Of a DNA stretch of 64,000 bases, positions 1-64,000 are shown piece after piece (the stretch's first letter is position 1; every line of letters starts with the position of its first letter). A program made the translations under genes and the position numbers. The DNA is from Ypsolopha sequella. Taxonomy: Eukaryota; Arthropoda; Insecta; Lepidoptera; Ypsolophidae. The stretch covers positions 62,001 to 126,000 of the forward strand of contig OW203988.1 in assembly GCA_934047225.1 (NCBI GenBank), given 5' to 3'. The notes under the pieces are model-generated. The model was not told the DNA's origin and ran no database searches. It saw only the letters and a program-made list of their open reading frames with translations.

Positions 1-2
1 CA

Positions 3-3000
3 GTGAAAGCTGCTGTCATCGTTTTCGGGGACCACCTGAGGGTAATTCACGACCCACAGTTGGTGACCGAGACCGAGGCAGCGGTGATCCTGGTGGCGGG
101 CAGCCTTAAGCTGGCAGTGCTATCGGTGTACTTCGAGGGGAATCAAGACATCAATGTGAACTTGCAGAGTGTTGAACAAAAATGTAAAAAGCTCAACACT
201 AACAACATCATCATAGGCGGGGACGTAAACGCGTGGAGTCTCTGGTGGGGCAGCAAGCACGACGACCCCAGAGGAGTAGCATACAGCGCCTTCCTCGACG
301 AGATGGAGTTTCATGTTCTCAACAGGGGAGACACCCCCACGTTTGAAACATACAGGGGAGGTAGACTATACAGCAGCATAGTGGATGTTACTGCGTGTAG
401 TCAATCTCTGCTAGGCAGGATTGAAGACTGGAGAGTGGACCGTGATATGACTACGTCAGACCACAATGCCATTGCCTTCGCCTTGCGATTGGACGGAGAG
501 TTAGTGGATCTAGAACCCACTACCACTCGCAAGTTTAACGTCAAGAAGGCAAACTGGCAAGAATTCCACCTCCATGTGAAGTCCGGCTTAGCCGAGAGTA
601 ACATCTCCCTAGACAACATCAACTCCATCTCGAGCGTCGAGGAATTGGATAACATGCTTGCCGCATATACCAACGCTATTCAAAAGGCATGCGACAAAGC
701 AATCCCTAAACTAGGCGCCTACAAAGGCAAGGTTGCACCCCCCTGGTGGTCCAAAGACCTCGCCGACCTGAAAAGAGAGGTAAACCGAAGGAGGCGAAGA
801 ATCCGCAACGCTGCACCCACTAGAAGAGAACACGTGGTTGACGAGTACCTCACCGTCAAGCTGGACTACGAAAAAAAGGCTAGCGAAGCCCAAACCCAAA
901 GCTGGAAAGAGTTCTGCTCGACGCAGGAAAGGGAGAGCATGTGGGATGGGATATACAGAGTAATAAGGCGAACAACTAAAAGGCGAGAAGACCCGCTTCT
1001 GAGGAACGAGAAGGGCGAAACACTCAGCCCCGAGGCATCGGCCGATCTCCTGGCCAGCACGTTCTACCCTGACGACTCTGTATCGACCGATCAACCCTTC
1101 CACAAACATCTCCGAGAGCTGACGGACTCCAACCCCGAGGACATCCAAAATCTGTCGGAAGACGACCCACCGTTCACGGAAGCCGAATTGGATTCAGTCC
1201 TTCATGACATTAATCCAAAAAAGGCACCGGGACCGGACGGGCTTACCGCAGATATCTGTACGAAGGCCATCGAAGCGGGAAGGGAGGTGTTCATGGCTCT
1301 GGCTAACAAATGCCTAGAGCTTGCACACTTTCCTGCTCAGTGGAAAATGGCGCACGTAATAATCCTCGGGAAACAGGGCAAAGATGACTACACACATCCG
1401 AAGTCATATAGACCCATAGGACTTCTGCCAGTTCTCGGAAAAATCGTCGAGAAACTCTTGGTTAACAGGCTGCAATGGCACGTGCAGCCCACGCTTAACC
1501 ACAACCAGTATGGGTTTACGCCACAACGCGGGACCGAGGACGCCCTCTATGACCTTATTAAGCACGTGAGATCAGAACTTGAAAGTAAGAAGATAGTTCT
1601 TATGATCTCGCTGGACATAGAGGGGGCCTTCGACAACGCATGGTGGCCGGCTTTGAAGCACCAACTAGCCACAAGGAAGTGTCCGCAAAACATATATGCG
1701 ATGGTGTGCTCCTATCTACAAGACCGGAAAATAGTGGTCAACTATGCCAGAGCAACAAGCGAGAGGGATACTACAAAGGGTTGCGTCCAAGGATCCATCG
1801 GAGGACCAACCTTTTGGAACATCATACTCGATCCGCTGTTGGCCAAACTGGTACAAGAAGGAGTACATGCGCAAGCTTTTGCGGACGACGTAGTTCTTAC
1901 ATTCACCGGGCACTCGGTCGAAACCATGGAGCAACGAGTCAACTCGACACTGGAGACGATAGTGGAGTGGGGTACTCAGAACAAGCTCAACTTCGCCGCA
2001 CACAAGACCAAGGCGATGTTGATGACCAAAAAGCTGAAGTACGGGGAACCACACCTCTATATGTCAGGGAGTAGACTCGAACTCGTACATGAGATAAAAC
2101 TCCTTGGTCTCGTCATCGACCGAAAGCTCACCTTTAAGGCGCACGTGACCGCAGTCTGTAAAAAAGCTGCGGACATATACAAACATCTAGCGCGCGCAGC
2201 AAAGGTGACGTGGGGCCTGAACGGTGAAATCGTAAGGACGATATACGTAGCGGTTGTCGAGCCGATCGTTCTGTACGCAGCAAGTGTGTGGCACCAATCC
2301 ACAGAACTCCAGATGATCAGAGATCGTCTGGATGCACTGCAAAGAGGATTTGCCCAGAAGATCTGCAAAGCGTACAGAACGGTCTCGCTCTCGTCGGCAC
2401 TAATTCTATCGGGCCTGCTGCCCCTGGACCTTAGAGTACAAGAAGCCGCAGCTCTGTACATGGCCAAACGAGGTTTCAGTACAGACTACATACCACCAGG
2501 AAGGAAAATGGAGCAAAGGATAAGCTACCTTGAGCAGCCACATCCTTCTCAACTCATAACAACAGAGTACGAGCTCCTAGAAAACATGGATTCCGAAACT
2601 CTATCCACCCACTGCATTGCTGGGCCACAAGTGTACACTGACGGCAGCAAAATTGAGGGCAAGGTAGGAGCAGCCCTCACATGGTGGGAGGATGGACAGG
2701 AAACCAGTTTTCACACCTTCAGCCTGGACCCGGCGTGCACTGTCTTCCAATCAGAATTATACGCACTCCATAGGGCGATTGACTTGGCCAAGAACAGCAC
2801 CAGTGACCGAATCAACATCTTGAGTGACTCAAGATCGTCACTAGAACTGCTGGAAAATCCCAAGTCAACACATCCCCTTACCAAGAACATCAAAGAGTGC
2901 GTAGCGGAAATCAGAGCACAGGGTCGGCAGGTGCGGCTCTTCTGGCTCAGGGCGCATGTGGGCACGGCCGGAAACGAAAGAGCAGACGAACTGGCCAAAC

Positions 3001-5783
3001 AAGCGGCCTTGCAGTCAAGCGATGCCCCAGACTACAGTGAAGTTCCCGTGTCACACGTCAAGAGAAAGATCAGAGAGGAAACTATACGCAGATGGCAAGA
3101 CAGGTATAGCTCCTCCAGCACTGGTGCCGTCACGAAGGTTTTCTTCCCGGACGTAAATGTTGCGTTCCGCACAGTCCGTGAAACCAAAATGACGCACCGT
3201 CAAGTGCAAGCCTTGACAGGACACGGGGGCATGGCGGAGTACTTACACCGGTTCAAGCTGAAAAGCAGCCCCGGTTGTGAGTGCGACCCCGACACTAGCG
3301 AGTCAGTATGGCATCTTTTACTGGACTGCCCTCGTTTCGCGGCTGCCCGAATGGAATTAGAGTACCGGCTAAACATCAAGCTGGAAAAAGCCGAACTGCG
3401 GAACATCATCGCAGACAAAGACAGCAGAACGCTCTTCCTTGCATTCGCAGAATCCGTCATACGGATAGCGGCTAAGAGGAACTCGTCCACAGACCTAACC
3501 AACACACCTCACCCTCAACCAGATAACAACACACAAACACCATCGCAGACACAACAGCCAACAACTAGCTGCTCAATGCCAGTGGAGTACCAGCTTCTGA
3601 AGTCCAGTGAGGCAGGTACACCGGGCATAAGACTCAAAGGAGTAGCGACGTTCATGGATGACAGCACCGAGAGACTCGGTATCTGCTTCTGCAGAATATG
3701 GGGAAAGAAAGTTGTCAACATCTCACCTGGCCTTGCTCTCCTCTTAAAGGGGAGCAACTTCAAGGCAACCATAAGGCGGAAAGTATTCGAGGCGCTCGGG
3801 GATGCCACCGTGGCAGGTCATCGCTGCCGAATAGTGCGAACTAAGAACAAAGTTATCGCGCTATTTGTGGCCGGCGACGACGTTTCAGAATTCGCTGAGG
3901 CGAGTTCGATGCTTTCCAGCCTAGCAGCCATCGACGGACCTGCTAAGAAAATCAGCGTGGACGCTATGGTAGTGGCCTACCTTAAAGCCGAAGTGGAAGA
4001 TTACTCGGGGATCATCAGAGCCTCGAGTAAACACGAGATGGTGGTTTACGAAGACAGAGGCCAAAACCTCAGTCATCTGAAACCGTATCGTCTCGGCGAA
4101 TCCTCCACCCCCATCGACAGCTGGGGCCACCCAATAGCGACTCCAGAACTAAGCGGTTCAGAGAGGCTGCAAGAAAAGATCGCAGGTGAGAGACAGCCGC
4201 CCCCTCGCCGAGAGGAGTCGGAGGGAGTGCTGTCAACCATGACCAGAGCAGCGGTCGGTTGTTTCACCAACATCTCGTCTAGAATAAAAAGACACACGGA
4301 CACACTCACACCCCCCAGACCCACAACCTCATCGGGGACAGTCTCAGGAATACCCCGAACAAACCCATCAAAATCCGACAGGGGTCTGGTTGCTCTACCG
4401 GAACTCGTCACACCCACCACTCCATCAGACCACTTGTCCAACGCGCTCCTGGAGTACGTAGCGATGCTCAAAGGCACAGTTGTTTCTAAACAAGAAACAT
4501 GCCGAACGATCCTCCTAGCCTATCGTCGGGGGAACGAGCAATTGCTACAGTCCAAACTCGAGGAGTGCGAAGCGGCGGTGTACAACAACGCTACCCTCCA
4601 AGTGTTGGGGGGAACAATGGCGGGGGAATACATGGCCGCGTACAATGGCACCGGTGGTTTTGTGGAGTTGGATGAAAACGAGTCAAACCGGATGGGGAAA
4701 CCTGTCTTCACCACCTCAGCGGATGACCCCATCGTGGTCGTCGCCAAGTGCACACGGATAATGCTGGAGGACAGAATCCTAAAAATAGCAAATAAACTGC
4801 TAGGGGATTCTGAACCCACCGAAGCCGTAGCACAAATGCTGACACCAGAAATGGAATGGGTAAACGGGGTCCCAGGTTGCGGAAAAACGACCTGGGTAGT
4901 CAACAACTTTGACCGTGAAACGGACCTGGTAACGACGCCCACGCTAGAAGGAGCAAGAGACCTCCGCCAAAAACTGGAGGGCAAGCTCGGCAGAACCGCA
5001 AAATTCAGGGTGCGCACGATGGCCTCATTGCTGGTAAACGGCATTCGCGAGGGCGGGAGCTTCCGTCGGCTTATAGTCGACGAGGCTCTCATGAGCCATT
5101 TTGGAGCCATTGTATTAGCAACCCGGATAGTCGGCGTCAGCAAAATCTTGCTCCTGGGTGACCAAAACCAGGTCCCTTTCATCGACAGAGAAAACCTTTT
5201 CCCGATGAGGTACCTCAGTCCCAGTCTGTTTGGTTGCATAACAAAACAACTGCTGTGCACACATCGAAACCCCATGGACGTCGCATATGCCCTAAGGGAG
5301 ATCTACAGTGGCATATACTCGTCCAAGGCTCAAACACGGTCCTTGACTCTGGAATCCTACGAAGATACGCGACCTCCAAGAAACGAGCATAACACCCTCT
5401 ACCTTGTTCACACCCAGGCCGAAAAACACTTCCTAGAAGGCCTGGGTTACGGCAAGCAACAAGGGTCGCGTATCCACACAATCCACGAGGCTCAGGGACT
5501 CACGTGGGAGAGAGTGGTGATCATAAGAACTGCGAAAGTCACCCAGCAGTTGCACAGCAGCATCCATCACGCAGTCGTGGCGGTGTCAAGGCATACCGGC
5601 AGCTGTGTTTACTATACGGCTTGCCGAAAAAACGATGCCATAGTTCGGCTAATAAGGAACGCCCTGGCAGCTGAGACCGGCACGATCAAAGAGTACAACC
5701 TTAAAATGGCCTGGAGGAACCGAGACACGTCAGTGGCTGACGCCATGCTGAATGGTGGCACGGGCGGCAACCCAGTCGTCTGA
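3..5783 (+). CDS. ORF2 of element A: endonuclease-RT-RNase H-helicase polyprotein (5' partial)
   Basis: The open frame enters from the left edge (first codon GTG is internal) and encodes 1,926 residues ending at TGA. Domains seen: APE-type endonuclease (GGDVNAW with D74, SDHN at 152-155); reverse transcriptase with FADD at 626-629; RNase H with acidic residues D880, E918, D942 and D995 and H985; a CX1CX9HX4C motif at 1092-1109; a Thr/Pro/Gln-rich linker near 1165-1190; an unassigned region; and a superfamily 1 helicase with Walker A GVPGCGKT (K1628), Walker B DE (1693-1694), GDQNQ (1719-1723), HEAQG (1828-1832) and SRH (1862-1864). The first half should nick telomeric DNA and copy element RNA by target-primed reverse transcription. 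The helicase resembles those of tobamovirus-like RNA viruses, and its role in the element is unknown. All catalytic residues listed are present, so the copy may be active. Confidence 0.93.
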   Translation: MKAAVIVFGDHLRVIHDPQLVTETEAAVILVAGSLKLAVLSVYFEGNQDINVNLQSVEQKCKKLNTNNIIIGGDVNAWSLWWGSKHDDPRGVAYSAFLDEMEFHVLNRGDTPTFETYRGGRLYSSIVDVTACSQSLLGRIEDWRVDRDMTTSDHNAIAFALRLDGELVDLEPTTTRKFNVKKANWQEFHLHVKSGLAESNISLDNINSISSVEELDNMLAAYTNAIQKACDKAIPKLGAYKGKVAPPWWSKDLADLKREVNRRRRRIRNAAPTRREHVVDEYLTVKLDYEKKASEAQTQSWKEFCSTQERESMWDGIYRVIRRTTKRREDPLLRNEKGETLSPEASADLLASTFYPDDSVSTDQPFHKHLRELTDSNPEDIQNLSEDDPPFTEAELDSVLHDINPKKAPGPDGLTADICTKAIEAGREVFMALANKCLELAHFPAQWKMAHVIILGKQGKDDYTHPKSYRPIGLLPVLGKIVEKLLVNRLQWHVQPTLNHNQYGFTPQRGTEDALYDLIKHVRSELESKKIVLMISLDIEGAFDNAWWPALKHQLATRKCPQNIYAMVCSYLQDRKIVVNYARATSERDTTKGCVQGSIGGPTFWNIILDPLLAKLVQEGVHAQAFADDVVLTFTGHSVETMEQRVNSTLETIVEWGTQNKLNFAAHKTKAMLMTKKLKYGEPHLYMSGSRLELVHEIKLLGLVIDRKLTFKAHVTAVCKKAADIYKHLARAAKVTWGLNGEIVRTIYVAVVEPIVLYAASVWHQSTELQMIRDRLDALQRGFAQKICKAYRTVSLSSALILSGLLPLDLRVQEAAALYMAKRGFSTDYIPPGRKMEQRISYLEQPHPSQLITTEYELLENMDSETLSTHCIAGPQVYTDGSKIEGKVGAALTWWEDGQETSFHTFSLDPACTVFQSELYALHRAIDLAKNSTSDRINILSDSRSSLELLENPKSTHPLTKNIKECVAEIRAQGRQVRLFWLRAHVGTAGNERADELAKQAALQSSDAPDYSEVPVSHVKRKIREETIRRWQDRYSSSSTGAVTKVFFPDVNVAFRTVRETKMTHRQVQALTGHGGMAEYLHRFKLKSSPGCECDPDTSESVWHLLLDCPRFAAARMELEYRLNIKLEKAELRNIIADKDSRTLFLAFAESVIRIAAKRNSSTDLTNTPHPQPDNNTQTPSQTQQPTTSCSMPVEYQLLKSSEAGTPGIRLKGVATFMDDSTERLGICFCRIWGKKVVNISPGLALLLKGSNFKATIRRKVFEALGDATVAGHRCRIVRTKNKVIALFVAGDDVSEFAEASSMLSSLAAIDGPAKKISVDAMVVAYLKAEVEDYSGIIRASSKHEMVVYEDRGQNLSHLKPYRLGESSTPIDSWGHPIATPELSGSERLQEKIAGERQPPPRREESEGVLSTMTRAAVGCFTNISSRIKRHTDTLTPPRPTTSSGTVSGIPRTNPSKSDRGLVALPELVTPTTPSDHLSNALLEYVAMLKGTVVSKQETCRTILLAYRRGNEQLLQSKLEECEAAVYNNATLQVLGGTMAGEYMAAYNGTGGFVELDENESNRMGKPVFTTSADDPIVVVAKCTRIMLEDRILKIANKLLGDSEPTEAVAQMLTPEMEWVNGVPGCGKTTWVVNNFDRETDLVTTPTLEGARDLRQKLEGKLGRTAKFRVRTMASLLVNGIREGGSFRRLIVDEALMSHFGAIVLATRIVGVSKILLLGDQNQVPFIDRENLFPMRYLSPSLFGCITKQLLCTHRNPMDVAYALREIYSGIYSSKAQTRSLTLESYEDTRPPRNEHNTLYLVHTQAEKHFLEGLGYGKQQGSRIHTIHEAQGLTWERVVIIRTAKVTQQLHSSIHHAVVAVSRHTGSCVYYTACRKNDAIVRLIRNALAAETGTIKEYNLKMAWRNRDTSVADAMLNGGTGGNPVV

Positions 5784-6230
5784 GCCGGCTATCTTCCCCC
5801 CTCTCTCAATAAAAGTGTGTTATTTCCATCTCACCACAGTAATTGTCAGAAATTGTGTAATAATAATATGTAAACCCCCTAAATGTAACAAAACATGTAT
5901 TTTAAATTAGACTGTAATAAAATATGTATAGAATATAGTTTAAAGAATATGTACCGATATAGAATATGTATTTAAAAAAAAAAAAAAAAAAAAAAAAATT
6001 TTAGTTAATATAAATATTTTTAGTATATATATATATATGTAACTAGCTATAAGTAAGGGTCCAATCTAAAAACGAACCACCTAAATTGTATTTCACACCA
6101 AAAATTATTTAATTTTGTTGTAAGGAGCGAAAAGAGGAACAGAACTAAATTGCCAAAATAAACATTGCTAAAAAAGGTATGGACAACGTCCATAGCACTT
6201 GCATTCATTATAAAAAAAAAAAAAAAAAAA
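5784..6230 (+). other. 3' UTR and poly(A) of element A
   Basis: AT-rich noncoding sequence with a poly(A)-signal-like AATAAAA just after the stop, an internal A run of about 27 nt at 5,972-5,998 and a short TA run. The last 190 bases share blocks with the 3' ends of B and I (CTATAAGTAAGGGTC and GTAAGGAGCGAAAAG), followed by a hairpin box. A poly(A) tract at about 6,212-6,230 joins the telomere repeat. Confidence 0.85.
6178..6194 (+). promoter_or_regulatory. 3'-terminal hairpin of element A
   Basis: TATGGAC, a three-base loop AAC, then GTCCATA form a perfect 7-bp stem 18 bases before the poly(A) region. The same place in B, I and H has an ATGG...CCATAG stem with a different loop. A role as the RNA signal recognised by the element's own reverse transcriptase is an inference from position and conservation. 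Confidence 0.6.
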
Positions 6231-6267
6231 CCTAACCTAACCTAACCTAACCTAACCTAACCTAACC
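6231..6267. repeat. Telomeric (CCTAA)n, about 7 units
   Basis: Seven perfect CCTAA units plus CC lie between the poly(A) of element A and the first base of element B. This is the insect TTAGG telomere repeat on its C-rich strand. Element B begins after CC, i.e. between C and T of the unit. Confidence 0.97.
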
Positions 6268-7810
6268 CAGTACTGCTCGAAACTCCGTACCATACACCTC
6301 GTCGCTCCACACAAAAAATCATTAAAAATAGAAAAAACCTAAATATCAAAGTGAAAGTGTTGTGCAGTGATAGTTAAGTGTACGACTCACCAGGATTTGT
6401 GTTGGCAACAAAATCGGCCAACGGGATCTGACTCTGGAGACCTTCAACTTTGGAGCAGCATGGGCCGGCGCAAGAAGCACCTAAAACAGTGAGTCAAATC
6501 TCAATGCGTAGCTCTTGCCAAGTTCTATCTGGAATTGAAGGAATTTTGGAGATCCGTCGTCAGGAACAGGAGTTATTCACCAACAAAGCTCCCATACAAA
6601 TCGCTCTGACCTAGTTATCTAGGTTACACGTGCCGGGCTTGGCGCGTGTTAGTGACGTACCAGCCAGACAGCCATCGCTGAAGACACCTCTGCCCACCTG
6701 AGGACTTCGTCTAGCTGATGAGGAGCAGTTTCCTGAGGACACTCGGAGACCAGAGGTACACCTAGGGAACTCCTGAACCCCTTGTCCTATTCCCCCCGAG
6801 CTTGGGCTTGTTGATATCGGGACGACCAGTCCTTTCCGCACAGGCCCAAAACATCCCCCTCCCCCAAATTTTTGGACCCCCCCAAATTTGCGCCCCCCCT
6901 CCAAAACTTGGTCACCCGCCGCGTGGATCACATTGATCTCCCCCCACCACCTGACGTACACCGCGCCTACCCCTCTCAGGTTTCACCCCCCCCCATTATC
7001 AAGTGGGGCAAGACGGGCCCCCTGCCAATCGTCGGCTCTTGATTCCTACCCTTCCCCCGACCTCCAACCCAACCATCAATACTCCCCTAACCCAATACTA
7101 ACTCCCCCTACCCCAACCTCGACTCCCCCTCCCCCAACCCAACTCCCCCTTCACAGATCCCGACTCCCCCGTCCCTAATCCCAACTCCCCCTTCCCCAAT
7201 CCCCAAACCCCCCTCCCCTCTCCCTCGACCTCACCCCCGCAAGGGCCCGTCTTGCCCCCCGTGACGCTAGACCCCCCGAGTTTGGGCTCAAACTTCTCGG
7301 GAGAGCAAAAGGAGTACTTTGGCTCTGCCAGAATTTTGATAGCCCTGCCGGTTGGGGTGATAGATCCAAAAAACCTTTTTCTACTCCCCCCACCCTCTTA
7401 CCTCCACACCCCGGCGGCTAACTTTGTCCCCCTTGGCCTGACAACATCGAGCTTGGGCTCAAATTAACCGGAAGAGCCTCAGCTACAAACTGGCTCCCAC
7501 GGATCACTGATTCCTTGCTTCCCTTGGCCATTAGATCGGAAAAACTATCCGCCACTTCTATCTTCCCCCCTTAGAGTGTACCTCACACAAATAGTCGAGC
7601 ACAACAACTACGCAGGCACATCAAGCAGTTTACTCGCACAAATAATCCGTGAAGCAACAAAACCAGCATCCGGAAGCCATCAACATCTACGGCAAGACCC
7701 TTATTTGTAGTTAGTTGGTAATTTTTAGTATAGTTTTAAATATTTATTTTAATTAATATTAAGTTAAGTTGATACTCATCTTATTCTAAGTAAATAAAAT
7801 CCCCATCAAT
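6268..7810 (+). promoter_or_regulatory. 5' UTR of element B
   Basis: Noncoding leader of 1,543 bases. The start CAGT resembles the arthropod initiator, consistent with the internal promoters used by LINEs. It holds three diverged copies of a GAGYTTGGGCT motif (near 6,799, 7,278 and 7,451), a strongly C-rich tract at about 7,050-7,235 with almost no G, and a perfect 16-bp inverted repeat that brackets that tract. Short open frames here look like by-products of the skewed composition. Confidence 0.75.
7005..7258 (+). repeat. Perfect 16-bp inverted repeat enclosing a C-rich tract
   Basis: GGGGCAAGACGGGCCC at 7,005-7,020 is matched by its exact reverse complement at 7,243-7,258. The 222 bases between are dominated by CCCCC and CCCCCT runs. 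In RNA this would be a long GC-rich stem capped by an unstructured C-rich loop; in the complementary cDNA the loop is G-rich and could form quadruplexes. Confidence 0.85.
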
Positions 7811-9838
7811 ATGTCCAACATCCCGAAAAACCCCAGAACCTCAGTCGCCAAGTCATCTACGACTGGGGTGCCCCCTCTGCGGCCACAACGTCCGCTCCGG
7901 GAAAGACTCCTCAGAAATAGCCTCAAGTCCGGTTCCGACGGGGAGTCGGTCTCATCAGCTTCGGAGCGCAGAGTGGCTGCATCGGCCCCTGACACCTTCC
8001 ACGCCGCACTATCACCACCTTGGCCAGTCGACTCGGACGAAGACTCTTTGTCGGAGTCGATTGACCGAAGGGATAGCTTTGTAGCCACCACAAACAGGGA
8101 CCTCAGGAGTGGGGTCCGAATGGACGCTGCGAACAAGTTAGCCACTGACATGCTCCTCAAAGGTAAGGAGGCTCTAGAGGCCGCAAGGAACCTGAAGACG
8201 GAGCTCAAAACCACGGCCATTTTATCCCTGCAGACCCTGTACGAGACGGTGCTGTCTCTTTCCGACTCCAGATCACGGCACAAATCCAACCTGGAGAAGG
8301 AAAGAAGCCGGCACGCTCTGGAACTCGTCAGAGTGGAGCGTGCCCACACTAGACAGCTCACAGAGGTGACCAACAACCTCACCATCAACCTCCAAAAAAC
8401 AATGGAGGAAGTAGGACAGGGTCTCCGGGAAACAAAGGCAGTGAGAGAATGGCTAGCGTATGAAACGCGGGATCCATTCGGACAAATAGGGGAAGCTAGG
8501 GACCGCCTGGCCGCCATCGACCAAGCTGTGCAGGGCTTATCGAACCAGTTAGCCCAGTTGTCAGTTGAAGGGTCCGGTTGTCCGGAGAGCTCTCTCAGAG
8601 GAGATTACAACAAACTCTCCACCAGTATAGAGCAGCTCTCCAGACAACTAGACTCAATGAGGAGAGAAACAACTACTCTCTCCCAAAGGACAACAGAGCT
8701 GCACGAACGGATGGCAATCCGGGCGGATACAACTCCAATCACGGAACCCTCACAGCCACAGACCGACCGCTTAGAGCAGGAGGTAAAGGATGTGAGGGAA
8801 ACGCTGACACAACTCGACACTTACATAAAAAACACATTACGCGAGGCAATCACCACCAACGAAGCGAACCCCACAAATTCGGAACTCACAGAGCACCTCC
8901 AGCCGCTCACCGAAAGGCTTGAGGCAGTCTCTTCGGAGCTCAAAACTATGCGCGAACAAAGAATGCGCACACCCCCGCCGCAACTCAGCTTAGAGACCGA
9001 GATCGCTGAGGCGAGCGGGTGGACCGTAGTGCAGCGGAAGCGCAAGCCGGAGAGACAGCCAGCCACACCGCCTTCACCAAGACCGAACCACAGCATTATC
9101 GTCTCCTCGACGGACGCCACAAAGACCGGGGAAAATGTCATCAAGACGATAATCGGTGCGCTGGACATGGGAAAAACCGGTGCACGGGTGGATCGGGTCA
9201 GAAAGGCGAGAAACCAAAAGGTTGTCCTTACTTGTGGGTCTAAAGAAGACCTGGCCCTGGTAAGGACAAGAGTTAAAAATAACAACACCCTGAAAGTGGA
9301 GGAGCCTCGCGTGAATAATCCCTTAGTAATAGTGAAAAATGTCCTCGCCTATCAGAAGGATGACGAGATTACGCAGCAATTCCGGGCTCAAAATAAACAA
9401 TTGTTCATGGGCCTGGAGAAAGACGACAATCTCGTCAGAGTCAAATACAGAAAGAAAGCGAGAAACCCCCTGCAAGCTCATATAGTTTTCGAGGTGTCGG
9501 CGGCGCTCTATGGGAGGCTGATGGAGGCTAAAAAAGTCTACATCGGCCTCTCACGGAGCCCCGTCGAGGATCAGTCGCCCCTAATCCAGTGCTCCAGGTG
9601 CTGGGGATACGGCCACACAAAAAGCCTCTGCCGGGAGAAGGAGGACCTCTGCGGATTCTGCGGGGGAAATCACTCCTGGGAGAAATGTCGCAGCAGGAAG
9701 GAGAATGCTCTCCCGAAATGCAAAAACTGTGAACAGGCCCACACCCCAACATCAAAAGCGCACGCAGCATACGACAATGAGTGTCCAGAAAAACAAAAGA
9801 TGGACGCCATAGCTCGCTCGCGTGTGAGCTACTGCTAA
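7811..9838 (+). CDS. ORF1 of element B: gag-like RNA-binding protein with CCHC knuckles
   Basis: Encodes 675 residues. The N-terminal 100 residues are Ser/Pro-rich and probably disordered. Residues about 100-390 are helical, charged and coiled-coil-like, and should drive self-assembly. A conserved block follows from about 430 (beginning HSIIVSSTD) and then three zinc knuckles: CX2CX4HX4C at 594-607, CX2CX3HX4C at 614-626, and a third Cys/His cluster near 638-660. This is the layout of R1-group ORF1 proteins, which bind element RNA and help direct the particle to telomeres. The ATG sits at 7,811 just after an AT-rich leader end. The protein ends in ARSRVSYC, a tail shared with the ORF1 proteins of C and E, and ORF2 begins in the +1 frame at the stop codon. 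Confidence 0.93.
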   Translation: MSNIPKNPRTSVAKSSTTGVPPLRPQRPLRERLLRNSLKSGSDGESVSSASERRVAASAPDTFHAALSPPWPVDSDEDSLSESIDRRDSFVATTNRDLRSGVRMDAANKLATDMLLKGKEALEAARNLKTELKTTAILSLQTLYETVLSLSDSRSRHKSNLEKERSRHALELVRVERAHTRQLTEVTNNLTINLQKTMEEVGQGLRETKAVREWLAYETRDPFGQIGEARDRLAAIDQAVQGLSNQLAQLSVEGSGCPESSLRGDYNKLSTSIEQLSRQLDSMRRETTTLSQRTTELHERMAIRADTTPITEPSQPQTDRLEQEVKDVRETLTQLDTYIKNTLREAITTNEANPTNSELTEHLQPLTERLEAVSSELKTMREQRMRTPPPQLSLETEIAEASGWTVVQRKRKPERQPATPPSPRPNHSIIVSSTDATKTGENVIKTIIGALDMGKTGARVDRVRKARNQKVVLTCGSKEDLALVRTRVKNNNTLKVEEPRVNNPLVIVKNVLAYQKDDEITQQFRAQNKQLFMGLEKDDNLVRVKYRKKARNPLQAHIVFEVSAALYGRLMEAKKVYIGLSRSPVEDQSPLIQCSRCWGYGHTKSLCREKEDLCGFCGGNHSWEKCRSRKENALPKCKNCEQAHTPTSKAHAAYDNECPEKQKMDAIARSRVSYC

Positions 9839-9842
9839 GGGC
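9833..9842 (+). promoter_or_regulatory. ORF1/ORF2 junction, possible +1 recoding site
   Basis: TGC TAA GGGC: the ORF1 stop sits inside a 10-base string TGCTRAGGGC that recurs at the same place in C and E. ORF2 is open in the +1 frame from 9,828 onward and contains no ATG before the endonuclease core. The first ATG at 9,999 would delete the QANLQR and QEPY endonuclease motifs. Either ribosomes shift +1 at the stop (reading AAG GGC next) or they restart at a non-AUG codon. Confidence 0.55.
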
Positions 9843-12800
9843 AACGATACCACCCCCACCTCTCCCCCCCCGAGTGCTTCCCATAGCAAACTGCTAGTAA
9901 TTCAGGCTAACCTGCAGCGCAACAAACTGGCGACGCAGGAGCTGATACAGGCAGCCAAGGGACGCGGGGTCTCTATTGCCCTGGTACAGGAACCCTATGT
10001 GGGACGTAGTGGCAATATGAGCACCTACCCCGGCGCACAAGTCATTCAGTGCACCCTTAATCGCACAAAACCAGTGAAAGCTGCTGTCATCATTTTCGGA
10101 GACCAACTGAGGGTAATTCACGACCCACAGTTGGTGACCGAGACTGAGGCAGCGGTGACCCTGGTGGCGGGCAGCCTCAAGCTAGCAGTGCTATCGGTGT
10201 ACTTCGAGGGGGATCAAGACATCAATGTGAACTTGCGGAGTGTTGAACAAAAATGCAAAAAGCTCAACACCAGCAACATTCTCATAGGCGGGGACGTAAA
10301 CGCGTGGAGCCTCTGGTGGGGTAGCAAGCACGACGACCCCAGGGGAATAGCCTACAGCGCCTTCCTCGACGAGATGGAGTTCCATGTTCTCAACAGGGGG
10401 GAAACCCCCACGTTTGAGACATACAGGGGAGGTAGACTATACAGCAGTATAGTGGATGTTACTGCGTGTAGTCAATCTCTGCTAGGCACGATTGAAAACT
10501 GGAGAGTGGACCGTGGTATGACAACGTCAGACCACAATGCCATTACCTTCGCCTTGCGACTGGACAGAGAGTTAGTGGCTCTAGAACCCACTACCACTCG
10601 CAGGTTTAACGTCAAGAAGGCAAACTGGCGAGAATTCCAACTCCACGTGAAGTCTGGCTTAGCCGAGAGTAACATCTCCCTGGACAACATCAACTCCATC
10701 TCGAGCGTCGAGGAACTGGATGAAATGCTTGTCGCATACACCAACGCCATTCAAAAGGCATGCGACAAAGCAATTCCCAAACTAGGCGCCTACAAAGGCA
10801 AGGTAGCACCCCCCTGGTGGTCCAAAGACCTCGCTGATCTGAAAAGAGAGGTTAATCGAAGGAGGCGAAGGATCCGTAATGCTGCACCCACTAGACGGGA
10901 ACACGTGGTTGGAGAGTACCTCACCGCCAAGCTGGACTACGAAAAAAAGGCTAGTGAAGCCCAAACCCAAAGCTGGAAAGAGTTCTGCTCGACGCAGGAA
11001 AAGGAGAGCATGTGGGATGGGATATACAGAGTAATAAGGCGAACAACTAAAAGGCGAGAAGACCCGCTTCTGAGGAACGAGAAGGGCGAGACACTCAGTC
11101 CCGAGGCATCGGCCGATCTCCTGGCCAGCACGTTCTACCCTGACGACTCTGCATTGACCGACCAACCCTTCCACAAACATCTCCGAGAGCTGACGGACTC
11201 CAACCCCAAGGATATCCAAGATCTGTCGGAAGACGACCCACCGTTCACGGAAGCCGAATTGGATTCAGTCCTCCACGACATTAATCCAAAAAAGGCACCG
11301 GGACCGGACGGGCTTACCGCGGACATATGCACGATGGCCATCGAAGCGGGGAGGGAGGTATTCATGGCTCTGGCTAACAAATGCCTAGGGCTTGCATATT
11401 TCCCTACTCAGTGGAAAATGGCGCACGTAATCATCCTCGGGAAACAGGGCAAAGATGACTACACACATCCCAAGTCATACAGACCCATTGGACTTCTGCC
11501 AGTAATCGGGAAAATCGTCGAGAAACTCTTGGTTAATAGGCTGCAATGGCACTTGCAGCCCACACTTAACCACAACCAGTATGGGTTTACGCCACAACGC
11601 GGGACCGAGGACGCCCTCTATGACCTTCTTAAGCACACAAGATCAGAACTTGAAAGTAAAAATATAGTTCTCATGATCTCGCTGGACATAGAGGGAGCCT
11701 TCGATAACGCATGGTGGCCGGCTTTGAAGCACCAACTAGCCACAAGGAAGTGTCCGCGAAACATATACGCGATGGTGTGCTCCTATCTACAAGACCGAAA
11801 AATAGTGGTCAACTATGCCAGAGCAACAAGCGAGAGGGATACTACAAAGGGTTGCGTCCAAGGATCCATCGGAGGACCAGCTTTTTGGAACATCATACTC
11901 GATCCGCTGTTGGCCAAGCTGGCACAGGAAGGAGTACATGCGCAGGCTTTCGCGGACGACGTAGTTCTAACATTCACCGGCCACTCGGTCGAAACCATGG
12001 AGCAACGAGTCAACTCAACACTGGAGACAATAGTGGAGTGGGGTACTCAGAACAAGCTCAACTTTGCCGCACATAAGACCAAGGCGATGTTGATGACTAA
12101 AAAACTGAAGTACGGGGAACCACACCTCTATATGTCAGGAAGTAGACTCGAACTCGTAGACGAGATAAAACTCCTTGGTCTCATCATCGACCGAAAACTC
12201 ACCTTCAAGGCGCACGTGACCGCAGTCTGTAAAAAGGCTGCGGACATATACAAGCACCTAGCGCGCGCAGCAAAGGTGACATGGGGCCTAAACGGTGAAA
12301 TTGTAAGAACGATATACGTAGCGGTTGTCGAGCCGATCGTACTGTACGCAGCAAGTGCATGGTACCAATCCACAGAACTCCAGATGATCAGAGATCGTCT
12401 GGACGCACTGCAAAGAGGATTTGGCCAAAAGATCTGCAAAGCGTACAGAACGGTCTCGCTCTCTTCGGCACTAATTCTATCGGGCCTACTACCCCTGGAC
12501 CTTAGAGTACAAGAAGCCGCAATTCTGTACATGGCCAAACGAGGCATCAGTACAGACTACATACCACCAGGAAGGAAAATGGAGCAAAGGATAAGCTACT
12601 TAGAGCAGCCACATCCTTCTCAACTCATAACAACAGAGTTCGAGCTCCTAGAAAACATGGATTCCGAAACTCTATCCACCCACGGAATTGCTGGGCCGCA
12701 AGTGTACACTGACGGCAGCAAAATTGAGGGCAAGGTTGGAGCAGCCCTCACATGGTGGGAGGACGGACAGGAAACCAGTTTTCACACCTTCAGCCTGGAT

Positions 12801-15800
12801 CCGGCGTGCACTGTCTTCCAATCAGAATTATACGCACTCCACAGGGCGATTGATTTGGCCAAGAACAGCACTAGTGATCAAATTAACATCTTGAGTGACT
12901 CAAGATCGTCACTAGAACTGCTGAGAAACCCCAAAACAACACATCCCCTTACCAGGAACATCAAAGAGTGCGTAGCGGAAATCAGAGCACAGGGTCGGCA
13001 GGTGCGGCTCTTCTGGCTCAGGGCGCATGTGGGCACAGCCGGAAACGAAAGAGCAGACGAACTGGCCAAACAAGCGGCTTTGCAGTCAAGTGATGCCCCA
13101 GACTACAGTGAAGTTCCCGTGTCACACGTCAAAAGAAAGGTCAGAGAGGAGACTGTACGCAGATGGCAAGACAGGTACAGCTCCTCCAGCACTGGTGCCG
13201 TCACGAAGGTATTCTTCCCGGACGTAAATGATGCATTCCGCATAGTCCGAGAAACCAAAATGACGCACCGTCAAGTGCAAGCCTTGACAGGACACGGGGG
13301 TATGGCGGAGTACTTGCATCGGTTCAAGCTGAAAAGCAGCCCCGGTTGTGAGTGCGACCCCGACACTAGTGAGTCAGTATGGCATCTTTTACTAGACTGC
13401 CCTCGTTTCGCGGTTGCCCGAATGGAGTTAGAGTACCGGCTAAACATGAAGCTGGAAAAAGCCGAACTGCGGAACATCCTCGCAGACAAAGACAACAGAA
13501 CGCTCTTCCTTGCATTCGTAGAATCCGTTATACGGACAGCGGCTAAGAGGAACTCGTCCACAGACATCACCGACATACCTCACCCACAAACAAACACCAG
13601 CACACCAACACCAACACCAACACCAACACAGACACAGCAACCGACAACAAGCTGCTCAATGCCAGCGGAGTATCAGCTTCTGAAGTTCAGTGAGGCAGGT
13701 ACTCCGGGCATAAGACTCAAAGGAGTAGCAACGTTCATGGATGACAGCACCGAGAGACTCGGTATCTGCTTTTGCAGAATAAGGGGAAATAAATTTGTCA
13801 CCATCTCACCTGGCCTTGCTCTCCTCCTAAAGGGGAGCAATTTCAAGGCAACCATGAGGCGGAAAGCATTCGAGGCGCTCGGGGACGCCACCGTGGCAGG
13901 TCATCGCTGCCGAATAGTGCGAACCAAGAATAAAATCATCGCGCTATTCGTGGCCGGCGACGACGTTTCAGAATTCGCCCAGGCGAGTTCGATGCTTTCC
14001 AGCCTAGCAGCTATTGACGGACCTGCTAAGAAAATCAGCGTGGATGCTATGGTAGTGGCCTACTTAAAAGCCGAAGTGGAAGATTACTCGGGGATCCTCA
14101 GAGCCTCGAGTAAACACGAGATGGTGGTTTACGAGGACAGAGGCCAAAACCTCAGTTATCTAAGACCGTACCGTCTCGATGAATCTTCCACCCCCACCGA
14201 CAGCTGGGGCTACCCAATAGCAAGTCCAGAACTTAGCGGTTCAGAAAGGCTGCAAGAAAAAATCGCAGGTGAGAGACAGCCGCCCCCTCGCCAAAAGGAG
14301 TCGGAAGGAGTGTTGTCAACCATGACCAGAGCAGCAGTCGGTTGCTTCACGAACATTGCATCACGAATAAAGAAACACTCGGACACACTCACACCCCCCA
14401 GACCCACAACCTCATCAGGGACAGTCTCAGGAATAACCCGAACAAACCCATCAAAATCCTACAGGGGCCTGGTTGCCCGACCGGAACTCGTTACACCCAC
14501 CACTCCATCGGACCACTTGTCCAATGCACTCCTGGAGTACGTAGCGATGCTCAAAGGCACAGTTGTTTCTAAACAAGAAACATGCCGAACCATCCTCCGA
14601 GCCTATCGTCGGGGGAACGAGCAATTGTTACATTCCAAACTCGAGGAGTGCGACGCGGCGGTGTACAACAACGCTACCTTCCAAGTATTGGGGGGAACAA
14701 TGGCGGGGGAGTACATGGCCGCGTTCAATGGCACCAGTGGTTTTGTGGAACTGGATGAAAATGAGTCAAACCGGATGGGGAAACCAGTTTTCACCACCCC
14801 AGTGGATGACCCCATTGTGGTTGTCGCCAAGTGTACACGGATAATGCTGGAGGACAGAATCTTAACAACAGCAAACAAACTGCTAGGGGATTCTGAACCC
14901 ACCGAAGCCGCTGTACAAATGCTGACACCAGAAATGGAATGGGTAAACGGGGTCCCAGGTAGTGGAAAAACAACCTGGGTAGTCAACAACTTTGACAATG
15001 AAACGGACCTGGTAACAACGTCCACCCTAGAAGGAGCGAGAGACCTCCGTCAAAAGCTGGAGGACAAGCTTGGCAGAACTGCAAAATTCAGGGTGCGCAC
15101 GATGGCCTCATTGCTAGTAAAAGGCATTCGCGAGGGCGAGAGCTTCCGTCGGCTTATAGTCGATGAGGCTCTCATGAGCCATTTTGGAGCCATCGTGTTA
15201 GCAACCAGGATAGTCGGCGCCAGCAAAATCTTGCTCCTGGGTGACCAAAACCAGGTCCCTTTCATTGACAGAGAAAACCTCTTCCCGATGAGGTACCTTA
15301 GTCCCAGTATTTTTGGTAGCATAACAAAACAACTGCTGTGCACACACCGAAACCCCATGGACGTAGCATATGCCCTAAGGGAGATCTACAGTGGCATATA
15401 CTCGTCCAAGGCTCAAACACGGTCCTTGACTCTGGAATCCTACGAAGAGACGCGACCTCCAAGAAACGAGCATAACACGCTCTACCTTGTACACACCCAG
15501 GCCGAAAAAGCCTTCCTAGAAGGTCTGGGTTATGGTAAGCAACAAGGGTCGCGTATCCACACAATCCACGAGGCTCAAGGACTTACGTGGGAGAGAGTGG
15601 TGATCATAAGAACTGCGAAAGTCACCCAGCAGTTGCACAGCAGCATCCATCACGCGGTCGTGGCGGTGTCAAGGCATACCGGCAGCTGTGTGTATTACAC
15701 GGCTCGCCGAAAGAACGATGCCATAGTTCGGCTAATAATGAACGCCCTGGCAGCTGAGACCGGCACGATCAAAGAGTATAATTTAAAAATGGCCTGGAGG

Positions 15801-15866
15801 AACCGAGACACGTCAGTGGCTGACGCCATGCTGAGTGGCGGCACGGGCGGCACCCCAGTCGTCTGA
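9837..15866 (+). CDS. ORF2 of element B: endonuclease-RT-RNase H-helicase polyprotein
   Basis: Read from the ORF1 stop in the +1 frame this gives about 2,009 residues. I chose this start because the endonuclease N-terminal motifs QANLQR and QEPY are encoded at about 9,903-9,990, upstream of the first in-frame ATG (9,999). Domains: APE endonuclease (D153 of GGDVNAW, then SDHN near 232); RT with FADD, aspartates 707-708; RNase H with D959; CX1CX9HX4C near 1171-1188; a Thr-Pro repeat linker (about 1240-1265); an unassigned region; helicase with Walker A GVPGSGKT (K1711), DE at 1776-1777, GD near 1803, HEAQG near 1911 and SRH near 1945. The lysine, acidic pair and SRH arginine needed for SF1 ATP hydrolysis are all present. 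The protein is intact and probably functional. Confidence 0.93.
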   Translation, partial: KGNDTTPTSPPPSASHSKLLVIQANLQRNKLATQELIQAAKGRGVSIALVQEPYVGRSGNMSTYPGAQVIQCTLNRTKPVKAAVIIFGDQLRVIHDPQLVTETEAAVTLVAGSLKLAVLSVYFEGDQDINVNLRSVEQKCKKLNTSNILIGGDVNAWSLWWGSKHDDPRGIAYSAFLDEMEFHVLNRGETPTFETYRGGRLYSSIVDVTACSQSLLGTIENWRVDRGMTTSDHNAITFALRLDRELVALEPTTTRRFNVKKANWREFQLHVKSGLAESNISLDNINSISSVEELDEMLVAYTNAIQKACDKAIPKLGAYKGKVAPPWWSKDLADLKREVNRRRRRIRNAAPTRREHVVGEYLTAKLDYEKKASEAQTQSWKEFCSTQEKESMWDGIYRVIRRTTKRREDPLLRNEKGETLSPEASADLLASTFYPDDSALTDQPFHKHLRELTDSNPKDIQDLSEDDPPFTEAELDSVLHDINPKKAPGPDGLTADICTMAIEAGREVFMALANKCLGLAYFPTQWKMAHVIILGKQGKDDYTHPKSYRPIGLLPVIGKIVEKLLVNRLQWHLQPTLNHNQYGFTPQRGTEDALYDLLKHTRSELESKNIVLMISLDIEGAFDNAWWPALKHQLATRKCPRNIYAMVCSYLQDRKIVVNYARATSERDTTKGCVQGSIGGPAFWNIILDPLLAKLAQEGVHAQAFADDVVLTFTGHSVETMEQRVNSTLETIVEWGTQNKLNFAAHKTKAMLMTKKLKYGEPHLYMSGSRLELVDEIKLLGLIIDRKLTFKAHVTAVCKKAADIYKHLARAAKVTWGLNGEIVRTIYVAVVEPIVLYAASAWYQSTELQMIRDRLDALQRGFGQKICKAYRTVSLSSALILSGLLPLDLRVQEAAILYMAKRGISTDYIPPGRKMEQRISYLEQPHPSQLITTEFELLENMDSETLSTHGIAGPQVYTDGSKIEGKVGAALTWWEDGQETSFHTFSLDPACTVFQSELYALHRAIDLAKNSTSDQINILSDSRSSLELLRNPKTTHPLTRNIKECVAEIRAQGRQVRLFWLRAHVGTAGNERADELAKQAALQSSDAPDYSEVPVSHVKRKVREETVRRWQDRYSSSSTGAVTKVFFPDVNDAFRIVRETKMTHRQVQALTGHGGMAEYLHRFKLKSSPGCECDPDTSESVWHLLLDCPRFAVARMELEYRLNMKLEKAELRNILADKDNRTLFLAFVESVIRTAAKRNSSTDITDIPHPQTNTSTPTPTPTPTQTQQPTTSCSMPAEYQLLKFSEAGTPGIRLKGVATFMDDSTERLGICFCRIRGNKFVTISPGLALLLKGSNFKATMRRKAFEALGDATVAGHRCRIVRTKNKIIALFVAGDDVSEFAQASSMLSSLAAIDGPAKKISVDAMVVAYLKAEVEDYSGILRASSKHEMVVYEDRGQNLSYLRPYRLDESSTPTDSWGYPIASPELSGSERLQEKIAGERQPPPRQKESEGVLSTMTRAAVGCFTNIASRIKKHSDTLTPPRPTTSSGTVSGITRTNPSKSYRGLVARPELVTPTTPSDHLSNALLEYVAMLKGTVVSKQETCRTILRAYRRGNEQLLHSKLEECDAAVYNNATFQVLGGTMAGEYMAAFNGTSGFVELDENESNRMGKPVFTTPVDDPIVVVAKCTRIMLEDRILTTANKLLGDSEPTEAAVQMLTPEMEWVNGVPGSGKTTWVVNNFDNETDLVTTSTLEGARDLRQKLEDKLGRTAKFRVRTMASLLVKGIREGESFRRLIVDEALMSHFGAIVLATRIVGASKILLLGDQNQVPFIDRENLFPMRYLSPSIFGSITKQLLCTHRNPMDVAYALREIYSGIYSSKAQTRSLTLESYEETRPPRNEHNTLYLVHTQAEKAFLEGLGYGKQQGSRIHTIHEAQGLTWERVVIIRTAKVTQQLHSSIHHAVVAVSRHTGSCVYYTARRKNDAIVRLIMNALAAETGTIKEYNLKMAWRNRDTSVADAMLSGGTGGTPVV

Positions 15867-16043
15867 GCCGGGTAAAGTTGTGCGTCCCACCTCCTCACAA
15901 TAAAGGTGTTTGTTTGTAGTATTTGTAATTTCATAATTGTAAAATTTTCATATCCATATTAATTAAAATTTTGTATAATTGTAGTAACAACTTATTGTAA
16001 AAATAAAATATGTATCGTGTAGTAGTATAATATTTAATATTCA

Positions 16044-16078
<35 letters not shown>

Positions 16079-16432
16079 TACTAAAAAAAAAAAAAAAAAA
16101 AAAATAAAAATAGTCATCATAATAATAATAATGACATTAACAACTAAAAAAAAAAAAAAAAAAATAAAAAAAAAAAAAAAAATAAAAAAGAATATCATAG
16201 ATTTATTTATATTTGTAAATAGTTATAAGTAAGGGTCAATTTAATCTCAATTGTAACAACTTAATTCACAAAAAATTTTATATCACCTAAAAAGTAATAT
16301 ATTTTATGTAAGGAGCGAAAAGGAGAAGTAAAGAACAAAACAAAACAAATTAAACATGACTAAAAAAGGTATGGCGATCAATGTCCATAGCACTTGCGTT
16401 TTATTAAAATAAAAAAAAAAAATAAAAAAAAA
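15867..16432 (+). other. 3' UTR of element B with terminal hairpin box
   Basis: Noncoding, AT-rich. An AATAAAG lies shortly after the stop. The middle (16,044-16,195) is a string of A runs broken by TA dinucleotides and an ATAATAATA run. This part differs in length from copy I, so it is unstable. Toward the end TATGG (16,370-16,374) pairs with CCATA (16,385-16,389), matching the hairpin of A. The A-rich tail ends at the telomere repeat. Confidence 0.8.
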
Positions 16433-16584
16433 CCTAACCTAACCTAACCTAACCTAACCTAACCTAACCTAACCTAACCTAACCTAACCTAACCTAACCT
16501 AACCTAACCTAACCTAACCTAACCTAACCTAACCTAACCTAACCTAACCTAACCTAACCTAACCTAACCTAACCTAACCTAACC
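16433..16584. repeat. Telomeric (CCTAA)n, about 30 units, between tail-to-tail elements
   Basis: The longest telomere-repeat block in the window, about 152 bases of uninterrupted CCTAA. The poly(A) of plus-strand element B abuts its left end and the poly(T) of minus-strand element F abuts its right end, so two opposite-orientation families meet tail to tail here. Confidence 0.98.
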
Positions 16585-16609
16585 TTTTTTTTTTTTTTTT
16601 TTTTTTTTT

Positions 16610-17011
16610 ACGTGGGGAAACCCTCATGGGTACACCACCACCCGGGGGGGATGGTGGTGTTATGTCGGACTCTTACCGACTAAAACCCCACGGTGGTCAC
16701 CGTTGGCGCATATATTGGAGGGGTCCCGGGAACCGCCGAGTGGCATACTTCCGGTACCCTCCGCGCCCGCCACCGCCGAAGCAGTGGCCCCCCCTTGGGG
16801 GAGGTAGAAACTTCCCCCCGCACCACCCTGGTGCTGCGGCGGCACGCACCACAAACGTGTCGCCGCCTCTCCCGGAGTCGCGAGGTGGTGCGCTAAGGGC
16901 CCCCCGCCCCGCGCACCTGCGACCCCGATACCCCTTTAAGCGGGCTCTTACCGCAGGCAGGGGGTACCGTAGCCCTATTCTACTGCCCGGAACTACAGGG
17001 CATCGAGGTGA
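16610..17011 (-). other. 3' UTR of element F
   Basis: About 400 GC-rich bases between the ORF2 stop and poly(A). It is rich in short complementary runs (for example CCCGGG and GGTGG/CCACC near 16,630-16,660), so strong RNA folding is likely. SART1 is known to need its 3' UTR for retrotransposition; whether this one is equivalent is inferred. Open frames on the opposite strand here are by-products of high GC. Confidence 0.7.
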
Positions 17012-20000
17012 CTACGGCCTGTCACCTCGACGTCGGCGGCCCCGTCTCGCACGGCGAGTTGGGTCCACCCTCTCACGTTCGCGCTCTGCGGCCTCCTTCT
17101 GCGAAATTACCATCTCGCAGAAGGTGGCAAAAGCGTGCCAGGCCGATCTGTCGGCAAGTACCACCCCCACAATTGCAGGCAGTGATAAATCCTGCCCGAC
17201 AATCGCACGAAGAGCGCTGCGCTCCTCCACCCAGGCTGGGCAATCCACCAAGGTGTGATCTGCGGAGTCCACCACAGCGGCACAGTGATGACACGCCTCA
17301 GATGTTTCCCTTCCGATCCGGCACAGGTACTTCCCGAAGCAACCGTGTCCGGAAAGCACCTGCGTCAGACGGAAGGTAGGCGCGCCATGCTCTCGGCTTA
17401 GCCACTGCGGCAGTACGGGCTGGATGGCATCAATAGCACGCCGGCCATATGTGGACTCAGCGAGCCTCATCGCCCAGTCCTCTACAGCCTCGCCACGAAT
17501 CCGCTCTCGCTCCGCCTCTATCTCCCTCGGAGCCCAACGCAAACCTTGTTGACGCGCCTCCTCTCGCCAGTAATACACGGACGAGAGGGCACTCGCGTCT
17601 AGGTCCCATGGGAGGGATCCCGCAATAACGCAGGCAGCTTCTGCGGAAATGGTGCAGTATGCCCGAATCACCCGAGAGGCCATCACTCTTTGCGATCTTC
17701 GCAAGAGGGTGATGTTCGACCTCGTCAGGGTGTCGGCCCACACAGGGGCACCGTACATGGCCATGGACCGCACGATGCCCATGTAAAGCCGCCTGCAGGA
17801 TGTTTTTGGCCCTCCGAGGTTAGGCAGGAGCCTACTCAGCGCCGCACTCGTGGTGGTGAGCTTTGGCACCAACCGCTCAAAATGGGCAGCGAAGTTCCAC
17901 CGGCTGTCGAGGACGAGGCCCAGGTACTTCATCGTCGACCCGACAGCAATGCGTACCCCCCCGACCATTATCCCCGCATCAGCAGGTGGAGAATTTCGGG
18001 GTCCATGAAAGCAAAGGGCCTCCGATTTGTGGAGGGCCACCTCCAGTCCCAGCGACCTAATACGCCGCACAACGTGGGCCACGCCGGCCGTGGCGAGGAT
18101 GGCAGCGTCCCTGAAGGTGAACCCTCGAGCAGTGACCAGGGTATCGTCCGCATAACACGTAGCCTCAACTCCCCTGAGGTTCGCGCCACGCAACACCAAG
18201 TCGTAACCGATATTCCACAGGAGCGGCCCGAGAACTGACCCCTGCGGAACACCGCACGACATTGCCCTTTGGCCCCATGCCTCTCGTCCTGGGTACCTAA
18301 TGTACCTCTCAGAGAGGTAGGAATCCACTATTTTCAGCAGATATTCAGGCACCTTGTGGTACCTGAGGGCTTCCTTGATGCAGGACCAGGGCAAGGTGTT
18401 AAAAGCGTTGGTGATGTCTAGAGACACCGCCAGCACCACCTCACCCTGAGTCACTGCTTGGTCTGCCAAGGCTTTCACCCGCAAAATGGCGTGGATAGTG
18501 GACCTACCTCTCCGAAAACCGAATTGGTTGTCCGATAGATCTGGTCCTGCTGACTCGAGGTGGTCAATAATTCGGCCGGCAATTATACGCTCAAAGAGCT
18601 TGCCAACCTCGTCCAGCAGGACAATCGGACGGTACGCCGATGGCGATTCGGCAGGGCGCCCCTCCTTACGAAGCAGCACCAGTTTGCCGGTCCGCCATTG
18701 TAGCGGAAAATGCCCCTGCTCCAGGCATACCGAGAGGAAGCGGCGAAATCTCGGCCCGAAGTGCTCTTTAAGAGCCAGGCCCAGAACGCGGCCAGGGATG
18801 CCGTCCAGCCCGGGGGCGACTTTTCGAGCTCGGAGTTTTACCAGAGCTCCTCGAAACTCTTCCTCTGAGACTGGTGGAGCTGAGTCTTCTCGCGGGTAAC
18901 TTGCGATGTCTGCTGCCATCTGCGGGGGCACATGGTGGGCTCTAGATGGAAAGAGGGCTGACGTCACCTCATCCACCAGCTGCGGCCGAAGACTCTGCGT
19001 TAGCGGAGGGGCCCAGGGGCGGAGCTTCTTCCTGGCAGCCCTGTACGGCCGTCCCCAGGGGTCGTAGTCCAGGGTCCTTAACAATTCCTGTCGGGCAGCC
19101 TCCTTTGCCTGGCTTATCGCGACACGCAGTGCCTTCTTGGCCACTTTGTATGCGGCCAAGAGAGCCTCCTCCTCGGTATCTGGAAGGTCATTATTTCTTT
19201 CCCTCCTTCGTCTCCGGTGCCGAGTGTATTGGCGCCTTGCCTGCACGCAAACGCAACGTAGGTCTGCGATTTCGGCGGACCACCAATACACTTGCCTCTT
19301 GGGAGGAATCGGCCTGGCTCGGGGCATAGCCGCGTCGCATATTTGCGTCATGGCATCCCGAAACCAATTCGCCTCATCCTCTACCTGTACGAGGCTATCC
19401 GGACACGACGCCCAGGCTTGGACGATCGTCGCCTCCTCCAGTGCCTCCCTGTCCAGGCGGTGCAGAACCCAGCGAGGTCCAGCGTCACAAATGTTGGTCC
19501 AGCGTGTGGCATCCAGAGAAGCGGAGACATCGAACCTAATGTAGCGATGGTCCGACATCGACTCCACGTCCTCTATAACACCCCAACGCTGGACGCGGGA
19601 CGCCAACGTGGGGCTCGCGAACGTTACGTCCACGATTGAGGCCCCGTTGTGACGCACGCAGGTCCAAGCCGACCCCTGGTTCAACACGTTCAGGCCCATC
19701 TGCCCCAGCCAATCCTCCAGTGGCTCAGCACGTTCGTTGCGCACCGGAGAACCCCAAGCCTCGGATTTGGCGTTTAGGTCTCCGGCAATCAGCACTGGGT
19801 GCGGTTGACTCCGGAGCACCAGTGACCCCAGCTCCGCAAGGAAATGTTCAAACTCTGAAACACTCCGGCTGGGTGAGAAGTAGACCCCAATGATCACCAA
19901 CTCACCCAGCTGCGCCGCCACGCATCCCCTACCCTTTGCCACATTTTCAAAGGGAGGGGAGCCAACGGCCCCTCGCGAAACAAGTGCCACCGTGCCGGTC

Positions 20001-20143
20001 TGGTCTGACACCCAGCCCTGAGGCACATAAAGAGGCTCAGCCACCACTGCCACGTGTATCAACCACTGCGCCATACTCTGAAACAAGAGGTCCTGAGCGA
20101 TGGCACAGTGGTTAATATTCGCCTGGAGGATTCGCAGGGCCAT
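17012..20143 (-). CDS. ORF2 of element F: endonuclease and reverse transcriptase
   Basis: Encodes about 1,043 residues from the ATG at 20,143. Numbering two codons upstream: APE endonuclease with QANINH near 9, GDLNAKS (D124) and SDHR (D200, H201); reverse transcriptase with KVAPGLDG, NQFGFRRGRST, SLDITNAFN, GVPQGSVLGPLLWN and YADD (668-669); then a CX2C...HX4C zinc motif near 965-985 (CHHCAAVVDSADHTLVDC). This endonuclease-RT-CCHC layout is typical of R1-group elements such as SART1. It should cut the telomere repeat and prime reverse transcription there. The ATG lies two bases after the ORF1 stop (TGA GT ATG on the minus strand), suggesting termination-reinitiation. A TTG six bases upstream is in frame but needless. 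Confidence 0.93.
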   Translation of the reverse strand: MALRILQANINHCAIAQDLLFQSMAQWLIHVAVVAEPLYVPQGWVSDQTGTVALVSRGAVGSPPFENVAKGRGCVAAQLGELVIIGVYFSPSRSVSEFEHFLAELGSLVLRSQPHPVLIAGDLNAKSEAWGSPVRNERAEPLEDWLGQMGLNVLNQGSAWTCVRHNGASIVDVTFASPTLASRVQRWGVIEDVESMSDHRYIRFDVSASLDATRWTNICDAGPRWVLHRLDREALEEATIVQAWASCPDSLVQVEDEANWFRDAMTQICDAAMPRARPIPPKRQVYWWSAEIADLRCVCVQARRQYTRHRRRRRERNNDLPDTEEEALLAAYKVAKKALRVAISQAKEAARQELLRTLDYDPWGRPYRAARKKLRPWAPPLTQSLRPQLVDEVTSALFPSRAHHVPPQMAADIASYPREDSAPPVSEEEFRGALVKLRARKVAPGLDGIPGRVLGLALKEHFGPRFRRFLSVCLEQGHFPLQWRTGKLVLLRKEGRPAESPSAYRPIVLLDEVGKLFERIIAGRIIDHLESAGPDLSDNQFGFRRGRSTIHAILRVKALADQAVTQGEVVLAVSLDITNAFNTLPWSCIKEALRYHKVPEYLLKIVDSYLSERYIRYPGREAWGQRAMSCGVPQGSVLGPLLWNIGYDLVLRGANLRGVEATCYADDTLVTARGFTFRDAAILATAGVAHVVRRIRSLGLEVALHKSEALCFHGPRNSPPADAGIMVGGVRIAVGSTMKYLGLVLDSRWNFAAHFERLVPKLTTTSAALSRLLPNLGGPKTSCRRLYMGIVRSMAMYGAPVWADTLTRSNITLLRRSQRVMASRVIRAYCTISAEAACVIAGSLPWDLDASALSSVYYWREEARQQGLRWAPREIEAERERIRGEAVEDWAMRLAESTYGRRAIDAIQPVLPQWLSREHGAPTFRLTQVLSGHGCFGKYLCRIGRETSEACHHCAAVVDSADHTLVDCPAWVEERSALRAIVGQDLSLPAIVGVVLADRSAWHAFATFCEMVISQKEAAERERERVDPTRRARRGRRRRGDRP

Positions 20144-20148
20144 ACTCA
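20141..20148 (-). promoter_or_regulatory. Stop-start junction TGAGTATG of element F
   Basis: On the minus strand the ORF1 stop TGA is followed after two bases by the ORF2 ATG. SART1 has an overlapping UAAUG stop-start shown to work by translational coupling. This arrangement is looser but should use the same mechanism. It is preserved in copy G. Confidence 0.6.
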
Positions 20149-22458
20149 ATCCGTGGCCATTGAGTCCGCCGCCGCTGCAGCCTCGACTCCAGCCGAGGGG
20201 TTGGGAAGCTGAGGAGCAGGTTGTGAAGCCCCCACAGCCTTCCTCTGCTGCTTCTTGGAGGGTGGGATACAGGCTTTATTTCCCACCCTATGATTCGCCG
20301 GCTTTCCAGCCGCAGCGCAGACAGAGCAGTGCGGGTCTGCGGCACACGATTTGGCTTTGTGGCCAGATTGCCCACAGCGGTAGCAGTCGTTGCTGCGGTC
20401 CACCACTGACTTGCAGCACAGGCCGACATGCCCAGCCTCAAGGCAACGGTAGCACCGCATGGCCTTTGGCGGCAGCAGCTTAACTTTTGCCGAGACCCAC
20501 CCAACCAGGAGACGTCGGCCCTGCGCTAGCTTTTTTGCAGCGGCGACCGGGCAACTAACCAATAAGCTGCCGGATCCGGAAGGGTTCAGGCGCAGCTCAC
20601 CAACCTTTACCTGCTCTTTGGAGCATCCGCTGGCCTGGACAACCGCAAAGGCGACCTCATCTGAGGTTGTGGAGTCATCCAGACCAAAGACGCGAAGCTC
20701 CGCGCACTTAGTGGGCCTGGACACCTTCACCTCCTCAGCATTGAGCGCTTTGCGGAGTTCCTCCGCTAATGCGTCAGCTGCCGGCTTGCTTGACGCCCCC
20801 GGGATCTCTAAAATACGAGCTCCCGTTAAGGCTCGACGGAACCGCAAGCCGGTAACGCCAAGGCTGGCAAGGTTCACCTTCTGCTTCGCCTCCGCCAAGA
20901 CTTTCGCATAGGTGATCCCTCTTTCTGCTGCCTGTGGCTGCAAGGTAACCACCACAGCCTCAGAACGCGGAGACCGGAGCTTAGCCGGAGCCCTGGCGGG
21001 TGGCCTGTTAGTTGCCTTGGCTGGTGGCCGTGTCGCAGCTTCAGCTTTTTTACTGGCTCCACGCCCTACAACAGTGGTCCACGTCTCGCCACTGTTGCTC
21101 GGGGCCGCCCCCTCAGAAGGACCCCCTGGACCTACATTTGGAGCCCCTGCGTCACCAGCCCTCTTCCTCCGGCGCCTGGATTTGGCCACGTTCGGTGATG
21201 GTTCTACAGTTGTTGCCCCCTCTACGGCTGAAGGGGCAACTGCTGGCCTCTGTCTCTGGGCAGCCTTCTTCTTATCCGCAGCAAGTGGAGGACGTAAAGG
21301 TGCGGCGGGCAACAGCCTGGACTCCAGCGAGCTAAATTTGGCGTCCACCATGCTCCCCACTTCCAACATGATGGTCCGCGCAAACTTTGCAAGATCCGGA
21401 CTCATCTCCTCCGCTGCCGGTCTAGACCGAACAGGCTGGCTGCGTGTGGGCGGTGGCACAGACGCCACCCCCTTTGGCGACGAAGAAGCCAAAACTTCAA
21501 TTTGCGGCTCCGAGGGAGCTGGAGAGGGAGAAGTTCTGCGCCGACTGGCAGCCTCCATCTCCGAGCGAAGAGTCTGGAACTCTCTGCGGAGTTCCACCTG
21601 TTCTACCCTCAAAGCTTCATTCTCCCGCCTCAACCGCTCAACCTCGGATTGCAGGCGGCTGTTGTCAGCTTGAAGTTTGGTAACTTCCTCACTTGCCGTG
21701 CGACTGCTGAGTGCTTTAGAAGCTACAGCAATCGCATCGGCAGATTCCTTCAGGGCCTTTACGAAAGTGCCCTTCAGGTTTTTCGAAGCTTTGGCCACGT
21801 TTAAAACGATGGCCAAGCTGTCGGTTATGGTTGATTGCAGGTCGGTCGTCAACCTGCTATCATCCTCCTCTGAGATCATGGTATCCAGGCACGTGGAGCG
21901 CTTCGCACGGGCTTCCAGGACCTGGTCCACTACCTTTTCTTGCAGTCGGAGCTGCAGCTCCTCCTCTTTCGCCTTAGCATACTCTGCTTTGGACTTGGCC
22001 AGGCCCACATACTGACCAGTAGTCAGTGGCCGGCCTCGTCCTCTCCTAGCTGTCGCTACTTTAGGGGGGGCTGGTTTTGAGCTCCCGCCCGTGCCGCTCC
22101 CCGAACCCGAGCCTGAAGAGGGTCGTTTACGTCTTCGACTCTGGCGTTGCCAGAGTCTACCAGGCTTTCCGTTTTCTTCCGCATCACTCTCTCCAGAAGC
22201 CGAGTTAACTACTTCTGGATTTGCGACTGGCTGACAGTCGCTGTCGTCGGGCGTACCAACGATATTTTCTTTTTGGCGGTTGTTGCCCCCCCCAGAATAC
22301 GAGGGGCTGCCCGAGCTATGCTCGGGGAGGGATTCTCCGGTCAAGCCGGTACCCTCCTGGGGTAGTTTCTTTTCACAAGACGCCATCATAAGAGGTTTCC
22401 TTTTCTGAGAGGGGGAGGGGTCCCCCTTCCCGCTTGGGACTGGAATCCTTCCAGCCAT
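20146..22458 (-). CDS. ORF1 of element F: gag-like protein with coiled coil and zinc knuckles
   Basis: Encodes 770 residues from ATG at 22,458. The N-terminal 150 residues are Ser/Gly/Pro- and Arg-rich with basic stretches (QSRRRKRPSS), suggesting nuclear import signals. Residues about 255-305 form a leucine-heptad coiled coil (KLQADNSRLQSEVERLRREN). A Pro/Ala/Lys-rich middle leads to a globular block around 520-660. The C-terminus has zinc knuckles CX2CX4HX4C (about 667-680), CX2CX4HX4C (about 690-703) and a third Cys/His cluster ending near 740. This matches SART-type ORF1 proteins, which form telomere-directed ribonucleoprotein. Confidence 0.92.
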   Translation of the reverse strand: MAGRIPVPSGKGDPSPSQKRKPLMMASCEKKLPQEGTGLTGESLPEHSSGSPSYSGGGNNRQKENIVGTPDDSDCQPVANPEVVNSASGESDAEENGKPGRLWQRQSRRRKRPSSGSGSGSGTGGSSKPAPPKVATARRGRGRPLTTGQYVGLAKSKAEYAKAKEEELQLRLQEKVVDQVLEARAKRSTCLDTMISEEDDSRLTTDLQSTITDSLAIVLNVAKASKNLKGTFVKALKESADAIAVASKALSSRTASEEVTKLQADNSRLQSEVERLRRENEALRVEQVELRREFQTLRSEMEAASRRRTSPSPAPSEPQIEVLASSSPKGVASVPPPTRSQPVRSRPAAEEMSPDLAKFARTIMLEVGSMVDAKFSSLESRLLPAAPLRPPLAADKKKAAQRQRPAVAPSAVEGATTVEPSPNVAKSRRRRKRAGDAGAPNVGPGGPSEGAAPSNSGETWTTVVGRGASKKAEAATRPPAKATNRPPARAPAKLRSPRSEAVVVTLQPQAAERGITYAKVLAEAKQKVNLASLGVTGLRFRRALTGARILEIPGASSKPAADALAEELRKALNAEEVKVSRPTKCAELRVFGLDDSTTSDEVAFAVVQASGCSKEQVKVGELRLNPSGSGSLLVSCPVAAAKKLAQGRRLLVGWVSAKVKLLPPKAMRCYRCLEAGHVGLCCKSVVDRSNDCYRCGQSGHKAKSCAADPHCSVCAAAGKPANHRVGNKACIPPSKKQQRKAVGASQPAPQLPNPSAGVEAAAAADSMATD

Positions 22459-22798
22459 TCATCCCATCGGCACGGGACACCTTGAGATTAGGGTGATTCT
22501 TTATAGAGGTTGTCTTCCTCGTGGCCTTATAGAATAAGGCCTCCGTTCCCACATGTGTGGGTTTACGGATTGTCCGACGGTGGCCGACAGCCACGCCTGC
22601 CAGTAGTGACACTGGTCAAGCCCGCCGCACTCAGTCACCTCTTCTGCTTCCTCTGATAGGCAGAGGAATGCGAAGAGTGACTCCCCCCCTGCTGGTTTTG
22701 GTCCGCGCCGGATGAACCGGTACCTCCCATATCTGGGAGGCATTCCCCTATCCGCCACCGGGGGACGCGCCCGATAGAAGACCAGCAACTCCCACGGG
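22459..22798 (-). promoter_or_regulatory. 5' UTR of element F
   Basis: About 340 bases between the telomere repeat and the ORF1 ATG, read on the minus strand beginning CCCGTGGGAGTTGC. Moderately GC-rich. It presumably carries the internal promoter; no sequence motif I could verify. Element G lacks it through truncation. Confidence 0.6.
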
Positions 22799-22866
22799 AA
22801 CCTAACCTAACCTAACCTAACCTAACCTAACCTAACCTAACCTAACCTAACCTAACCTAACCTAAC
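22799..22866. repeat. Telomeric (CCTAA)n, about 13 units
   Basis: Uninterrupted CCTAA repeats between the 5' end of element F and the poly(T) of element G, so the two SART-like copies sit head to tail, each in telomere repeat. Confidence 0.97.
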
Positions 22867-23295
22867 CTTTTTTTTTTTTTTTTTTTTTTTTTTACGTGGG
22901 GAAACCCTCATGGGTACACCACCACCCGGGGGGGATGGTGGTGTTATGTCGGACTCTTACCGACTAAAACCCCACGGTGGTCACCGTTGGCGCATATATT
23001 GGAGGGGTCCCGGGAACCGCCGAGTGGCATACTTCCGGTACCCTCCGCGCCCGCCACCGCCGAAGCAGTGGCCCCCCCTTGGGGGAGGTAGAAACTTCCC
23101 CCCGCACCACCCTGGTGCTGCGGCGGCACGCACCACAAACGTGTCGCCGCCTCTCCCGGAGTCGCGAGGTGGTGCGCTAAGGGCCCCCCGCCCCGCGCAC
23201 CTGCGACCCCGATACCCCTTTAAGCGGGCTCTTACCGCAGGCAGGGGATACCGTAGCCCTATTCTACTGCCCGGAACTACAGGGCATCGAGGTGA

Positions 23296-26200
23296 CTACG
23301 GCCTGTCACCTCGACGTCGGCGGCCCCGTCTCGCACGGCGAGTTGGGTCCACCCTCTCACGTTCGCGCTCTGCGGCCTCCTTCTGCGAAATTACCATCTC
23401 GCAGAAGGTGGCAAAAGCGTGCCAGGCCGATCTGTCGGCAAGTACCACCCCCACAATTGCAGGCAGTGATAAATCCTGCCCGACAATCGCACGAAGAGCG
23501 CTGCGCTCCTCCACCCAGGCTGGGCAATCCACCAAGGTGTGATCTGCGGAGTCCACCACAGCGGCACAGTGATGACACGCCTCAGATGTTTCCCTTCCGA
23601 TCCGGCACAGGTACTTCCCGAAGCAACCGTGTCCGGAAAGCACCTGCGTCAGACGGAAGGTAGGCGCGCCATGCTCTCGGCTTAGCCACTGCGGCAGTAC
23701 GGGCTGGATGGCATCAATAGCACGCCGGCCATATGTGGACTCAGCGAGCCTCATCGCCCAGTCCTCTACAGCCTCGCCACGAATCCGCTCTCGCTCCGCC
23801 TCTATCTCCCTCGGAGCCCAACGCAAACCTTGTTGACGCGCCTCCTCTCGCCAGTAATACACGGACGAGAGGGCACTCGCGTCTAGGTCCCATGGGAGGG
23901 ATCCCGCAATAACGCAGGCAGCTTCTGCGGAAATGGTGCAGTATGCCCGAATCACCCGAGAGGCCATCACTCTTTGCGATCTTCGCAAGAGGGTGATGTT
24001 CGACCTCGTCAGGGTGTCGGCCCACACAGGGGCACCGTACATGGCCATGGACCGCACGATGCCCATGTAAAGCCGCCTGCAGGATGTTTTTGGCCCTCCG
24101 AGGTTAGGCAGGAGCCTACTCAGCGCCGCACTCGTGGTGGTGAGCTTTGGCACCAACCGCTCAAAATGGGCAGCGAAGTTCCACCGGCTGTCGAGGACGA
24201 GGCCCAGGTACTTCATCGTCGACCCGACAGCAATGCGTACCCCCCCGACCATTATCCCCGCATCAGCAGGTGGAGAATTTCGGGGTCCATGAAAGCAAAG
24301 GGCCTCCGATTTGTGGAGGGCCACCTCCAGTCCCAGCGACCTAATACGCCGCACAACGTGGGCCACGCCGGCCGTGGCGAGGATGGCAGCGTCCCTGAAG
24401 GTGAACCCTCGAGCAGTGACCAGGGTATCGTCCGCATAACACGTAGCCTCAACTCCCCTGAGGTTCGCGCCACGCAACACCAAGTCGTAACCGATATTCC
24501 ACAGGAGCGGCCCGAGAACTGACCCCTGCGGAACACCGCACGACATTGCCCTTTGGCCCCATGCCTCTCGTCCTGGGTACCTAATGTACCTCTCAGAGAG
24601 GTAGGAATCCACTATTTTCAGCAGATATTCAGGCACCTTGTGGTACCTGAGGGCTTCCTTGATGCAGGACCAGGGCAAGGTGTTAAAAGCGTTGGTGATG
24701 TCTAGAGACACCGCCAGCACCACCTCACCCTGAGTCACTGCTTGGTCTGCCAAGGCTTTCACCCGCAAAATGGCGTGGATAGTGGACCTACCTCTCCGAA
24801 AACCGAATTGGTTGTCCGATAGATCTGGTCCTGCTGACTCGAGGTGGTCAATAATTCGGCCGGCAATTATACGCTCAAAGAGCTTGCCAACCTCGTCCAG
24901 CAGGACAATCGGACGGTACGCCGATGGCGATTCGGCAGGGCGCCCCTCCTTACGAAGCAGCACCAGTTTGCCGGTCCGCCATTGTAGCGGAAAATGCCCC
25001 TGCTCCAGGCATACCGAGAGGAAGCGGCGAAATCTCGGCCCGAAGTGCTCTTTAAGAGCCAGGCCCAGAACGCGGCCAGGGATGCCGTCCAGCCCGGGGG
25101 CGACTTTTCGAGCTCGGAGTTTTACCAGAGCTCCTCGAAACTCTTCCTCTGAGACTGGTGGAGCTGAGTCTTCTCGCGGGTAACTTGCGATGTCTGCTGC
25201 CATCTGCGGGGGCACATGGTGGGCTCTAGATGGAAAGAGGGCTGACGTCACCTCATCCACCAGCTGCGGCCGAAGACTCTGCGTTAGCGGAGGGGCCCAG
25301 GGGCGGAGCTTCTTCCTGGCAGCCCTGTACGGCCGTCCCCAGGGGTCGTAGTCCAGGGTCCTTAACAATTCCTGTCGGGCAGCCTCCTTTGCCTGGCTTA
25401 TCGCGACACGCAGTGCCTTCTTGGCCACTTTGTATGCGGCCAAGAGAGCCTCCTCCTCGGTATCTGGAAGGTAATTATTTCTTTCCCTCCTTCGTCTCCG
25501 GTGCCGAGTGTATTGGCGCCTTGCCTGCACGCAAACGCAACGTAGGTCTGCGATTTCGGCGGACCACCAATACACTTGCCTCTTGGGAGGAATCGGCCTG
25601 GCTCGGGGCATAGCCGCGTCGCATATTTGCGTCATGGCATCCCGAAACCAATTCGCCTCATCCTCTACCTGTACGAGGCTATCCGGACACGACGCCCAGG
25701 CTTGGACGATCGTCGCCTCCTCCAGTGCCTCCCTGTCCAGGCGGTGCAGAACCCAGCGAGGTCCAGCGTCACAAATGTTGGTCCAGCGTGTGGCATCCAG
25801 AGAAGCGGAGACATCGAACCTAATGTAGCGATGGTCCGACATCGACTCCACGTCCTCTATAACACCCCAACGCTGGACGCGGGACGCCAACGTGGGGCTC
25901 GCGAACGTTACGTCCACGATTGAGGCCCCGTTGTGACGCACGCAGGTCCAAGCCGACCCCTGGTTCAACACGTTCAGGCCCATCTGCCCCAGCCAATCCT
26001 CCAGTGGCTCAGCACGTTCGTTGCGCACCGGAGAACCCCAAGCCTCGGATTTGGCGTTTAGGTCTCCGGCAATCAGCACTGGGTGCGGTTGACTCCGGAG
26101 CACCAGTGACCCCAGCTCCGCAAGGAAATGTTCAAACTCTGAAACACTCCGGCTGGGTGAGAAGTAGACCCCAATGATCACCAACTCACCCAGCTGCGCC

Positions 26201-26427
26201 GCCACGCATCCCCTACCCTTTGCCACATTTTCAAAGGGAGGGGAGCCAACGGCCCCTCGCGAAACAAGTGCCACCGTGCCGGTCTGGTCTGACACCCAGC
26301 CCTGAGGCACATAAAGAGGCTCAGCCACCACTGCCACGTGTATCAACCACTGCGCCATACTCTGAAACAAGAGGTCCTGAGCGATGGCACAGTGGTTAAT
26401 ATTCGCCTGGAGGATTCGCAGGGCCAT
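23296..26427 (-). CDS. ORF2 of element G: endonuclease and reverse transcriptase
   Basis: Intact frame of about 1,043 residues, identical to the ORF2 of F except for an Asp to Tyr change in a basic segment (RERNNDLPD in F, RERNNYLPD here). All endonuclease (GDLNAKS, SDHR) and RT (YADD) motifs are kept. Without ORF1, the 5' UTR and its promoter it is unlikely to be expressed on its own; the intact frame most likely reflects recent insertion. Confidence 0.9.
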   Translation of the reverse strand: MALRILQANINHCAIAQDLLFQSMAQWLIHVAVVAEPLYVPQGWVSDQTGTVALVSRGAVGSPPFENVAKGRGCVAAQLGELVIIGVYFSPSRSVSEFEHFLAELGSLVLRSQPHPVLIAGDLNAKSEAWGSPVRNERAEPLEDWLGQMGLNVLNQGSAWTCVRHNGASIVDVTFASPTLASRVQRWGVIEDVESMSDHRYIRFDVSASLDATRWTNICDAGPRWVLHRLDREALEEATIVQAWASCPDSLVQVEDEANWFRDAMTQICDAAMPRARPIPPKRQVYWWSAEIADLRCVCVQARRQYTRHRRRRRERNNYLPDTEEEALLAAYKVAKKALRVAISQAKEAARQELLRTLDYDPWGRPYRAARKKLRPWAPPLTQSLRPQLVDEVTSALFPSRAHHVPPQMAADIASYPREDSAPPVSEEEFRGALVKLRARKVAPGLDGIPGRVLGLALKEHFGPRFRRFLSVCLEQGHFPLQWRTGKLVLLRKEGRPAESPSAYRPIVLLDEVGKLFERIIAGRIIDHLESAGPDLSDNQFGFRRGRSTIHAILRVKALADQAVTQGEVVLAVSLDITNAFNTLPWSCIKEALRYHKVPEYLLKIVDSYLSERYIRYPGREAWGQRAMSCGVPQGSVLGPLLWNIGYDLVLRGANLRGVEATCYADDTLVTARGFTFRDAAILATAGVAHVVRRIRSLGLEVALHKSEALCFHGPRNSPPADAGIMVGGVRIAVGSTMKYLGLVLDSRWNFAAHFERLVPKLTTTSAALSRLLPNLGGPKTSCRRLYMGIVRSMAMYGAPVWADTLTRSNITLLRRSQRVMASRVIRAYCTISAEAACVIAGSLPWDLDASALSSVYYWREEARQQGLRWAPREIEAERERIRGEAVEDWAMRLAESTYGRRAIDAIQPVLPQWLSREHGAPTFRLTQVLSGHGCFGKYLCRIGRETSEACHHCAAVVDSADHTLVDCPAWVEERSALRAIVGQDLSLPAIVGVVLADRSAWHAFATFCEMVISQKEAAERERERVDPTRRARRGRRRRGDRP

Positions 26428-26429
26428 AC

Positions 26430-26468
26430 TCAATCCGTGGCCATTGAGTCCGCCGCCGCTGCAGCCTC
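26430..26468 (-). pseudogene. Remnant of ORF1 C-terminus in element G
   Basis: The last dozen codons of ORF1 (ending in the tail AAAADSMATD and stop) survive before the 5' truncation point. Sequence identity with F ends within GCAGCCTC, after which CCTAA repeats begin. Confidence 0.85.
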
Positions 26469-26520
26469 AACCTAACCTAACCTAACCTAACCTAACCTAA
26501 CCTAACCTAACCTAACCTAA
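26469..26520. repeat. Telomeric (CCTAA)n, about 10 units
   Basis: CCTAA repeats between the truncated 5' end of minus-strand G and the 5' end of plus-strand C, so two elements lie here with their 5' ends facing. Confidence 0.97.
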
Positions 26521-27319
26521 TACTTTTTGTCGTTGGCGGATTTTTTTCTTATATAGTGTAATTTATTGTCCTTGTCTACGTTGTTATTGTCAAAATTTTT
26601 CATATTTTTATCACTCACTTTAGTCGCCCTGCTAGAGTTATAACTTTTATTTTTACACTTTTATTTTACTTTTACATTTTGTTGATGTGTTACTTATTAA
26701 TTTCTTTTGTTTTATCATCTCTTTTGAGTCATTGAATTTAATTTGGATTGGAATTTTATTGTTTTATTTTTTTGATTTAATTTTATATTTTTTTAAATTT
26801 TATTAGAACCTATTGGACTCAGACTTTTGTCACATCAATTTTTACCCAATAAGTTTCTGTGATATTTTTACTCGTAGCATAATTTCCCATTTTTATTATT
26901 GACTTTAATCGCCCTACTAGTTTTATAATTTTATTTACACCTTTTTTTTTTTTTTGATCTTATTTTTGCTGACATTTGAATTATTTGATTTTATTTTTAC
27001 ACTATCTCTTTTGAGTCATAAAAATTTATTAGATCCAAGCTGTTTATTGTTTTATTTTTTTGATTTAATTACATTTTAATTTTATTTTTACTTTAAATTT
27101 ATTGATTCAGACTTTTGTCATATTTTTAAATTAATAAACTGTGATATTTTTACCCCTGGGAAATTATAACTGTGATACTTTGTGATAAAAACTTTTTAGC
27201 TGTCCTTACTTTTTAAAATTTTCTTTTATAATTTCAACTTGTCCCGTACACCTTGCACTCTCAGGTTCTTGACATTGTGTATTTTTATTGTGTGACACTT
27301 CCAAACTTATAGCGGCAAC
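26521..27319 (+). promoter_or_regulatory. 5' UTR of element C
   Basis: About 800 bases, extremely T-rich on the sense strand (many TTTTATTTTT runs), without credible coding frames. It contains a diverged tandem duplication of about 286 bases. It should hold the internal promoter. Its composition is unlike the C-rich leader of B. Confidence 0.7.
26612..27170 (+). repeat. Diverged tandem repeat, two units of about 286 bp, in the 5' UTR of C
   Basis: Four anchors recur in order at nearly constant spacing: CTTTARTCGCCCT at 26,618 and 26,903 (285); ATCTCTTTTGAGTCAT at 26,717 and 27,004 (287); AGACTTTTGTCA at 26,821 and 27,109 (288); CTGTGATATTTTTAC at 26,857 and 27,139 (282). The units have diverged by substitutions and small indels. 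Confidence 0.8.
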
Positions 27320-29347
27320 ATGTCTGAAACTGGCAGGGCCTCCACGTCGGCAGGTTCAAGATCGAGTGTCGGCTCAGGGGCCTCAGCTGGCCGCGCACCG
27401 GCAAAGAAACCGAGTAATTCGCTTCGCGAAAAATTGTTTAAAACAAAAGCGAAGGTTTCACCCGGCGCGGGGCTAGCTGCGTCCCAGGTCCCCTCTGATG
27501 GGTCTAGGCAGGAGCGCGTACCTCTTTTGGATACAGATGAGGAGTCGTGCCTGGACACATCGGGGGGCTCCCGCGACAGTCGTCCCAGCCTTCTCCCGCC
27601 CCTTAATCGGAAAACCCCGGGAGTAGCGATGGATTTGGCCACAAAACAGGCCAACTCGCTACTCCAAAAGGGGAAGGAGGCGTTGGAGGCGGCTGGTAAC
27701 ATGAAGCGGGAGTGTAAAGCCGCTGCCCTCGAATCACTCGAACATCTATACGAGACAGTCCTCTCCCTGTCGGACTCCAGAGCTCGACACATAAACGCCC
27801 TGGAAAAGGAGCGCTCCAGGAACGCTATTGAGCTTGTCCGGGTGGAGCGCGCCCACACCAGGGCGTTAAGTGAGCTACACGCGACACATGCTGTCGAGCT
27901 CAGAGCGGCTAGGGCCGACATCTCCAGCACATTGGAAGAAGCGAAGGCCATTAGGCTGTGGCTTGGGCTGGAGATGGACGGCCCACTCAGGTCCATAGAG
28001 TCCATCAGGGAGAGTGTCCACCAGTTGGAAAACACGGCGGCCCTACGGCCACATTTGGCCGACCAACCAACTAAGCCTGAACCAGCTCTTACAAAAGAGC
28101 TGGAAACTCTTTCGGGCAGGGTCGCCGCCGTATCGGGCCAAATTGACTCGTTGCGGCGTCAACTGGTGGAGTTCGAGGAGAGGGCTAAAGCCAGTACTCC
28201 TGAGTGCAGGTCCCCCCTGAAACCGGAGGTCTCGGATCCCCGGCTCATCGCAATTGGCGATAACCTGGAGAAGGTGAGGGCAGCGGTCGACTGCCTTCAG
28301 CAGAGACCGCTGTGCCAGGTGCAGCCGGAAGCGACGGTCAGCGACGCTAGCATAAGACAAATTATTAAACCCGTGCTGGGGAACCTAGAAAAGGTAGGCT
28401 CGGACGTGAGGGCCATAGGTAAGGCGGTGGAGGAAAAAAGAAGCGAACCGCCAAACCTCAACCTAGAAATGGCCCTCTCTGACGTCAAAGACGCCGTGAC
28501 GGGCCTCAGAAAAGAGGTCCTCAGCCGGGAGTCTTATGCCAACGCGCCGTTGACCTACGCCCAAGCGCTCAAAAAGCCGGGGCAAGACAGGCCAGCGCAC
28601 TCGATCATCGTTTCCTCGACGGATTCTTCCCTCTCCGGGGAAGAAGTCGTGAAGCGACTGGAGAAAGTGCTGGATGTCAAGACCTCCGGCATCAGGGTGG
28701 ACCGCTGCAGAAAGGCAGCAAACAGGAGGGTGGTCCTCAGCTGCAGTCAGAAGGAGGATATCAAAAAGATATCCTCCAGCCTCAGCAAGAGCGAACACGG
28801 GCTCGTGGCGAAAGAGGCTGTGAATCGGATGCCGTTAGCCTGCATCCGCAACGTCTTGGCTGACCGAAAAGACCAAGACGTCATAGAGTCCCTCCTTTCT
28901 CAGAACGGTCACCTTCTGAGAGGAGTGGATCTCTCCGCGGAGTGCCCTCGGGTGCTTTATCGCCGAAAAGCGAGGAACCCGCACGAGTCCCACATAATAC
29001 TGGAGCTAAGCCCAACCCTGTGGAATCGGTTCACGGAGGCGGGTACAGTCCACATAGGGCTACAGAGACGGTCTATAGAGGACCACTCTCCACTAGTGCA
29101 GTGCACGGGATGCCTGGGTTATGGACACTCCAAGCGAGTGTGCAAAGACAAAGGCATCACGTGCAGTCACTGTGGAGAGTCTCACACCTATGTGGACTGC
29201 CCGCACAAGGCGTTACCACCCGTCTGTGTGAACTGCCACAGGGCAAAGCTCCAAGAATCTGATCTGGCACATAATGCCTTTAGTGGCGAGTGCCAGATCA
29301 GGAAAAAATGGGACTCTATAGCGAGGTCTCGTGTGGCGTATTGCTGA
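27320..29347 (+). CDS. ORF1 of element C: gag-like protein with CCHC knuckles
   Basis: Encodes 675 residues. A Ser/Gly-rich N-terminus is followed by charged helical, coiled-coil-like sequence (about 100-400), a conserved block starting HSIIVSSTD as in B, and zinc knuckles: CX2CX4HX4C at 595-608 (CTGCLGYGHSKRVC), CX2CX4HX4C just after (CSHCGESHTYVDC), and a third Cys/His cluster near 637-660. The C-terminus reads ARSRVAYC, nearly the same as B. It should bind element RNA and assemble the ribonucleoprotein. The start ATG (27,320) follows a short non-T-rich stretch. Confidence 0.93.
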   Translation: MSETGRASTSAGSRSSVGSGASAGRAPAKKPSNSLREKLFKTKAKVSPGAGLAASQVPSDGSRQERVPLLDTDEESCLDTSGGSRDSRPSLLPPLNRKTPGVAMDLATKQANSLLQKGKEALEAAGNMKRECKAAALESLEHLYETVLSLSDSRARHINALEKERSRNAIELVRVERAHTRALSELHATHAVELRAARADISSTLEEAKAIRLWLGLEMDGPLRSIESIRESVHQLENTAALRPHLADQPTKPEPALTKELETLSGRVAAVSGQIDSLRRQLVEFEERAKASTPECRSPLKPEVSDPRLIAIGDNLEKVRAAVDCLQQRPLCQVQPEATVSDASIRQIIKPVLGNLEKVGSDVRAIGKAVEEKRSEPPNLNLEMALSDVKDAVTGLRKEVLSRESYANAPLTYAQALKKPGQDRPAHSIIVSSTDSSLSGEEVVKRLEKVLDVKTSGIRVDRCRKAANRRVVLSCSQKEDIKKISSSLSKSEHGLVAKEAVNRMPLACIRNVLADRKDQDVIESLLSQNGHLLRGVDLSAECPRVLYRRKARNPHESHIILELSPTLWNRFTEAGTVHIGLQRRSIEDHSPLVQCTGCLGYGHSKRVCKDKGITCSHCGESHTYVDCPHKALPPVCVNCHRAKLQESDLAHNAFSGECQIRKKWDSIARSRVAYC

Positions 29348-29351
29348 GGGC
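29342..29351 (+). promoter_or_regulatory. ORF1/ORF2 junction of C, possible +1 recoding site
   Basis: TGC TGA GGGC: the same 10-base string as in B with TGA in place of TAA. ORF2 continues in the +1 frame (GAG GGC) with no ATG before the endonuclease motif QANLQR. That the string survives while flanking codons have changed argues for a function. Confidence 0.55.
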
Positions 29352-32300
29352 ACCGCAGTGAACGGCACAGTTGCCCCCCTCTTAGGTAGCTCAAAGGACA
29401 GCAAATTGCTTTTCATCCAAGCCAATCTCCAGCGGGCCAAGCTGGCGACGCAGGAGCTCTTGTGCACAGCACACACCAACCGGGTATCTGTCGCCCTGGT
29501 CCAGGAGCCATATGTTGGCTCCAAGGGCGAATTAAAACAGTACCCGGGCACAAGAGTTATCCAAATGACGTCAGCTCGCCAAAAACCAGTAAAGGCCGCC
29601 GTGGTGATTTTCGGTGGGGAGCTGGAGGTCATACATGATCCTCAGCTCGTCACCGAGAACATTGCAGCGGTACTGCTGAAGGCAGGCCTGCTGAGACTGG
29701 CCGTGCTGTCCATCTACCTGGAGGGGGACGAAGATTTAGAGCCGTATCTCCACAGAGTCCGTTACGTATGCTCAAAACTGCAGACTGACAATGTCATCCT
29801 GGCCGGGGATGTCAACGCGTGGAGTCCATGGTGGGGAAGTGATTCCGAAGACCACCGTGGCTCAGCCTTCAGATCCTTCCTGGAGGAAATGGACCTCCAG
29901 ATCCTGAATACAGGCAGCACCCCCACTTTCGAGGTGTTCAGAGGGGGCCGCATGTGCACTAGTCGAGTAGACGTGACGGCATGCGGCCTTCAGCTCTTGG
30001 ACAGGATGGGCGGATGGAAGGTGGACCGGGAGCTGATCACATCGGACCATAACGCAATTACCTACCACGTGTGCCTGGAGAGGGAATTAGAACCCCTCAA
30101 ACCCCAAAGCACACGTGTGTACAACACAGCGAAGTCCGATTGGTTGGCTTTCGGCCGTTCCGTCCGCTCAGGCCTGGAGGAGAGAAACCTGACCGCCTCG
30201 AGTGTGGGGGCTGTTACCACGCCTGAGGAACTGGAGACCATCCTCGACTCTTACCTTTCGGTCATCTCTCACGCATGTGAAGAGACAATACCGAAGGTGG
30301 GAGTCCCAAAAGGAAGGAAACCATTGCCGTGGTGGACTCCCGCTCTTGGGCGTCTCAAGCGAGACGCTAAAACCAAGAGGCGGATAATTAGAAACGCCGC
30401 GGCGGTTAGAAGGCAACACGTTGTTGACCAATACCTAGAAGCGAATCAGCGGTATAAAGCGGCTGTGCAAGATGCACAGACCGCTAGCTGGAAGCAGTTT
30501 TGCTCAAAGCAGGATAAAGAAAGCCTATGGGACGGGGTCTACAGGGTCATCAGGAGAACAGTCAAAAGACAAGAGGACCAGTTGCTGGTGGATTCGACAG
30601 GGAACACCCTTGGTCCTGAAGAGTCCGCCAAGCTGCTGGCCCTTACGTTCTTCCCTGATGACGCTGTGGACAACGAAACCCCTACTCAACGGCAAATCCG
30701 CGAGAGCTCGGAGGTGCCAGTCCATCAACTCCTGGATCAATTGGACCCCGACGATCCGCCTTTCACTGCCTCGGAGCTTGAATTGGTATTGAGGAATCTC
30801 AATCCAAAGAAGGCTCCGGGGCCTGATGGGTGGACTGCGGACATATGTGAGCGGGCAATCCGAGTCTCGCCGGAGGTGTTCCTTCAAATTGCCAACAAAT
30901 GCTTGGCAATTGGACACTTTCCGGTGGGGTGGAAGCGCGCTCACGTATGTGTCATCCGTAAATCCGGGAGGGAGGACTACACCATTCCGAAGGCGCACAG
31001 GCCGATAGGACTTCTTCCTGTTATGGGCAAAATTGTGGAAAAGCTTCTGGTATCCCGTCTAGGATGGCATCTGATGCCCTCCTTGAGCACAAGGCAGTAT
31101 GGTTTTATGCCACAAAAAAGCACCGAAGACTCCCTGTATGACCTCGTGGGACATGTTCGCTCTGAGATTAAAAGCAAGAAAATTGTCGTCATGATCTCAC
31201 TGGACATAGAGGGAGCCTTCGATAATGCTTGGTGGCCGGCTTTAAAGACCCAACTCCTCGCTCACAGATGCCCTGCAAATATATATGGACTTGTAGCCTC
31301 CTACTTGGAGAACCGTAAGGTAAGCATCCACTTTGCAAGGGAGTGTTGGGAAAAGGGAACCAACAAGGGGTGTATCCAAGGCTCAATAGCTGGACCCACT
31401 TGTTGGAACCTAATTCTCAACACCCTGCTCGAAAAACTGGAGCAGGAAGGAGTGCATTGCCAGGCCTTTGCGGATGACGTGGTGCTGGTGCTCTCCGGCT
31501 CAACTACACCCCCCCTTCAGGCGAGAGCTAATGCGGCCCTCCAGACTGTGTTGGACTGGGGACTCAAAAATAAGCTAAAATTCGCACCTCACAAAACGTT
31601 CGCGATGGTGTTGACGCGGAAGCTTAAGTTTGAGGCCCCAGTTATCAGCATGGATGGACAGGTCCTGCCGCTGGTGCAGGAAATCCGCCTGTTGGGTGTT
31701 ATCATCGATAGCAAACTCACTTTTAACGCACATGTTTCGGCTGTTTGTAGAAAAGTCACTGACATCTACAAGCAGCTGGCGTGTGCAGCCAGGGTGAGTT
31801 GGGGTTTGAACCGTGAGGTCATCAGAACCATCTACGTCTCGGTGATAGAGCCCATCGTGCTGTACGCGGCGAGTGTTTGGGCCCCGGCTGCGGAGAAGTT
31901 GATGATAATAAATCAACTTGAATCTCTGCAGCGGGGGTTTGCACAAAAGCTGTGTAAGGCGTACCGCACGGTGTCTCTATCATCGGCTTTGGTACTGGCC
32001 GATGTACTCCCCCTTGACCTCCGAGTTCAGGAGGCTGCAAGTCTGTACAGGGCAAAGCGAGGAGAAAGAATCGATCAGATTCCAGCCGACAGACCGATTG
32101 AACTGCGTGTTCCTTTCCGTCGGTTCCCACATCCAGCGTCCAGACAGCCGCTGGACTTCGAGTGCGTGGACGACCTGAGTCCGGAAACCATAGAGGCTCA
32201 CCAAATCGCCGGCCCCTGTATCTTTACTGATGGCAGTAAGATACAGGGGAAGGTGGGTGCAGCCTTGACTTGGTGGTCGGACGGTAGGGAGTCCAGGCAT

Positions 32301-33077
32301 TCGAAGTTCCGCCTGGAGCCCTACTGCACGGTCTTTCAATCGGAGATGTACGCTCTGCTCAGGGCCGTGGAGCAGGTCCTTAACAGCGGGGATCCACTCG
32401 TTAACATCTTGAGTGACTCTAGATCCTCGCTGGACCTGCTCAAAAGCCGGGCACTTGTGCACCCTTTGGCACACGGCATTGAGCGGTGCGTGCGTCAAAT
32501 CCGTGAGGAGGGCCGTGACGTGAGGTTCTTCTGGTTGAGGGCGCATGTTGGGACTGTCGGAAACGAGCGCGCAGACGAACTTGCTAAAGACGCTGCCCTC
32601 CGCAAGAAAACGGCAGCCGACTACGACGCTGTCCCTCTCTCCTACCTGAGAAGGACCATACGCGAGGGGACTGTCCTTCGGTGGCAAGGGCGATACGAGT
32701 CCTCCAGCACGGGGGAGGTGACGAAGACCTTCCTTCCGGACGTAGCCACAGCGCATACGATCCTGAGGAAGGTCAAACTCAATCCCTCCCACGTGCAAGC
32801 CCTTACAGGGCATGGGGGCCTCGCATCGTACCTTCATCGCTTTAAGCTGAAGGATAGTCCAGCCTGCGTATGCGATCCTGACCAGGAGGAGACGATTTGG
32901 CACGTCGTGTTCGACTGTCCGAGGTTCGGACTGTGGAGGGCAAATTTGGAGGTTGAGATCGATTTCGCCTTCAACAAAGCCAACCTGCCAGTAATTTTAC
33001 AGGACAAGACCGACAGAGTTGCAACGTTAAAATTTCTGGAGAGAGTAGTAAGGTGTGCGGCAATCAGAAACAGATAG
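29346..33077 (+). CDS. ORF2 of element C: endonuclease-RT-RNase H, no helicase
   Basis: Read in the +1 frame from the ORF1 stop this gives about 1,243 residues; no AUG is available before the endonuclease, so the true initiation mode is open. Domains: APE endonuclease (QANLQR, QEPY, GDVNAW with D155, SDHN); RT with NPKKAPGPDG, SLDIEGAFDNAWW, GCIQGSIAGPT and FADD (710-711); RNase H starting TDGSK (D962), with SEMYAL, SDSRS and RAHVGTVGNERADE; CX1CX9HX4C (CVCDPDQEETIWHVVFDC). It stops at CAAIRNR, matching the residues IAAKRNS of A just before the linker. It is a natural comparison for the helicase-bearing ORF2s. Confidence 0.94.
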   Translation, partial: EGTAVNGTVAPLLGSSKDSKLLFIQANLQRAKLATQELLCTAHTNRVSVALVQEPYVGSKGELKQYPGTRVIQMTSARQKPVKAAVVIFGGELEVIHDPQLVTENIAAVLLKAGLLRLAVLSIYLEGDEDLEPYLHRVRYVCSKLQTDNVILAGDVNAWSPWWGSDSEDHRGSAFRSFLEEMDLQILNTGSTPTFEVFRGGRMCTSRVDVTACGLQLLDRMGGWKVDRELITSDHNAITYHVCLERELEPLKPQSTRVYNTAKSDWLAFGRSVRSGLEERNLTASSVGAVTTPEELETILDSYLSVISHACEETIPKVGVPKGRKPLPWWTPALGRLKRDAKTKRRIIRNAAAVRRQHVVDQYLEANQRYKAAVQDAQTASWKQFCSKQDKESLWDGVYRVIRRTVKRQEDQLLVDSTGNTLGPEESAKLLALTFFPDDAVDNETPTQRQIRESSEVPVHQLLDQLDPDDPPFTASELELVLRNLNPKKAPGPDGWTADICERAIRVSPEVFLQIANKCLAIGHFPVGWKRAHVCVIRKSGREDYTIPKAHRPIGLLPVMGKIVEKLLVSRLGWHLMPSLSTRQYGFMPQKSTEDSLYDLVGHVRSEIKSKKIVVMISLDIEGAFDNAWWPALKTQLLAHRCPANIYGLVASYLENRKVSIHFARECWEKGTNKGCIQGSIAGPTCWNLILNTLLEKLEQEGVHCQAFADDVVLVLSGSTTPPLQARANAALQTVLDWGLKNKLKFAPHKTFAMVLTRKLKFEAPVISMDGQVLPLVQEIRLLGVIIDSKLTFNAHVSAVCRKVTDIYKQLACAARVSWGLNREVIRTIYVSVIEPIVLYAASVWAPAAEKLMIINQLESLQRGFAQKLCKAYRTVSLSSALVLADVLPLDLRVQEAASLYRAKRGERIDQIPADRPIELRVPFRRFPHPASRQPLDFECVDDLSPETIEAHQIAGPCIFTDGSKIQGKVGAALTWWSDGRESRHSKFRLEPYCTVFQSEMYALLRAVEQVLNSGDPLVNILSDSRSSLDLLKSRALVHPLAHGIERCVRQIREEGRDVRFFWLRAHVGTVGNERADELAKDAALRKKTAADYDAVPLSYLRRTIREGTVLRWQGRYESSSTGEVTKTFLPDVATAHTILRKVKLNPSHVQALTGHGGLASYLHRFKLKDSPACVCDPDQEETIWHVVFDCPRFGLWRANLEVEIDFAFNKANLPVILQDKTDRVATLKFLERVVRCAAIRNR

Positions 33078-33726
33078 TTATTTGTGTTCTAATTTGTAAA
33101 TCTTTCAATGTTTTAAATTAAGGTTTATTATGTTTTATTGCTCCGTTTATGTTTCATTTTTGTATTTTAATATTAAATTGTAAATAATTAAAATTTCAAT
33201 GTACTAATTTAAGAATTTATAGCTATAAGTAATTAATTTATTAGATTTTAAAATTGATTTATATTGTAAAATGCTATTATTATTATGTTATTATTTGATT
33301 GGTCTAATTGTTTTAAATGTAATAAAGGGTGGGATCCTCTAGTCAGTTAGTATTAAGGAAAATGTATTAGATAATAAGAAAAAAAAAAAAAAAAAAAGTG
33401 AGAAAAGGAAAACACATGAAAGATGAAATAAGAAAAAAAAAAAAAAAGTAACAATAAAAAGATAAAAAAAAAAAAAAAAAAAAAACCAAGAAAGAAAAAA
33501 AAAAAAAAAAAAAAAGATAGAACATGCATGAGAGTTTATTTTTACCCCTAGACTTAGTTGATATTCTAGAAAATAAGTAGCTTTTTATGACGGAGGATCC
33601 CCTTTTTCCCTTTCCCCCTCTTATCCCTGTAAAATTCAGGGGTCACGTATAAAAATGTATTAGTTGAAAAAGACACGAAAATTAATATTCGTGGTTTTGC
33701 GTGACCTCATCAAATGATGGGGTTTT

Positions 33727-33760
<34 letters not shown>
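33078..33760 (+). other. 3' UTR of element C
   Basis: AT-rich, with A runs at about 33,380-33,515 and no detectable remnant of the helicase module. Near the end GGTCACG (33,641-33,647) pairs with CGTGACC (33,700-33,706), and inside that lies CACGAA/TTCGTG (33,674-33,679 with 33,688-33,693), giving a nested stem just before poly(A). Confidence 0.8.
33641..33706 (+). promoter_or_regulatory. Nested 3'-terminal stem of element C
   Basis: A 7-bp outer stem GGTCACG/CGTGACC encloses a 6-bp inner stem CACGAA/TTCGTG. It sits about 22 bases before poly(A), the position expected of a reverse-transcriptase recognition structure. Different in sequence from the ATGG/CCAT hairpin of the helicase families. 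Confidence 0.5.
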
Positions 33761-33763
<3 letters not shown>

Positions 33764-33790
33764 AACCTAACCTAACCTAACCTAACCTAA
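33761..33790. repeat. Telomeric (CCTAA)n, 6 units
   Basis: Six CCTAA units between the poly(A) of C and the truncated 5' end of H. Confidence 0.97.
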
Positions 33791-36094
33791 CTGGATGTTA
33801 GGACTGGACCCAGTACGACTTCCCAGACGAATTCTCCACCAGGAAGCCACCTCACAGGTGAAGAGCAGATTATCTCGCTCATTAGACACGGAGAGAGTGG
33901 CACACCTGGCATAAAAATTCGTGGAGTCGCACTCTTCATGGACAATGAAAGAGAAAAACTGGGTTTTAGCTTCTGTAATGCAACCGGAACGGGCAACGTT
34001 ACTATCTCCCCGGGTCTCGCCGCACTTCTGAACGGAAACACCTCCAAAACGAGCATGAAACGCGCAACATATAGCGTGCTGCCCGAGCGAACCGTGGCTG
34101 GCGTGGGCTGTCGTCTAGTGCAAGTACAAAACAAGGTGATCGCTCTATTTGACAGCAATGCAGAAAACACGCGGTTCGCACTGGTAAGCTCACTGCTCAC
34201 CAAGTTCAGAAGGGCGGGCTCAAACACAGCAGTGATCATTAGCATCGATTCCATGACGGTGGGTCTAGAAAAGGGTAGAGTCGAGGACTATCTCGGGTGT
34301 ATACACACCACCGAACAACATCAGGTGGTAGTATACGAGGACAGGGGCGAAAACCTCAGCTTCCTAGGACCTGGGGTCTCCGGCTCTGGTACCGACAAAA
34401 CTACATACACCGTCATGGACTCGGAAGCAATGAGTGGCTCGGAACGCCTACAGAAAAAAAGGGAAGAGGAGGCCAGTTTTATAAGAACACGGGAACTGCG
34501 CCAGCAATCACGTCAAGGAGCTGAACTGGATGTAGCGATTAGTGCGCTGAACGCTTCAGTATTCAATGTCCCATGTGACCGGAAGACAATGGCCAAAAGA
34601 GTCTCTGCAGCGATATCAATGCAACGCATTGAATCCGCTGTTGAGACTTTTACAAAGAGCGATCGGGGAAAGATTTCACAAGGAAACCGTAAAACCCGCA
34701 CAAAAGCGGATATGGGTTTAGTGGAACCGCCTCGGCTCAGACAAGCCACAACTACCCTGGATCACATGGTGAATGCCTTCCTCGAGTTCCAGAGTGTCCT
34801 TAAAGCAAACAAGGTCATGAACACCAAGACCTGCAAGGACATCCTGCAAATATACAACCGAGGGAGCACGGAATTGCTGAGCGTCAAGCTCAAAGAAGCG
34901 CAGGCAACCATCTATGACAACGAAAGGGGAACGGTTATAGCAGGTGCCCCAGTAACACGTCATATGGTTGCCTACAACTCCAGCAGAGGCTTCGTCGCAC
35001 TGGACGAAGAAGAGTCATCACTTTCCACCAAAATTAAATACCTAGCCCCAGAAACGGATCCCATTGTGATCACAACCCGGGAAACAAAGGTGATGTTAGA
35101 CGACAGGGTGTTGGAAATGGCGGAAAAAATAGCCAAAGACCCCGCCGGAAACGAGACCTTTGCGAACTGGGAAGTACCGGAAATCAAATGGATAAACGGA
35201 GTACCGGGCTGCGGAAAAACAACTTGGCTCTTGTCTCAGTGTGACATAAATCAAGACGTGATAGTCACCCAGACCATCGAAGCGGCAAAAGATCTAAGGG
35301 CTAAGCTGGTGGCACAATCAAAGGTACACCTATACACAAGAGTGCGCACCCTGGCCTCTGCACTAGCAAACGGCGTGGGCGCTTCGGGAAAGAAGAAAGA
35401 ATCGTGCAAACGCATCTTCTTTGACGAAGCTCCCATGAGTCATTTCGGCGCCATTGTCATGGTGACACAGATGTCAGGGGCCAGAGAAATGATCTTGATA
35501 GGTGACATCAACCAGCTTCCCTATATGGACAGACAGTGTCATTTTGGAATGTATTACAACCGCCCAAATCTGGTAACAAGCATCAGTCTTGAGCTGTTGT
35601 GCACACATAGAAACCCGATGGATGTGCCATATGCCCTCAGTGAGGTGTACAATGGCACATATTCATCCAAAACGCGAATACGTTCCCTGAAGCTGGAAAG
35701 GTACACGAATGCACAAATACCTAGAGACCTCCCAAGCACATTATTTCTTGTGCACACCCAGGCCGAAAAGGAGTCCCTGGAAGGCCAAGGCTATGGGAAG
35801 GGAAACGGGTCACGCATTCAGACTATCCACGAAGCACAGGGACTTACTTACGCGAAGGTAATTATCGTGCGCAGAACAGCTCATAGAATGCACCTACACA
35901 ACAGTATCCCGCACGCAGTGGTGGCATTATCGCGTCATACTGAAAGCTGCATCTACTATTCAGATGACAGAGGGGACGCGATTGCTGCCTTTGTAAAGCG
36001 AGCAGAAGGTGCGACAGATGCCCAGATCAGCGGGTACAACTTAAAAATGGCACTGCAAGACCGGAATACCGCGGTGATAAACCGGCCGATATAG
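33791..36094 (+). CDS. Helicase module of element H (5' partial)
   Basis: Open frame of 767 residues beginning at the junction; the first ATG (33,938) is internal to conserved sequence, so I do not treat it as the start. The first 30 residues are Ser/Thr/Pro-rich, like the linker of B. Then comes the unassigned region (GTPGIKIRGVALFMDN, TISPGLAALLNG, VVYEDRGENLS, SGSERLQ) and an SF1 helicase: Walker A GVPGCGKT (K476), DE at 545-546, GD at 571-572, CTHRNPMDVPYAL, HEAQG at 680-684, SRH with R715. All core residues remain. The related viral helicases unwind RNA using NTP. As a truncated insertion it probably lacks a promoter. Confidence 0.88.
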   Translation: MDVRTGPSTTSQTNSPPGSHLTGEEQIISLIRHGESGTPGIKIRGVALFMDNEREKLGFSFCNATGTGNVTISPGLAALLNGNTSKTSMKRATYSVLPERTVAGVGCRLVQVQNKVIALFDSNAENTRFALVSSLLTKFRRAGSNTAVIISIDSMTVGLEKGRVEDYLGCIHTTEQHQVVVYEDRGENLSFLGPGVSGSGTDKTTYTVMDSEAMSGSERLQKKREEEASFIRTRELRQQSRQGAELDVAISALNASVFNVPCDRKTMAKRVSAAISMQRIESAVETFTKSDRGKISQGNRKTRTKADMGLVEPPRLRQATTTLDHMVNAFLEFQSVLKANKVMNTKTCKDILQIYNRGSTELLSVKLKEAQATIYDNERGTVIAGAPVTRHMVAYNSSRGFVALDEEESSLSTKIKYLAPETDPIVITTRETKVMLDDRVLEMAEKIAKDPAGNETFANWEVPEIKWINGVPGCGKTTWLLSQCDINQDVIVTQTIEAAKDLRAKLVAQSKVHLYTRVRTLASALANGVGASGKKKESCKRIFFDEAPMSHFGAIVMVTQMSGAREMILIGDINQLPYMDRQCHFGMYYNRPNLVTSISLELLCTHRNPMDVPYALSEVYNGTYSSKTRIRSLKLERYTNAQIPRDLPSTLFLVHTQAEKESLEGQGYGKGNGSRIQTIHEAQGLTYAKVIIVRRTAHRMHLHNSIPHAVVALSRHTESCIYYSDDRGDAIAAFVKRAEGATDAQISGYNLKMALQDRNTAVINRPI

Positions 36095-36727
36095 TGACCA
36101 AGACAATGGGAAATGGATAAATTTGACGAACAACAAAAGTATTAATTCTGTTAAAATTTGTAAATTAACTTACCTAATAATAACTAAATGTATAAATTGT
36201 AAAACTAACAATGTAAACCCTCGAAACAGCTCTCTCATCTAGATAAGAACTAAGTAAGAAATGTTAAAACAAAGGAGTGTCTTTATAAAATAATACTAAA
36301 ATATAATTAAGCTACTAACACTTATCTTTATATAATTACCAAACAATGTATATAGTTTAAAAATTAACAATGATAATCAAAATGCATGAGAGAAATTAAA
36401 AAATAGATTAAAAAAAATATATATAAAATTAAAAAAAATAAAAAAAAAAAAAAAAAAATAATAATAAAAACATTGAAATAAAAATAATGTACATATGAAC
36501 AAAAAAGAATAAAAGATGGAAAATATCACTAGTAAAGATATCACTAGTAATAGATCAAAATAAAATATAGAAAATAAGATAAACTAAATGTATAGAGAGA
36601 GTTGTTTCGAAACACCAACCCCCCCACCCCGAAAAAGCGGGGATACGACAAAATCTGACATGCAAAAAATTTTTTAATGAAGCAAATAAGCGCAGCGGGC
36701 CTCAGCCCATGGAACCATAGAGATAAC

Positions 36728-36763
<36 letters not shown>
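36095..36763 (+). other. 3' UTR of element H with terminal hairpins
   Basis: AT-rich noncoding sequence with A runs near 36,435-36,460. At the end, GGGC CTCA GCCC (36,697-36,708) and ATGG AA CCAT (36,709-36,718) form two adjacent small hairpins, followed by AG and the poly(A) at 36,732-36,763. The second hairpin matches the box in A, B and I. Confidence 0.75.
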
Positions 36764-36766
<3 letters not shown>

Positions 36767-36776
36767 AACCTAACCT
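36764..36776. repeat. Telomeric CCTAA, 2.5 units
   Basis: Only CCTAACCTAACCT separates the poly(A) of H from the truncated start of I: the shortest telomere spacer in the array. Confidence 0.93.
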
Positions 36777-36777
36777 G

Positions 36778-39700
36778 GATGTTACTGCGTGTAGTCAATC
36801 TCTGCTAGGCAGGATTGAAAACTGGAGAGTGGACCGTGGTATGACAACGTCAGACCACAACGCCATTACCTTCGCCTTGCGACTGGACAGAGAGTTAGTG
36901 GCTCTAGAACCCACTACCACACGCAGGTTTAACGTCAAGAAGGCAAACTGGCGAGAATTCCAACTCCACGTGAAGTCTGGCTTAGCCGAGAGTAACATCT
37001 CCCTGGACAACATCAACTCCATCTCGAGCGTCGAGGAACTGGATGAAATGCTTGTCGCATACACCAACGCCATTCAAAAGGCATGCGACAAAGCAATTCC
37101 CAAACTAGGCACCTACAAAGGCAAGGTAGCACCCCCCTGGTGGTCCAAAGACCTCGCTGATCTGAAAAGAGAGGTTAATCGAAGGAGGCGAAGGATCCGT
37201 AATGCTGCACCCACTAGACGGGAACACGTGGTTGGAGAGTACCTCACCGCCAAGCTGGACTACGAAAAAAAGGCTAGTGAAGCCCAAACCCAAAGCTGGA
37301 AAGAGTTCTGCTCGACGCAGGAAAAGGAGAGCATGTGGGATGGGATATACAGAGTAATAAGGCGAACAACTAAGAGGCGAGAAGACCCGCTTCTGAGGAA
37401 CGAGAAGGGCGAGACACTCAGTCCCGAGGCATCGGCCGATCTCCTGGCCAGCACGTTCTACCCTGACGACTCTGCATTGACCGACCAACCCTTCCACAAA
37501 CATCTCCGAGAGCTGACGGACTCCAACCCCGAGGATATCCAAGATCTGTCGGAAGACGACCCACCGTTCACGGAAGCCGAATTGGATTCAGTACTCCACG
37601 ACATTAATCCAAAAAAGGCACCGGGACCGGACGGGCTTACCGCGGACATATGCACGATGGCCATCGAAGCGGGGAGGGAGGTATTCATAGCTCTGGCTAA
37701 CAAATGCCTAGGGCTTGCATATTTCCCTACTCAGTGGAAAATGGCGCACGTAATCATCCTCGGGAAACAGGGCAAAGATGACTACACACATCCCAAGTCA
37801 TACAGACCCATTGGACTTCTGCCAGTAATCGGGAAAATCGTCGAGAAACTCTTGGTTAATATGCTGCAATGGCACGTGCAGCCCACACTTAACCACAACC
37901 AGTATGGGTTTACGCCACAACGCGGGACCGAGGACGCCCTCTATGACCTTCTTAAGCACACAAGATCAGAACTTGAAAGTAAAAATATAGTTCTCATGAT
38001 CTCGCTGGACATAGAGGGAGCCTTCGATAACGCATGGTGGCCGGCTTTGAAGCACCAACTAGCCACAAGGAAGTGTCCGCGAAACATATACGCGATGGTG
38101 TGCTCCTATCTACAAGACCGGAAAATAGTGGTCAACTATGCCAGAGCAACAAGCAAGAGGGATACTACAAAGGGTTGCGTCCAAGGATCCATCGGAGGAC
38201 CAGCTTTTTGGAACATCATACTCGATCCGCTGTTGGCCAAGCTGGCACAGGAAGGAGTACATGCGCAAGCTTTCGCGGACGACGTAGTTCTAACATTCAC
38301 CGGCCACTCGGTCGAAACCATGGAGCAACGAGTCAACTCAACACTGGAGACAATAGTGGAGTGGGGTACTCAGAACAAGCTCAACTTTGCCGCACACAAG
38401 ACCAAGGCGATGTTGATGACTAAAAAACTGAAGTACGGGGAACCACACCTCTATATGTCAGGAAGTAGACTCAAACTCGTAGACGAGATAAAACTCCTTG
38501 GTCTCATCATCGACCGAAAACTCACCTTCAAGGCGCACGTGACCGCAGTCTGTAAAAAGGCTGCGGACATATACAAACACCTAGCGCGCGCAGCAAAGGT
38601 GACATGGGGCCTAAACGGTGAAATTGTAAGAACGATATACGTAGCGGTTGTCGAGCCGATCGTACTGTACGCAGCAAGTGCATGGTACCAATCCACAGAA
38701 CTCCAGATGATCAGAGATCGTCTGGACGCACTGCAAAGAGGATTTGGCCAAAAGATCTGCAAAGCGTACAGAACGGTCTCGCTCTCTTCGGCACTAATTC
38801 TATCGGGCCTACTACCCCTGGACCTTAGAGTACAAGAAGCCGCAATTCTGTACATGGCCAAACGAGGCATCAGTACAGACTACATACCACCAGGAAGGAA
38901 AATGGAGCAAAGGATAAGCTACTTAGAGCAGCCACATCCTTCTCAACTCATAACAACAGAGTTCGAGCTCCTAGAAAACATGGATTCCGAAACTCTATCC
39001 ACCCACGGAATTGCTGGGCCGCAAGTGTACACTGATGGCAGCAAAATTGAGGGCAAGGTTGGAGCAGCCCTCACATGGTGGGAGGACGGACAGGAAACCA
39101 GTTTTCACACCTTCAGCCTGGATCCGGCGTGCACTGTCTTCCAATCAGAATTATACGCACTCCACAGGGCGATTGATTTGGCCAAGAACAGCACTAGTGA
39201 TCAAATTAACATCTTGAGTGACTCAAGATCGTCACTAGAACTGCTGAGAAACCCCAAAACAACACATCCCCTTACCAGGAACATCAAAGAGTGCGTAGCG
39301 GAAATCAGAGCACAGGGTCGGCAGGTGCGGCTCTTCTGGCTCAGGGCGCATGTGGGCACAGCCAGAAACGAAAGAGCAGACGAACTGGCCAAACAAGCGG
39401 CTTTGCAGTCAAGTGATGCCCCAGACTACAGTGAAGTTCCCGTGTCACACGTCAAAAGAAAGGTCAGAGAGGAGACTGTACGCAGATGGCAAGACAGGTA
39501 CAGCTCCTCCAGCACTGGTGCCGTCACGAAGGTATTCTTCCCGGACGTAAATGATGCATTCCGCATAGTCCGAGAAACCAAAATGACGCACCGTCAAGTG
39601 CAAGCCTTGACAGGACACGGGGGTATGGCGGAGTACTTGCATCGGTTCAAGCTGAAAAGCAGCCCCGGTTGTGAGTGCGACCCCGACACTAGTGAGTCAG

Positions 39701-42183
39701 TATGGCATCTTTTACTAGACTGCCCTCGTTTCGCGGTTGCCCGAATGGAGTTAGAGTACCGGCTAAACATGAAGCTGGAAAAAGCCGAACTGCGGAACAT
39801 CCTCGCAGACAAAGACAACAGAACGCTCTTCCTTGCATTCGTAGAATCCGTTATACGGACAGCGGCTAAGAGGAACTCGTCCACAGACATCACCGACATA
39901 CCTCACCCACAAACAAACACCAGCACACCAACACCAACACCAACACAGACACAGCAACCGACAACAAGCTGCTCAATGCCAGCGGAGTATCAGCTTCTGA
40001 AGTTCAGTGAGGCAGGTACTCCGGGCATAAGACTCAAAGGAGTAGCAACGTTCATGGATGACAGCACCGAGAGACTCGGTATCTGCTTTTGCAGAATAAG
40101 GGGAAATAAATTTGTCACCATCTCACCTGGCCTTGCTCTCCTCCTAAAGGGGAGCAATTTCAAGGCAACCATGAGGCGGAAAGCATTTGAGGCGCTCGGG
40201 GACGCCACCGTGGCAGGTCATCGCTGCCGAATAGTGCGAACCAAGAATAAAATCATCGCGCTATTCGTGGCCGGCGACGACGTTTCAGAATTCGCCCAGG
40301 CGAGTTCGATGCTTTCCAGCCTAGCAGCTATTGACGGACCTGCTAAGAAAATCAGCGTGGATGCTATGGTAGTGGCCTACTTAAAAGCCGAAGTGGAAGA
40401 TTACTCGGGGATCCTCAGAGCCTCGAGTAAACACGAGATGGTGGTTTACGAGGACAGAGGCCAAAACCTCAGTTATCTAAGACCGTACCGTCTCGATGAA
40501 TCTTCCACCCCCACCGACAGCTGGGGCTACCCAATAGCAAGTCCAGAACTTAGCGGTTCAGAAAGGCTGCAAGAAAAAATCGCAGGTGAGAGACAGCCGC
40601 CCCCTCGCCAAAAGGAGTCGGAAGGAGTGTTGTCAACCATGACCAGAGCAGCAGTCGGTTGCTTCACGAACATTGCATCACGAATAAAGAAACACTCGGA
40701 CACACTCACACCCCCCAGACCCACAACCTCATCAGGGACAGTCTCAGGAATAACCCGAACAAACCCATCAAAATCCTACAGGGGCCTGGTTGCCCGACCG
40801 GAACTCGTTACACCCACCACTCCATCGGACCACTTGTCCAATGCACTCCTGGAGTACGTAGCGATGCTCAAAGGCACAGTTGTTTCTAAACAAGAAACAT
40901 GCCGAACGATCCTCCGAGCCTATCGTCGGGGGAACGAGCAATTGTTACATTCCAAACTCGAGGAGTGCGACGCGGCGGTGTACAACAACGCTACCTTCCA
41001 AGTATTGGGGGGAACAATGGCGGGGGAGTACATGGCCGCGTTCAATGGCACCAGTGGTTTTGTGGAACTGGATGAAAATGAGTCAAACCGGATGGGGAAA
41101 CCAGTTTTCACCACCCCAGTGGATGACCCCATTGTGGTTGTCGCCAAGTGTACACGGATAATGCTGGAGGACAGAATCTTAACAACAGCAAATAAACTGC
41201 TAGGGGATTCTGAACCCACCGAAGCCGCTGTACAAATGCTGACACCAGAAATGGAATGGGTAAACGGGGTCCCAGGTAGTGGAAAAACAACCTGGGTAGT
41301 CAACAACTTTGACAATGAAACGGACCTGGTAACAACGTCCACCCTAGAAGGAGCGAGAGACCTCCGTCAAAAGCTGGAGGACAAGCTTGGCAGAACTGCA
41401 AAATTCAGGGTGCGCACGATGGCCTCATTGCTAGTAAAAGGCATTCGCGAGGGCGAGAGCTTCCGTCGGCTTATAGTCGATGAGGCTCTCATGAGCCATT
41501 TTGGAGCCATCGTGTTAGCAACCAGGATAGTCGGCGCCAGCAAAATCTTGCTCCTGGGTGACCAAAACCAGGTCCCTTTCATTGACAGAGAAAACCTCTT
41601 CCCGATGAGGTACCTTAGTCCCAGTCTTTTTGGTAGCATAACAAAACAACTGCTGTGCACACACCGAAACCCCATGGACGTAGCATATGCCCTAAGGGAG
41701 ATCTACAGTGGCATATACTCGTCCAAGGCTCAAACACGGTCCTTGACTCTGGAATCCTACGAAGAGACGCGACCTCCAAGAAACGAGCATAACACGCTCT
41801 ACCTTGTACACACCCAGGCCGAAAAAGCCTTCCTAGAAGGTCTGGGTTATGGTAAGCAACAAGGGTCGCGTATCCACACAATCCACGAGGCTCAAGGACT
41901 TACGTGGGAGAGAGTGGTGATCATAAGAACTGCGAAAGTCACCCAGCAGTTGCACAGCAGCATCCATCACGCGGTCGTGGCGGTGTCAAGGCATACCGGC
42001 AGCTGTGTGTATTACACGGCTCGCCGAAAGAACGATGCCATAGTTCGGCTAATAATGAACGCCCTGGCAGCTGAGACCGGCACGATCAAAGAGTATAATT
42101 TAAAAATGGCCTGGAGGAACCGAGACACGTCAGTGGCTGACGCCATGCTGAGTGGCGGTACGGGCGGCACCCCAGTCGTCTGA
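36778..42183 (+). CDS. ORF2 of element I: 5'-truncated endonuclease-RT-RNase H-helicase
   Basis: Frame open from the junction, 1,801 residues. The N-terminal two thirds of the endonuclease is missing (QANLQR, QEPY and GGDVNAW all lost; SDHN retained), so it cannot nick DNA. RT FADD (aspartates 501-502), RNase H and helicase (Walker A GVPGSGKT, K1503) are present. Replacements relative to both A and B include Glu to Lys twice, Ala to Thr, Met to Ile and Gly to Arg in the RNase H tail (TARNERADE). Most are G to A changes. Linker has one Thr-Pro unit fewer than B. Confidence 0.92.
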   Translation, partial: DVTACSQSLLGRIENWRVDRGMTTSDHNAITFALRLDRELVALEPTTTRRFNVKKANWREFQLHVKSGLAESNISLDNINSISSVEELDEMLVAYTNAIQKACDKAIPKLGTYKGKVAPPWWSKDLADLKREVNRRRRRIRNAAPTRREHVVGEYLTAKLDYEKKASEAQTQSWKEFCSTQEKESMWDGIYRVIRRTTKRREDPLLRNEKGETLSPEASADLLASTFYPDDSALTDQPFHKHLRELTDSNPEDIQDLSEDDPPFTEAELDSVLHDINPKKAPGPDGLTADICTMAIEAGREVFIALANKCLGLAYFPTQWKMAHVIILGKQGKDDYTHPKSYRPIGLLPVIGKIVEKLLVNMLQWHVQPTLNHNQYGFTPQRGTEDALYDLLKHTRSELESKNIVLMISLDIEGAFDNAWWPALKHQLATRKCPRNIYAMVCSYLQDRKIVVNYARATSKRDTTKGCVQGSIGGPAFWNIILDPLLAKLAQEGVHAQAFADDVVLTFTGHSVETMEQRVNSTLETIVEWGTQNKLNFAAHKTKAMLMTKKLKYGEPHLYMSGSRLKLVDEIKLLGLIIDRKLTFKAHVTAVCKKAADIYKHLARAAKVTWGLNGEIVRTIYVAVVEPIVLYAASAWYQSTELQMIRDRLDALQRGFGQKICKAYRTVSLSSALILSGLLPLDLRVQEAAILYMAKRGISTDYIPPGRKMEQRISYLEQPHPSQLITTEFELLENMDSETLSTHGIAGPQVYTDGSKIEGKVGAALTWWEDGQETSFHTFSLDPACTVFQSELYALHRAIDLAKNSTSDQINILSDSRSSLELLRNPKTTHPLTRNIKECVAEIRAQGRQVRLFWLRAHVGTARNERADELAKQAALQSSDAPDYSEVPVSHVKRKVREETVRRWQDRYSSSSTGAVTKVFFPDVNDAFRIVRETKMTHRQVQALTGHGGMAEYLHRFKLKSSPGCECDPDTSESVWHLLLDCPRFAVARMELEYRLNMKLEKAELRNILADKDNRTLFLAFVESVIRTAAKRNSSTDITDIPHPQTNTSTPTPTPTQTQQPTTSCSMPAEYQLLKFSEAGTPGIRLKGVATFMDDSTERLGICFCRIRGNKFVTISPGLALLLKGSNFKATMRRKAFEALGDATVAGHRCRIVRTKNKIIALFVAGDDVSEFAQASSMLSSLAAIDGPAKKISVDAMVVAYLKAEVEDYSGILRASSKHEMVVYEDRGQNLSYLRPYRLDESSTPTDSWGYPIASPELSGSERLQEKIAGERQPPPRQKESEGVLSTMTRAAVGCFTNIASRIKKHSDTLTPPRPTTSSGTVSGITRTNPSKSYRGLVARPELVTPTTPSDHLSNALLEYVAMLKGTVVSKQETCRTILRAYRRGNEQLLHSKLEECDAAVYNNATFQVLGGTMAGEYMAAFNGTSGFVELDENESNRMGKPVFTTPVDDPIVVVAKCTRIMLEDRILTTANKLLGDSEPTEAAVQMLTPEMEWVNGVPGSGKTTWVVNNFDNETDLVTTSTLEGARDLRQKLEDKLGRTAKFRVRTMASLLVKGIREGESFRRLIVDEALMSHFGAIVLATRIVGASKILLLGDQNQVPFIDRENLFPMRYLSPSLFGSITKQLLCTHRNPMDVAYALREIYSGIYSSKAQTRSLTLESYEETRPPRNEHNTLYLVHTQAEKAFLEGLGYGKQQGSRIHTIHEAQGLTWERVVIIRTAKVTQQLHSSIHHAVVAVSRHTGSCVYYTARRKNDAIVRLIMNALAAETGTIKEYNLKMAWRNRDTSVADAMLSGGTGGTPVV

Positions 42184-42774
42184 GCCGGGTAAAGTTGTGC
42201 GTCCCACCTCCTCACAATAAAGGTGTTTGTTTGTAGTATTTGTAATTTCATAATTGTAAAATTTTCATATCCATATTAATTAAAATTTTGTATAATTGTA
42301 GTAACAACTTATTGTAAAAATAAAATATGTATCGTGTAGTAGTATAATATTTAATATACATAAAAAAAAAAAAAAAAAATTAATAAAAAAAAAAAAATAT
42401 ATATATATATATATATACTAAAAAAAAAAAAAAATCATCATAATAATAATAATGACATTAACAACTAAAAAAAAAAAAATAAAAAAATAAAAAATAAAAA
42501 ATTAAAAAAAAAAAAAATATATATATATATATATATATCATAGATTTATTTATATTTGTAACTAGTTATAAGTAAGGGTCAATTTAATCTCAATTGTAAC
42601 AACTTAATTCACAAAAAATTTTATATCACCTAAAAAGTAATATATTTTATGTAAGGAGCGAAAAGGAGAAGTAAAGAACAAATTAAACAAATTAAACATG
42701 ACTAAAAAAGGTATGGCGATCAATGTCCATAGCACTTGCGTTGTATTAATAAAAAAAAAAAAAAAAAAAAAAAA
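42184..42774 (+). other. 3' UTR of element I
   Basis: Same organisation as in B: AATAAAG after the stop, a central block of A and TA runs (about 42,362-42,538) of different lengths, the CTAGTTATAAGTAAGGGTC block, then the hairpin TATGG (42,712-42,716) with CCATA (42,727-42,731), and poly(A). Confidence 0.8.
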
Positions 42775-42797
42775 CCTAACCTAACCTAACCTAACCT
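42775..42797. repeat. Telomeric CCTAA, about 4.5 units
   Basis: Ends in CCTGGACCTGGACCTAACG, where two GGA-bearing variants follow the last standard unit before element E begins. Confidence 0.93.
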
Positions 42798-45700
42798 GGA
42801 CCTGGACCTAACGCTGGACATGAAGAAGTCCGGCGCCAGAGTGGATAAGGTGAGGAAGGCGCGAAACCAAAAAGTGGTTCTGACGTGTGGGACCAAGGAA
42901 GATCTGGCCATACTCAAAAAACAAATGGGGACAAACAAGACCCTAAAGGTGGAAGAGCCCCGGATTACTAACCCCCTCATAATAGTTAGAAACGTCCTCG
43001 CCTATATCAATAACGAGGAGGTATGTCAACATCTAAGGGCCCAAAATAAAAATCTCTTTGTGGCCCTGGATAAAAAAGATGACCTTCTTAAAGTTAAATA
43101 CAGAAAAAAAGCAAGAAACGAGCTTCAATGTCACATAGTCTTCGAAGTCTCGCCATTGCTCTACGGAAGGCTCACGGAGGCCAAACTGGTCTACGTTGGC
43201 CTTTCGCGGAGCATTGTCGAAGATCAGTCACCCTTAGTGCAGTGCTCTAGGTGTTTGGGATACGGACACACAAAAGGTCTCTGCCGGGAGAAGGAGGACC
43301 TCTACGGCTTCTGCGGAGAGACTCACTCCTGGGAGAAATGTCGCAGCAGAATAGAGGGCAGAGCCCCCCATTGCAAAAACTGCGAGAAAGTCCACCCAAA
43401 TACACCAAACGCGCACGCAGCTTACTGTCCAGAGTGTCCCGAGAGGAAAAAGATGGACACTATAGCGCGTTCACGCGTCAGTTACTGCTAAGGGCGATCC
43501 AACGTCATCAAACTCATTCCCTCAGGGTAATACCCCAAGCAGGTTGCAAATCATCCAAGCAAACCTGCAGCGCAAAAAGCTGGCAACAGAAGAACTGATT
43601 CAGGCTGCAAAGGCGCGAGGTGTCTCTATTGCACTAGTACAGGAACCCTACGTGGGACGGAACGGCAATATGAGCAATTACCCAGGCACGCAAATCATCC
43701 AGTGCACCCTAAACCGCACAAAACCAGTAAAGGCTGCCGTCATCGTCTTCGGGGACCAGCTGCGCGTCATTCATGACTCGCAGCTGTTGACCGAAACCGA
43801 GGCAGCAGTGACGCTGGTGGCGGGCAGCCTGAAGCTAGCAGTGCTATCGGTATACTTTGAGGGAAACGAAGACATCAAAGACAACCTGAGGTGTGTTGAA
43901 AAAACGTGTAAAAAACTAAAAACTAACAACATTGTAGTAGGCGGGGACGTAAACGCGTGGAGCCTCTGGTGGGGTAGCAAGCATAACGACCCCAGGGGAG
44001 TGGCCTACAGCGCCTTCCTTGATGAGATGGAGTTCCACATCCTCAACAAAGGGGACACTCCTACGTTTGAGACATACAGGGGAGGGAAACTATACAGCAG
44101 CATAGTAGACGTTACTGCGTGTAGTACATCCCTGCTGGGCAGGATCGAAAGTTGGAAAGTGGACCGCGACATCACAACGTCTGACCATAACGCCGTCACC
44201 TTCGCCTTGCGACTGGACAGAGAGCTGGTGGCTCTAGAATCTACCACCACTCGCAAGTATAACATCAAGAAGGCGAACTGGCGAGAGTTCCAAACACAAC
44301 TAAAATCCGGCCTAGTCAAAAGAAACATCTCCCTGGAAAACGTAAACTCCATCTCGGACATCAAGGAACTGGAAACCACGCCACGCACCACAGGAATACA
44401 CTCGCAGGCTTTCGCGGACGACGTAGTCCTGGTTTTCACCGGCCTTTCGGTCGCAGACATGGAGGAAAGAGTCAACTCGACACTGGAGACAATAGTGGAG
44501 TGGGGTACTCAGAACAAGCTCAACTTCGCCGCTCACAAGACCAAGGCGATGTTGATGACCAGAAAACTGAAGTACGACGAACCACAAATCTATATGTCAG
44601 GGAGTAGACTCGAAATCGTCAAGGAGATAAAACTCCTTGGTCTGATCATCGATCGAAACCTCACCTTCAAAGCGCACGTGACCGCAATCTGTAAAAAAGC
44701 TGCGGAAATAAAATAAAAAAAAAATTAAAAAAAAAAATATACAAACATCTAGCGCGCGCAGCGAAAGTGACATGGGGCCTCAACGGTGAAATTATCAGCG
44801 GTTGTCGAGCCAATCGTAATGTACGCAGCAAGTGCATGGCACCAGTCAACGGAGCTCCAGATGATCAGGGATCGTCTGGATGCACTGCAACGAGGATTTG
44901 CACAAAAAATCTGCAAAGCGTATAGAATGGTTTCGCTCACATCGGCACTAGTTCTTTCGGGCCTTCTGCCCCTGGACCTAAGAATACAGGAAGCCGCTAG
45001 TCTGTACATGGCCGAAAGAGGCATCAATGCAGACTACCTACCACCAGGAAGGAACATGGAGAAAAGGGTGAGCTACCTCGATCAGCCACATCCTTCGCAA
45101 CTCATAACAACAGAGTACGAGCTCCTAGAAAACATGGATTCCGAAACTCTAGCCTCCCACGACATTGCTGGACCACAAGTATTCACTGATGGCAGCAAAA
45201 TTGAGGGCAAAGTTGGAGCAGCCCTCACGTGTTGGGAGGAGGGAGCGGAGACCAGCTTTCACACCTTCAGCCTGGACCCGGCGTGCAGTTTTCCAGTCAG
45301 AGCTCTATGCACTCCACAGGGCGATCGACTTGGCCAAAAATAGCGCGAGTGACCGAATAAACATCTTGAGTGACTCAAGATCGTCACTCGAACTGCTAGG
45401 AAACCCCAAGTCAACACACCCCCTCACTAAAAGCATCAGAGAGTGCGTAGCGGAAATCAGAGCACAAGGCCGGCAGGTACGGCTCTTCTGGCTCAGGGCG
45501 CATGTGGGCACAGTCGGAAACGAGAGAGCGGACGAACTGGCCAAACAGGTGGCTTTGCAGTCAACCGATGCCCCAGACTACAGTGAAGTCCCCATATCCT
45601 ATGTCAAGAAAAAGCTCAGAGAGGAAACTGTACGCAAGTGGCAAGACAGGTACGGATGTGAACGAAGCGTTTCGTACCGTCCGAAGAACCAAATTGACGC

Positions 45701-47756
45701 ACAGACAAGTGCAAGCTTTGACAGGACACGGGGGCATGGCGGAGTATTTACACCGGTTTAAGCTGAAAAGCAGTCCCGGCTGTGAGTGCGACCCTGACAC
45801 TAGTGAGTCAATATGGCATCTTTTACTAAACTGCCCTCGTTTCGCGATTCCCCGAATGGAACTAGAATACCGGCTGGACACCAAACCACAACAACCGAAA
45901 ACCTGCCCGATGCCAGGGGAGTATCAGCTTCTAAACAGCGGTGAAGCTGGTAACCCAGGCATAAGGCTCAAAGGAGTAGCGACGTTCATGGACGACAGCA
46001 CCGAAAAATTCGGCATTTGCTTTTGCAACGCGATGGCAAAAAACACTGTCACAATCTCACCTGGCCTAGCTCTCCTCTTGAAGGGGAGCAATTTCAAGGC
46101 AACCATGAGGCGGAAGGTATTCGAAGCACTCGCAGAAGTCACTGCAGCAGGCCACCGCTGCCGAATAGTGCGAACAAAGAACAAAATAATAGCACTATTT
46201 GTAGCGGGCGACGACGTCTCAGAATTCGCCCAGGCATGCTCGATGCTTTCTAGCCTAGCAGCTATTAACGGACCTCCTAAGAAAATCAGTGTGGATGCTA
46301 TGGTGGTGGCTTACATTAAAGCTGAAGCGGAAGATTACTTGGGGATCATCAGAGCCTCAAGCAAACACGAGATGGTGGTCTACGAGGACAGGGGCCAAAA
46401 CCTCAGTCATCTGAAACCATACCGTCTCGATGAAACTTCTAACCCCGTCGACAGCTGGGGCTACCCCATAGTAAGCCCGGAGCTTAGCGGTTCGGAAAGG
46501 CTGCAAGAGAAAATAGCAGGTGAGAGACAGCTGACGCCTCGCAGAACCGAGTCTCAAGGAGTGCTGGCGACCATGACCAAGGCAGCAATCGGTTGTTTCA
46601 CGCACATTGCATCCAGAATACACAAACACACTAACACATACACTTCTCCAAAAACCGAAAGGGGACTGGTTGACCCACCGGAACTCGTGACACCTGTGGC
46701 TCCGTCAGATCACTTGTCAAACGCACTCCTAGAGTACATGGCGATCCTCAAGGGGACGCTCGTATCAAAGCGAGAAACTTGCAAATCCATCTTGCAAGCC
46801 CATCGCCGAGGGAACGAGCGATCGCTACAGGCAAAACTCGAAGAGTGTGACGCGGCGGTGTACAATAACGCTATTCCCCAAATTGTGTGCGGAGAGATGG
46901 CGGGAGAGTATATGGCCGCGTACAGCGACACTTGTGGTTTCGTGATGCTAAACAGGAACGAGTCAACCCGGATAGGAATGCCAATATTCACCACCCCACC
47001 TGATGACCCAATAGTAGTTGTCGCAAAGTGCACGAGGGTAATGCTGGAAGAAAGGATCAAATCAGTTGCCACGGGGCCTTGAAACCACCGAGACCCTCAC
47101 ACAATTGCCGACGCCTAAAATGGAGTGGGTCAACGGAGTCCCAGGGAGCGGAAAAACAACCTGGGTGGTGAATAATGTCAACGGTGAAAGGGACATGGTA
47201 GTGACGATTACACTGGAAGGAGCCAGAGACCTCCGCGAAAAACTCAAGCCTAAATTTGGCAGAGCCGTAAAATTCAAGGTGCGCACAGTTGCCTCCCTGC
47301 TGGCAAACGGCGTGAGTGAGGGTGAGAGCTGCAGTCGGCTTATTGTTGACGAAGCTCTCATGATCCACTTTGGAGCCATAGTGCTAGCCATGAAATTAAC
47401 CGGCGCCAGCGAGTCTCTACTCCTTGGAGACCACAACCAGGTCCCTTACATCGATCGAGAGAACCTTTTCCCAATGAAATACAAACGTCCAAGCTCGTAC
47501 GTGAAGATAACAAAGGAACTACTGTGTACACACAGGAACCCCATGGATGTAGCATATGCCCTAAGGGAGATCTACAGTGGCATATACTCATCCAAGGCTC
47601 AAACACGTTCCCTGACTCTGGAAACATACGAAGAGACGCGGCTTCCCAACAAGCCCCACACGCTTTACCTGGTTCACACCCAGGCTGAAAAGGCGTACCT
47701 AAAAGACCAAGGGTACGGGGGGTTGGAGGGCTGGCGTCTCCACACAATCCATGAAG
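42798..47756 (+). mobile_element. Element E: decayed, double-truncated helicase-bearing LINE
   Basis: The innermost array member. It starts within ORF1 at the knuckle-proximal block, passes through ORF2 with several deletions and frameshifts, and stops inside helicase motif HEAQG near 47,756 without 3' UTR, poly(A) or telomere repeat. Protein similarity is high to A and B but lower than between them, marking it as another, older subfamily. The right boundary is the join of the array to the chromosome interior. Confidence 0.9.
42812..43491 (+). pseudogene. ORF1 C-terminal part of element E
   Basis: About 226 codons starting at the LDM residues that correspond to the GALDMGKTGARVD region of B, open to TAA. 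The first knuckle is intact (CSRCLGYGHTKGLC), but the first Cys of the second knuckle is Tyr (YGFCGETHSWEKC), which should weaken zinc binding. The tail ARSRVSYC and junction TGCTAAGGGC (43,486-43,495) are preserved. Truncated at the 5' side, so not translatable as a normal ORF1. Confidence 0.85.
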
Positions 47757-47770
47757 ATCTTCCAGTGTAA
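43490..47770 (+). pseudogene. Broken ORF2 of element E
   Basis: Endonuclease is complete (QANLQRKKLAT, QEPY, GGDVNAWS, SDHN). Near 44,380 a large deletion of about 1.2 kb removes the front of the RT and joins it to the FADD segment. An A-rich insertion at about 44,706-44,738 breaks the frame after KKAAE. A 14-base loss near 44,798, a 2-base loss near 45,287 (RNase H), a deletion near 45,654 and another removing the linker (45,880-45,900) follow. Helicase Walker A GVPGSGKT (about 47,130-47,155) is reached only after a frameshift near 47,080, and the frame ends at HED in place of HEAQG. It cannot make a working protein. Confidence 0.88.
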
Positions 47771-48212
47771 TCGTAGGCATGTATTTATATATGTAACCTA
47801 TTAGTATGTAGTATATAGGATGGGATTTGGTCGGCCGCCTGGATTCGTGCTGGGGGCTCGGTTGGTGATCATTGAACCTTGTTCCTGGTCCCTGGCCGGG
47901 TCTCCGGTATGGGTTCGGGCGGCTGATTGGATTTTACCTTGTATAATATATATTTTACCTATCATTTTAATCGTAAATATATTGCTACATAAATTAAATA
48001 AACCTTTAATTTAGTTCATGTACATTTATTATTCTATTACATATATTTTCTTTATTAGATTAAATTTGACGTGTAAAAAGTGTATATATCTATACCTGCT
48101 TTGCAAAATAAACTATTTGAATTTGAATTGAATTTGAATTTGAAGCTCAGGAGATGATTCTACAGGAGAGAAGCGATCATAGGGTCAACACAACTTTTAG
48201 GCATATTTTTGA
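47757..48212 (+). other. Boundary segment with a LINE 3' tail
   Basis: No credible gene. GC-richer sequence (about 47,818-47,935) grades into AT-rich sequence that ends AATAAAC followed by imperfect (TTTGAA)n at 48,115-48,144. AATAAA plus a short tandem tail is the usual 3' end of CR1/Jockey-type LINEs in these genomes, so a plus-strand LINE remnant probably ends here. Then come about 60 unexplained bases and an 18-C run (48,213-48,230). Confidence 0.5.
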
Positions 48213-48235
48213 CCCCCCCCCCCCCCCCCCTCTCA

Positions 48236-49576
48236 AAAAACAAGACCACGACTAAGACTAGAGTAGTGTTCGATGCGTCGTGCAAGGGAACTAACGGAGT
48301 ATCTCTCAATGACACATTGATGATCGGCCCCACACTTCAACAGGACTTGCGGCACATCATAATAAAATGGCGCATGCATCTCATCTGTCTAAGTGCGGAT
48401 ATCGTAAAAATGTACCGCCAGATCATCGTTGCGAATCAGGACGTAAACTTCCAGCGGCTGGTGTGGAGAGAACCTGGATCTGAAATAAAAGAATATAGAT
48501 TAGTCAGGGTCACTTTCGGTACAGCGTCTGCTCCATACCTCGCCGTGAAGCCGCTGCAACAGCTAGCAACCGATGAAAGCGAAGAGTTTCCTGAAATGGC
48601 AGAAAGGGTTAAAACAGATTTTTATGTTGATGATCTGTTGTCTGGCTGTCAGACAGTAGACGAAGGAATAAGGATTCATAAGGACATGACGAAATTACTA
48701 AAGAAAGGAGGATTTGAATTGCAGAAATGGGTAACAAATAACAAGGAATTAGCAGAAGTAGTAATGGATAGACCCAAAAACCAGGAAATGAAAGTGAATA
48801 TAAAAATGGATGAGGTAGTGAAGGTATTAGGGCTCTCCTGGGACAAGGAATCAGATTCCTTCCATTATTCGACGCAACTTCCTGTTCTGCAAGATCCCAT
48901 CACCAAGAGAAAGGTAATCTCCGACATCTCTCGTCTGTTTGACCCCTTAGGATGGGTCGCACCTTGTGTCATCGTGGCTAAGGTCATGATCCAGAAGTTG
49001 TGGTTGGCTGGAATTGATTGGGACGAGGAATTACCTGAAGATCTGCTCCAAGAATGGCTTCATTATCGAGCAGAACTGGTCCATGTTCACAACATATCTG
49101 TACCAAGATGGGCAGAAGCTAAGGCTGATGACGCGCGCAGAGAGATCCATTGTTTTTGTGACGCATCCAGCATGGGATATGCGGCAGTAGTTTACTTGAG
49201 AACCGTTGATGCAGCTGGCGCTGTGCATAATCTTATTGCAGCAAAAACTAAAGTGGTTCCGACGATGCAAGTGTCCATACCTCGTTTAGAGTTAATGGGT
49301 GCCGTCTTGGGGACCAAATTGTGCACAGAAGTAGCCAACTTGTTAGGCATTGAGAAGAGAATTGTACATGGCTGGACCGATTCAACTGTAGTGTTGGCGT
49401 GGCTCAGTAGTCACCCAAGTCGTTGGACGACGTTCATCGACAATAGGACCTCTGAGATATTATTAAGATTGGAAAACACCCAGTGGTCTCATGTACAATC
49501 TGCTCAAAATCCTGCAGATATAGCGTCCCGAGGATGCACGCCCTTGGAACTTGCTGAAAGCAGCATGTGCTGCTAA
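48236..49576 (+). pseudogene. BEL/Pao reverse transcriptase and RNase H fragment
   Basis: About 447 residues. RT motifs: KTRVVFDAS, LSADIVKMYRQI, VTFGTASAPY and the catalytic FYVDDLL (near 48,620). RNase H: CFCDASSMGYAAVVY, SIPRLELMGAVLG, WTDSTVVLAWL and QNPADIASRG, all standard for BEL/Pao. It ends at a premature stop where the frame should pass on toward the integrase. The leading PPPPP residues are just the C run and not part of the protein. Confidence 0.88.
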
Positions 49577-50598
49577 AGGACTCAACTATTGAGTACAAAA
49601 GGCCAAAGTCAGTCTCTACTGATCTGGAACAACGAAAACTCAAGGCTCATTTAACAGTTGATACGAGTGATGCTCCGTTATGGACAAAGTTTTCTTCATT
49701 ACAAAGGCTCATTCGTGTTATCGCCTTTTGTCGTAGATTCCTGAAGATCAAGGCAGTTAGAATGAAGCTATATAAATTTGAGCATTATCTGACGAGTTCT
49801 GAAATAGAAGACGCTCGTGAGGTCCTCATAAGACAGTGCCAATCCACGGAATTGGAAAAAGATAAGGGTAAACTTAAACCGTTGAACCCGTTCAAAGATG
49901 ATAAAGGAATTTTGAGAACTCGAGGCAGACTCCAAAATGCAAATCTTTCAGAAGACACTAAACATCTTATCATTCTTCCCCACAAGAGCCATTTCACCAA
50001 TTTGGTTGTTGATGAGGCCCACAAAAGCACGCTGCATGGCGGTCCTTCCTTGATGCTGAACTACTTACGCACGAAATACTGGATAGTATCGGCTAAAAGT
50101 CTTGTAAAAAGTCATGTGCGCAAGTGCGTTACTTGTGTTAGATACGCAGCAACGACCAAAAATCAGTTTATAGGTGCATTGCCATCTGCAAGAGTGATGC
50201 CAGCGAGACCATTTCTTCACAGTGGTGTTGATTTTGCTGGCCCCATAAGCATTCGAATGTCGAAAGGACGTGGCAATCGAAGCTACAAAGGCTATATAAG
50301 TCTGTTCATTTGTATGGTCACTAAGGCTATACATTTAGAGCCTATTAGTGACCTAACTGCCGAAGGTTTTATAGCTGGCTCTAAAAGATTTGTCGCTCGC
50401 AGAGGTCACGTGAGTGACATCTGGAGTGACAATGGGACTAATTTCTTGGGAGCATCCAAAGAACTCCAGAAACTTGTAAAAGCTGAGGAGTCGTCAGTGG
50501 CTCTTGAAATTCGTGAGTGGTTGAGCAACAATAGTGTCACGTGGCACTTCATTCCCACTCACGCACCAAACTTTGGAGACTGTGGGAAGCGGGAGTAA
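49567..50598 (+). pseudogene. BEL/Pao integrase fragment, N-terminal and core
   Basis: About 343 residues in a different frame from the RT part. Contains the connection region, the HHCC zinc-binding domain (H...H then CVTC around 50,030-50,150) and the integrase core (HSGVDFAGPI, DNGTNF, the first and second catalytic Asp). The frame breaks at NFGDCGKRE, apparently by loss of one G in a GG context, just before the segment with the catalytic Glu. Confidence 0.87.
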
Positions 50599-50892
50599 AG
50601 GCCACAAAGTTTCACCTCAAACGCGTTATAGGTGACTCCAGACTAACATTTGAAGAATTGGCCACGGTTCTGTCACAAATTGAGGCTTGCCTTAATTCAA
50701 GGCCATTATCGCTACTGCCTAGTGATCATGATGATCCTTCGCCACTGACGCCAGGACATTTCCTAATTGGAGAGCCAATGGTCGTTGTTCCTGAGCGTAG
50801 TTATGAGCAGAGCAACATCAGTCCTTTGAGACGGTGGCAAATGACGCAAAAGATGATACAGGATTTTTGGCGCAAGTGGTCGAATGAGTATT
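50541..50892 (+). pseudogene. BEL/Pao integrase fragment, after frameshift
   Basis: Continues the integrase: WEAGVKATKFHLKR with the catalytic Glu, then ACLNSRPLSLL and GHFLIGEPM, up to DFWRKWSNEYL, where it is cut by the inserted sequence that begins at 50,893. A chance frame runs on into the insert. Confidence 0.85.
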
Positions 50893-52197
50893 TGTCATAT
50901 GGCACGACCGGCGGGTACCCGGTCTTTCCACCGGTCGTACTACTGAACAAAATAAAATTAAACAGTGACCTAATTGTAACCTAATAGTTGGTAAAAGGTT
51001 CTGAAGAAAACTTCGAGGTACTTTACAATTAAGTTTATTTAATTTTATCAAAACAAAATGTCTAAATTTCACAAGTCAAAGGAAAGGTGTTAACGGAAAA
51101 ATTATCTTAGTTACAAGCTTTTGGCCAAGACCTTCATTTGGCATATTTCCTGCCAAGACATTACTAAGACCTTAAGTACCTTTAAATAGTTGTGTCAGGT
51201 ACCGCCTTAACATCTGGTAGTAATATTACATTGGAATTAGTATTGCCAAGACATAAATAAACCTTTAAGTGATAACTAGGTGGAATTGTTACCGCCTTAT
51301 CCACAGGTAACTAGATTACATGGAATCTTGTGAAAATTACATAAAAAAACTTTAAGAGTAACAAAACTTGTAAACAAACAAGGGAAATAATTTCCTAAAT
51401 AAAATCTAGCTCAGGGGAGCCGTAGATCCTACAAACAATAAATATTTGTCGTACATACTCTTTAAACCAAATCGTCTGGTACACCATTCAGTTCTACCAG
51501 GGAAAAAAAATATTACGGAACATAAAATTTTACAGTTTGAGTTATTCGGTGAAACAGGAAGAAGAATTTACCCTTGGTTACTAATAGGACACATAACTAA
51601 GTGTCCTGAAAACATACCGTCCTAGGTATCTTAATTGTGTGTGGTTAAAAGTAAAAAAATTCCAACACATACTTGAATTTCTCCAATAATCACTACAGGA
51701 AATGACACGCCGTCCGCTGCCCCCTTCAAGGTCAACGATCCTCGTCCACGCAGACAAAGGAACTGCTTACTGCGTACACCACGCGGCGATCATTTCTCTG
51801 CCAGCTGGTTAAATCACCAACGAGGCAATACAACTTCAAACTTGAATATCTGGTAAATCTCGAAAACACCCATGATCTGACGATAGTCAGAACTCCCTCC
51901 AACCCGACGAAAAAAAAACCTTTTTTACATCATCCAAAAGAAATGTATAATCTTCCTATATTATTAAAAACACAACTCATGTTGGCACAACCGACATTAA
52001 AATAAAAATACACTCAACACGAGCTGTCCACAAAAACTCCGGCCGACCAATGAACGAGAAAAAAACCTCGGAATTGCAGCAGACACGCGATTATCTTCAT
52101 GTCTAGAAAAGAGAGTAAACCGCAATTTACCATCAAGCCAAACTACGACGCGTAACTTTTTTTGTGATAACCGCAACTACAAATTTGCAATGCTACA
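50893..52197. mobile_element. Probable solo LTR inserted in the BEL integrase
   Basis: A 1,305-base block starts TGTCATATGG and ends ATGCTACA (TG...CA), with TATT directly before (50,889-50,892) and directly after (52,198-52,201), and the BEL reading resumes on the far side. It has no coding capacity. TG...CA ends plus a 4-bp direct repeat fit a solo LTR of a Gypsy- or BEL-like element. AATAAA occurs near 51,255 and 51,437. Its family and direction are not recognised. Confidence 0.6.
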
Positions 52198-52433
52198 TAT
52201 TTGGTACACTGTTTGCAGAAGTACAAGTGGTCGAGTTCACTACTGAACCAAAAATCGGTGATATAGCACTTATCAAGCAAGATAACCTTCCTCCAGCTCG
52301 ATGGTTATTGGGCAGGGTAGTCACAAAGCATCCCGGTTTGGACAAAATTACTCGGGTAGTTACATTGAAGTGTAAGGGAGTTCTCATTAAGAGACCCACC
52401 TCAAAGCTTTGTATTTTACCTGTGACTGAATGA
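52198..52433 (+). pseudogene. BEL/Pao integrase C-terminal fragment
   Basis: Resumes the integrase after the insertion, with one more frame change near 52,250, and carries the hallmark C-terminal region: KIGDIALIKQDNLPPARWLLGRV, then RVVTLKC and KRPTSKLCILP, ending at a stop 52,431-52,433. This is the domain after the integrase core in BEL/Pao pol proteins. Confidence 0.85.
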
Positions 52434-52815
52434 ATAATTGTTTACCTTGTTATTTTGGCTGATAAAACTGTATTTTAGTTGTGCTTGTTTGTAAAAGATT
52501 TTTGCGTTGTTTTTTTTTTCTTTTTTTTTGAATCTATGAACATGTTGGTACATAACTCAACACCCCTTTGACTTCATGGTGGGTCGTGTCTTTCCTTTGT
52601 AAAGGACAAAATTTGTTTGTCCTTGGTGGGTGGAAATATATAATGTCTTTAAGTTATAGACATGACTGACCTATCTCCATAGATATCAATTAGCTCTATG
52701 GTAATTGTCGGATTGACAACTGATTCATGTAAAAAAGAATGTCAAAAATATAAGTATAGAATTCGTTCGTACAATATTGGGTATTTTAATTTTCAACCTT
52801 ACCGAGGTCTAGTGT
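52434..52815 (+). other. Noncoding tail of the BEL relic
   Basis: T-rich sequence, a candidate polypurine tract at 52,625-52,634 and about 150 bases that could be the remains of a short 3' LTR. No gene seen. Confidence 0.4.
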
Positions 52816-53575
52816 ACGGACATTTTCGTATATAAAAATATCACAGCCTGGATCATCTGTATCCATCTGTTTCCAATATAGTCTATTGGAAAGGAAGATA
52901 CCAAATCAATTGGTAGATCTAGTAGAGGAGAATTTTTAACATGGTGATCTTCATCAATTTGCAAACGAAAGCTCTGATCTGTTTTCAATGGGGAATTTAA
53001 TTTATCCAAAATGACACGATTCTCAACGTAATTCCCAGAACAGGTACATTTGTCACAACTTGAGTAGCCATTGTGTGACTTTACGCCTTTTAAAAATGCC
53101 CGAGCAGGCATATCACAAACAAAGTTGTGCAAAGTAACTGAAAGTAACCGATCATCAAATTGTATACCATCTTGTAAAAGTGACTTAACTTCACTTATAA
53201 ACAAATCTAAATAAGATTCTAGTGGATCGGGTTTTGTAGAACCACAAAAATACCAATAACAAAGATACTATTTTTAAAACCAACAATATCCGCCAAAATT
53301 GGCCAAAATTGAACATTCGAGCTGTGAAAGAGTGGCAATCCGTCAATATTTATAGACAACTTAATGTTGCTTACATTACTTTGAGATAAAACAGACAAAA
53401 ATCTATGTATAGAGGGCTCAATACCAAAATGAATATATTCACCACTCTTTAGTTTTTTCAAACTGCACTTGTTAGCTTTTGTTTTAATAAGGTTCTGGCA
53501 TCCGAAACCAGATCACTATGCTGAGTTTGTAGGAATTTTAACAAAGAAGATTGCACGGACTTTGTCCACACATTT
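52816..53575 (-). pseudogene. Transposase relic (CACTA/EnSpm-like, tentative)
   Basis: Minus-strand protein remnants in two frames joined near 53,210. In order: LLKFLQTQHSDLVSDARTLL, IKLSINIDGLPLFHSSN with FWPILADI, FVIGIF, then (after the frame change) FICDMPARAFLK-like sequence, HNGYSSCDKC, RVI, KTDQSFR, HH, SPLLDLPIDLVSSFPIDYI. The pattern CDxPARA...H(T/N)GYxSCDKC...SFR...FPLDY is familiar from transposase-like proteins abundant in insects and cnidarians, which I associate with CACTA-type elements. It lacks termini and a start, so it is dead. Family name is the weak point. Confidence 0.6.
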
Positions 53576-54331
53576 AGATTATCTATTATTTATTAACATT
53601 TCTTAATAATTATTTCCTATTGACATAGTGTACTTAAGTCAAGGTTGCTAACACAGCGTCCGCAAGTATTGAGGACAAGTTAGTGCCTTCCGGATGTCGA
53701 TATGACTGCCAGCGACACATATCATGGTAGAACACTCCTTACGACTAAACTACCATGTCGATGAATTAACAATCCCATTTTTGGGTTGGCAGTCATTTTA
53801 TTAACATACTGAATCGTAAGTTCTAATATATCTCTTATTTATAACAATTCACATGTAGAATATTGGTTGAAACGTTTGACTCTGAGAGACACATTTAGTT
53901 GTAGGCATAGTTAGGTAAAAACTCTGTTGCATTTCTTTCGCTATCGCATCTGTAGACGTTTAGAAATAGAAATAGAAAATAGAAATAGAAATATATTTAT
54001 TTGCCACAAAATCAAAACATAAAGTTAAAAATAATTTAGTTGTCATACCATGAGCATTTTGCTAGATGGCGCTCTTCCCGTTTTATGTTGGTTAGAGGTC
54101 AAACACTCAAGGGCATTCACGATACTTTAAGTCTTCAATTAATAACGTAAATTTATAGAATATCAAAAATTCACGCTAGTAAATAAATACATAATATTTG
54201 CTACATGATATCAACCGATTAATTCACGGTTTCTCTTAAGCGCTAACTTTATTTCGCACCTACCTTCTCATTCCCATTAGCTTGAAAAAATGCCTCCCGA
54301 AGATGAAGCGCCGAAACTTACATCTAAATGC
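53576..54331. other. Non-genic stretch with a LINE 3' tail
   Basis: AT-rich with no credible coding frame. At 53,962-54,010 the plus strand reads imperfect (GAAATA)n then TATTTATTTGCCAC, which on the minus strand is GTGGCAAATAAATA followed by (TTTCTA)n: an AATAAA plus short tandem tail, typical of a minus-strand LINE 3' end. An 8-bp inverted repeat CATGGTAG/CTACCATG lies at 53,723-53,757. Confidence 0.45.
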
Positions 54332-55211
54332 TTCTTCTTCTTTCTCTAGCCCTCTTCCCAGTTTAGCTGGGGTCGGGCCTCCTCGTATGTCGGCGCCAGG
54401 ATATTCTATCCCGGGTTGTTATTGTGGGCAGGTTCTGGTCTTTAATTTCCCTCTCGATATTGGACCACCAGGTTGATGGTGGTTGTCCTCTCCCTCTTGG
54501 TTTATTTGGAATATTTATAGCTTTCTTTACGACGTAGTTTTCCTCTCGCCTCATCACATGTCCATACCATCTCAATCTTAAAAGAGCCTCTCACATATTC
54601 GTTTCGCACTTTATCTAGACGCGTGACACCGCCAGCCCAGCGCAGCATTTTCATTTCAGCTACGTGCAGTTGTTGTTCGTGGGTTTTCTTTGTAGTCCAG
54701 CATTCTGAACTATACATAAGTACGGGTCTAATTACAGTCTTGTATATCCTGCCTTTAGTTTTAATTGGCATTCTGGCGCATAGCTTGCCAGACTAGATTT
54801 CTTGGGACTCTGTCAAACGCCTTTTCGAGATCGATGAAGACGAAGTGTAGATTTTCTTTATTATGACGATGCTTCTACATTAGTATTCGAATAGTCTGTA
54901 TGGCATCAGTGGTCGATTTTCCCGCAGCAAATCCAAACTGGTTGTCTGTTAAACTGCACAATGCTGTAATGCGAGCGCCAATAACGCGTTCCCAAATTTT
55001 GAGGGTATGCGAGGTAAGTTTTATCCCTCTATAGTCATTGCATTGGGCTATATCTTCTTTATTTTTATATATAGGAGAGAGAAAGCTTGAGCGCCAAGAC
55101 TGAGGGATTCTGCCATCGGTAAGAATCTTATTGAAAAGTTCTGTGAGCCAAGGCATTGCATTATTGCCCGATTTCTTCCAAAGATCTGCAGGTACATTGT
55201 CTGGGCCCATG
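54332..55211 (-). mobile_element. 5'-truncated RTE-clade LINE with 15-bp target duplication
   Basis: The fragment is flanked by a perfect direct repeat CTTACATCTAAATGC (54,317-54,331 and 55,212-55,226), which fixes both ends. Minus-strand coding remains are RTE-type RT (MGPDNVPADLWK, YKNKEDIAQCNDYRGI, NQFGFAAGKSTTDAI) and the RTE C-terminus (IYKTVIRPVLMYSSECW, MKMLRWAGGVTRLDKVRNEYVRGS, RWYGHVMRR, RGRGQPPSTW). The segment with the catalytic YxDD is missing, apparently deleted near 54,772-54,870. Confidence 0.88.
54363..55211 (-). pseudogene. RTE reverse transcriptase remnants
   Basis: Three coding pieces in different frames: 54,875-55,211 (RT fingers/palm up to the GKSTTDAI motif), 54,502-54,771 (thumb and C-terminal region with the LHVAEMKMLRWAGG motif) and 54,363-54,575 (final segment). 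Frame changes and a palm deletion make it nonfunctional. Confidence 0.85.
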
Positions 55212-55226
55212 CTTACATCTAAATGC

Positions 55227-56098
55227 AAATTTTTATAATTATTTTAAGTGCCTTGTGGTGTGTTGACCCCAACTGGACTATCGAAGCATCGAAGGATACT
55301 CGCTATGGTACTCCTATCTCCTTTTACCAAAAATCTATTCGGCACCCACACGACTAGCTCGATGACAATATCAGGGAATTCCCCTGTTAGTTTAGCAGTG
55401 TTGCCAACTTCCGTGCAGTGCGGTGCAAAATATAATTTGTGGTGTGACCGTAGCTCACTTTTAGAAATGTATGTTACTAAAATTTTAAATTATAGTTAAA
55501 CATTTTGATACCAGCTCTTTAATGGTAAGTTTTGTACCTACACAAAAATGTTCACGCTTCTATCTAAATTGACAATATTTTACGTTCTGACCGTGGTTGC
55601 GCGGGGCTCGTAGCATTTGCTACTCTTGCTACGTGGTTAATCCGCCACTGCGTACACGTTAAGTTAAGTAAGAGCTATAGGTGGGGCCGGAGAAAAAAGA
55701 GTTTGAGCTGGATCACTCTAGTGTCTAGTTAAAGTACCGTTTGAGTTCGCCCTTGGATCTAACGTAAGATTCTTGGACAAGGGCGACAGATACCCGGTTC
55801 AAGTGAGCATTGCTCATGAGCTCCAAAGTATGTTGGCTTGGATGGTTCGAAGTTTGCCGCCCTTAGCTTTACCCGGAGGGAAAACATCTCTGCGCCCTCA
55901 GTAATACGCAACGCGAAACGTTGCTTTTGAGACCTACTTTTTCCTGATCTGACAGTCGCCACCGAAGTCATTGTGTGCCAGATCAGTTTCGGGGAATTTC
56001 GCCCTTACATAGGTAGTTTATGCCATGTAATAAGTGTATTGCATAAATTTAATGGCCTGCACTGATGATTTTTTCGCTATTTTGCCTCGTTTTTCTGC
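55227..56098. other. Non-genic subtelomeric sequence
   Basis: No gene, RNA or repeat that I recognise. The part at about 55,750-56,010 is GC-richer with short complementary runs and could be a piece of an unrecognised repeat. Confidence 0.4.
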
Positions 56099-56099
56099 A

Positions 56100-56261
56100 G
56101 ATCTTGTACGGGCCAGCCCCAACTCCATCTTGTACGGGCCAGCCCCAACTCCATCTTGTACGGGCCAGCCCCAACTCTATCTTGTACGGGCCAGCCCCAA
56201 CTCCATCTTGTACGGGCCAGCCCCAACTCCATCTTGTACGGGCCAGCCGCAACTCTATCTT
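56100..56261. repeat. Minisatellite, 26-bp unit, about 6 copies
   Basis: ATCTTGTACGGGCCAGCCCC plus AACTCC is repeated about six times with only single-base variants (CTCCAT or CTCTAT, one GCCGC). Because the unit length is not a multiple of three, all frames stay open by chance on both strands; those frames are not genes. Confidence 0.95.
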
Positions 56262-56601
56262 GAAGGCTGAGGTGTCACGTCACATGACTGTTGTGTTGAC
56301 GTACCGCTAACACGGAGTATGTTTTTGTTGTTTTAGGATAAGATTACTAACATAGTATAAGAACTTTTGAGTACTTATTACTTACAAATGTGGACCTCAT
56401 GTAGTCTTTAAATAATTAAGTATTATTATTATAAATAAATCGTTTTCTATTTCAAAGAAACACAGTTGGCCTTAATCGATAAATTTATTGTAAAGATAAA
56501 GTTAATCTTATAAAGAACTGTACACAGTGTGGGGTAGAGAGGCGGGCGGGTGTCGGCGGCGCTACGGCGAGGCGTGGCGCGGCGACGCCGGCCGCGTGAC
56601 G
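56262..56601. other. Region downstream of the putative host exon
   Basis: AT-rich at left, becoming GC-rich from 56,530. It holds the poly(A) signal noted at 56,484-56,489 on the minus strand and no coding sequence I can support. Confidence 0.4.
56484..56489 (-). terminator. Poly(A) signal AATAAA, minus strand
   Basis: TTTATT on the plus strand reads AATAAA on the minus strand, about 113 bases after the stop of the putative exon at 56,602-56,876: a fitting distance for a 3' UTR end. Confidence 0.4.
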
Positions 56602-56876
56602 TCACAGCGCGGCTAGTGCGAGGGGCGGCGCGGGGTGCACGCGCGCAGGGGGCAGGTGCGGCGGCGGCTCGGGCTCGTCCAGGTCAAGCGCCGCGTCGAT
56701 CATCGTCGTGTCGTGCAGCAGCCGGAGCCGCGACGCGGAGAGAGTGGCACCTCCCCCCGCACCGCCGCCCGCCCCCACACACACCTCGTGCAGGTCCAGG
56801 TCCAGGCTGTGGTTCATGTAGGCGTGCCGGTGGGCGCCGCCCTCGAACAGGTTCGTGTAGGAGCCGCCCAACGCAC
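56602..56876 (-). CDS. Possible terminal exon of an unidentified host gene
   Basis: Minus strand, GC-rich island in AT-rich surroundings. A frame of about 91 codons follows a candidate splice acceptor (TTGTCACGCAG, with AG at 56,878-56,877) and ends at TGA. The peptide begins GALGGSYTNLFEGG, includes HAYMNHSLDLDLHE, a Gly-rich run, RLRLLHDTTMIDAALDLDE and a Pro/Ala-rich end. It does not resemble any transposon protein. I do not recognise the family. High GC alone can keep a frame open, so coding status rests on the acceptor, the codon-like composition and the downstream poly(A) signal. Confidence 0.4.
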
Positions 56877-57257
56877 CTGCGTGACAATAGATATATGCAT
56901 CATGTAGGATACACTTAACTTTATCATTTTGTAGCGACACGTGTACGCACACATTTATAAACTGCAGTTTCAGCAAGCAGCTTCGAGTCACATCGACATA
57001 CATCGATGTCACGCCAGTCGTCTCCCATCCCGTTTAGCACAAGGTTGCGCCCTATTGTACGATATTGTATTTACGTGTTTACACAGAACATAAAGTTTTC
57101 AGTGAATTAGTATATGTGTTTTCAATCTACATTGACCCCTGCAAATAGAGAGAACCCTATCTGAACAATTTTATGTAATATGTATTTTTATCCCAAGACC
57201 TTTATCGAGATATTTTAGAAAGAGATGTAACTCATAAAAATATATATTTATTATAGG
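56877..57257. other. Upstream (possible intron) sequence
   Basis: AT-rich, no gene seen on either strand. If the exon call is right this is intron, into which the LINE at 57,258 has inserted. Confidence 0.35.
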
Positions 57258-59945
57258 TATATTTACTACACTTTCATCCACCGCTTACTCTTTGCCTGGC
57301 TTTGTATTGCTGCGCAATGACCGTATCGGTAGGGGTTGGGGTGGCGTTGCTATTTACCTCAGAAGTAACATTCCTTTCAAGATTATTGACAAATCTCCTG
57401 CAGCACCTGATTCTCCTGCTGAACACTTATTCTTGGAGGTAGATTTCGGTGTGAAATTGCTTCTTGGAGTAGTGTATTGCCCACCTAATATGGATTACTT
57501 TTCGTTACTTGAGGGAGTTCTCGAAAACGTAGTTTCTAATTATGCCCATCACTTGATAATGGGAGATTTTAATACCAATCTTTTAAGTGTCGATTCTCGG
57601 TCCCGTAAATTAAATGCTTTAGTTAATTCGGTTAACCTCAAGATCCTTCCTTTAAAGGCCACTCACCGTAATAATGCTACCGATGATACATTGCTGGACC
57701 TCATTTTTACCTCTGATGAAAGTTTTATTGCTGATCACGGTCAATATCTTGCTCCTGCGTTCTCACACCATGATTTAATTTTTTGCTCATACCGATTACG
57801 TAGGCCTAAGATCAAACCGGTTACTCGTCTTCAACGGAATTTTGCTCGGATGGATTTGGATAAACTGCGATCTGATGCGGCGGCTATATTGTGGAGTGAC
57901 ATGCAGGATATGGATAACGTAGATGATAAGGTTTCATATCTCTGCAATAACATTTTGAAGTTGTTCAATAAACACGCTCCTCTCCGTCCTGTCACAATGA
58001 AACATCGGCCCACACCGTGGATCAACGACCATATCCGCAAAGCCATGGCATTGAGGGATCGTACTTTTCGGAGATACAAAAGCAATCGATCAGCTGAAAA
58101 TTGGTCTGCTTATAAAGTTGCAAGAAATCGGTGCAACCAACTTTGTAAAACTTCCAAACGCCGATATATCTCCGAACAGTTGGAACTATCGTCGCCATCA
58201 GGTACTTGGAAATTTCTTAAGTCCCTAGGAGTAGGGAAATGTACAAACCACGATGAGAAAATTTCCTTGGACTTAAATTTCCTCAACAAACATTTTGCAA
58301 CTGTTACCCCTCTTTCTTCAACTTACAAATCAGAAACTTTGCTTTTTTTACATAATTTACCAGCCCTAAATAAAAAACCTTTCAACTTCGAACCAGTTTG
58401 CAGGGAAGAGATAAAAAAAATTATACTATCTTTAAAATCGAACGCCGTCGGCGGCGATGACATAGGTCGCATCATGGTTACATATTTGCTCGATATCCTT
58501 ATTCCACCCATTACTCACATTGTCAATTTCTCTCTTGTTTCTGGTATATTTCCCGACATGTGGCGCATGGCGCATATTATTCCACTTGCTAAAGTTCTTG
58601 ATCCTCAATCTCCAACCCAATATCGTCCGATTTCTGTACTTCCGTTTCTGTCCAAAGTCATTGAGTCCCTTGTTCATCGTCAGCTTACACATTACCTATC
58701 GACATGTAATCTTTTAAACCCTTTCCAGTCTGGCTTTAGAACTGGGCATAGTACAACTACAGCGCTCCTTAAGGTAACTGAGGATATAAGATCAGGAATG
58801 GAGAAAGGAATGGTCACTTCACTGGTTTTAGTGGACTTTAGCAACGCTTTCAATGCTGTCGATCACGATCTCCTACTTGCTTCTCTTGATCGTTTGAATA
58901 TATCTCTCCCTGCTTTAAATTGGTTTGCTTCCTACCTTCGAGGACGCCGGCAGGCCATTCGCGCTAATCGGACCCTGTCCGATTGGTGTGATTTGAATGC
59001 TGGTGTTCCTCAAGGTAGCATTCTCTCCCCCCTGTTATTTTCAATATTTATTAATTTAGCTACTCCACACCTGAATTGCTTTTACCATCTCTATGCTGAC
59101 GATCTCCAGCTTTATAGGCAGGCAAAAGTTGATGACCTCCACGACTGTATTGACCAACTTAACGTTGATCTACAAAGCCTACAAAGCTGGTCAGAACGAT
59201 TCGGTATAGCAGTAAACCCAAACAAGTGTCAGGCTATCATCGTTGGAAGTTCACGACAAATTGTAAAAATTGACTTTAACTCGCTACCACAGTTAAAATA
59301 CAACAGCTGCGAAATCAGCTATTCTTCTACCGTCAATGACCTAGGTTTAGTTATCGATCAGCATCTTAATTGGGATGCTCAAATTGAAAAAGTTTCACGA
59401 AAATTCTACGCCTCCCTTCATTCCCTTTTACTCTGAAAAACGTACTACCCACTTCAACTAAAATTTCTCTCGCCAACTCCCTTCTTATACCTATTATTGA
59501 CTATGCTGATATTTGTTATTTAGATGCTAATGCCAAGCATCTCAATAAACTCGAACGCTTACTTAACACCTGTATCCGTTTCATATTTGGCTTGAGGAAA
59601 TATGATCACGTTTCAGATTTTCGTGCAAAACTGAACTGGCTTCCCATTCGTGATCGTAGAAACTTGAGAATTGTTTGTCTTCTTTATAGTATAATTAATG
59701 ATCCAAATGCACCGACATACCTCAAGTCAATGATAAAATTCATGTCTGACAATCATAATAGAATACTTCGATCCTCAAATAATCTTCTCCTTTCAACTCC
59801 CCTTCATCATTCTGGATTTCAATCCACTTCTTTTGTTGTAGTTGCTGTGCATCTCTGGAACAAACTTCCCGAATATATCAGAAAAGCCCCCTCTCGTAAC
59901 TCCTTTAAGTGTTCTGTGTACAGACACTATTTATCTCTCAGATAA
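57258..59945 (+). pseudogene. ORF2 of CR1/L2-like LINE: endonuclease-RT with one frameshift
   Basis: The first frame (to 59,436, about 726 residues) has APE endonuclease (LPGFVLLRNDR, GGVAIYLRS, GDFNTN, SHHDLI) and RT (QYRPISVLPFLSKVIE, FQSGFRTGHSTTTAL, LVDFSNAFNAVDH, GVPQGSILSPLLF, YADDLQLY, LGLVIDQHLNW). The second frame (about 59,430-59,945) gives the C-terminal region ending LSTPLHHSGFQSTSFVV, AVHLWNKLP and a basic tail. The endonuclease N-terminus and any ORF1 are absent. All RT catalytic residues survive, but the frameshift cuts off the C-terminal domain. Confidence 0.87.
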
Positions 59946-60350
59946 TTCTTCTAAACAAACATAGGTATGATCAGTCTCTTTCTTATTGCTCGTTCTTCGC
60001 AGTCATTATATTTATTTATTTATGTACCCATTTATCACAAATTTTATGTATTTATTCATTATTCTTATTCATTGTTATTTATGTATTCTATAAGTAAGAT
60101 ATATATCTGTATACATAATAAAATTATATATATAAGTACATCATAAGTATTAAATCATATTTAGTTTTTTTTTTTTAGGTAAGGTTAAGTTACTTTGTCA
60201 TTGTAGTTTTTAATTTCTCCTGCACGCCTACCAACTACTATTTATATTTCGTGTACCATCTTTGGGTTGACTGGTAGAGAATGCTTTATGCATTAAGTCC
60301 GCCATTTTGTACTTTTTTGTGCAATAAAGAATTTATGATGATGATGATGA
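59946..60350 (+). other. 3' UTR and tail of the CR1/L2-like LINE
   Basis: T-rich noncoding sequence ending with AATAAAG at about 60,322 and a (GAT)n run of four to five units, the element's tail. Confidence 0.65.
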
Positions 60351-60819
60351 TATTTATAATATAAAAAATTCTTCGCACATAATTGTTAACATAGTTTTAA
60401 TTTCACATTTTATATAATATACGACTATACGAGTAGTAAATGCTCCTATTAGTATAATAATTTTTCATAAATTGTCTTAAATAAATAAATAAAACAAATA
60501 AATCTCGGTATACATTAGTCATATGAAAAAAAGACACCACATAAAATGTCGACAAAAAGCACCATGCACAAATAAAAATAGGCAAATTTAAAAAAAAACA
60601 TGTTTTATCGTGAAAATTTCAGTCCCAGTTTACGGTGCTATAGTACAGTCACCTGCAGTTGAAGCTCCCTATCTGTAAGTGATAGTAACAGCTATGACGC
60701 CGCAATTAGAACAGTCAATAGGGAGTTTGTCATGCTGGCGTCCGTACGTAAGAGGGCAAGGGACTACTGACGAATTTTCGAAGAAAAAAAAAACGTTTTG
60801 TTTATTTGCGCATCGTATT
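60351..60819. other. AT-rich intergenic sequence
   Basis: No gene seen. Contains A runs and short AAATAAATAAAT strings. Confidence 0.4.
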
Positions 60820-61150
60820 TTGTCTGTGATGATTTTGGAACACCAATTCATGTTTTCTCTGCCACGCATGGTATTCGTTCTCTTTTTGTCTGTGATGATT
60901 TTGGAACACCAATTCATGTTTTCTCTGCCACGCATGGTATTCGTTCTCTTTTTATCTGTGATGATTTTGGAACACCAATTCATGTTTTCTCTGCCACGCA
61001 TGGTATTCGTTCTTTTTGTCTGTGATGATTTTGGAACACCAATTCATGCTTTCTCTGCCACGCATGGTATTCGTTCTCTTTTTGTCTGTGATGATTTTGG
61101 AACACCAATTCATGCTTTCTCTGTCACGCATGGTATTCGTTCTCTTTTCC
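60820..61150. repeat. Minisatellite, 66-bp unit, 5 copies
   Basis: The string GTCTGTGATGATTTTGG starts at 60,822, 60,888, 60,954 (first base A), 61,018 and 61,084: spacing 66, 66, 64, 66. Copies differ by single bases (ATG to GCT) and one TC loss. Open frames across it follow from the 66-bp unit being a multiple of three and are not taken as genes. Confidence 0.95.
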
Positions 61151-61665
61151 GTGTGACATTTAGTAAGACGCGTGTGCTCTCAAATAAATATTCAATAAAA
61201 ATAAATAAAGTGTTTTTTAAATAATACAAGTCATCCCAAATGATAGTACCCAGGTCGGACTACACGTGCAAGTTAATGTGTTAAGACATTACAGTTTTTG
61301 GCGACGATAAACTGGGTTTGGAGTTTGCGGAGGAGCCGGCGCATATGCGTCAGTGTGAAGTTAGCGGCACTTAATTAATGTTGGCTGCTGTGCACTGCAC
61401 TGCGTTTGGGCCTTTTACTCATATAAATCAATTGAGTCATACATAACACTATCTCATAATTTGCATATCATCAGGAGTATGTCTTAACTATACACAAACA
61501 ACTTGCCAATTCCATTTACACAATAAAATATCAGTAGATAATGTAGTAGTTAGGTATGTTTATTTATAAAATCCGGCTAACCAATTACGTCCGCGAGTGT
61601 ACGTGCGCAAACGTACCTCCACCACTTTTGTACCCGCATCTTTAGCCGTGCCGGTCCGCCTTTAT
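61151..61665. other. Intergenic sequence
   Basis: No gene or recognised repeat. Mixed composition. Confidence 0.4.
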
Positions 61666-61782
61666 CTTTTGAACGTGAAGAAGCACGAAGAATTTTAAAT
61701 GTAACTTTTGAACGTGAAGAAGCACGAGGAATTTTAAATGTAACTTTTGAACGTGAAGAAGCACGAGGAATTTTAAATGTAA
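61666..61782. repeat. Minisatellite, 39-bp unit, 3 copies
   Basis: CTTTTGAACGTGAAGAAGCA and its continuation (CGARGAATTTTAAATGTAA) repeat with period 39: GAACGTG at 61,671, 61,710 and 61,749. A two-copy short repeat of GTAATGCCACGGAAAATA follows at about 61,793-61,835. Confidence 0.93.
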
Positions 61783-62104
61783 CTTTTTCTAGTAATGCCA
61801 CGGAAAATATTTTATTGTAATGCCACGGAAAATAATTTTGAAAAGAAATAACGGATCTAGTTACTTGCGTCTTTTTGCAAGGATGTAACATTATGGCGCT
61901 TAGATGTGCTCGCATAGCCTTGAAAAAAGTTACTTGTTCGATACTCAAGTGATTTAAGAAATTTATTTTGATCTCTTCAAGTCTAGCAATGTGGACTACC
62001 TACTGAGGGTTCCATATCACGCATCCAAATTCCAATTTTACTGCGAACGTATGAAAAATACAAAGTTTTAAAGGTTGCAGTAATTTAATTTATTTCTAAG
62101 ATGA
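61783..62104. other. Intergenic sequence
   Basis: AT-rich; apart from the short two-copy repeat near its left end nothing recognisable is seen. Confidence 0.4.
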
Positions 62105-62336
62105 TTTTGACATATTGCAATTGAGTATTTAAATGTTTTTATCTACATTTATGTAATGTGTATTTTGACATATTGCAATTGAGTATTTAAATGTTTTTAT
62201 CTACATTTATGTAATGTGTATTTTGACATATTGCAATTGAGTATTTAAATGTTTTTATCTACATTTATGTAATGTGTATTTTGACATGTTGCAATTGAGT
62301 ATTTAAATGTTTTTATCTACATTTATGTAATGTGTA
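62105..62336. repeat. Minisatellite, 58-bp unit, 4 copies
   Basis: GACATATTGCAATTGAGTAT begins at 62,109, 62,167, 62,225 and 62,283 (exact period 58). Only one substitution (ATATTG to ATGTTG) is visible in the last copy, so the array is very homogeneous. Confidence 0.96.
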
Positions 62337-62374
62337 TTTGCGTATAATATTTATCTACATATTTATATCCACCA

Positions 62375-62690
62375 TTTTACTTGGAGACCCCCTCGAAGTA
62401 ATTAGGGGGAGAGTAAGAGGACAGTTCACAGGCAAAAAAGGAGGCCCACCATGCCTGGGACCGATGAATGGCGGTAAAGCCATCCGTAATAGCCGGGTCT
62501 TATATGGAAAAGACTGGTGACGGGCAGCATCACTGGTGCGAGGGTTCCGGCACCGCTCTCACCAACCCGCCTGCCCAGCGTGTGTGAGTATGGGCAATTC
62601 TTCCAGGATGACCGCCAGGAGTGGCAAAGTCCTAGAAAGGCTTATGTCCAGCAGTGGACGAACTAGGCTGATGGACGGATGGATGGATAT
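62375..62690 (+). mobile_element. RTE-type LINE 3' end fragment
   Basis: GC-richer, noncoding 315 bases ending AGGCTTATGTCCAGCAGTGG, then AGGCTGATGGACGGATGGAT. The string with TGTCCAGCAGTGGAC followed by GGCTGATG repeats is the conserved 3' end of many lepidopteran RTE elements and of SINEs that borrow it. No coding sequence remains. Confidence 0.6.
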
Positions 62691-62779
62691 TTATATTATG
62701 TGTATTGATGTATAATATTATTTACGAAAAAAAATGTCTTTGTTGTGTCTTTTATTAATTAATATCAATTTAAGAACAA

Positions 62780-63838
62780 TGAAAAAAATGAAAAAATCTT
62801 TATTGACGCAAAAAAATACAAGTACACAGAATAATTGGAACTCTGGCCATTAGGGTAGGCTGGAACCTGAATTCCAACGGCCAGCGCTCTCCGTATAAGT
62901 TTACACATTTAAAAACTTAAATGTACCGGCTAATGTTTTTTACAAAAATTATAATAATTTGAATACATTTAAATTACACCACAATAAAATTAGATTTAGA
63001 TTCAACATGAAATAGATTTTATATTAGCTAATGTTAAATGGCACCAGTATTACAATCAAAAAATTAAGAATTATAAAAATTATTTAGTTCATAGATTTTG
63101 TATTTTATTATTAAATTATAGAATAGCATGCAAAAAAGAAAAATAGGTATATTATATGCGTATATACTCGTATATGTAAGAAGTAAGATGTTGAGGGTGT
63201 GATGTGTGTGTTAGAGGGTGTGGTGTGTGAGTGTGTGAGTATGTGGGTGAGAGGGTGTATGGGACCTATATGTTTCACTCTCCTATACGGAGAAGATTTT
63301 CCGTTTCATCATAGTTCAGTTCCGCCAACCATTTCGAAACAGCAGTTTTACATTTAAATTTAGTTAAATGATAAATTGAGAAAGTTTTGCTAATTGTGTT
63401 GTACAGGTAAGGGCTAATGATGCAATAATGTCGTTTGGCAAATGACGTTCTATGGGGTATTATTGGACAAACTTTGTCTTTTCGGCGCTTATTTGAGATA
63501 TGTGTAGGATCATAGATCAGGGAAGTATGCACACGTAGGACTGTATTGAGAACAAAGAGCTGTCTGACTGTCAGGACCTTGCATTCTTTGTAAAGTAAGG
63601 TTGTGGAGTGTCTGAAACGTTTGTAAGTCATGACTTTCAGTACAGCTCTCTGCGCTCGCTCCAGATTCAGCATTGAAGTTTTATCAGCACCTCCCCAAGC
63701 AGGAATACAGTAAGTAAGTAACGATTGAGCAAGGGAAAAGTAGACCACTTTAAGAGTGTGAAAATCAGCAGCGCTTCTCAATTTCTTAAAAACAAAGCAC
63801 AGTTTTCTGATTCGTGAAGTTAGCTTGTTCACGCTAAA
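62780..63838 (-). mobile_element. 5'-truncated Jockey-superfamily LINE
   Basis: Minus-strand element with the C-terminal part of ORF2, about 490 bases of 3' UTR (including a TG-rich stretch near 63,190-63,260), AATAAAG at about 62,805 and a short (TTTTTTCA)n tail. It is truncated at its 5' side near 63,838, where CpG-rich sequence begins. Confidence 0.8.
63275..63838 (-). pseudogene. C-terminal fragment of a Jockey-superfamily ORF2
   Basis: About 185 residues, beginning NKLTSRIRKLCFVFKKLR, then YFSLAQSLLTYCIPAWGG and NLERAQRAVLKVMTYK: the region just after the RT catalytic core in Jockey/CR1-type LINEs. The palm with YADD is absent through 5' truncation. The remaining frame is uninterrupted, so the insertion is not old. 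Different lineage from the LINE at 57,258. Confidence 0.82.
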
Positions 63839-64000
63839 AAGCGTGACGTCAGCGCATGCGCAGAAAGGGTGACTCGCGACGGAATCGAGTCCTGCGCTGA
63901 CCGCCGCTCGCTCGGTCTGTTCGGATCGACGAGCCTCTCAAGGCGCACGCGCGCGCGCCCGCGCAGCCGACAGCTCTAAACAATAGACATTCGCGTCAGC
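63839..64000. promoter_or_regulatory. CpG-rich promoter-like segment at right edge
   Basis: The composition switches sharply to GC-rich with many CpG (for example GCGCACGCGCGCGCGCCC). TGACGTCA (63,844-63,851), a perfect cAMP-response-element core, is followed at once by GCGCATGCGC (63,852-63,861), the NRF-1 (in insects erect wing) consensus. Such pairs are common at housekeeping-gene promoters. The gene it would serve lies outside the window or is not recognisable. Confidence 0.4.

Follow-up and report, generated by a model that had tools for sequence, protein, structure and literature searches.

LINEs in which an R1-clade TRAS ORF2 ends in a viral SF1 helicase (SF1H-TRAS LINEs) have been described from Lepidoptera (Lazareva et al. 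2015, PMC4686597; Morozov et al. 2017, PMC5563155); a spacer of more than 300 aa is common to the published and the present elements. According to PMC4686597, B. mori lacks helicase-bearing LINEs of this kind. Jockey LINEs also carry a viral SF1 helicase in insects, but in ORF1 and in another clade, and they are described as of independent origin (PMC5563155). Helicase-bearing TRAS elements have been regarded as specialised non-telomeric copies, absent near TTAGG repeats (PMC6338049), a statement that had served as an argument for a specialised antiviral role. The helicase–LINE fusion is already known; what departs from published statements is the viral match of a domain that we call linkA and the telomeric position.

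The window analysed here is a 64,000-nucleotide stretch of Ypsolopha sequella DNA (contig OW203988.1, positions 62,001 to 126,000, forward strand) and includes the element in question, copy B, in full (Table 1). The first-pass annotation had read in it a continuous frame with endonuclease, RT, RNase H, CCHC motif, Thr-Pro linker and a complete SF1 helicase, and this is borne out: the frame has zero internal stops, and Pfam returns Exo_endo_phos_2 (3.2e-17), RVT_1 (9.6e-38), RNase_H (4.3e-13) and Viral_helicase1 (PF01443, 2e-31, residues 1703-1955). Motifs lie at residues 705 (FADD), 1171 onward (CCHC) and 1256 (TPTPTPT), and in the helicase at 1705 (GVPGSGKT), 1775 (VDEA), 1802 (GDQNQ), 1911 (HEAQG) and 1945 (SRH). 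The endonuclease is of the TRAS1 AP type that defines the TRAS clade, matching the TRAS1 structure 1wdu with E 3e-57 (196.8 bits) as against E 4.5e-6 (29.5 bits) for R1Bm; the complete viral helicase at the ORF2 C-terminus, beyond RNase H and CCHC, is that of SF1H-TRAS elements. Identity between copies A and B is lowest, among the stretches compared, at the Thr-Pro joint (76% in the bin 1226-1274).

Table 1. Features of the window (positions are those of the 64,000-nucleotide stretch).
Feature	Position	Strand	Remarks
Copy A, cut by window start	1..6228	+	RT and helicase in ORF 3-5783; A-tract runs into AACCT at 6229-6267
Copy B, whole element	6268..16430	+	flanked on both sides by AACCT tracts; 5′ limit approximate
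ORF1, copy B	7811..9838	+	675 aa; end ...RVSYC-TAA
ORF1/ORF2 junction	9830..9842	+	TACTGC-TAA-GGGC
ORF2 frame, copy B	9837..15866	+	EN-RT-RNase H-CCHC-linker-new domain-SF1 helicase, 2009 codons
Endonuclease domain, TRAS1 type	9894..10544	+	Pfam Exo_endo_phos_2; 1wdu match
Reverse transcriptase	11457..12179	+	Pfam RVT_1; FADD at 11949-11960
RNase H	12702..13079	+	Pfam
CCHC motif	13347..13400	+	Cys1171, Cys1173, His1183, Cys1188; from translation
Thr-Pro-rich joint, LINE part/putative captured part	13554..13658	+	residues 1240-1274
linkA, new conserved domain	13659..14156	+	residues 1275-1440; P0055 match; predicted macrodomain-like fold
linkB, variable stretch	14157..14576	+	residues 1441-1580; partial match in P0055
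Helicase N-terminal domain (NTD)	14577..14906	+	residues 1581-1690
SF1 helicase core	14907..15863	+	residues 1691-2009
3′ UTR and A-tract, copy B	15867..16430	+	
(AACCT)31 telomeric repeat	16431..16585	+	3′ end of copy B
Copy C, TRAS-type without module	26521..33758	+	ORF2 29331-33077; 3′ end in AACCT; 5′ limit approximate
Copy D, 5′-truncated	33792..36763	+	only linkA to helicase kept, an open frame of 766 codons; AACCT at 3′ end
Copy E, 5′-truncated	36776..42772	+	fused frame 36829-42183; 3′ end in AACCT
Copy F, diverged, frame-broken	42800..48100	+	helicase sequence kept; limits approximate

RT and helicase share one frame in copies A, B and E, the last being 98.5% identical to B. Four fused copies had been counted at first; this holds for these three but not for D, which has linker and helicase only, nor for F, whose frame is broken and which is missing residues about 296-698 and the end. 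Pfam finds no helicase in ORF2 of copy C. TRAS elements are expected to run opposite to SART elements; here minus-strand elements, provisionally called SART-like from their architecture and an RT 30% identical to that of B, sit between the plus-strand TRAS copies.

An A-tract joined to AACCT is present in copies A to E and in none of 3000 mononucleotide shuffles. Among 60 flanks drawn non-randomly from the 150 genome matches listed, 41 have the strict join and a further six a single repeat unit; 13 fail both criteria, including two (L030 and L051) that are telomeric on a looser reading, five in which the 3′ end is followed by other DNA and six with no recognisable 3′ end. On 25 large contigs, 75 of 82 matches lie within 150 kb of a contig end, a zone that makes up 1.1% of that sequence, and all but one of the 75 share one orientation. 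The telomere array proposed in the first-pass annotation is thus real. Insertion into (TTAGG)n between T and A, with the 3′ A-tract joined to AACCT, is that of the TRAS clade (TRAS1 target as defined in PMC2868851). The published avoidance of telomeric repeats by helicase-bearing TRAS fails in this genome.

The evidence supports a helicase of RNA-virus type. The profile search that could have placed the domain with cellular Pif1 or UPF1 was run and did not do so, and a cellular origin was ruled out: neither profile nor structure matches to UPF1/Pif1 were better than those to viral SF1. The closest viral sequence found is P0055 (45% identity across the helicase), a protein labelled virga-like from its domain set. 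The fusion class invoked at first has indeed been known since 2015; the place of the tobamovirus link has been taken by virga-like viruses of invertebrates, which figure already in the 2017 paper, and here by P0055. The match is collinear over linkA, linkB, NTD and core (70, 47, 75 and 422 bits); the stretch between Thr-Pro linker and helicase, passed over in the first-pass annotation, is itself conserved and virus-matching. Slices of six of the seven viral helicase proteins lack linkA; P0055 is the sole match, and the reading of a viral donor therefore hangs on one protein. In IMG/VR viral contigs, pattern searches gave 19 matches for linkA and 72 for the linker–helicase alignment, with no relatives among them.

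A helicase tree rebuilt by omitting three distant viral rows, five near-duplicate LINE rows, two partial rows and copy E separates P0055 plus the LINE helicases from three other viral helicases (100/100) and places P0055 outside all LINE rows with weak support (76/40). In the first tree (64 rows, including the three very distant viral ones), an unresolved LINE fork (85/86) took in P0055 together with three further viral rows. Transfer from virus to LINE is the direction we infer; the weak placement and the fork together leave room for the reverse.

A confident fold prediction was obtained for linkA; the predicted fold looks macrodomain-like, and the claim is limited to fold resemblance because sequence searches were negative. 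Pfam gives no Macro family even with a cutoff of E 10, PDB profiles are likewise negative, and hhalign against macrodomain profiles of 9 and 47 sequences, which are bacterial and phage only (38 of 57 loci, plus 9) and hold no viral X domains, gives probabilities of 0.1-0.4% (positive control 100%); homology by sequence was accordingly dropped. NAAN and GGG, the ADP-ribose-site motifs of macrodomains, are absent from the linkA alignment, whereas NAAN occurs in all nine rows of the macrodomain alignment. Hepeviruses and rubiviruses have an X/macrodomain upstream of the SF1 helicase; linkA differs in having neither sequence-profile similarity to macrodomains nor the two motifs.

Comparison of copies A and B shows, at the level of sequence, purifying selection on the putatively captured segment: dN/dS is 0.16 (0.07-0.26) for the core and 0.21 (0.09-0.49) for linkA, with 0.10 (0.05-0.16) for the RT, and across linkA, linkB, NTD and core it spans 0.15-0.21 (upper 95% limits 0.26-0.51). 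The ratio for B and D is unreliable, since synonymous sites are near saturation, and B and E have too few changes. By hand count, 74 among the 150 matches listed have an unbroken frame of 2005-2026 aa. RT and helicase Pfam domains co-occur in 53 of 57 related proteins, 52 of the 57 are covered from linker to helicase, and mean pairwise identity of linkA is 52% (53 rows). Lineage C seems to have lost the module, judging from a quick RT tree in which all other TRAS rows had been found via their helicase; this test was named only after a first RT tree had been seen, and the tree was rebuilt without P0048, which had distorted the first, and without incomplete and near-duplicate rows. As lineage C nonetheless sits in telomere repeats, the module would be helpful rather than essential.

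ORF1 of copy B has no Pfam match. ORF2 is in the +1 frame relative to ORF1, whose stop (TAA) occupies 9836-9838; no ATG lies near 9837, the earliest in-frame one being inside the endonuclease. Twenty regions were taken for a junction survey: eight were misplaced and contain no junction, and the other 12 copies are identical in site and frame. ORF2 is thus probably made via +1 frameshift or coupled re-entry, and is expected to be a low-abundance product. Production from ORF1 by +1 frameshift would bring one helicase per RT to the RNA of the element.

Taken together, we think it somewhat probable that this is a telomere-inserting TRAS LINE whose ORF2 contains a virus-captured segment acting in cis. 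The element would enter (TTAGG)n repeats via target-primed reverse transcription; its C-terminal segment of ∼735 residues, which comprises the new, predicted macrodomain-like domain and a complete SF1 helicase, would have been captured from a (+)RNA-virus replicase; and during retrotransposition the helicase may remodel, within its own RNP, the RNA or the RNA:cDNA duplex. The wider proposal, of a Lepidoptera-wide telomere LINE lineage in which an X-type macrodomain and an SF1 helicase were co-captured from a (+)RNA virus as a cassette and selected in cis with the RT, is tentative and falls a little short of an even chance.

It is possible, but rather unlikely, that the helicase is instead kept as a suppressor of siRNA or piRNA silencing that shields the element (Lazareva, Morozov and colleagues). 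Purifying selection is consistent with this, TRAS1 is under piRNA control (according to a secondary citation), and for the helicase of a Plutella LINE a weak activity in suppression or complementation has been published, from tests in plants; the literature, as far as covered here, presents insect-cell tests as future work. A low-abundance frameshift ORF2 would lend itself more readily to catalysis in cis than to suppression of a stoichiometric kind, and of 57 relatives 53 keep RT and helicase together in a single protein. That the helicase opens G-rich or structured telomeric target DNA, as guessed in the first-pass annotation, agrees with insertion into telomere repeats and with the ability of viral SF1 helicases to unwind RNA:DNA and DNA (PMC5563155); copy C, however, enters the same repeats without a helicase, and we regard the idea as improbable. 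Co-option for host antiviral defence by non-telomeric specialists, already proposed in print (PMC6338049), appears very improbable: its basis, absence near TTAGG repeats, fails here, one of its two cited supports (Geisler 2018) does not contain 'telomer' in its main text, and the many intact copies (74 among the 150 matches listed) resemble a replicating element. Passive, functionless hitchhiking of the extra domains is scarcely credible, for although copy C shares the telomeric array without them, dN/dS of 0.15-0.21 contradicts it, the SF1 motifs are retained and linkA is conserved.

Two published statements do not agree with what is seen here: the spacer was said to have no resemblance to other sequence, and TRAS elements with a helicase were said to keep away from telomeric repeats. 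Should all ∼735 residues be of viral origin, function would be better sought in a cassette of two domains than in the helicase by itself. LinkA is a selected, virus-matching domain, and the element that carries it has a part in shaping the chromosome ends of insects; were the cassette reading true, a retrotransposon would operate part of an RNA-virus replication machine there. With Bombyx TRAS1 and TRAS3 the element shares the TRAS1-type endonuclease (1wdu), (TTAGG)n insertion and the 3′ A-tract joined to AACCT. Its helicase is 22% identical to that of a tobamovirus (ToMV, 3vkw/3wry). Compared with the published SF1H-TRAS LINEs, the spacer here matches a viral replicase and holds a selected domain with a confidently predicted fold, the position in telomeric repeats is shown, and the ORF1/ORF2 junction is described.

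The first-pass annotation described, in copy B (one of the six plus-strand TRAS-type copies, A to F), a LINE ORF2 fused to a viral-type SF1 helicase in one continuous frame. The frame indeed runs for 2009 codons without a stop and its translation contains every motif that had been named. Pfam orders the domains as endonuclease, reverse transcriptase, RNase H and Viral_helicase1, with E-values that leave no room for chance. No ATG lies upstream of the endonuclease; the frame is +1 relative to ORF1, which terminates in TAC TGC TAA. Copies C (without the helicase module) and F (diverged and frame-broken) share this arrangement, C using TGA rather than TAA. It also recurs in 12 of the 12 genome copies with a recovered junction (20 regions fetched), but because most are close relatives there are few independent cases: the B type, the L016/L028 type, F and C. 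We infer that ORF2 is expressed via +1 frameshifting or coupled re-entry.

Coordinates of features in the window and of parts of copy B ORF2
Feature	Position	Strand	Remark
Copy B	about 6268-16430	+	
C-rich tandem array	7068-7218	minus strand G-rich	imperfect 21/41-base units
ORF1 end, copy B	9838	+	last base
ORF2, copy B	9837-15866	+	
Thr-Pro joint	residues 1240-1274		
linkA	residues 1275-1440		
linkB	residues 1441-1580		
NTD	residues 1581-1690		
Helicase core	residues 1691-2009		
Fuller SART-like element	16586-22798	-	
Shorter SART-like element	22869-26468	-	
Start of copy D	33791-33800	+	CTGGATGTTA
Start of copy E	36775-36784	+	CTGGATGTTA
Minisatellite	56101-56262		26-base units
Minisatellite	60818-61148		66-base units
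Minisatellite	62104-62339		58-base units

The spacer of more than 300 aa before the helicase is described in PMC4686597 as similar to nothing. Used as a protein query, the helicase region recovered, besides LINE relatives, a viral protein of 3147 aa (P0055) whose methyltransferase, FtsJ, SF1 helicase and RdRp domains suggest a virga-like label. Profiles built from alignments of up to 53 LINE sequences match P0055 collinearly, in LINE order: linkA at 69-70 bits (E ~1e-17), linkB at 47 (~2e-10), NTD at 74-75 (~2e-19) and core at 422 (~6e-125), E-values assuming a nominal search space of one million sequences. Among 4000 shuffled viral proteins, the top scores were 6.9 (linkA), 14.3 (linkB) and 5.3 bits (NTD). 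The linkA alignment retains the LINE motifs SPGLA, SVD-M and Y-DR in P0055, and profile comparison gave no linkA match in six other viral helicase proteins. Identity to the LINEs (linker ~26-30%, helicase 45%) is too low to explain P0055 as an assembly chimera involving a known LINE. P0056, a Spodoptera exigua protein of 1108 aa, has linkA-like and helicase sequence and no RT Pfam domain; a truncated copy and a distinct gene model are both possible.

In a 55-sequence tree, support of 100/100 separates P0055 together with every LINE helicase from three further viral proteins; the placement of P0055 outside all 51 LINE rows has only 76/40. A previous tree that also included three highly divergent viral rows put P0055 and those three further viral proteins inside an unresolved LINE fork. 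The simplest reading is that the module was captured from a P0055-like virus; reverse transfer, from LINE to virus, is possible.

The module is under selection about equal to that on other parts of ORF2. In the comparison of copy A with copy B, dN/dS is 0.24 (endonuclease), 0.10 (RT) and 0.14 (RNase H), against 0.21 (linkA), 0.15 (linkB), 0.20 (NTD) and 0.16 (core). The 95% limits of all these values lie below 1, and the Thr-Pro bin alone reaches 1 (0.35, upper 1.02). Copy C ORF2 ends where B runs on into the Thr-Pro joint, and no match to the module turned up when its 3' UTR was searched. In a quick tree of 42 rows (endonuclease to RNase H), C adjoins helicase-bearing P0036 (SH-aLRT 99) and a topology uniting every row that has a helicase to the exclusion of C is rejected (AU p 0.0004), the sampling being one-sided because the other TRAS rows were found through their helicase. 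The module seems dispensable in C.

Of 57 relatives, 53 have RT and helicase in a single protein. This retained fusion, the selection on the module, its apparent dispensability in C and the scarcity expected of ORF2, if it is a frameshift product, together favour a helicase that would act catalytically in cis, with the RNA or RNA:cDNA of its own element as substrate, over a stoichiometric silencing suppressor. The suppressor explanation still has published weak suppressor activity in its favour.

The window occupies 62-126 kb on a contig of 30.9 Mb; the genome comprises 867 Mb (151 contigs). A PF01443 search of this genome gave at least 150 scored matches from 277 candidates, a lower bound; in 74 of the 150 listed, by hand count, the frame stays open over 2005-2026 aa. 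On the 25 contigs above 16 Mb, 75 of 82 listed matches lie within 150 kb of a contig end, zones comprising 1.1% of those contigs' sequence, and seven are interior (smaller contigs account for another 67 matches, and a single match falls on a further contig). Orientation relative to the end is identical in 74 of the 75. Among 60 3' flanks read (of the 150), 41 have an A-tract of at least 8 joined to CCTAACCT and six more a single telomeric unit after the A-tract, some running directly into another TRAS sequence; 3000 shuffled flanks gave no such A-tract/telomere junction. Of the other 13, L030 and L051 are telomeric on a looser reading, five have the element's 3' end and then other DNA past the A-tract, and six have no recognisable element 3' end. 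The flanks of L030, L036, L073, L084 and L085 show one or two AACCT units and then more TRAS-like sequence; judged by eye, these helicase-bearing copies are nested head-to-tail.

Other features accompany the plus-strand copies (see table). Two interspersed minus-strand elements, 99.9% identical across 3673 bases, have a T-tract joined to AACCT repeats and are labelled SART-like by architecture only. In their ORF2 frame, the first mechanical start and the end of ORF1 share 4 bases, with the first ATG two codons further on. Copies D and E are 5'-truncated at different element positions; both begin with the same sequence where telomere repeats end, either by chance or because they share a junction. 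The C-rich array lies in what is presumed to be the 5' UTR of copy B, and the subtelomeric part of the window contains near-perfect minisatellites.

The helicase-TRAS fusion was described in 2015 (PMC4686597) and extended in 2017 (PMC5563155). Searches of open-licence PMC papers, judged by their listings, turned up none that deals with helicase-bearing TRAS at telomeres and none about a macrodomain in a LINE. According to a 2019 paper (PMC6338049), TRAS elements with a helicase cannot be found near TTAGG repeats; it cites Kondo 2017 and Geisler 2018 (PMC5803895), and a text search of the latter's main text found no 'telomer'. The Y. sequella genome shows the opposite: helicase-bearing TRAS near TTAGG repeats. 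The copy B endonuclease scores 197 bits against Bombyx TRAS1 and 30 against R1Bm, and in copies A to E the 3' A-tract directly abuts AACCT repeats; the element is therefore TRAS-type and lies within a telomeric array. TRAS1 inserts between the T and A of TTAGG, according to PMC2868851, and the junctions of A to E are at that same site.
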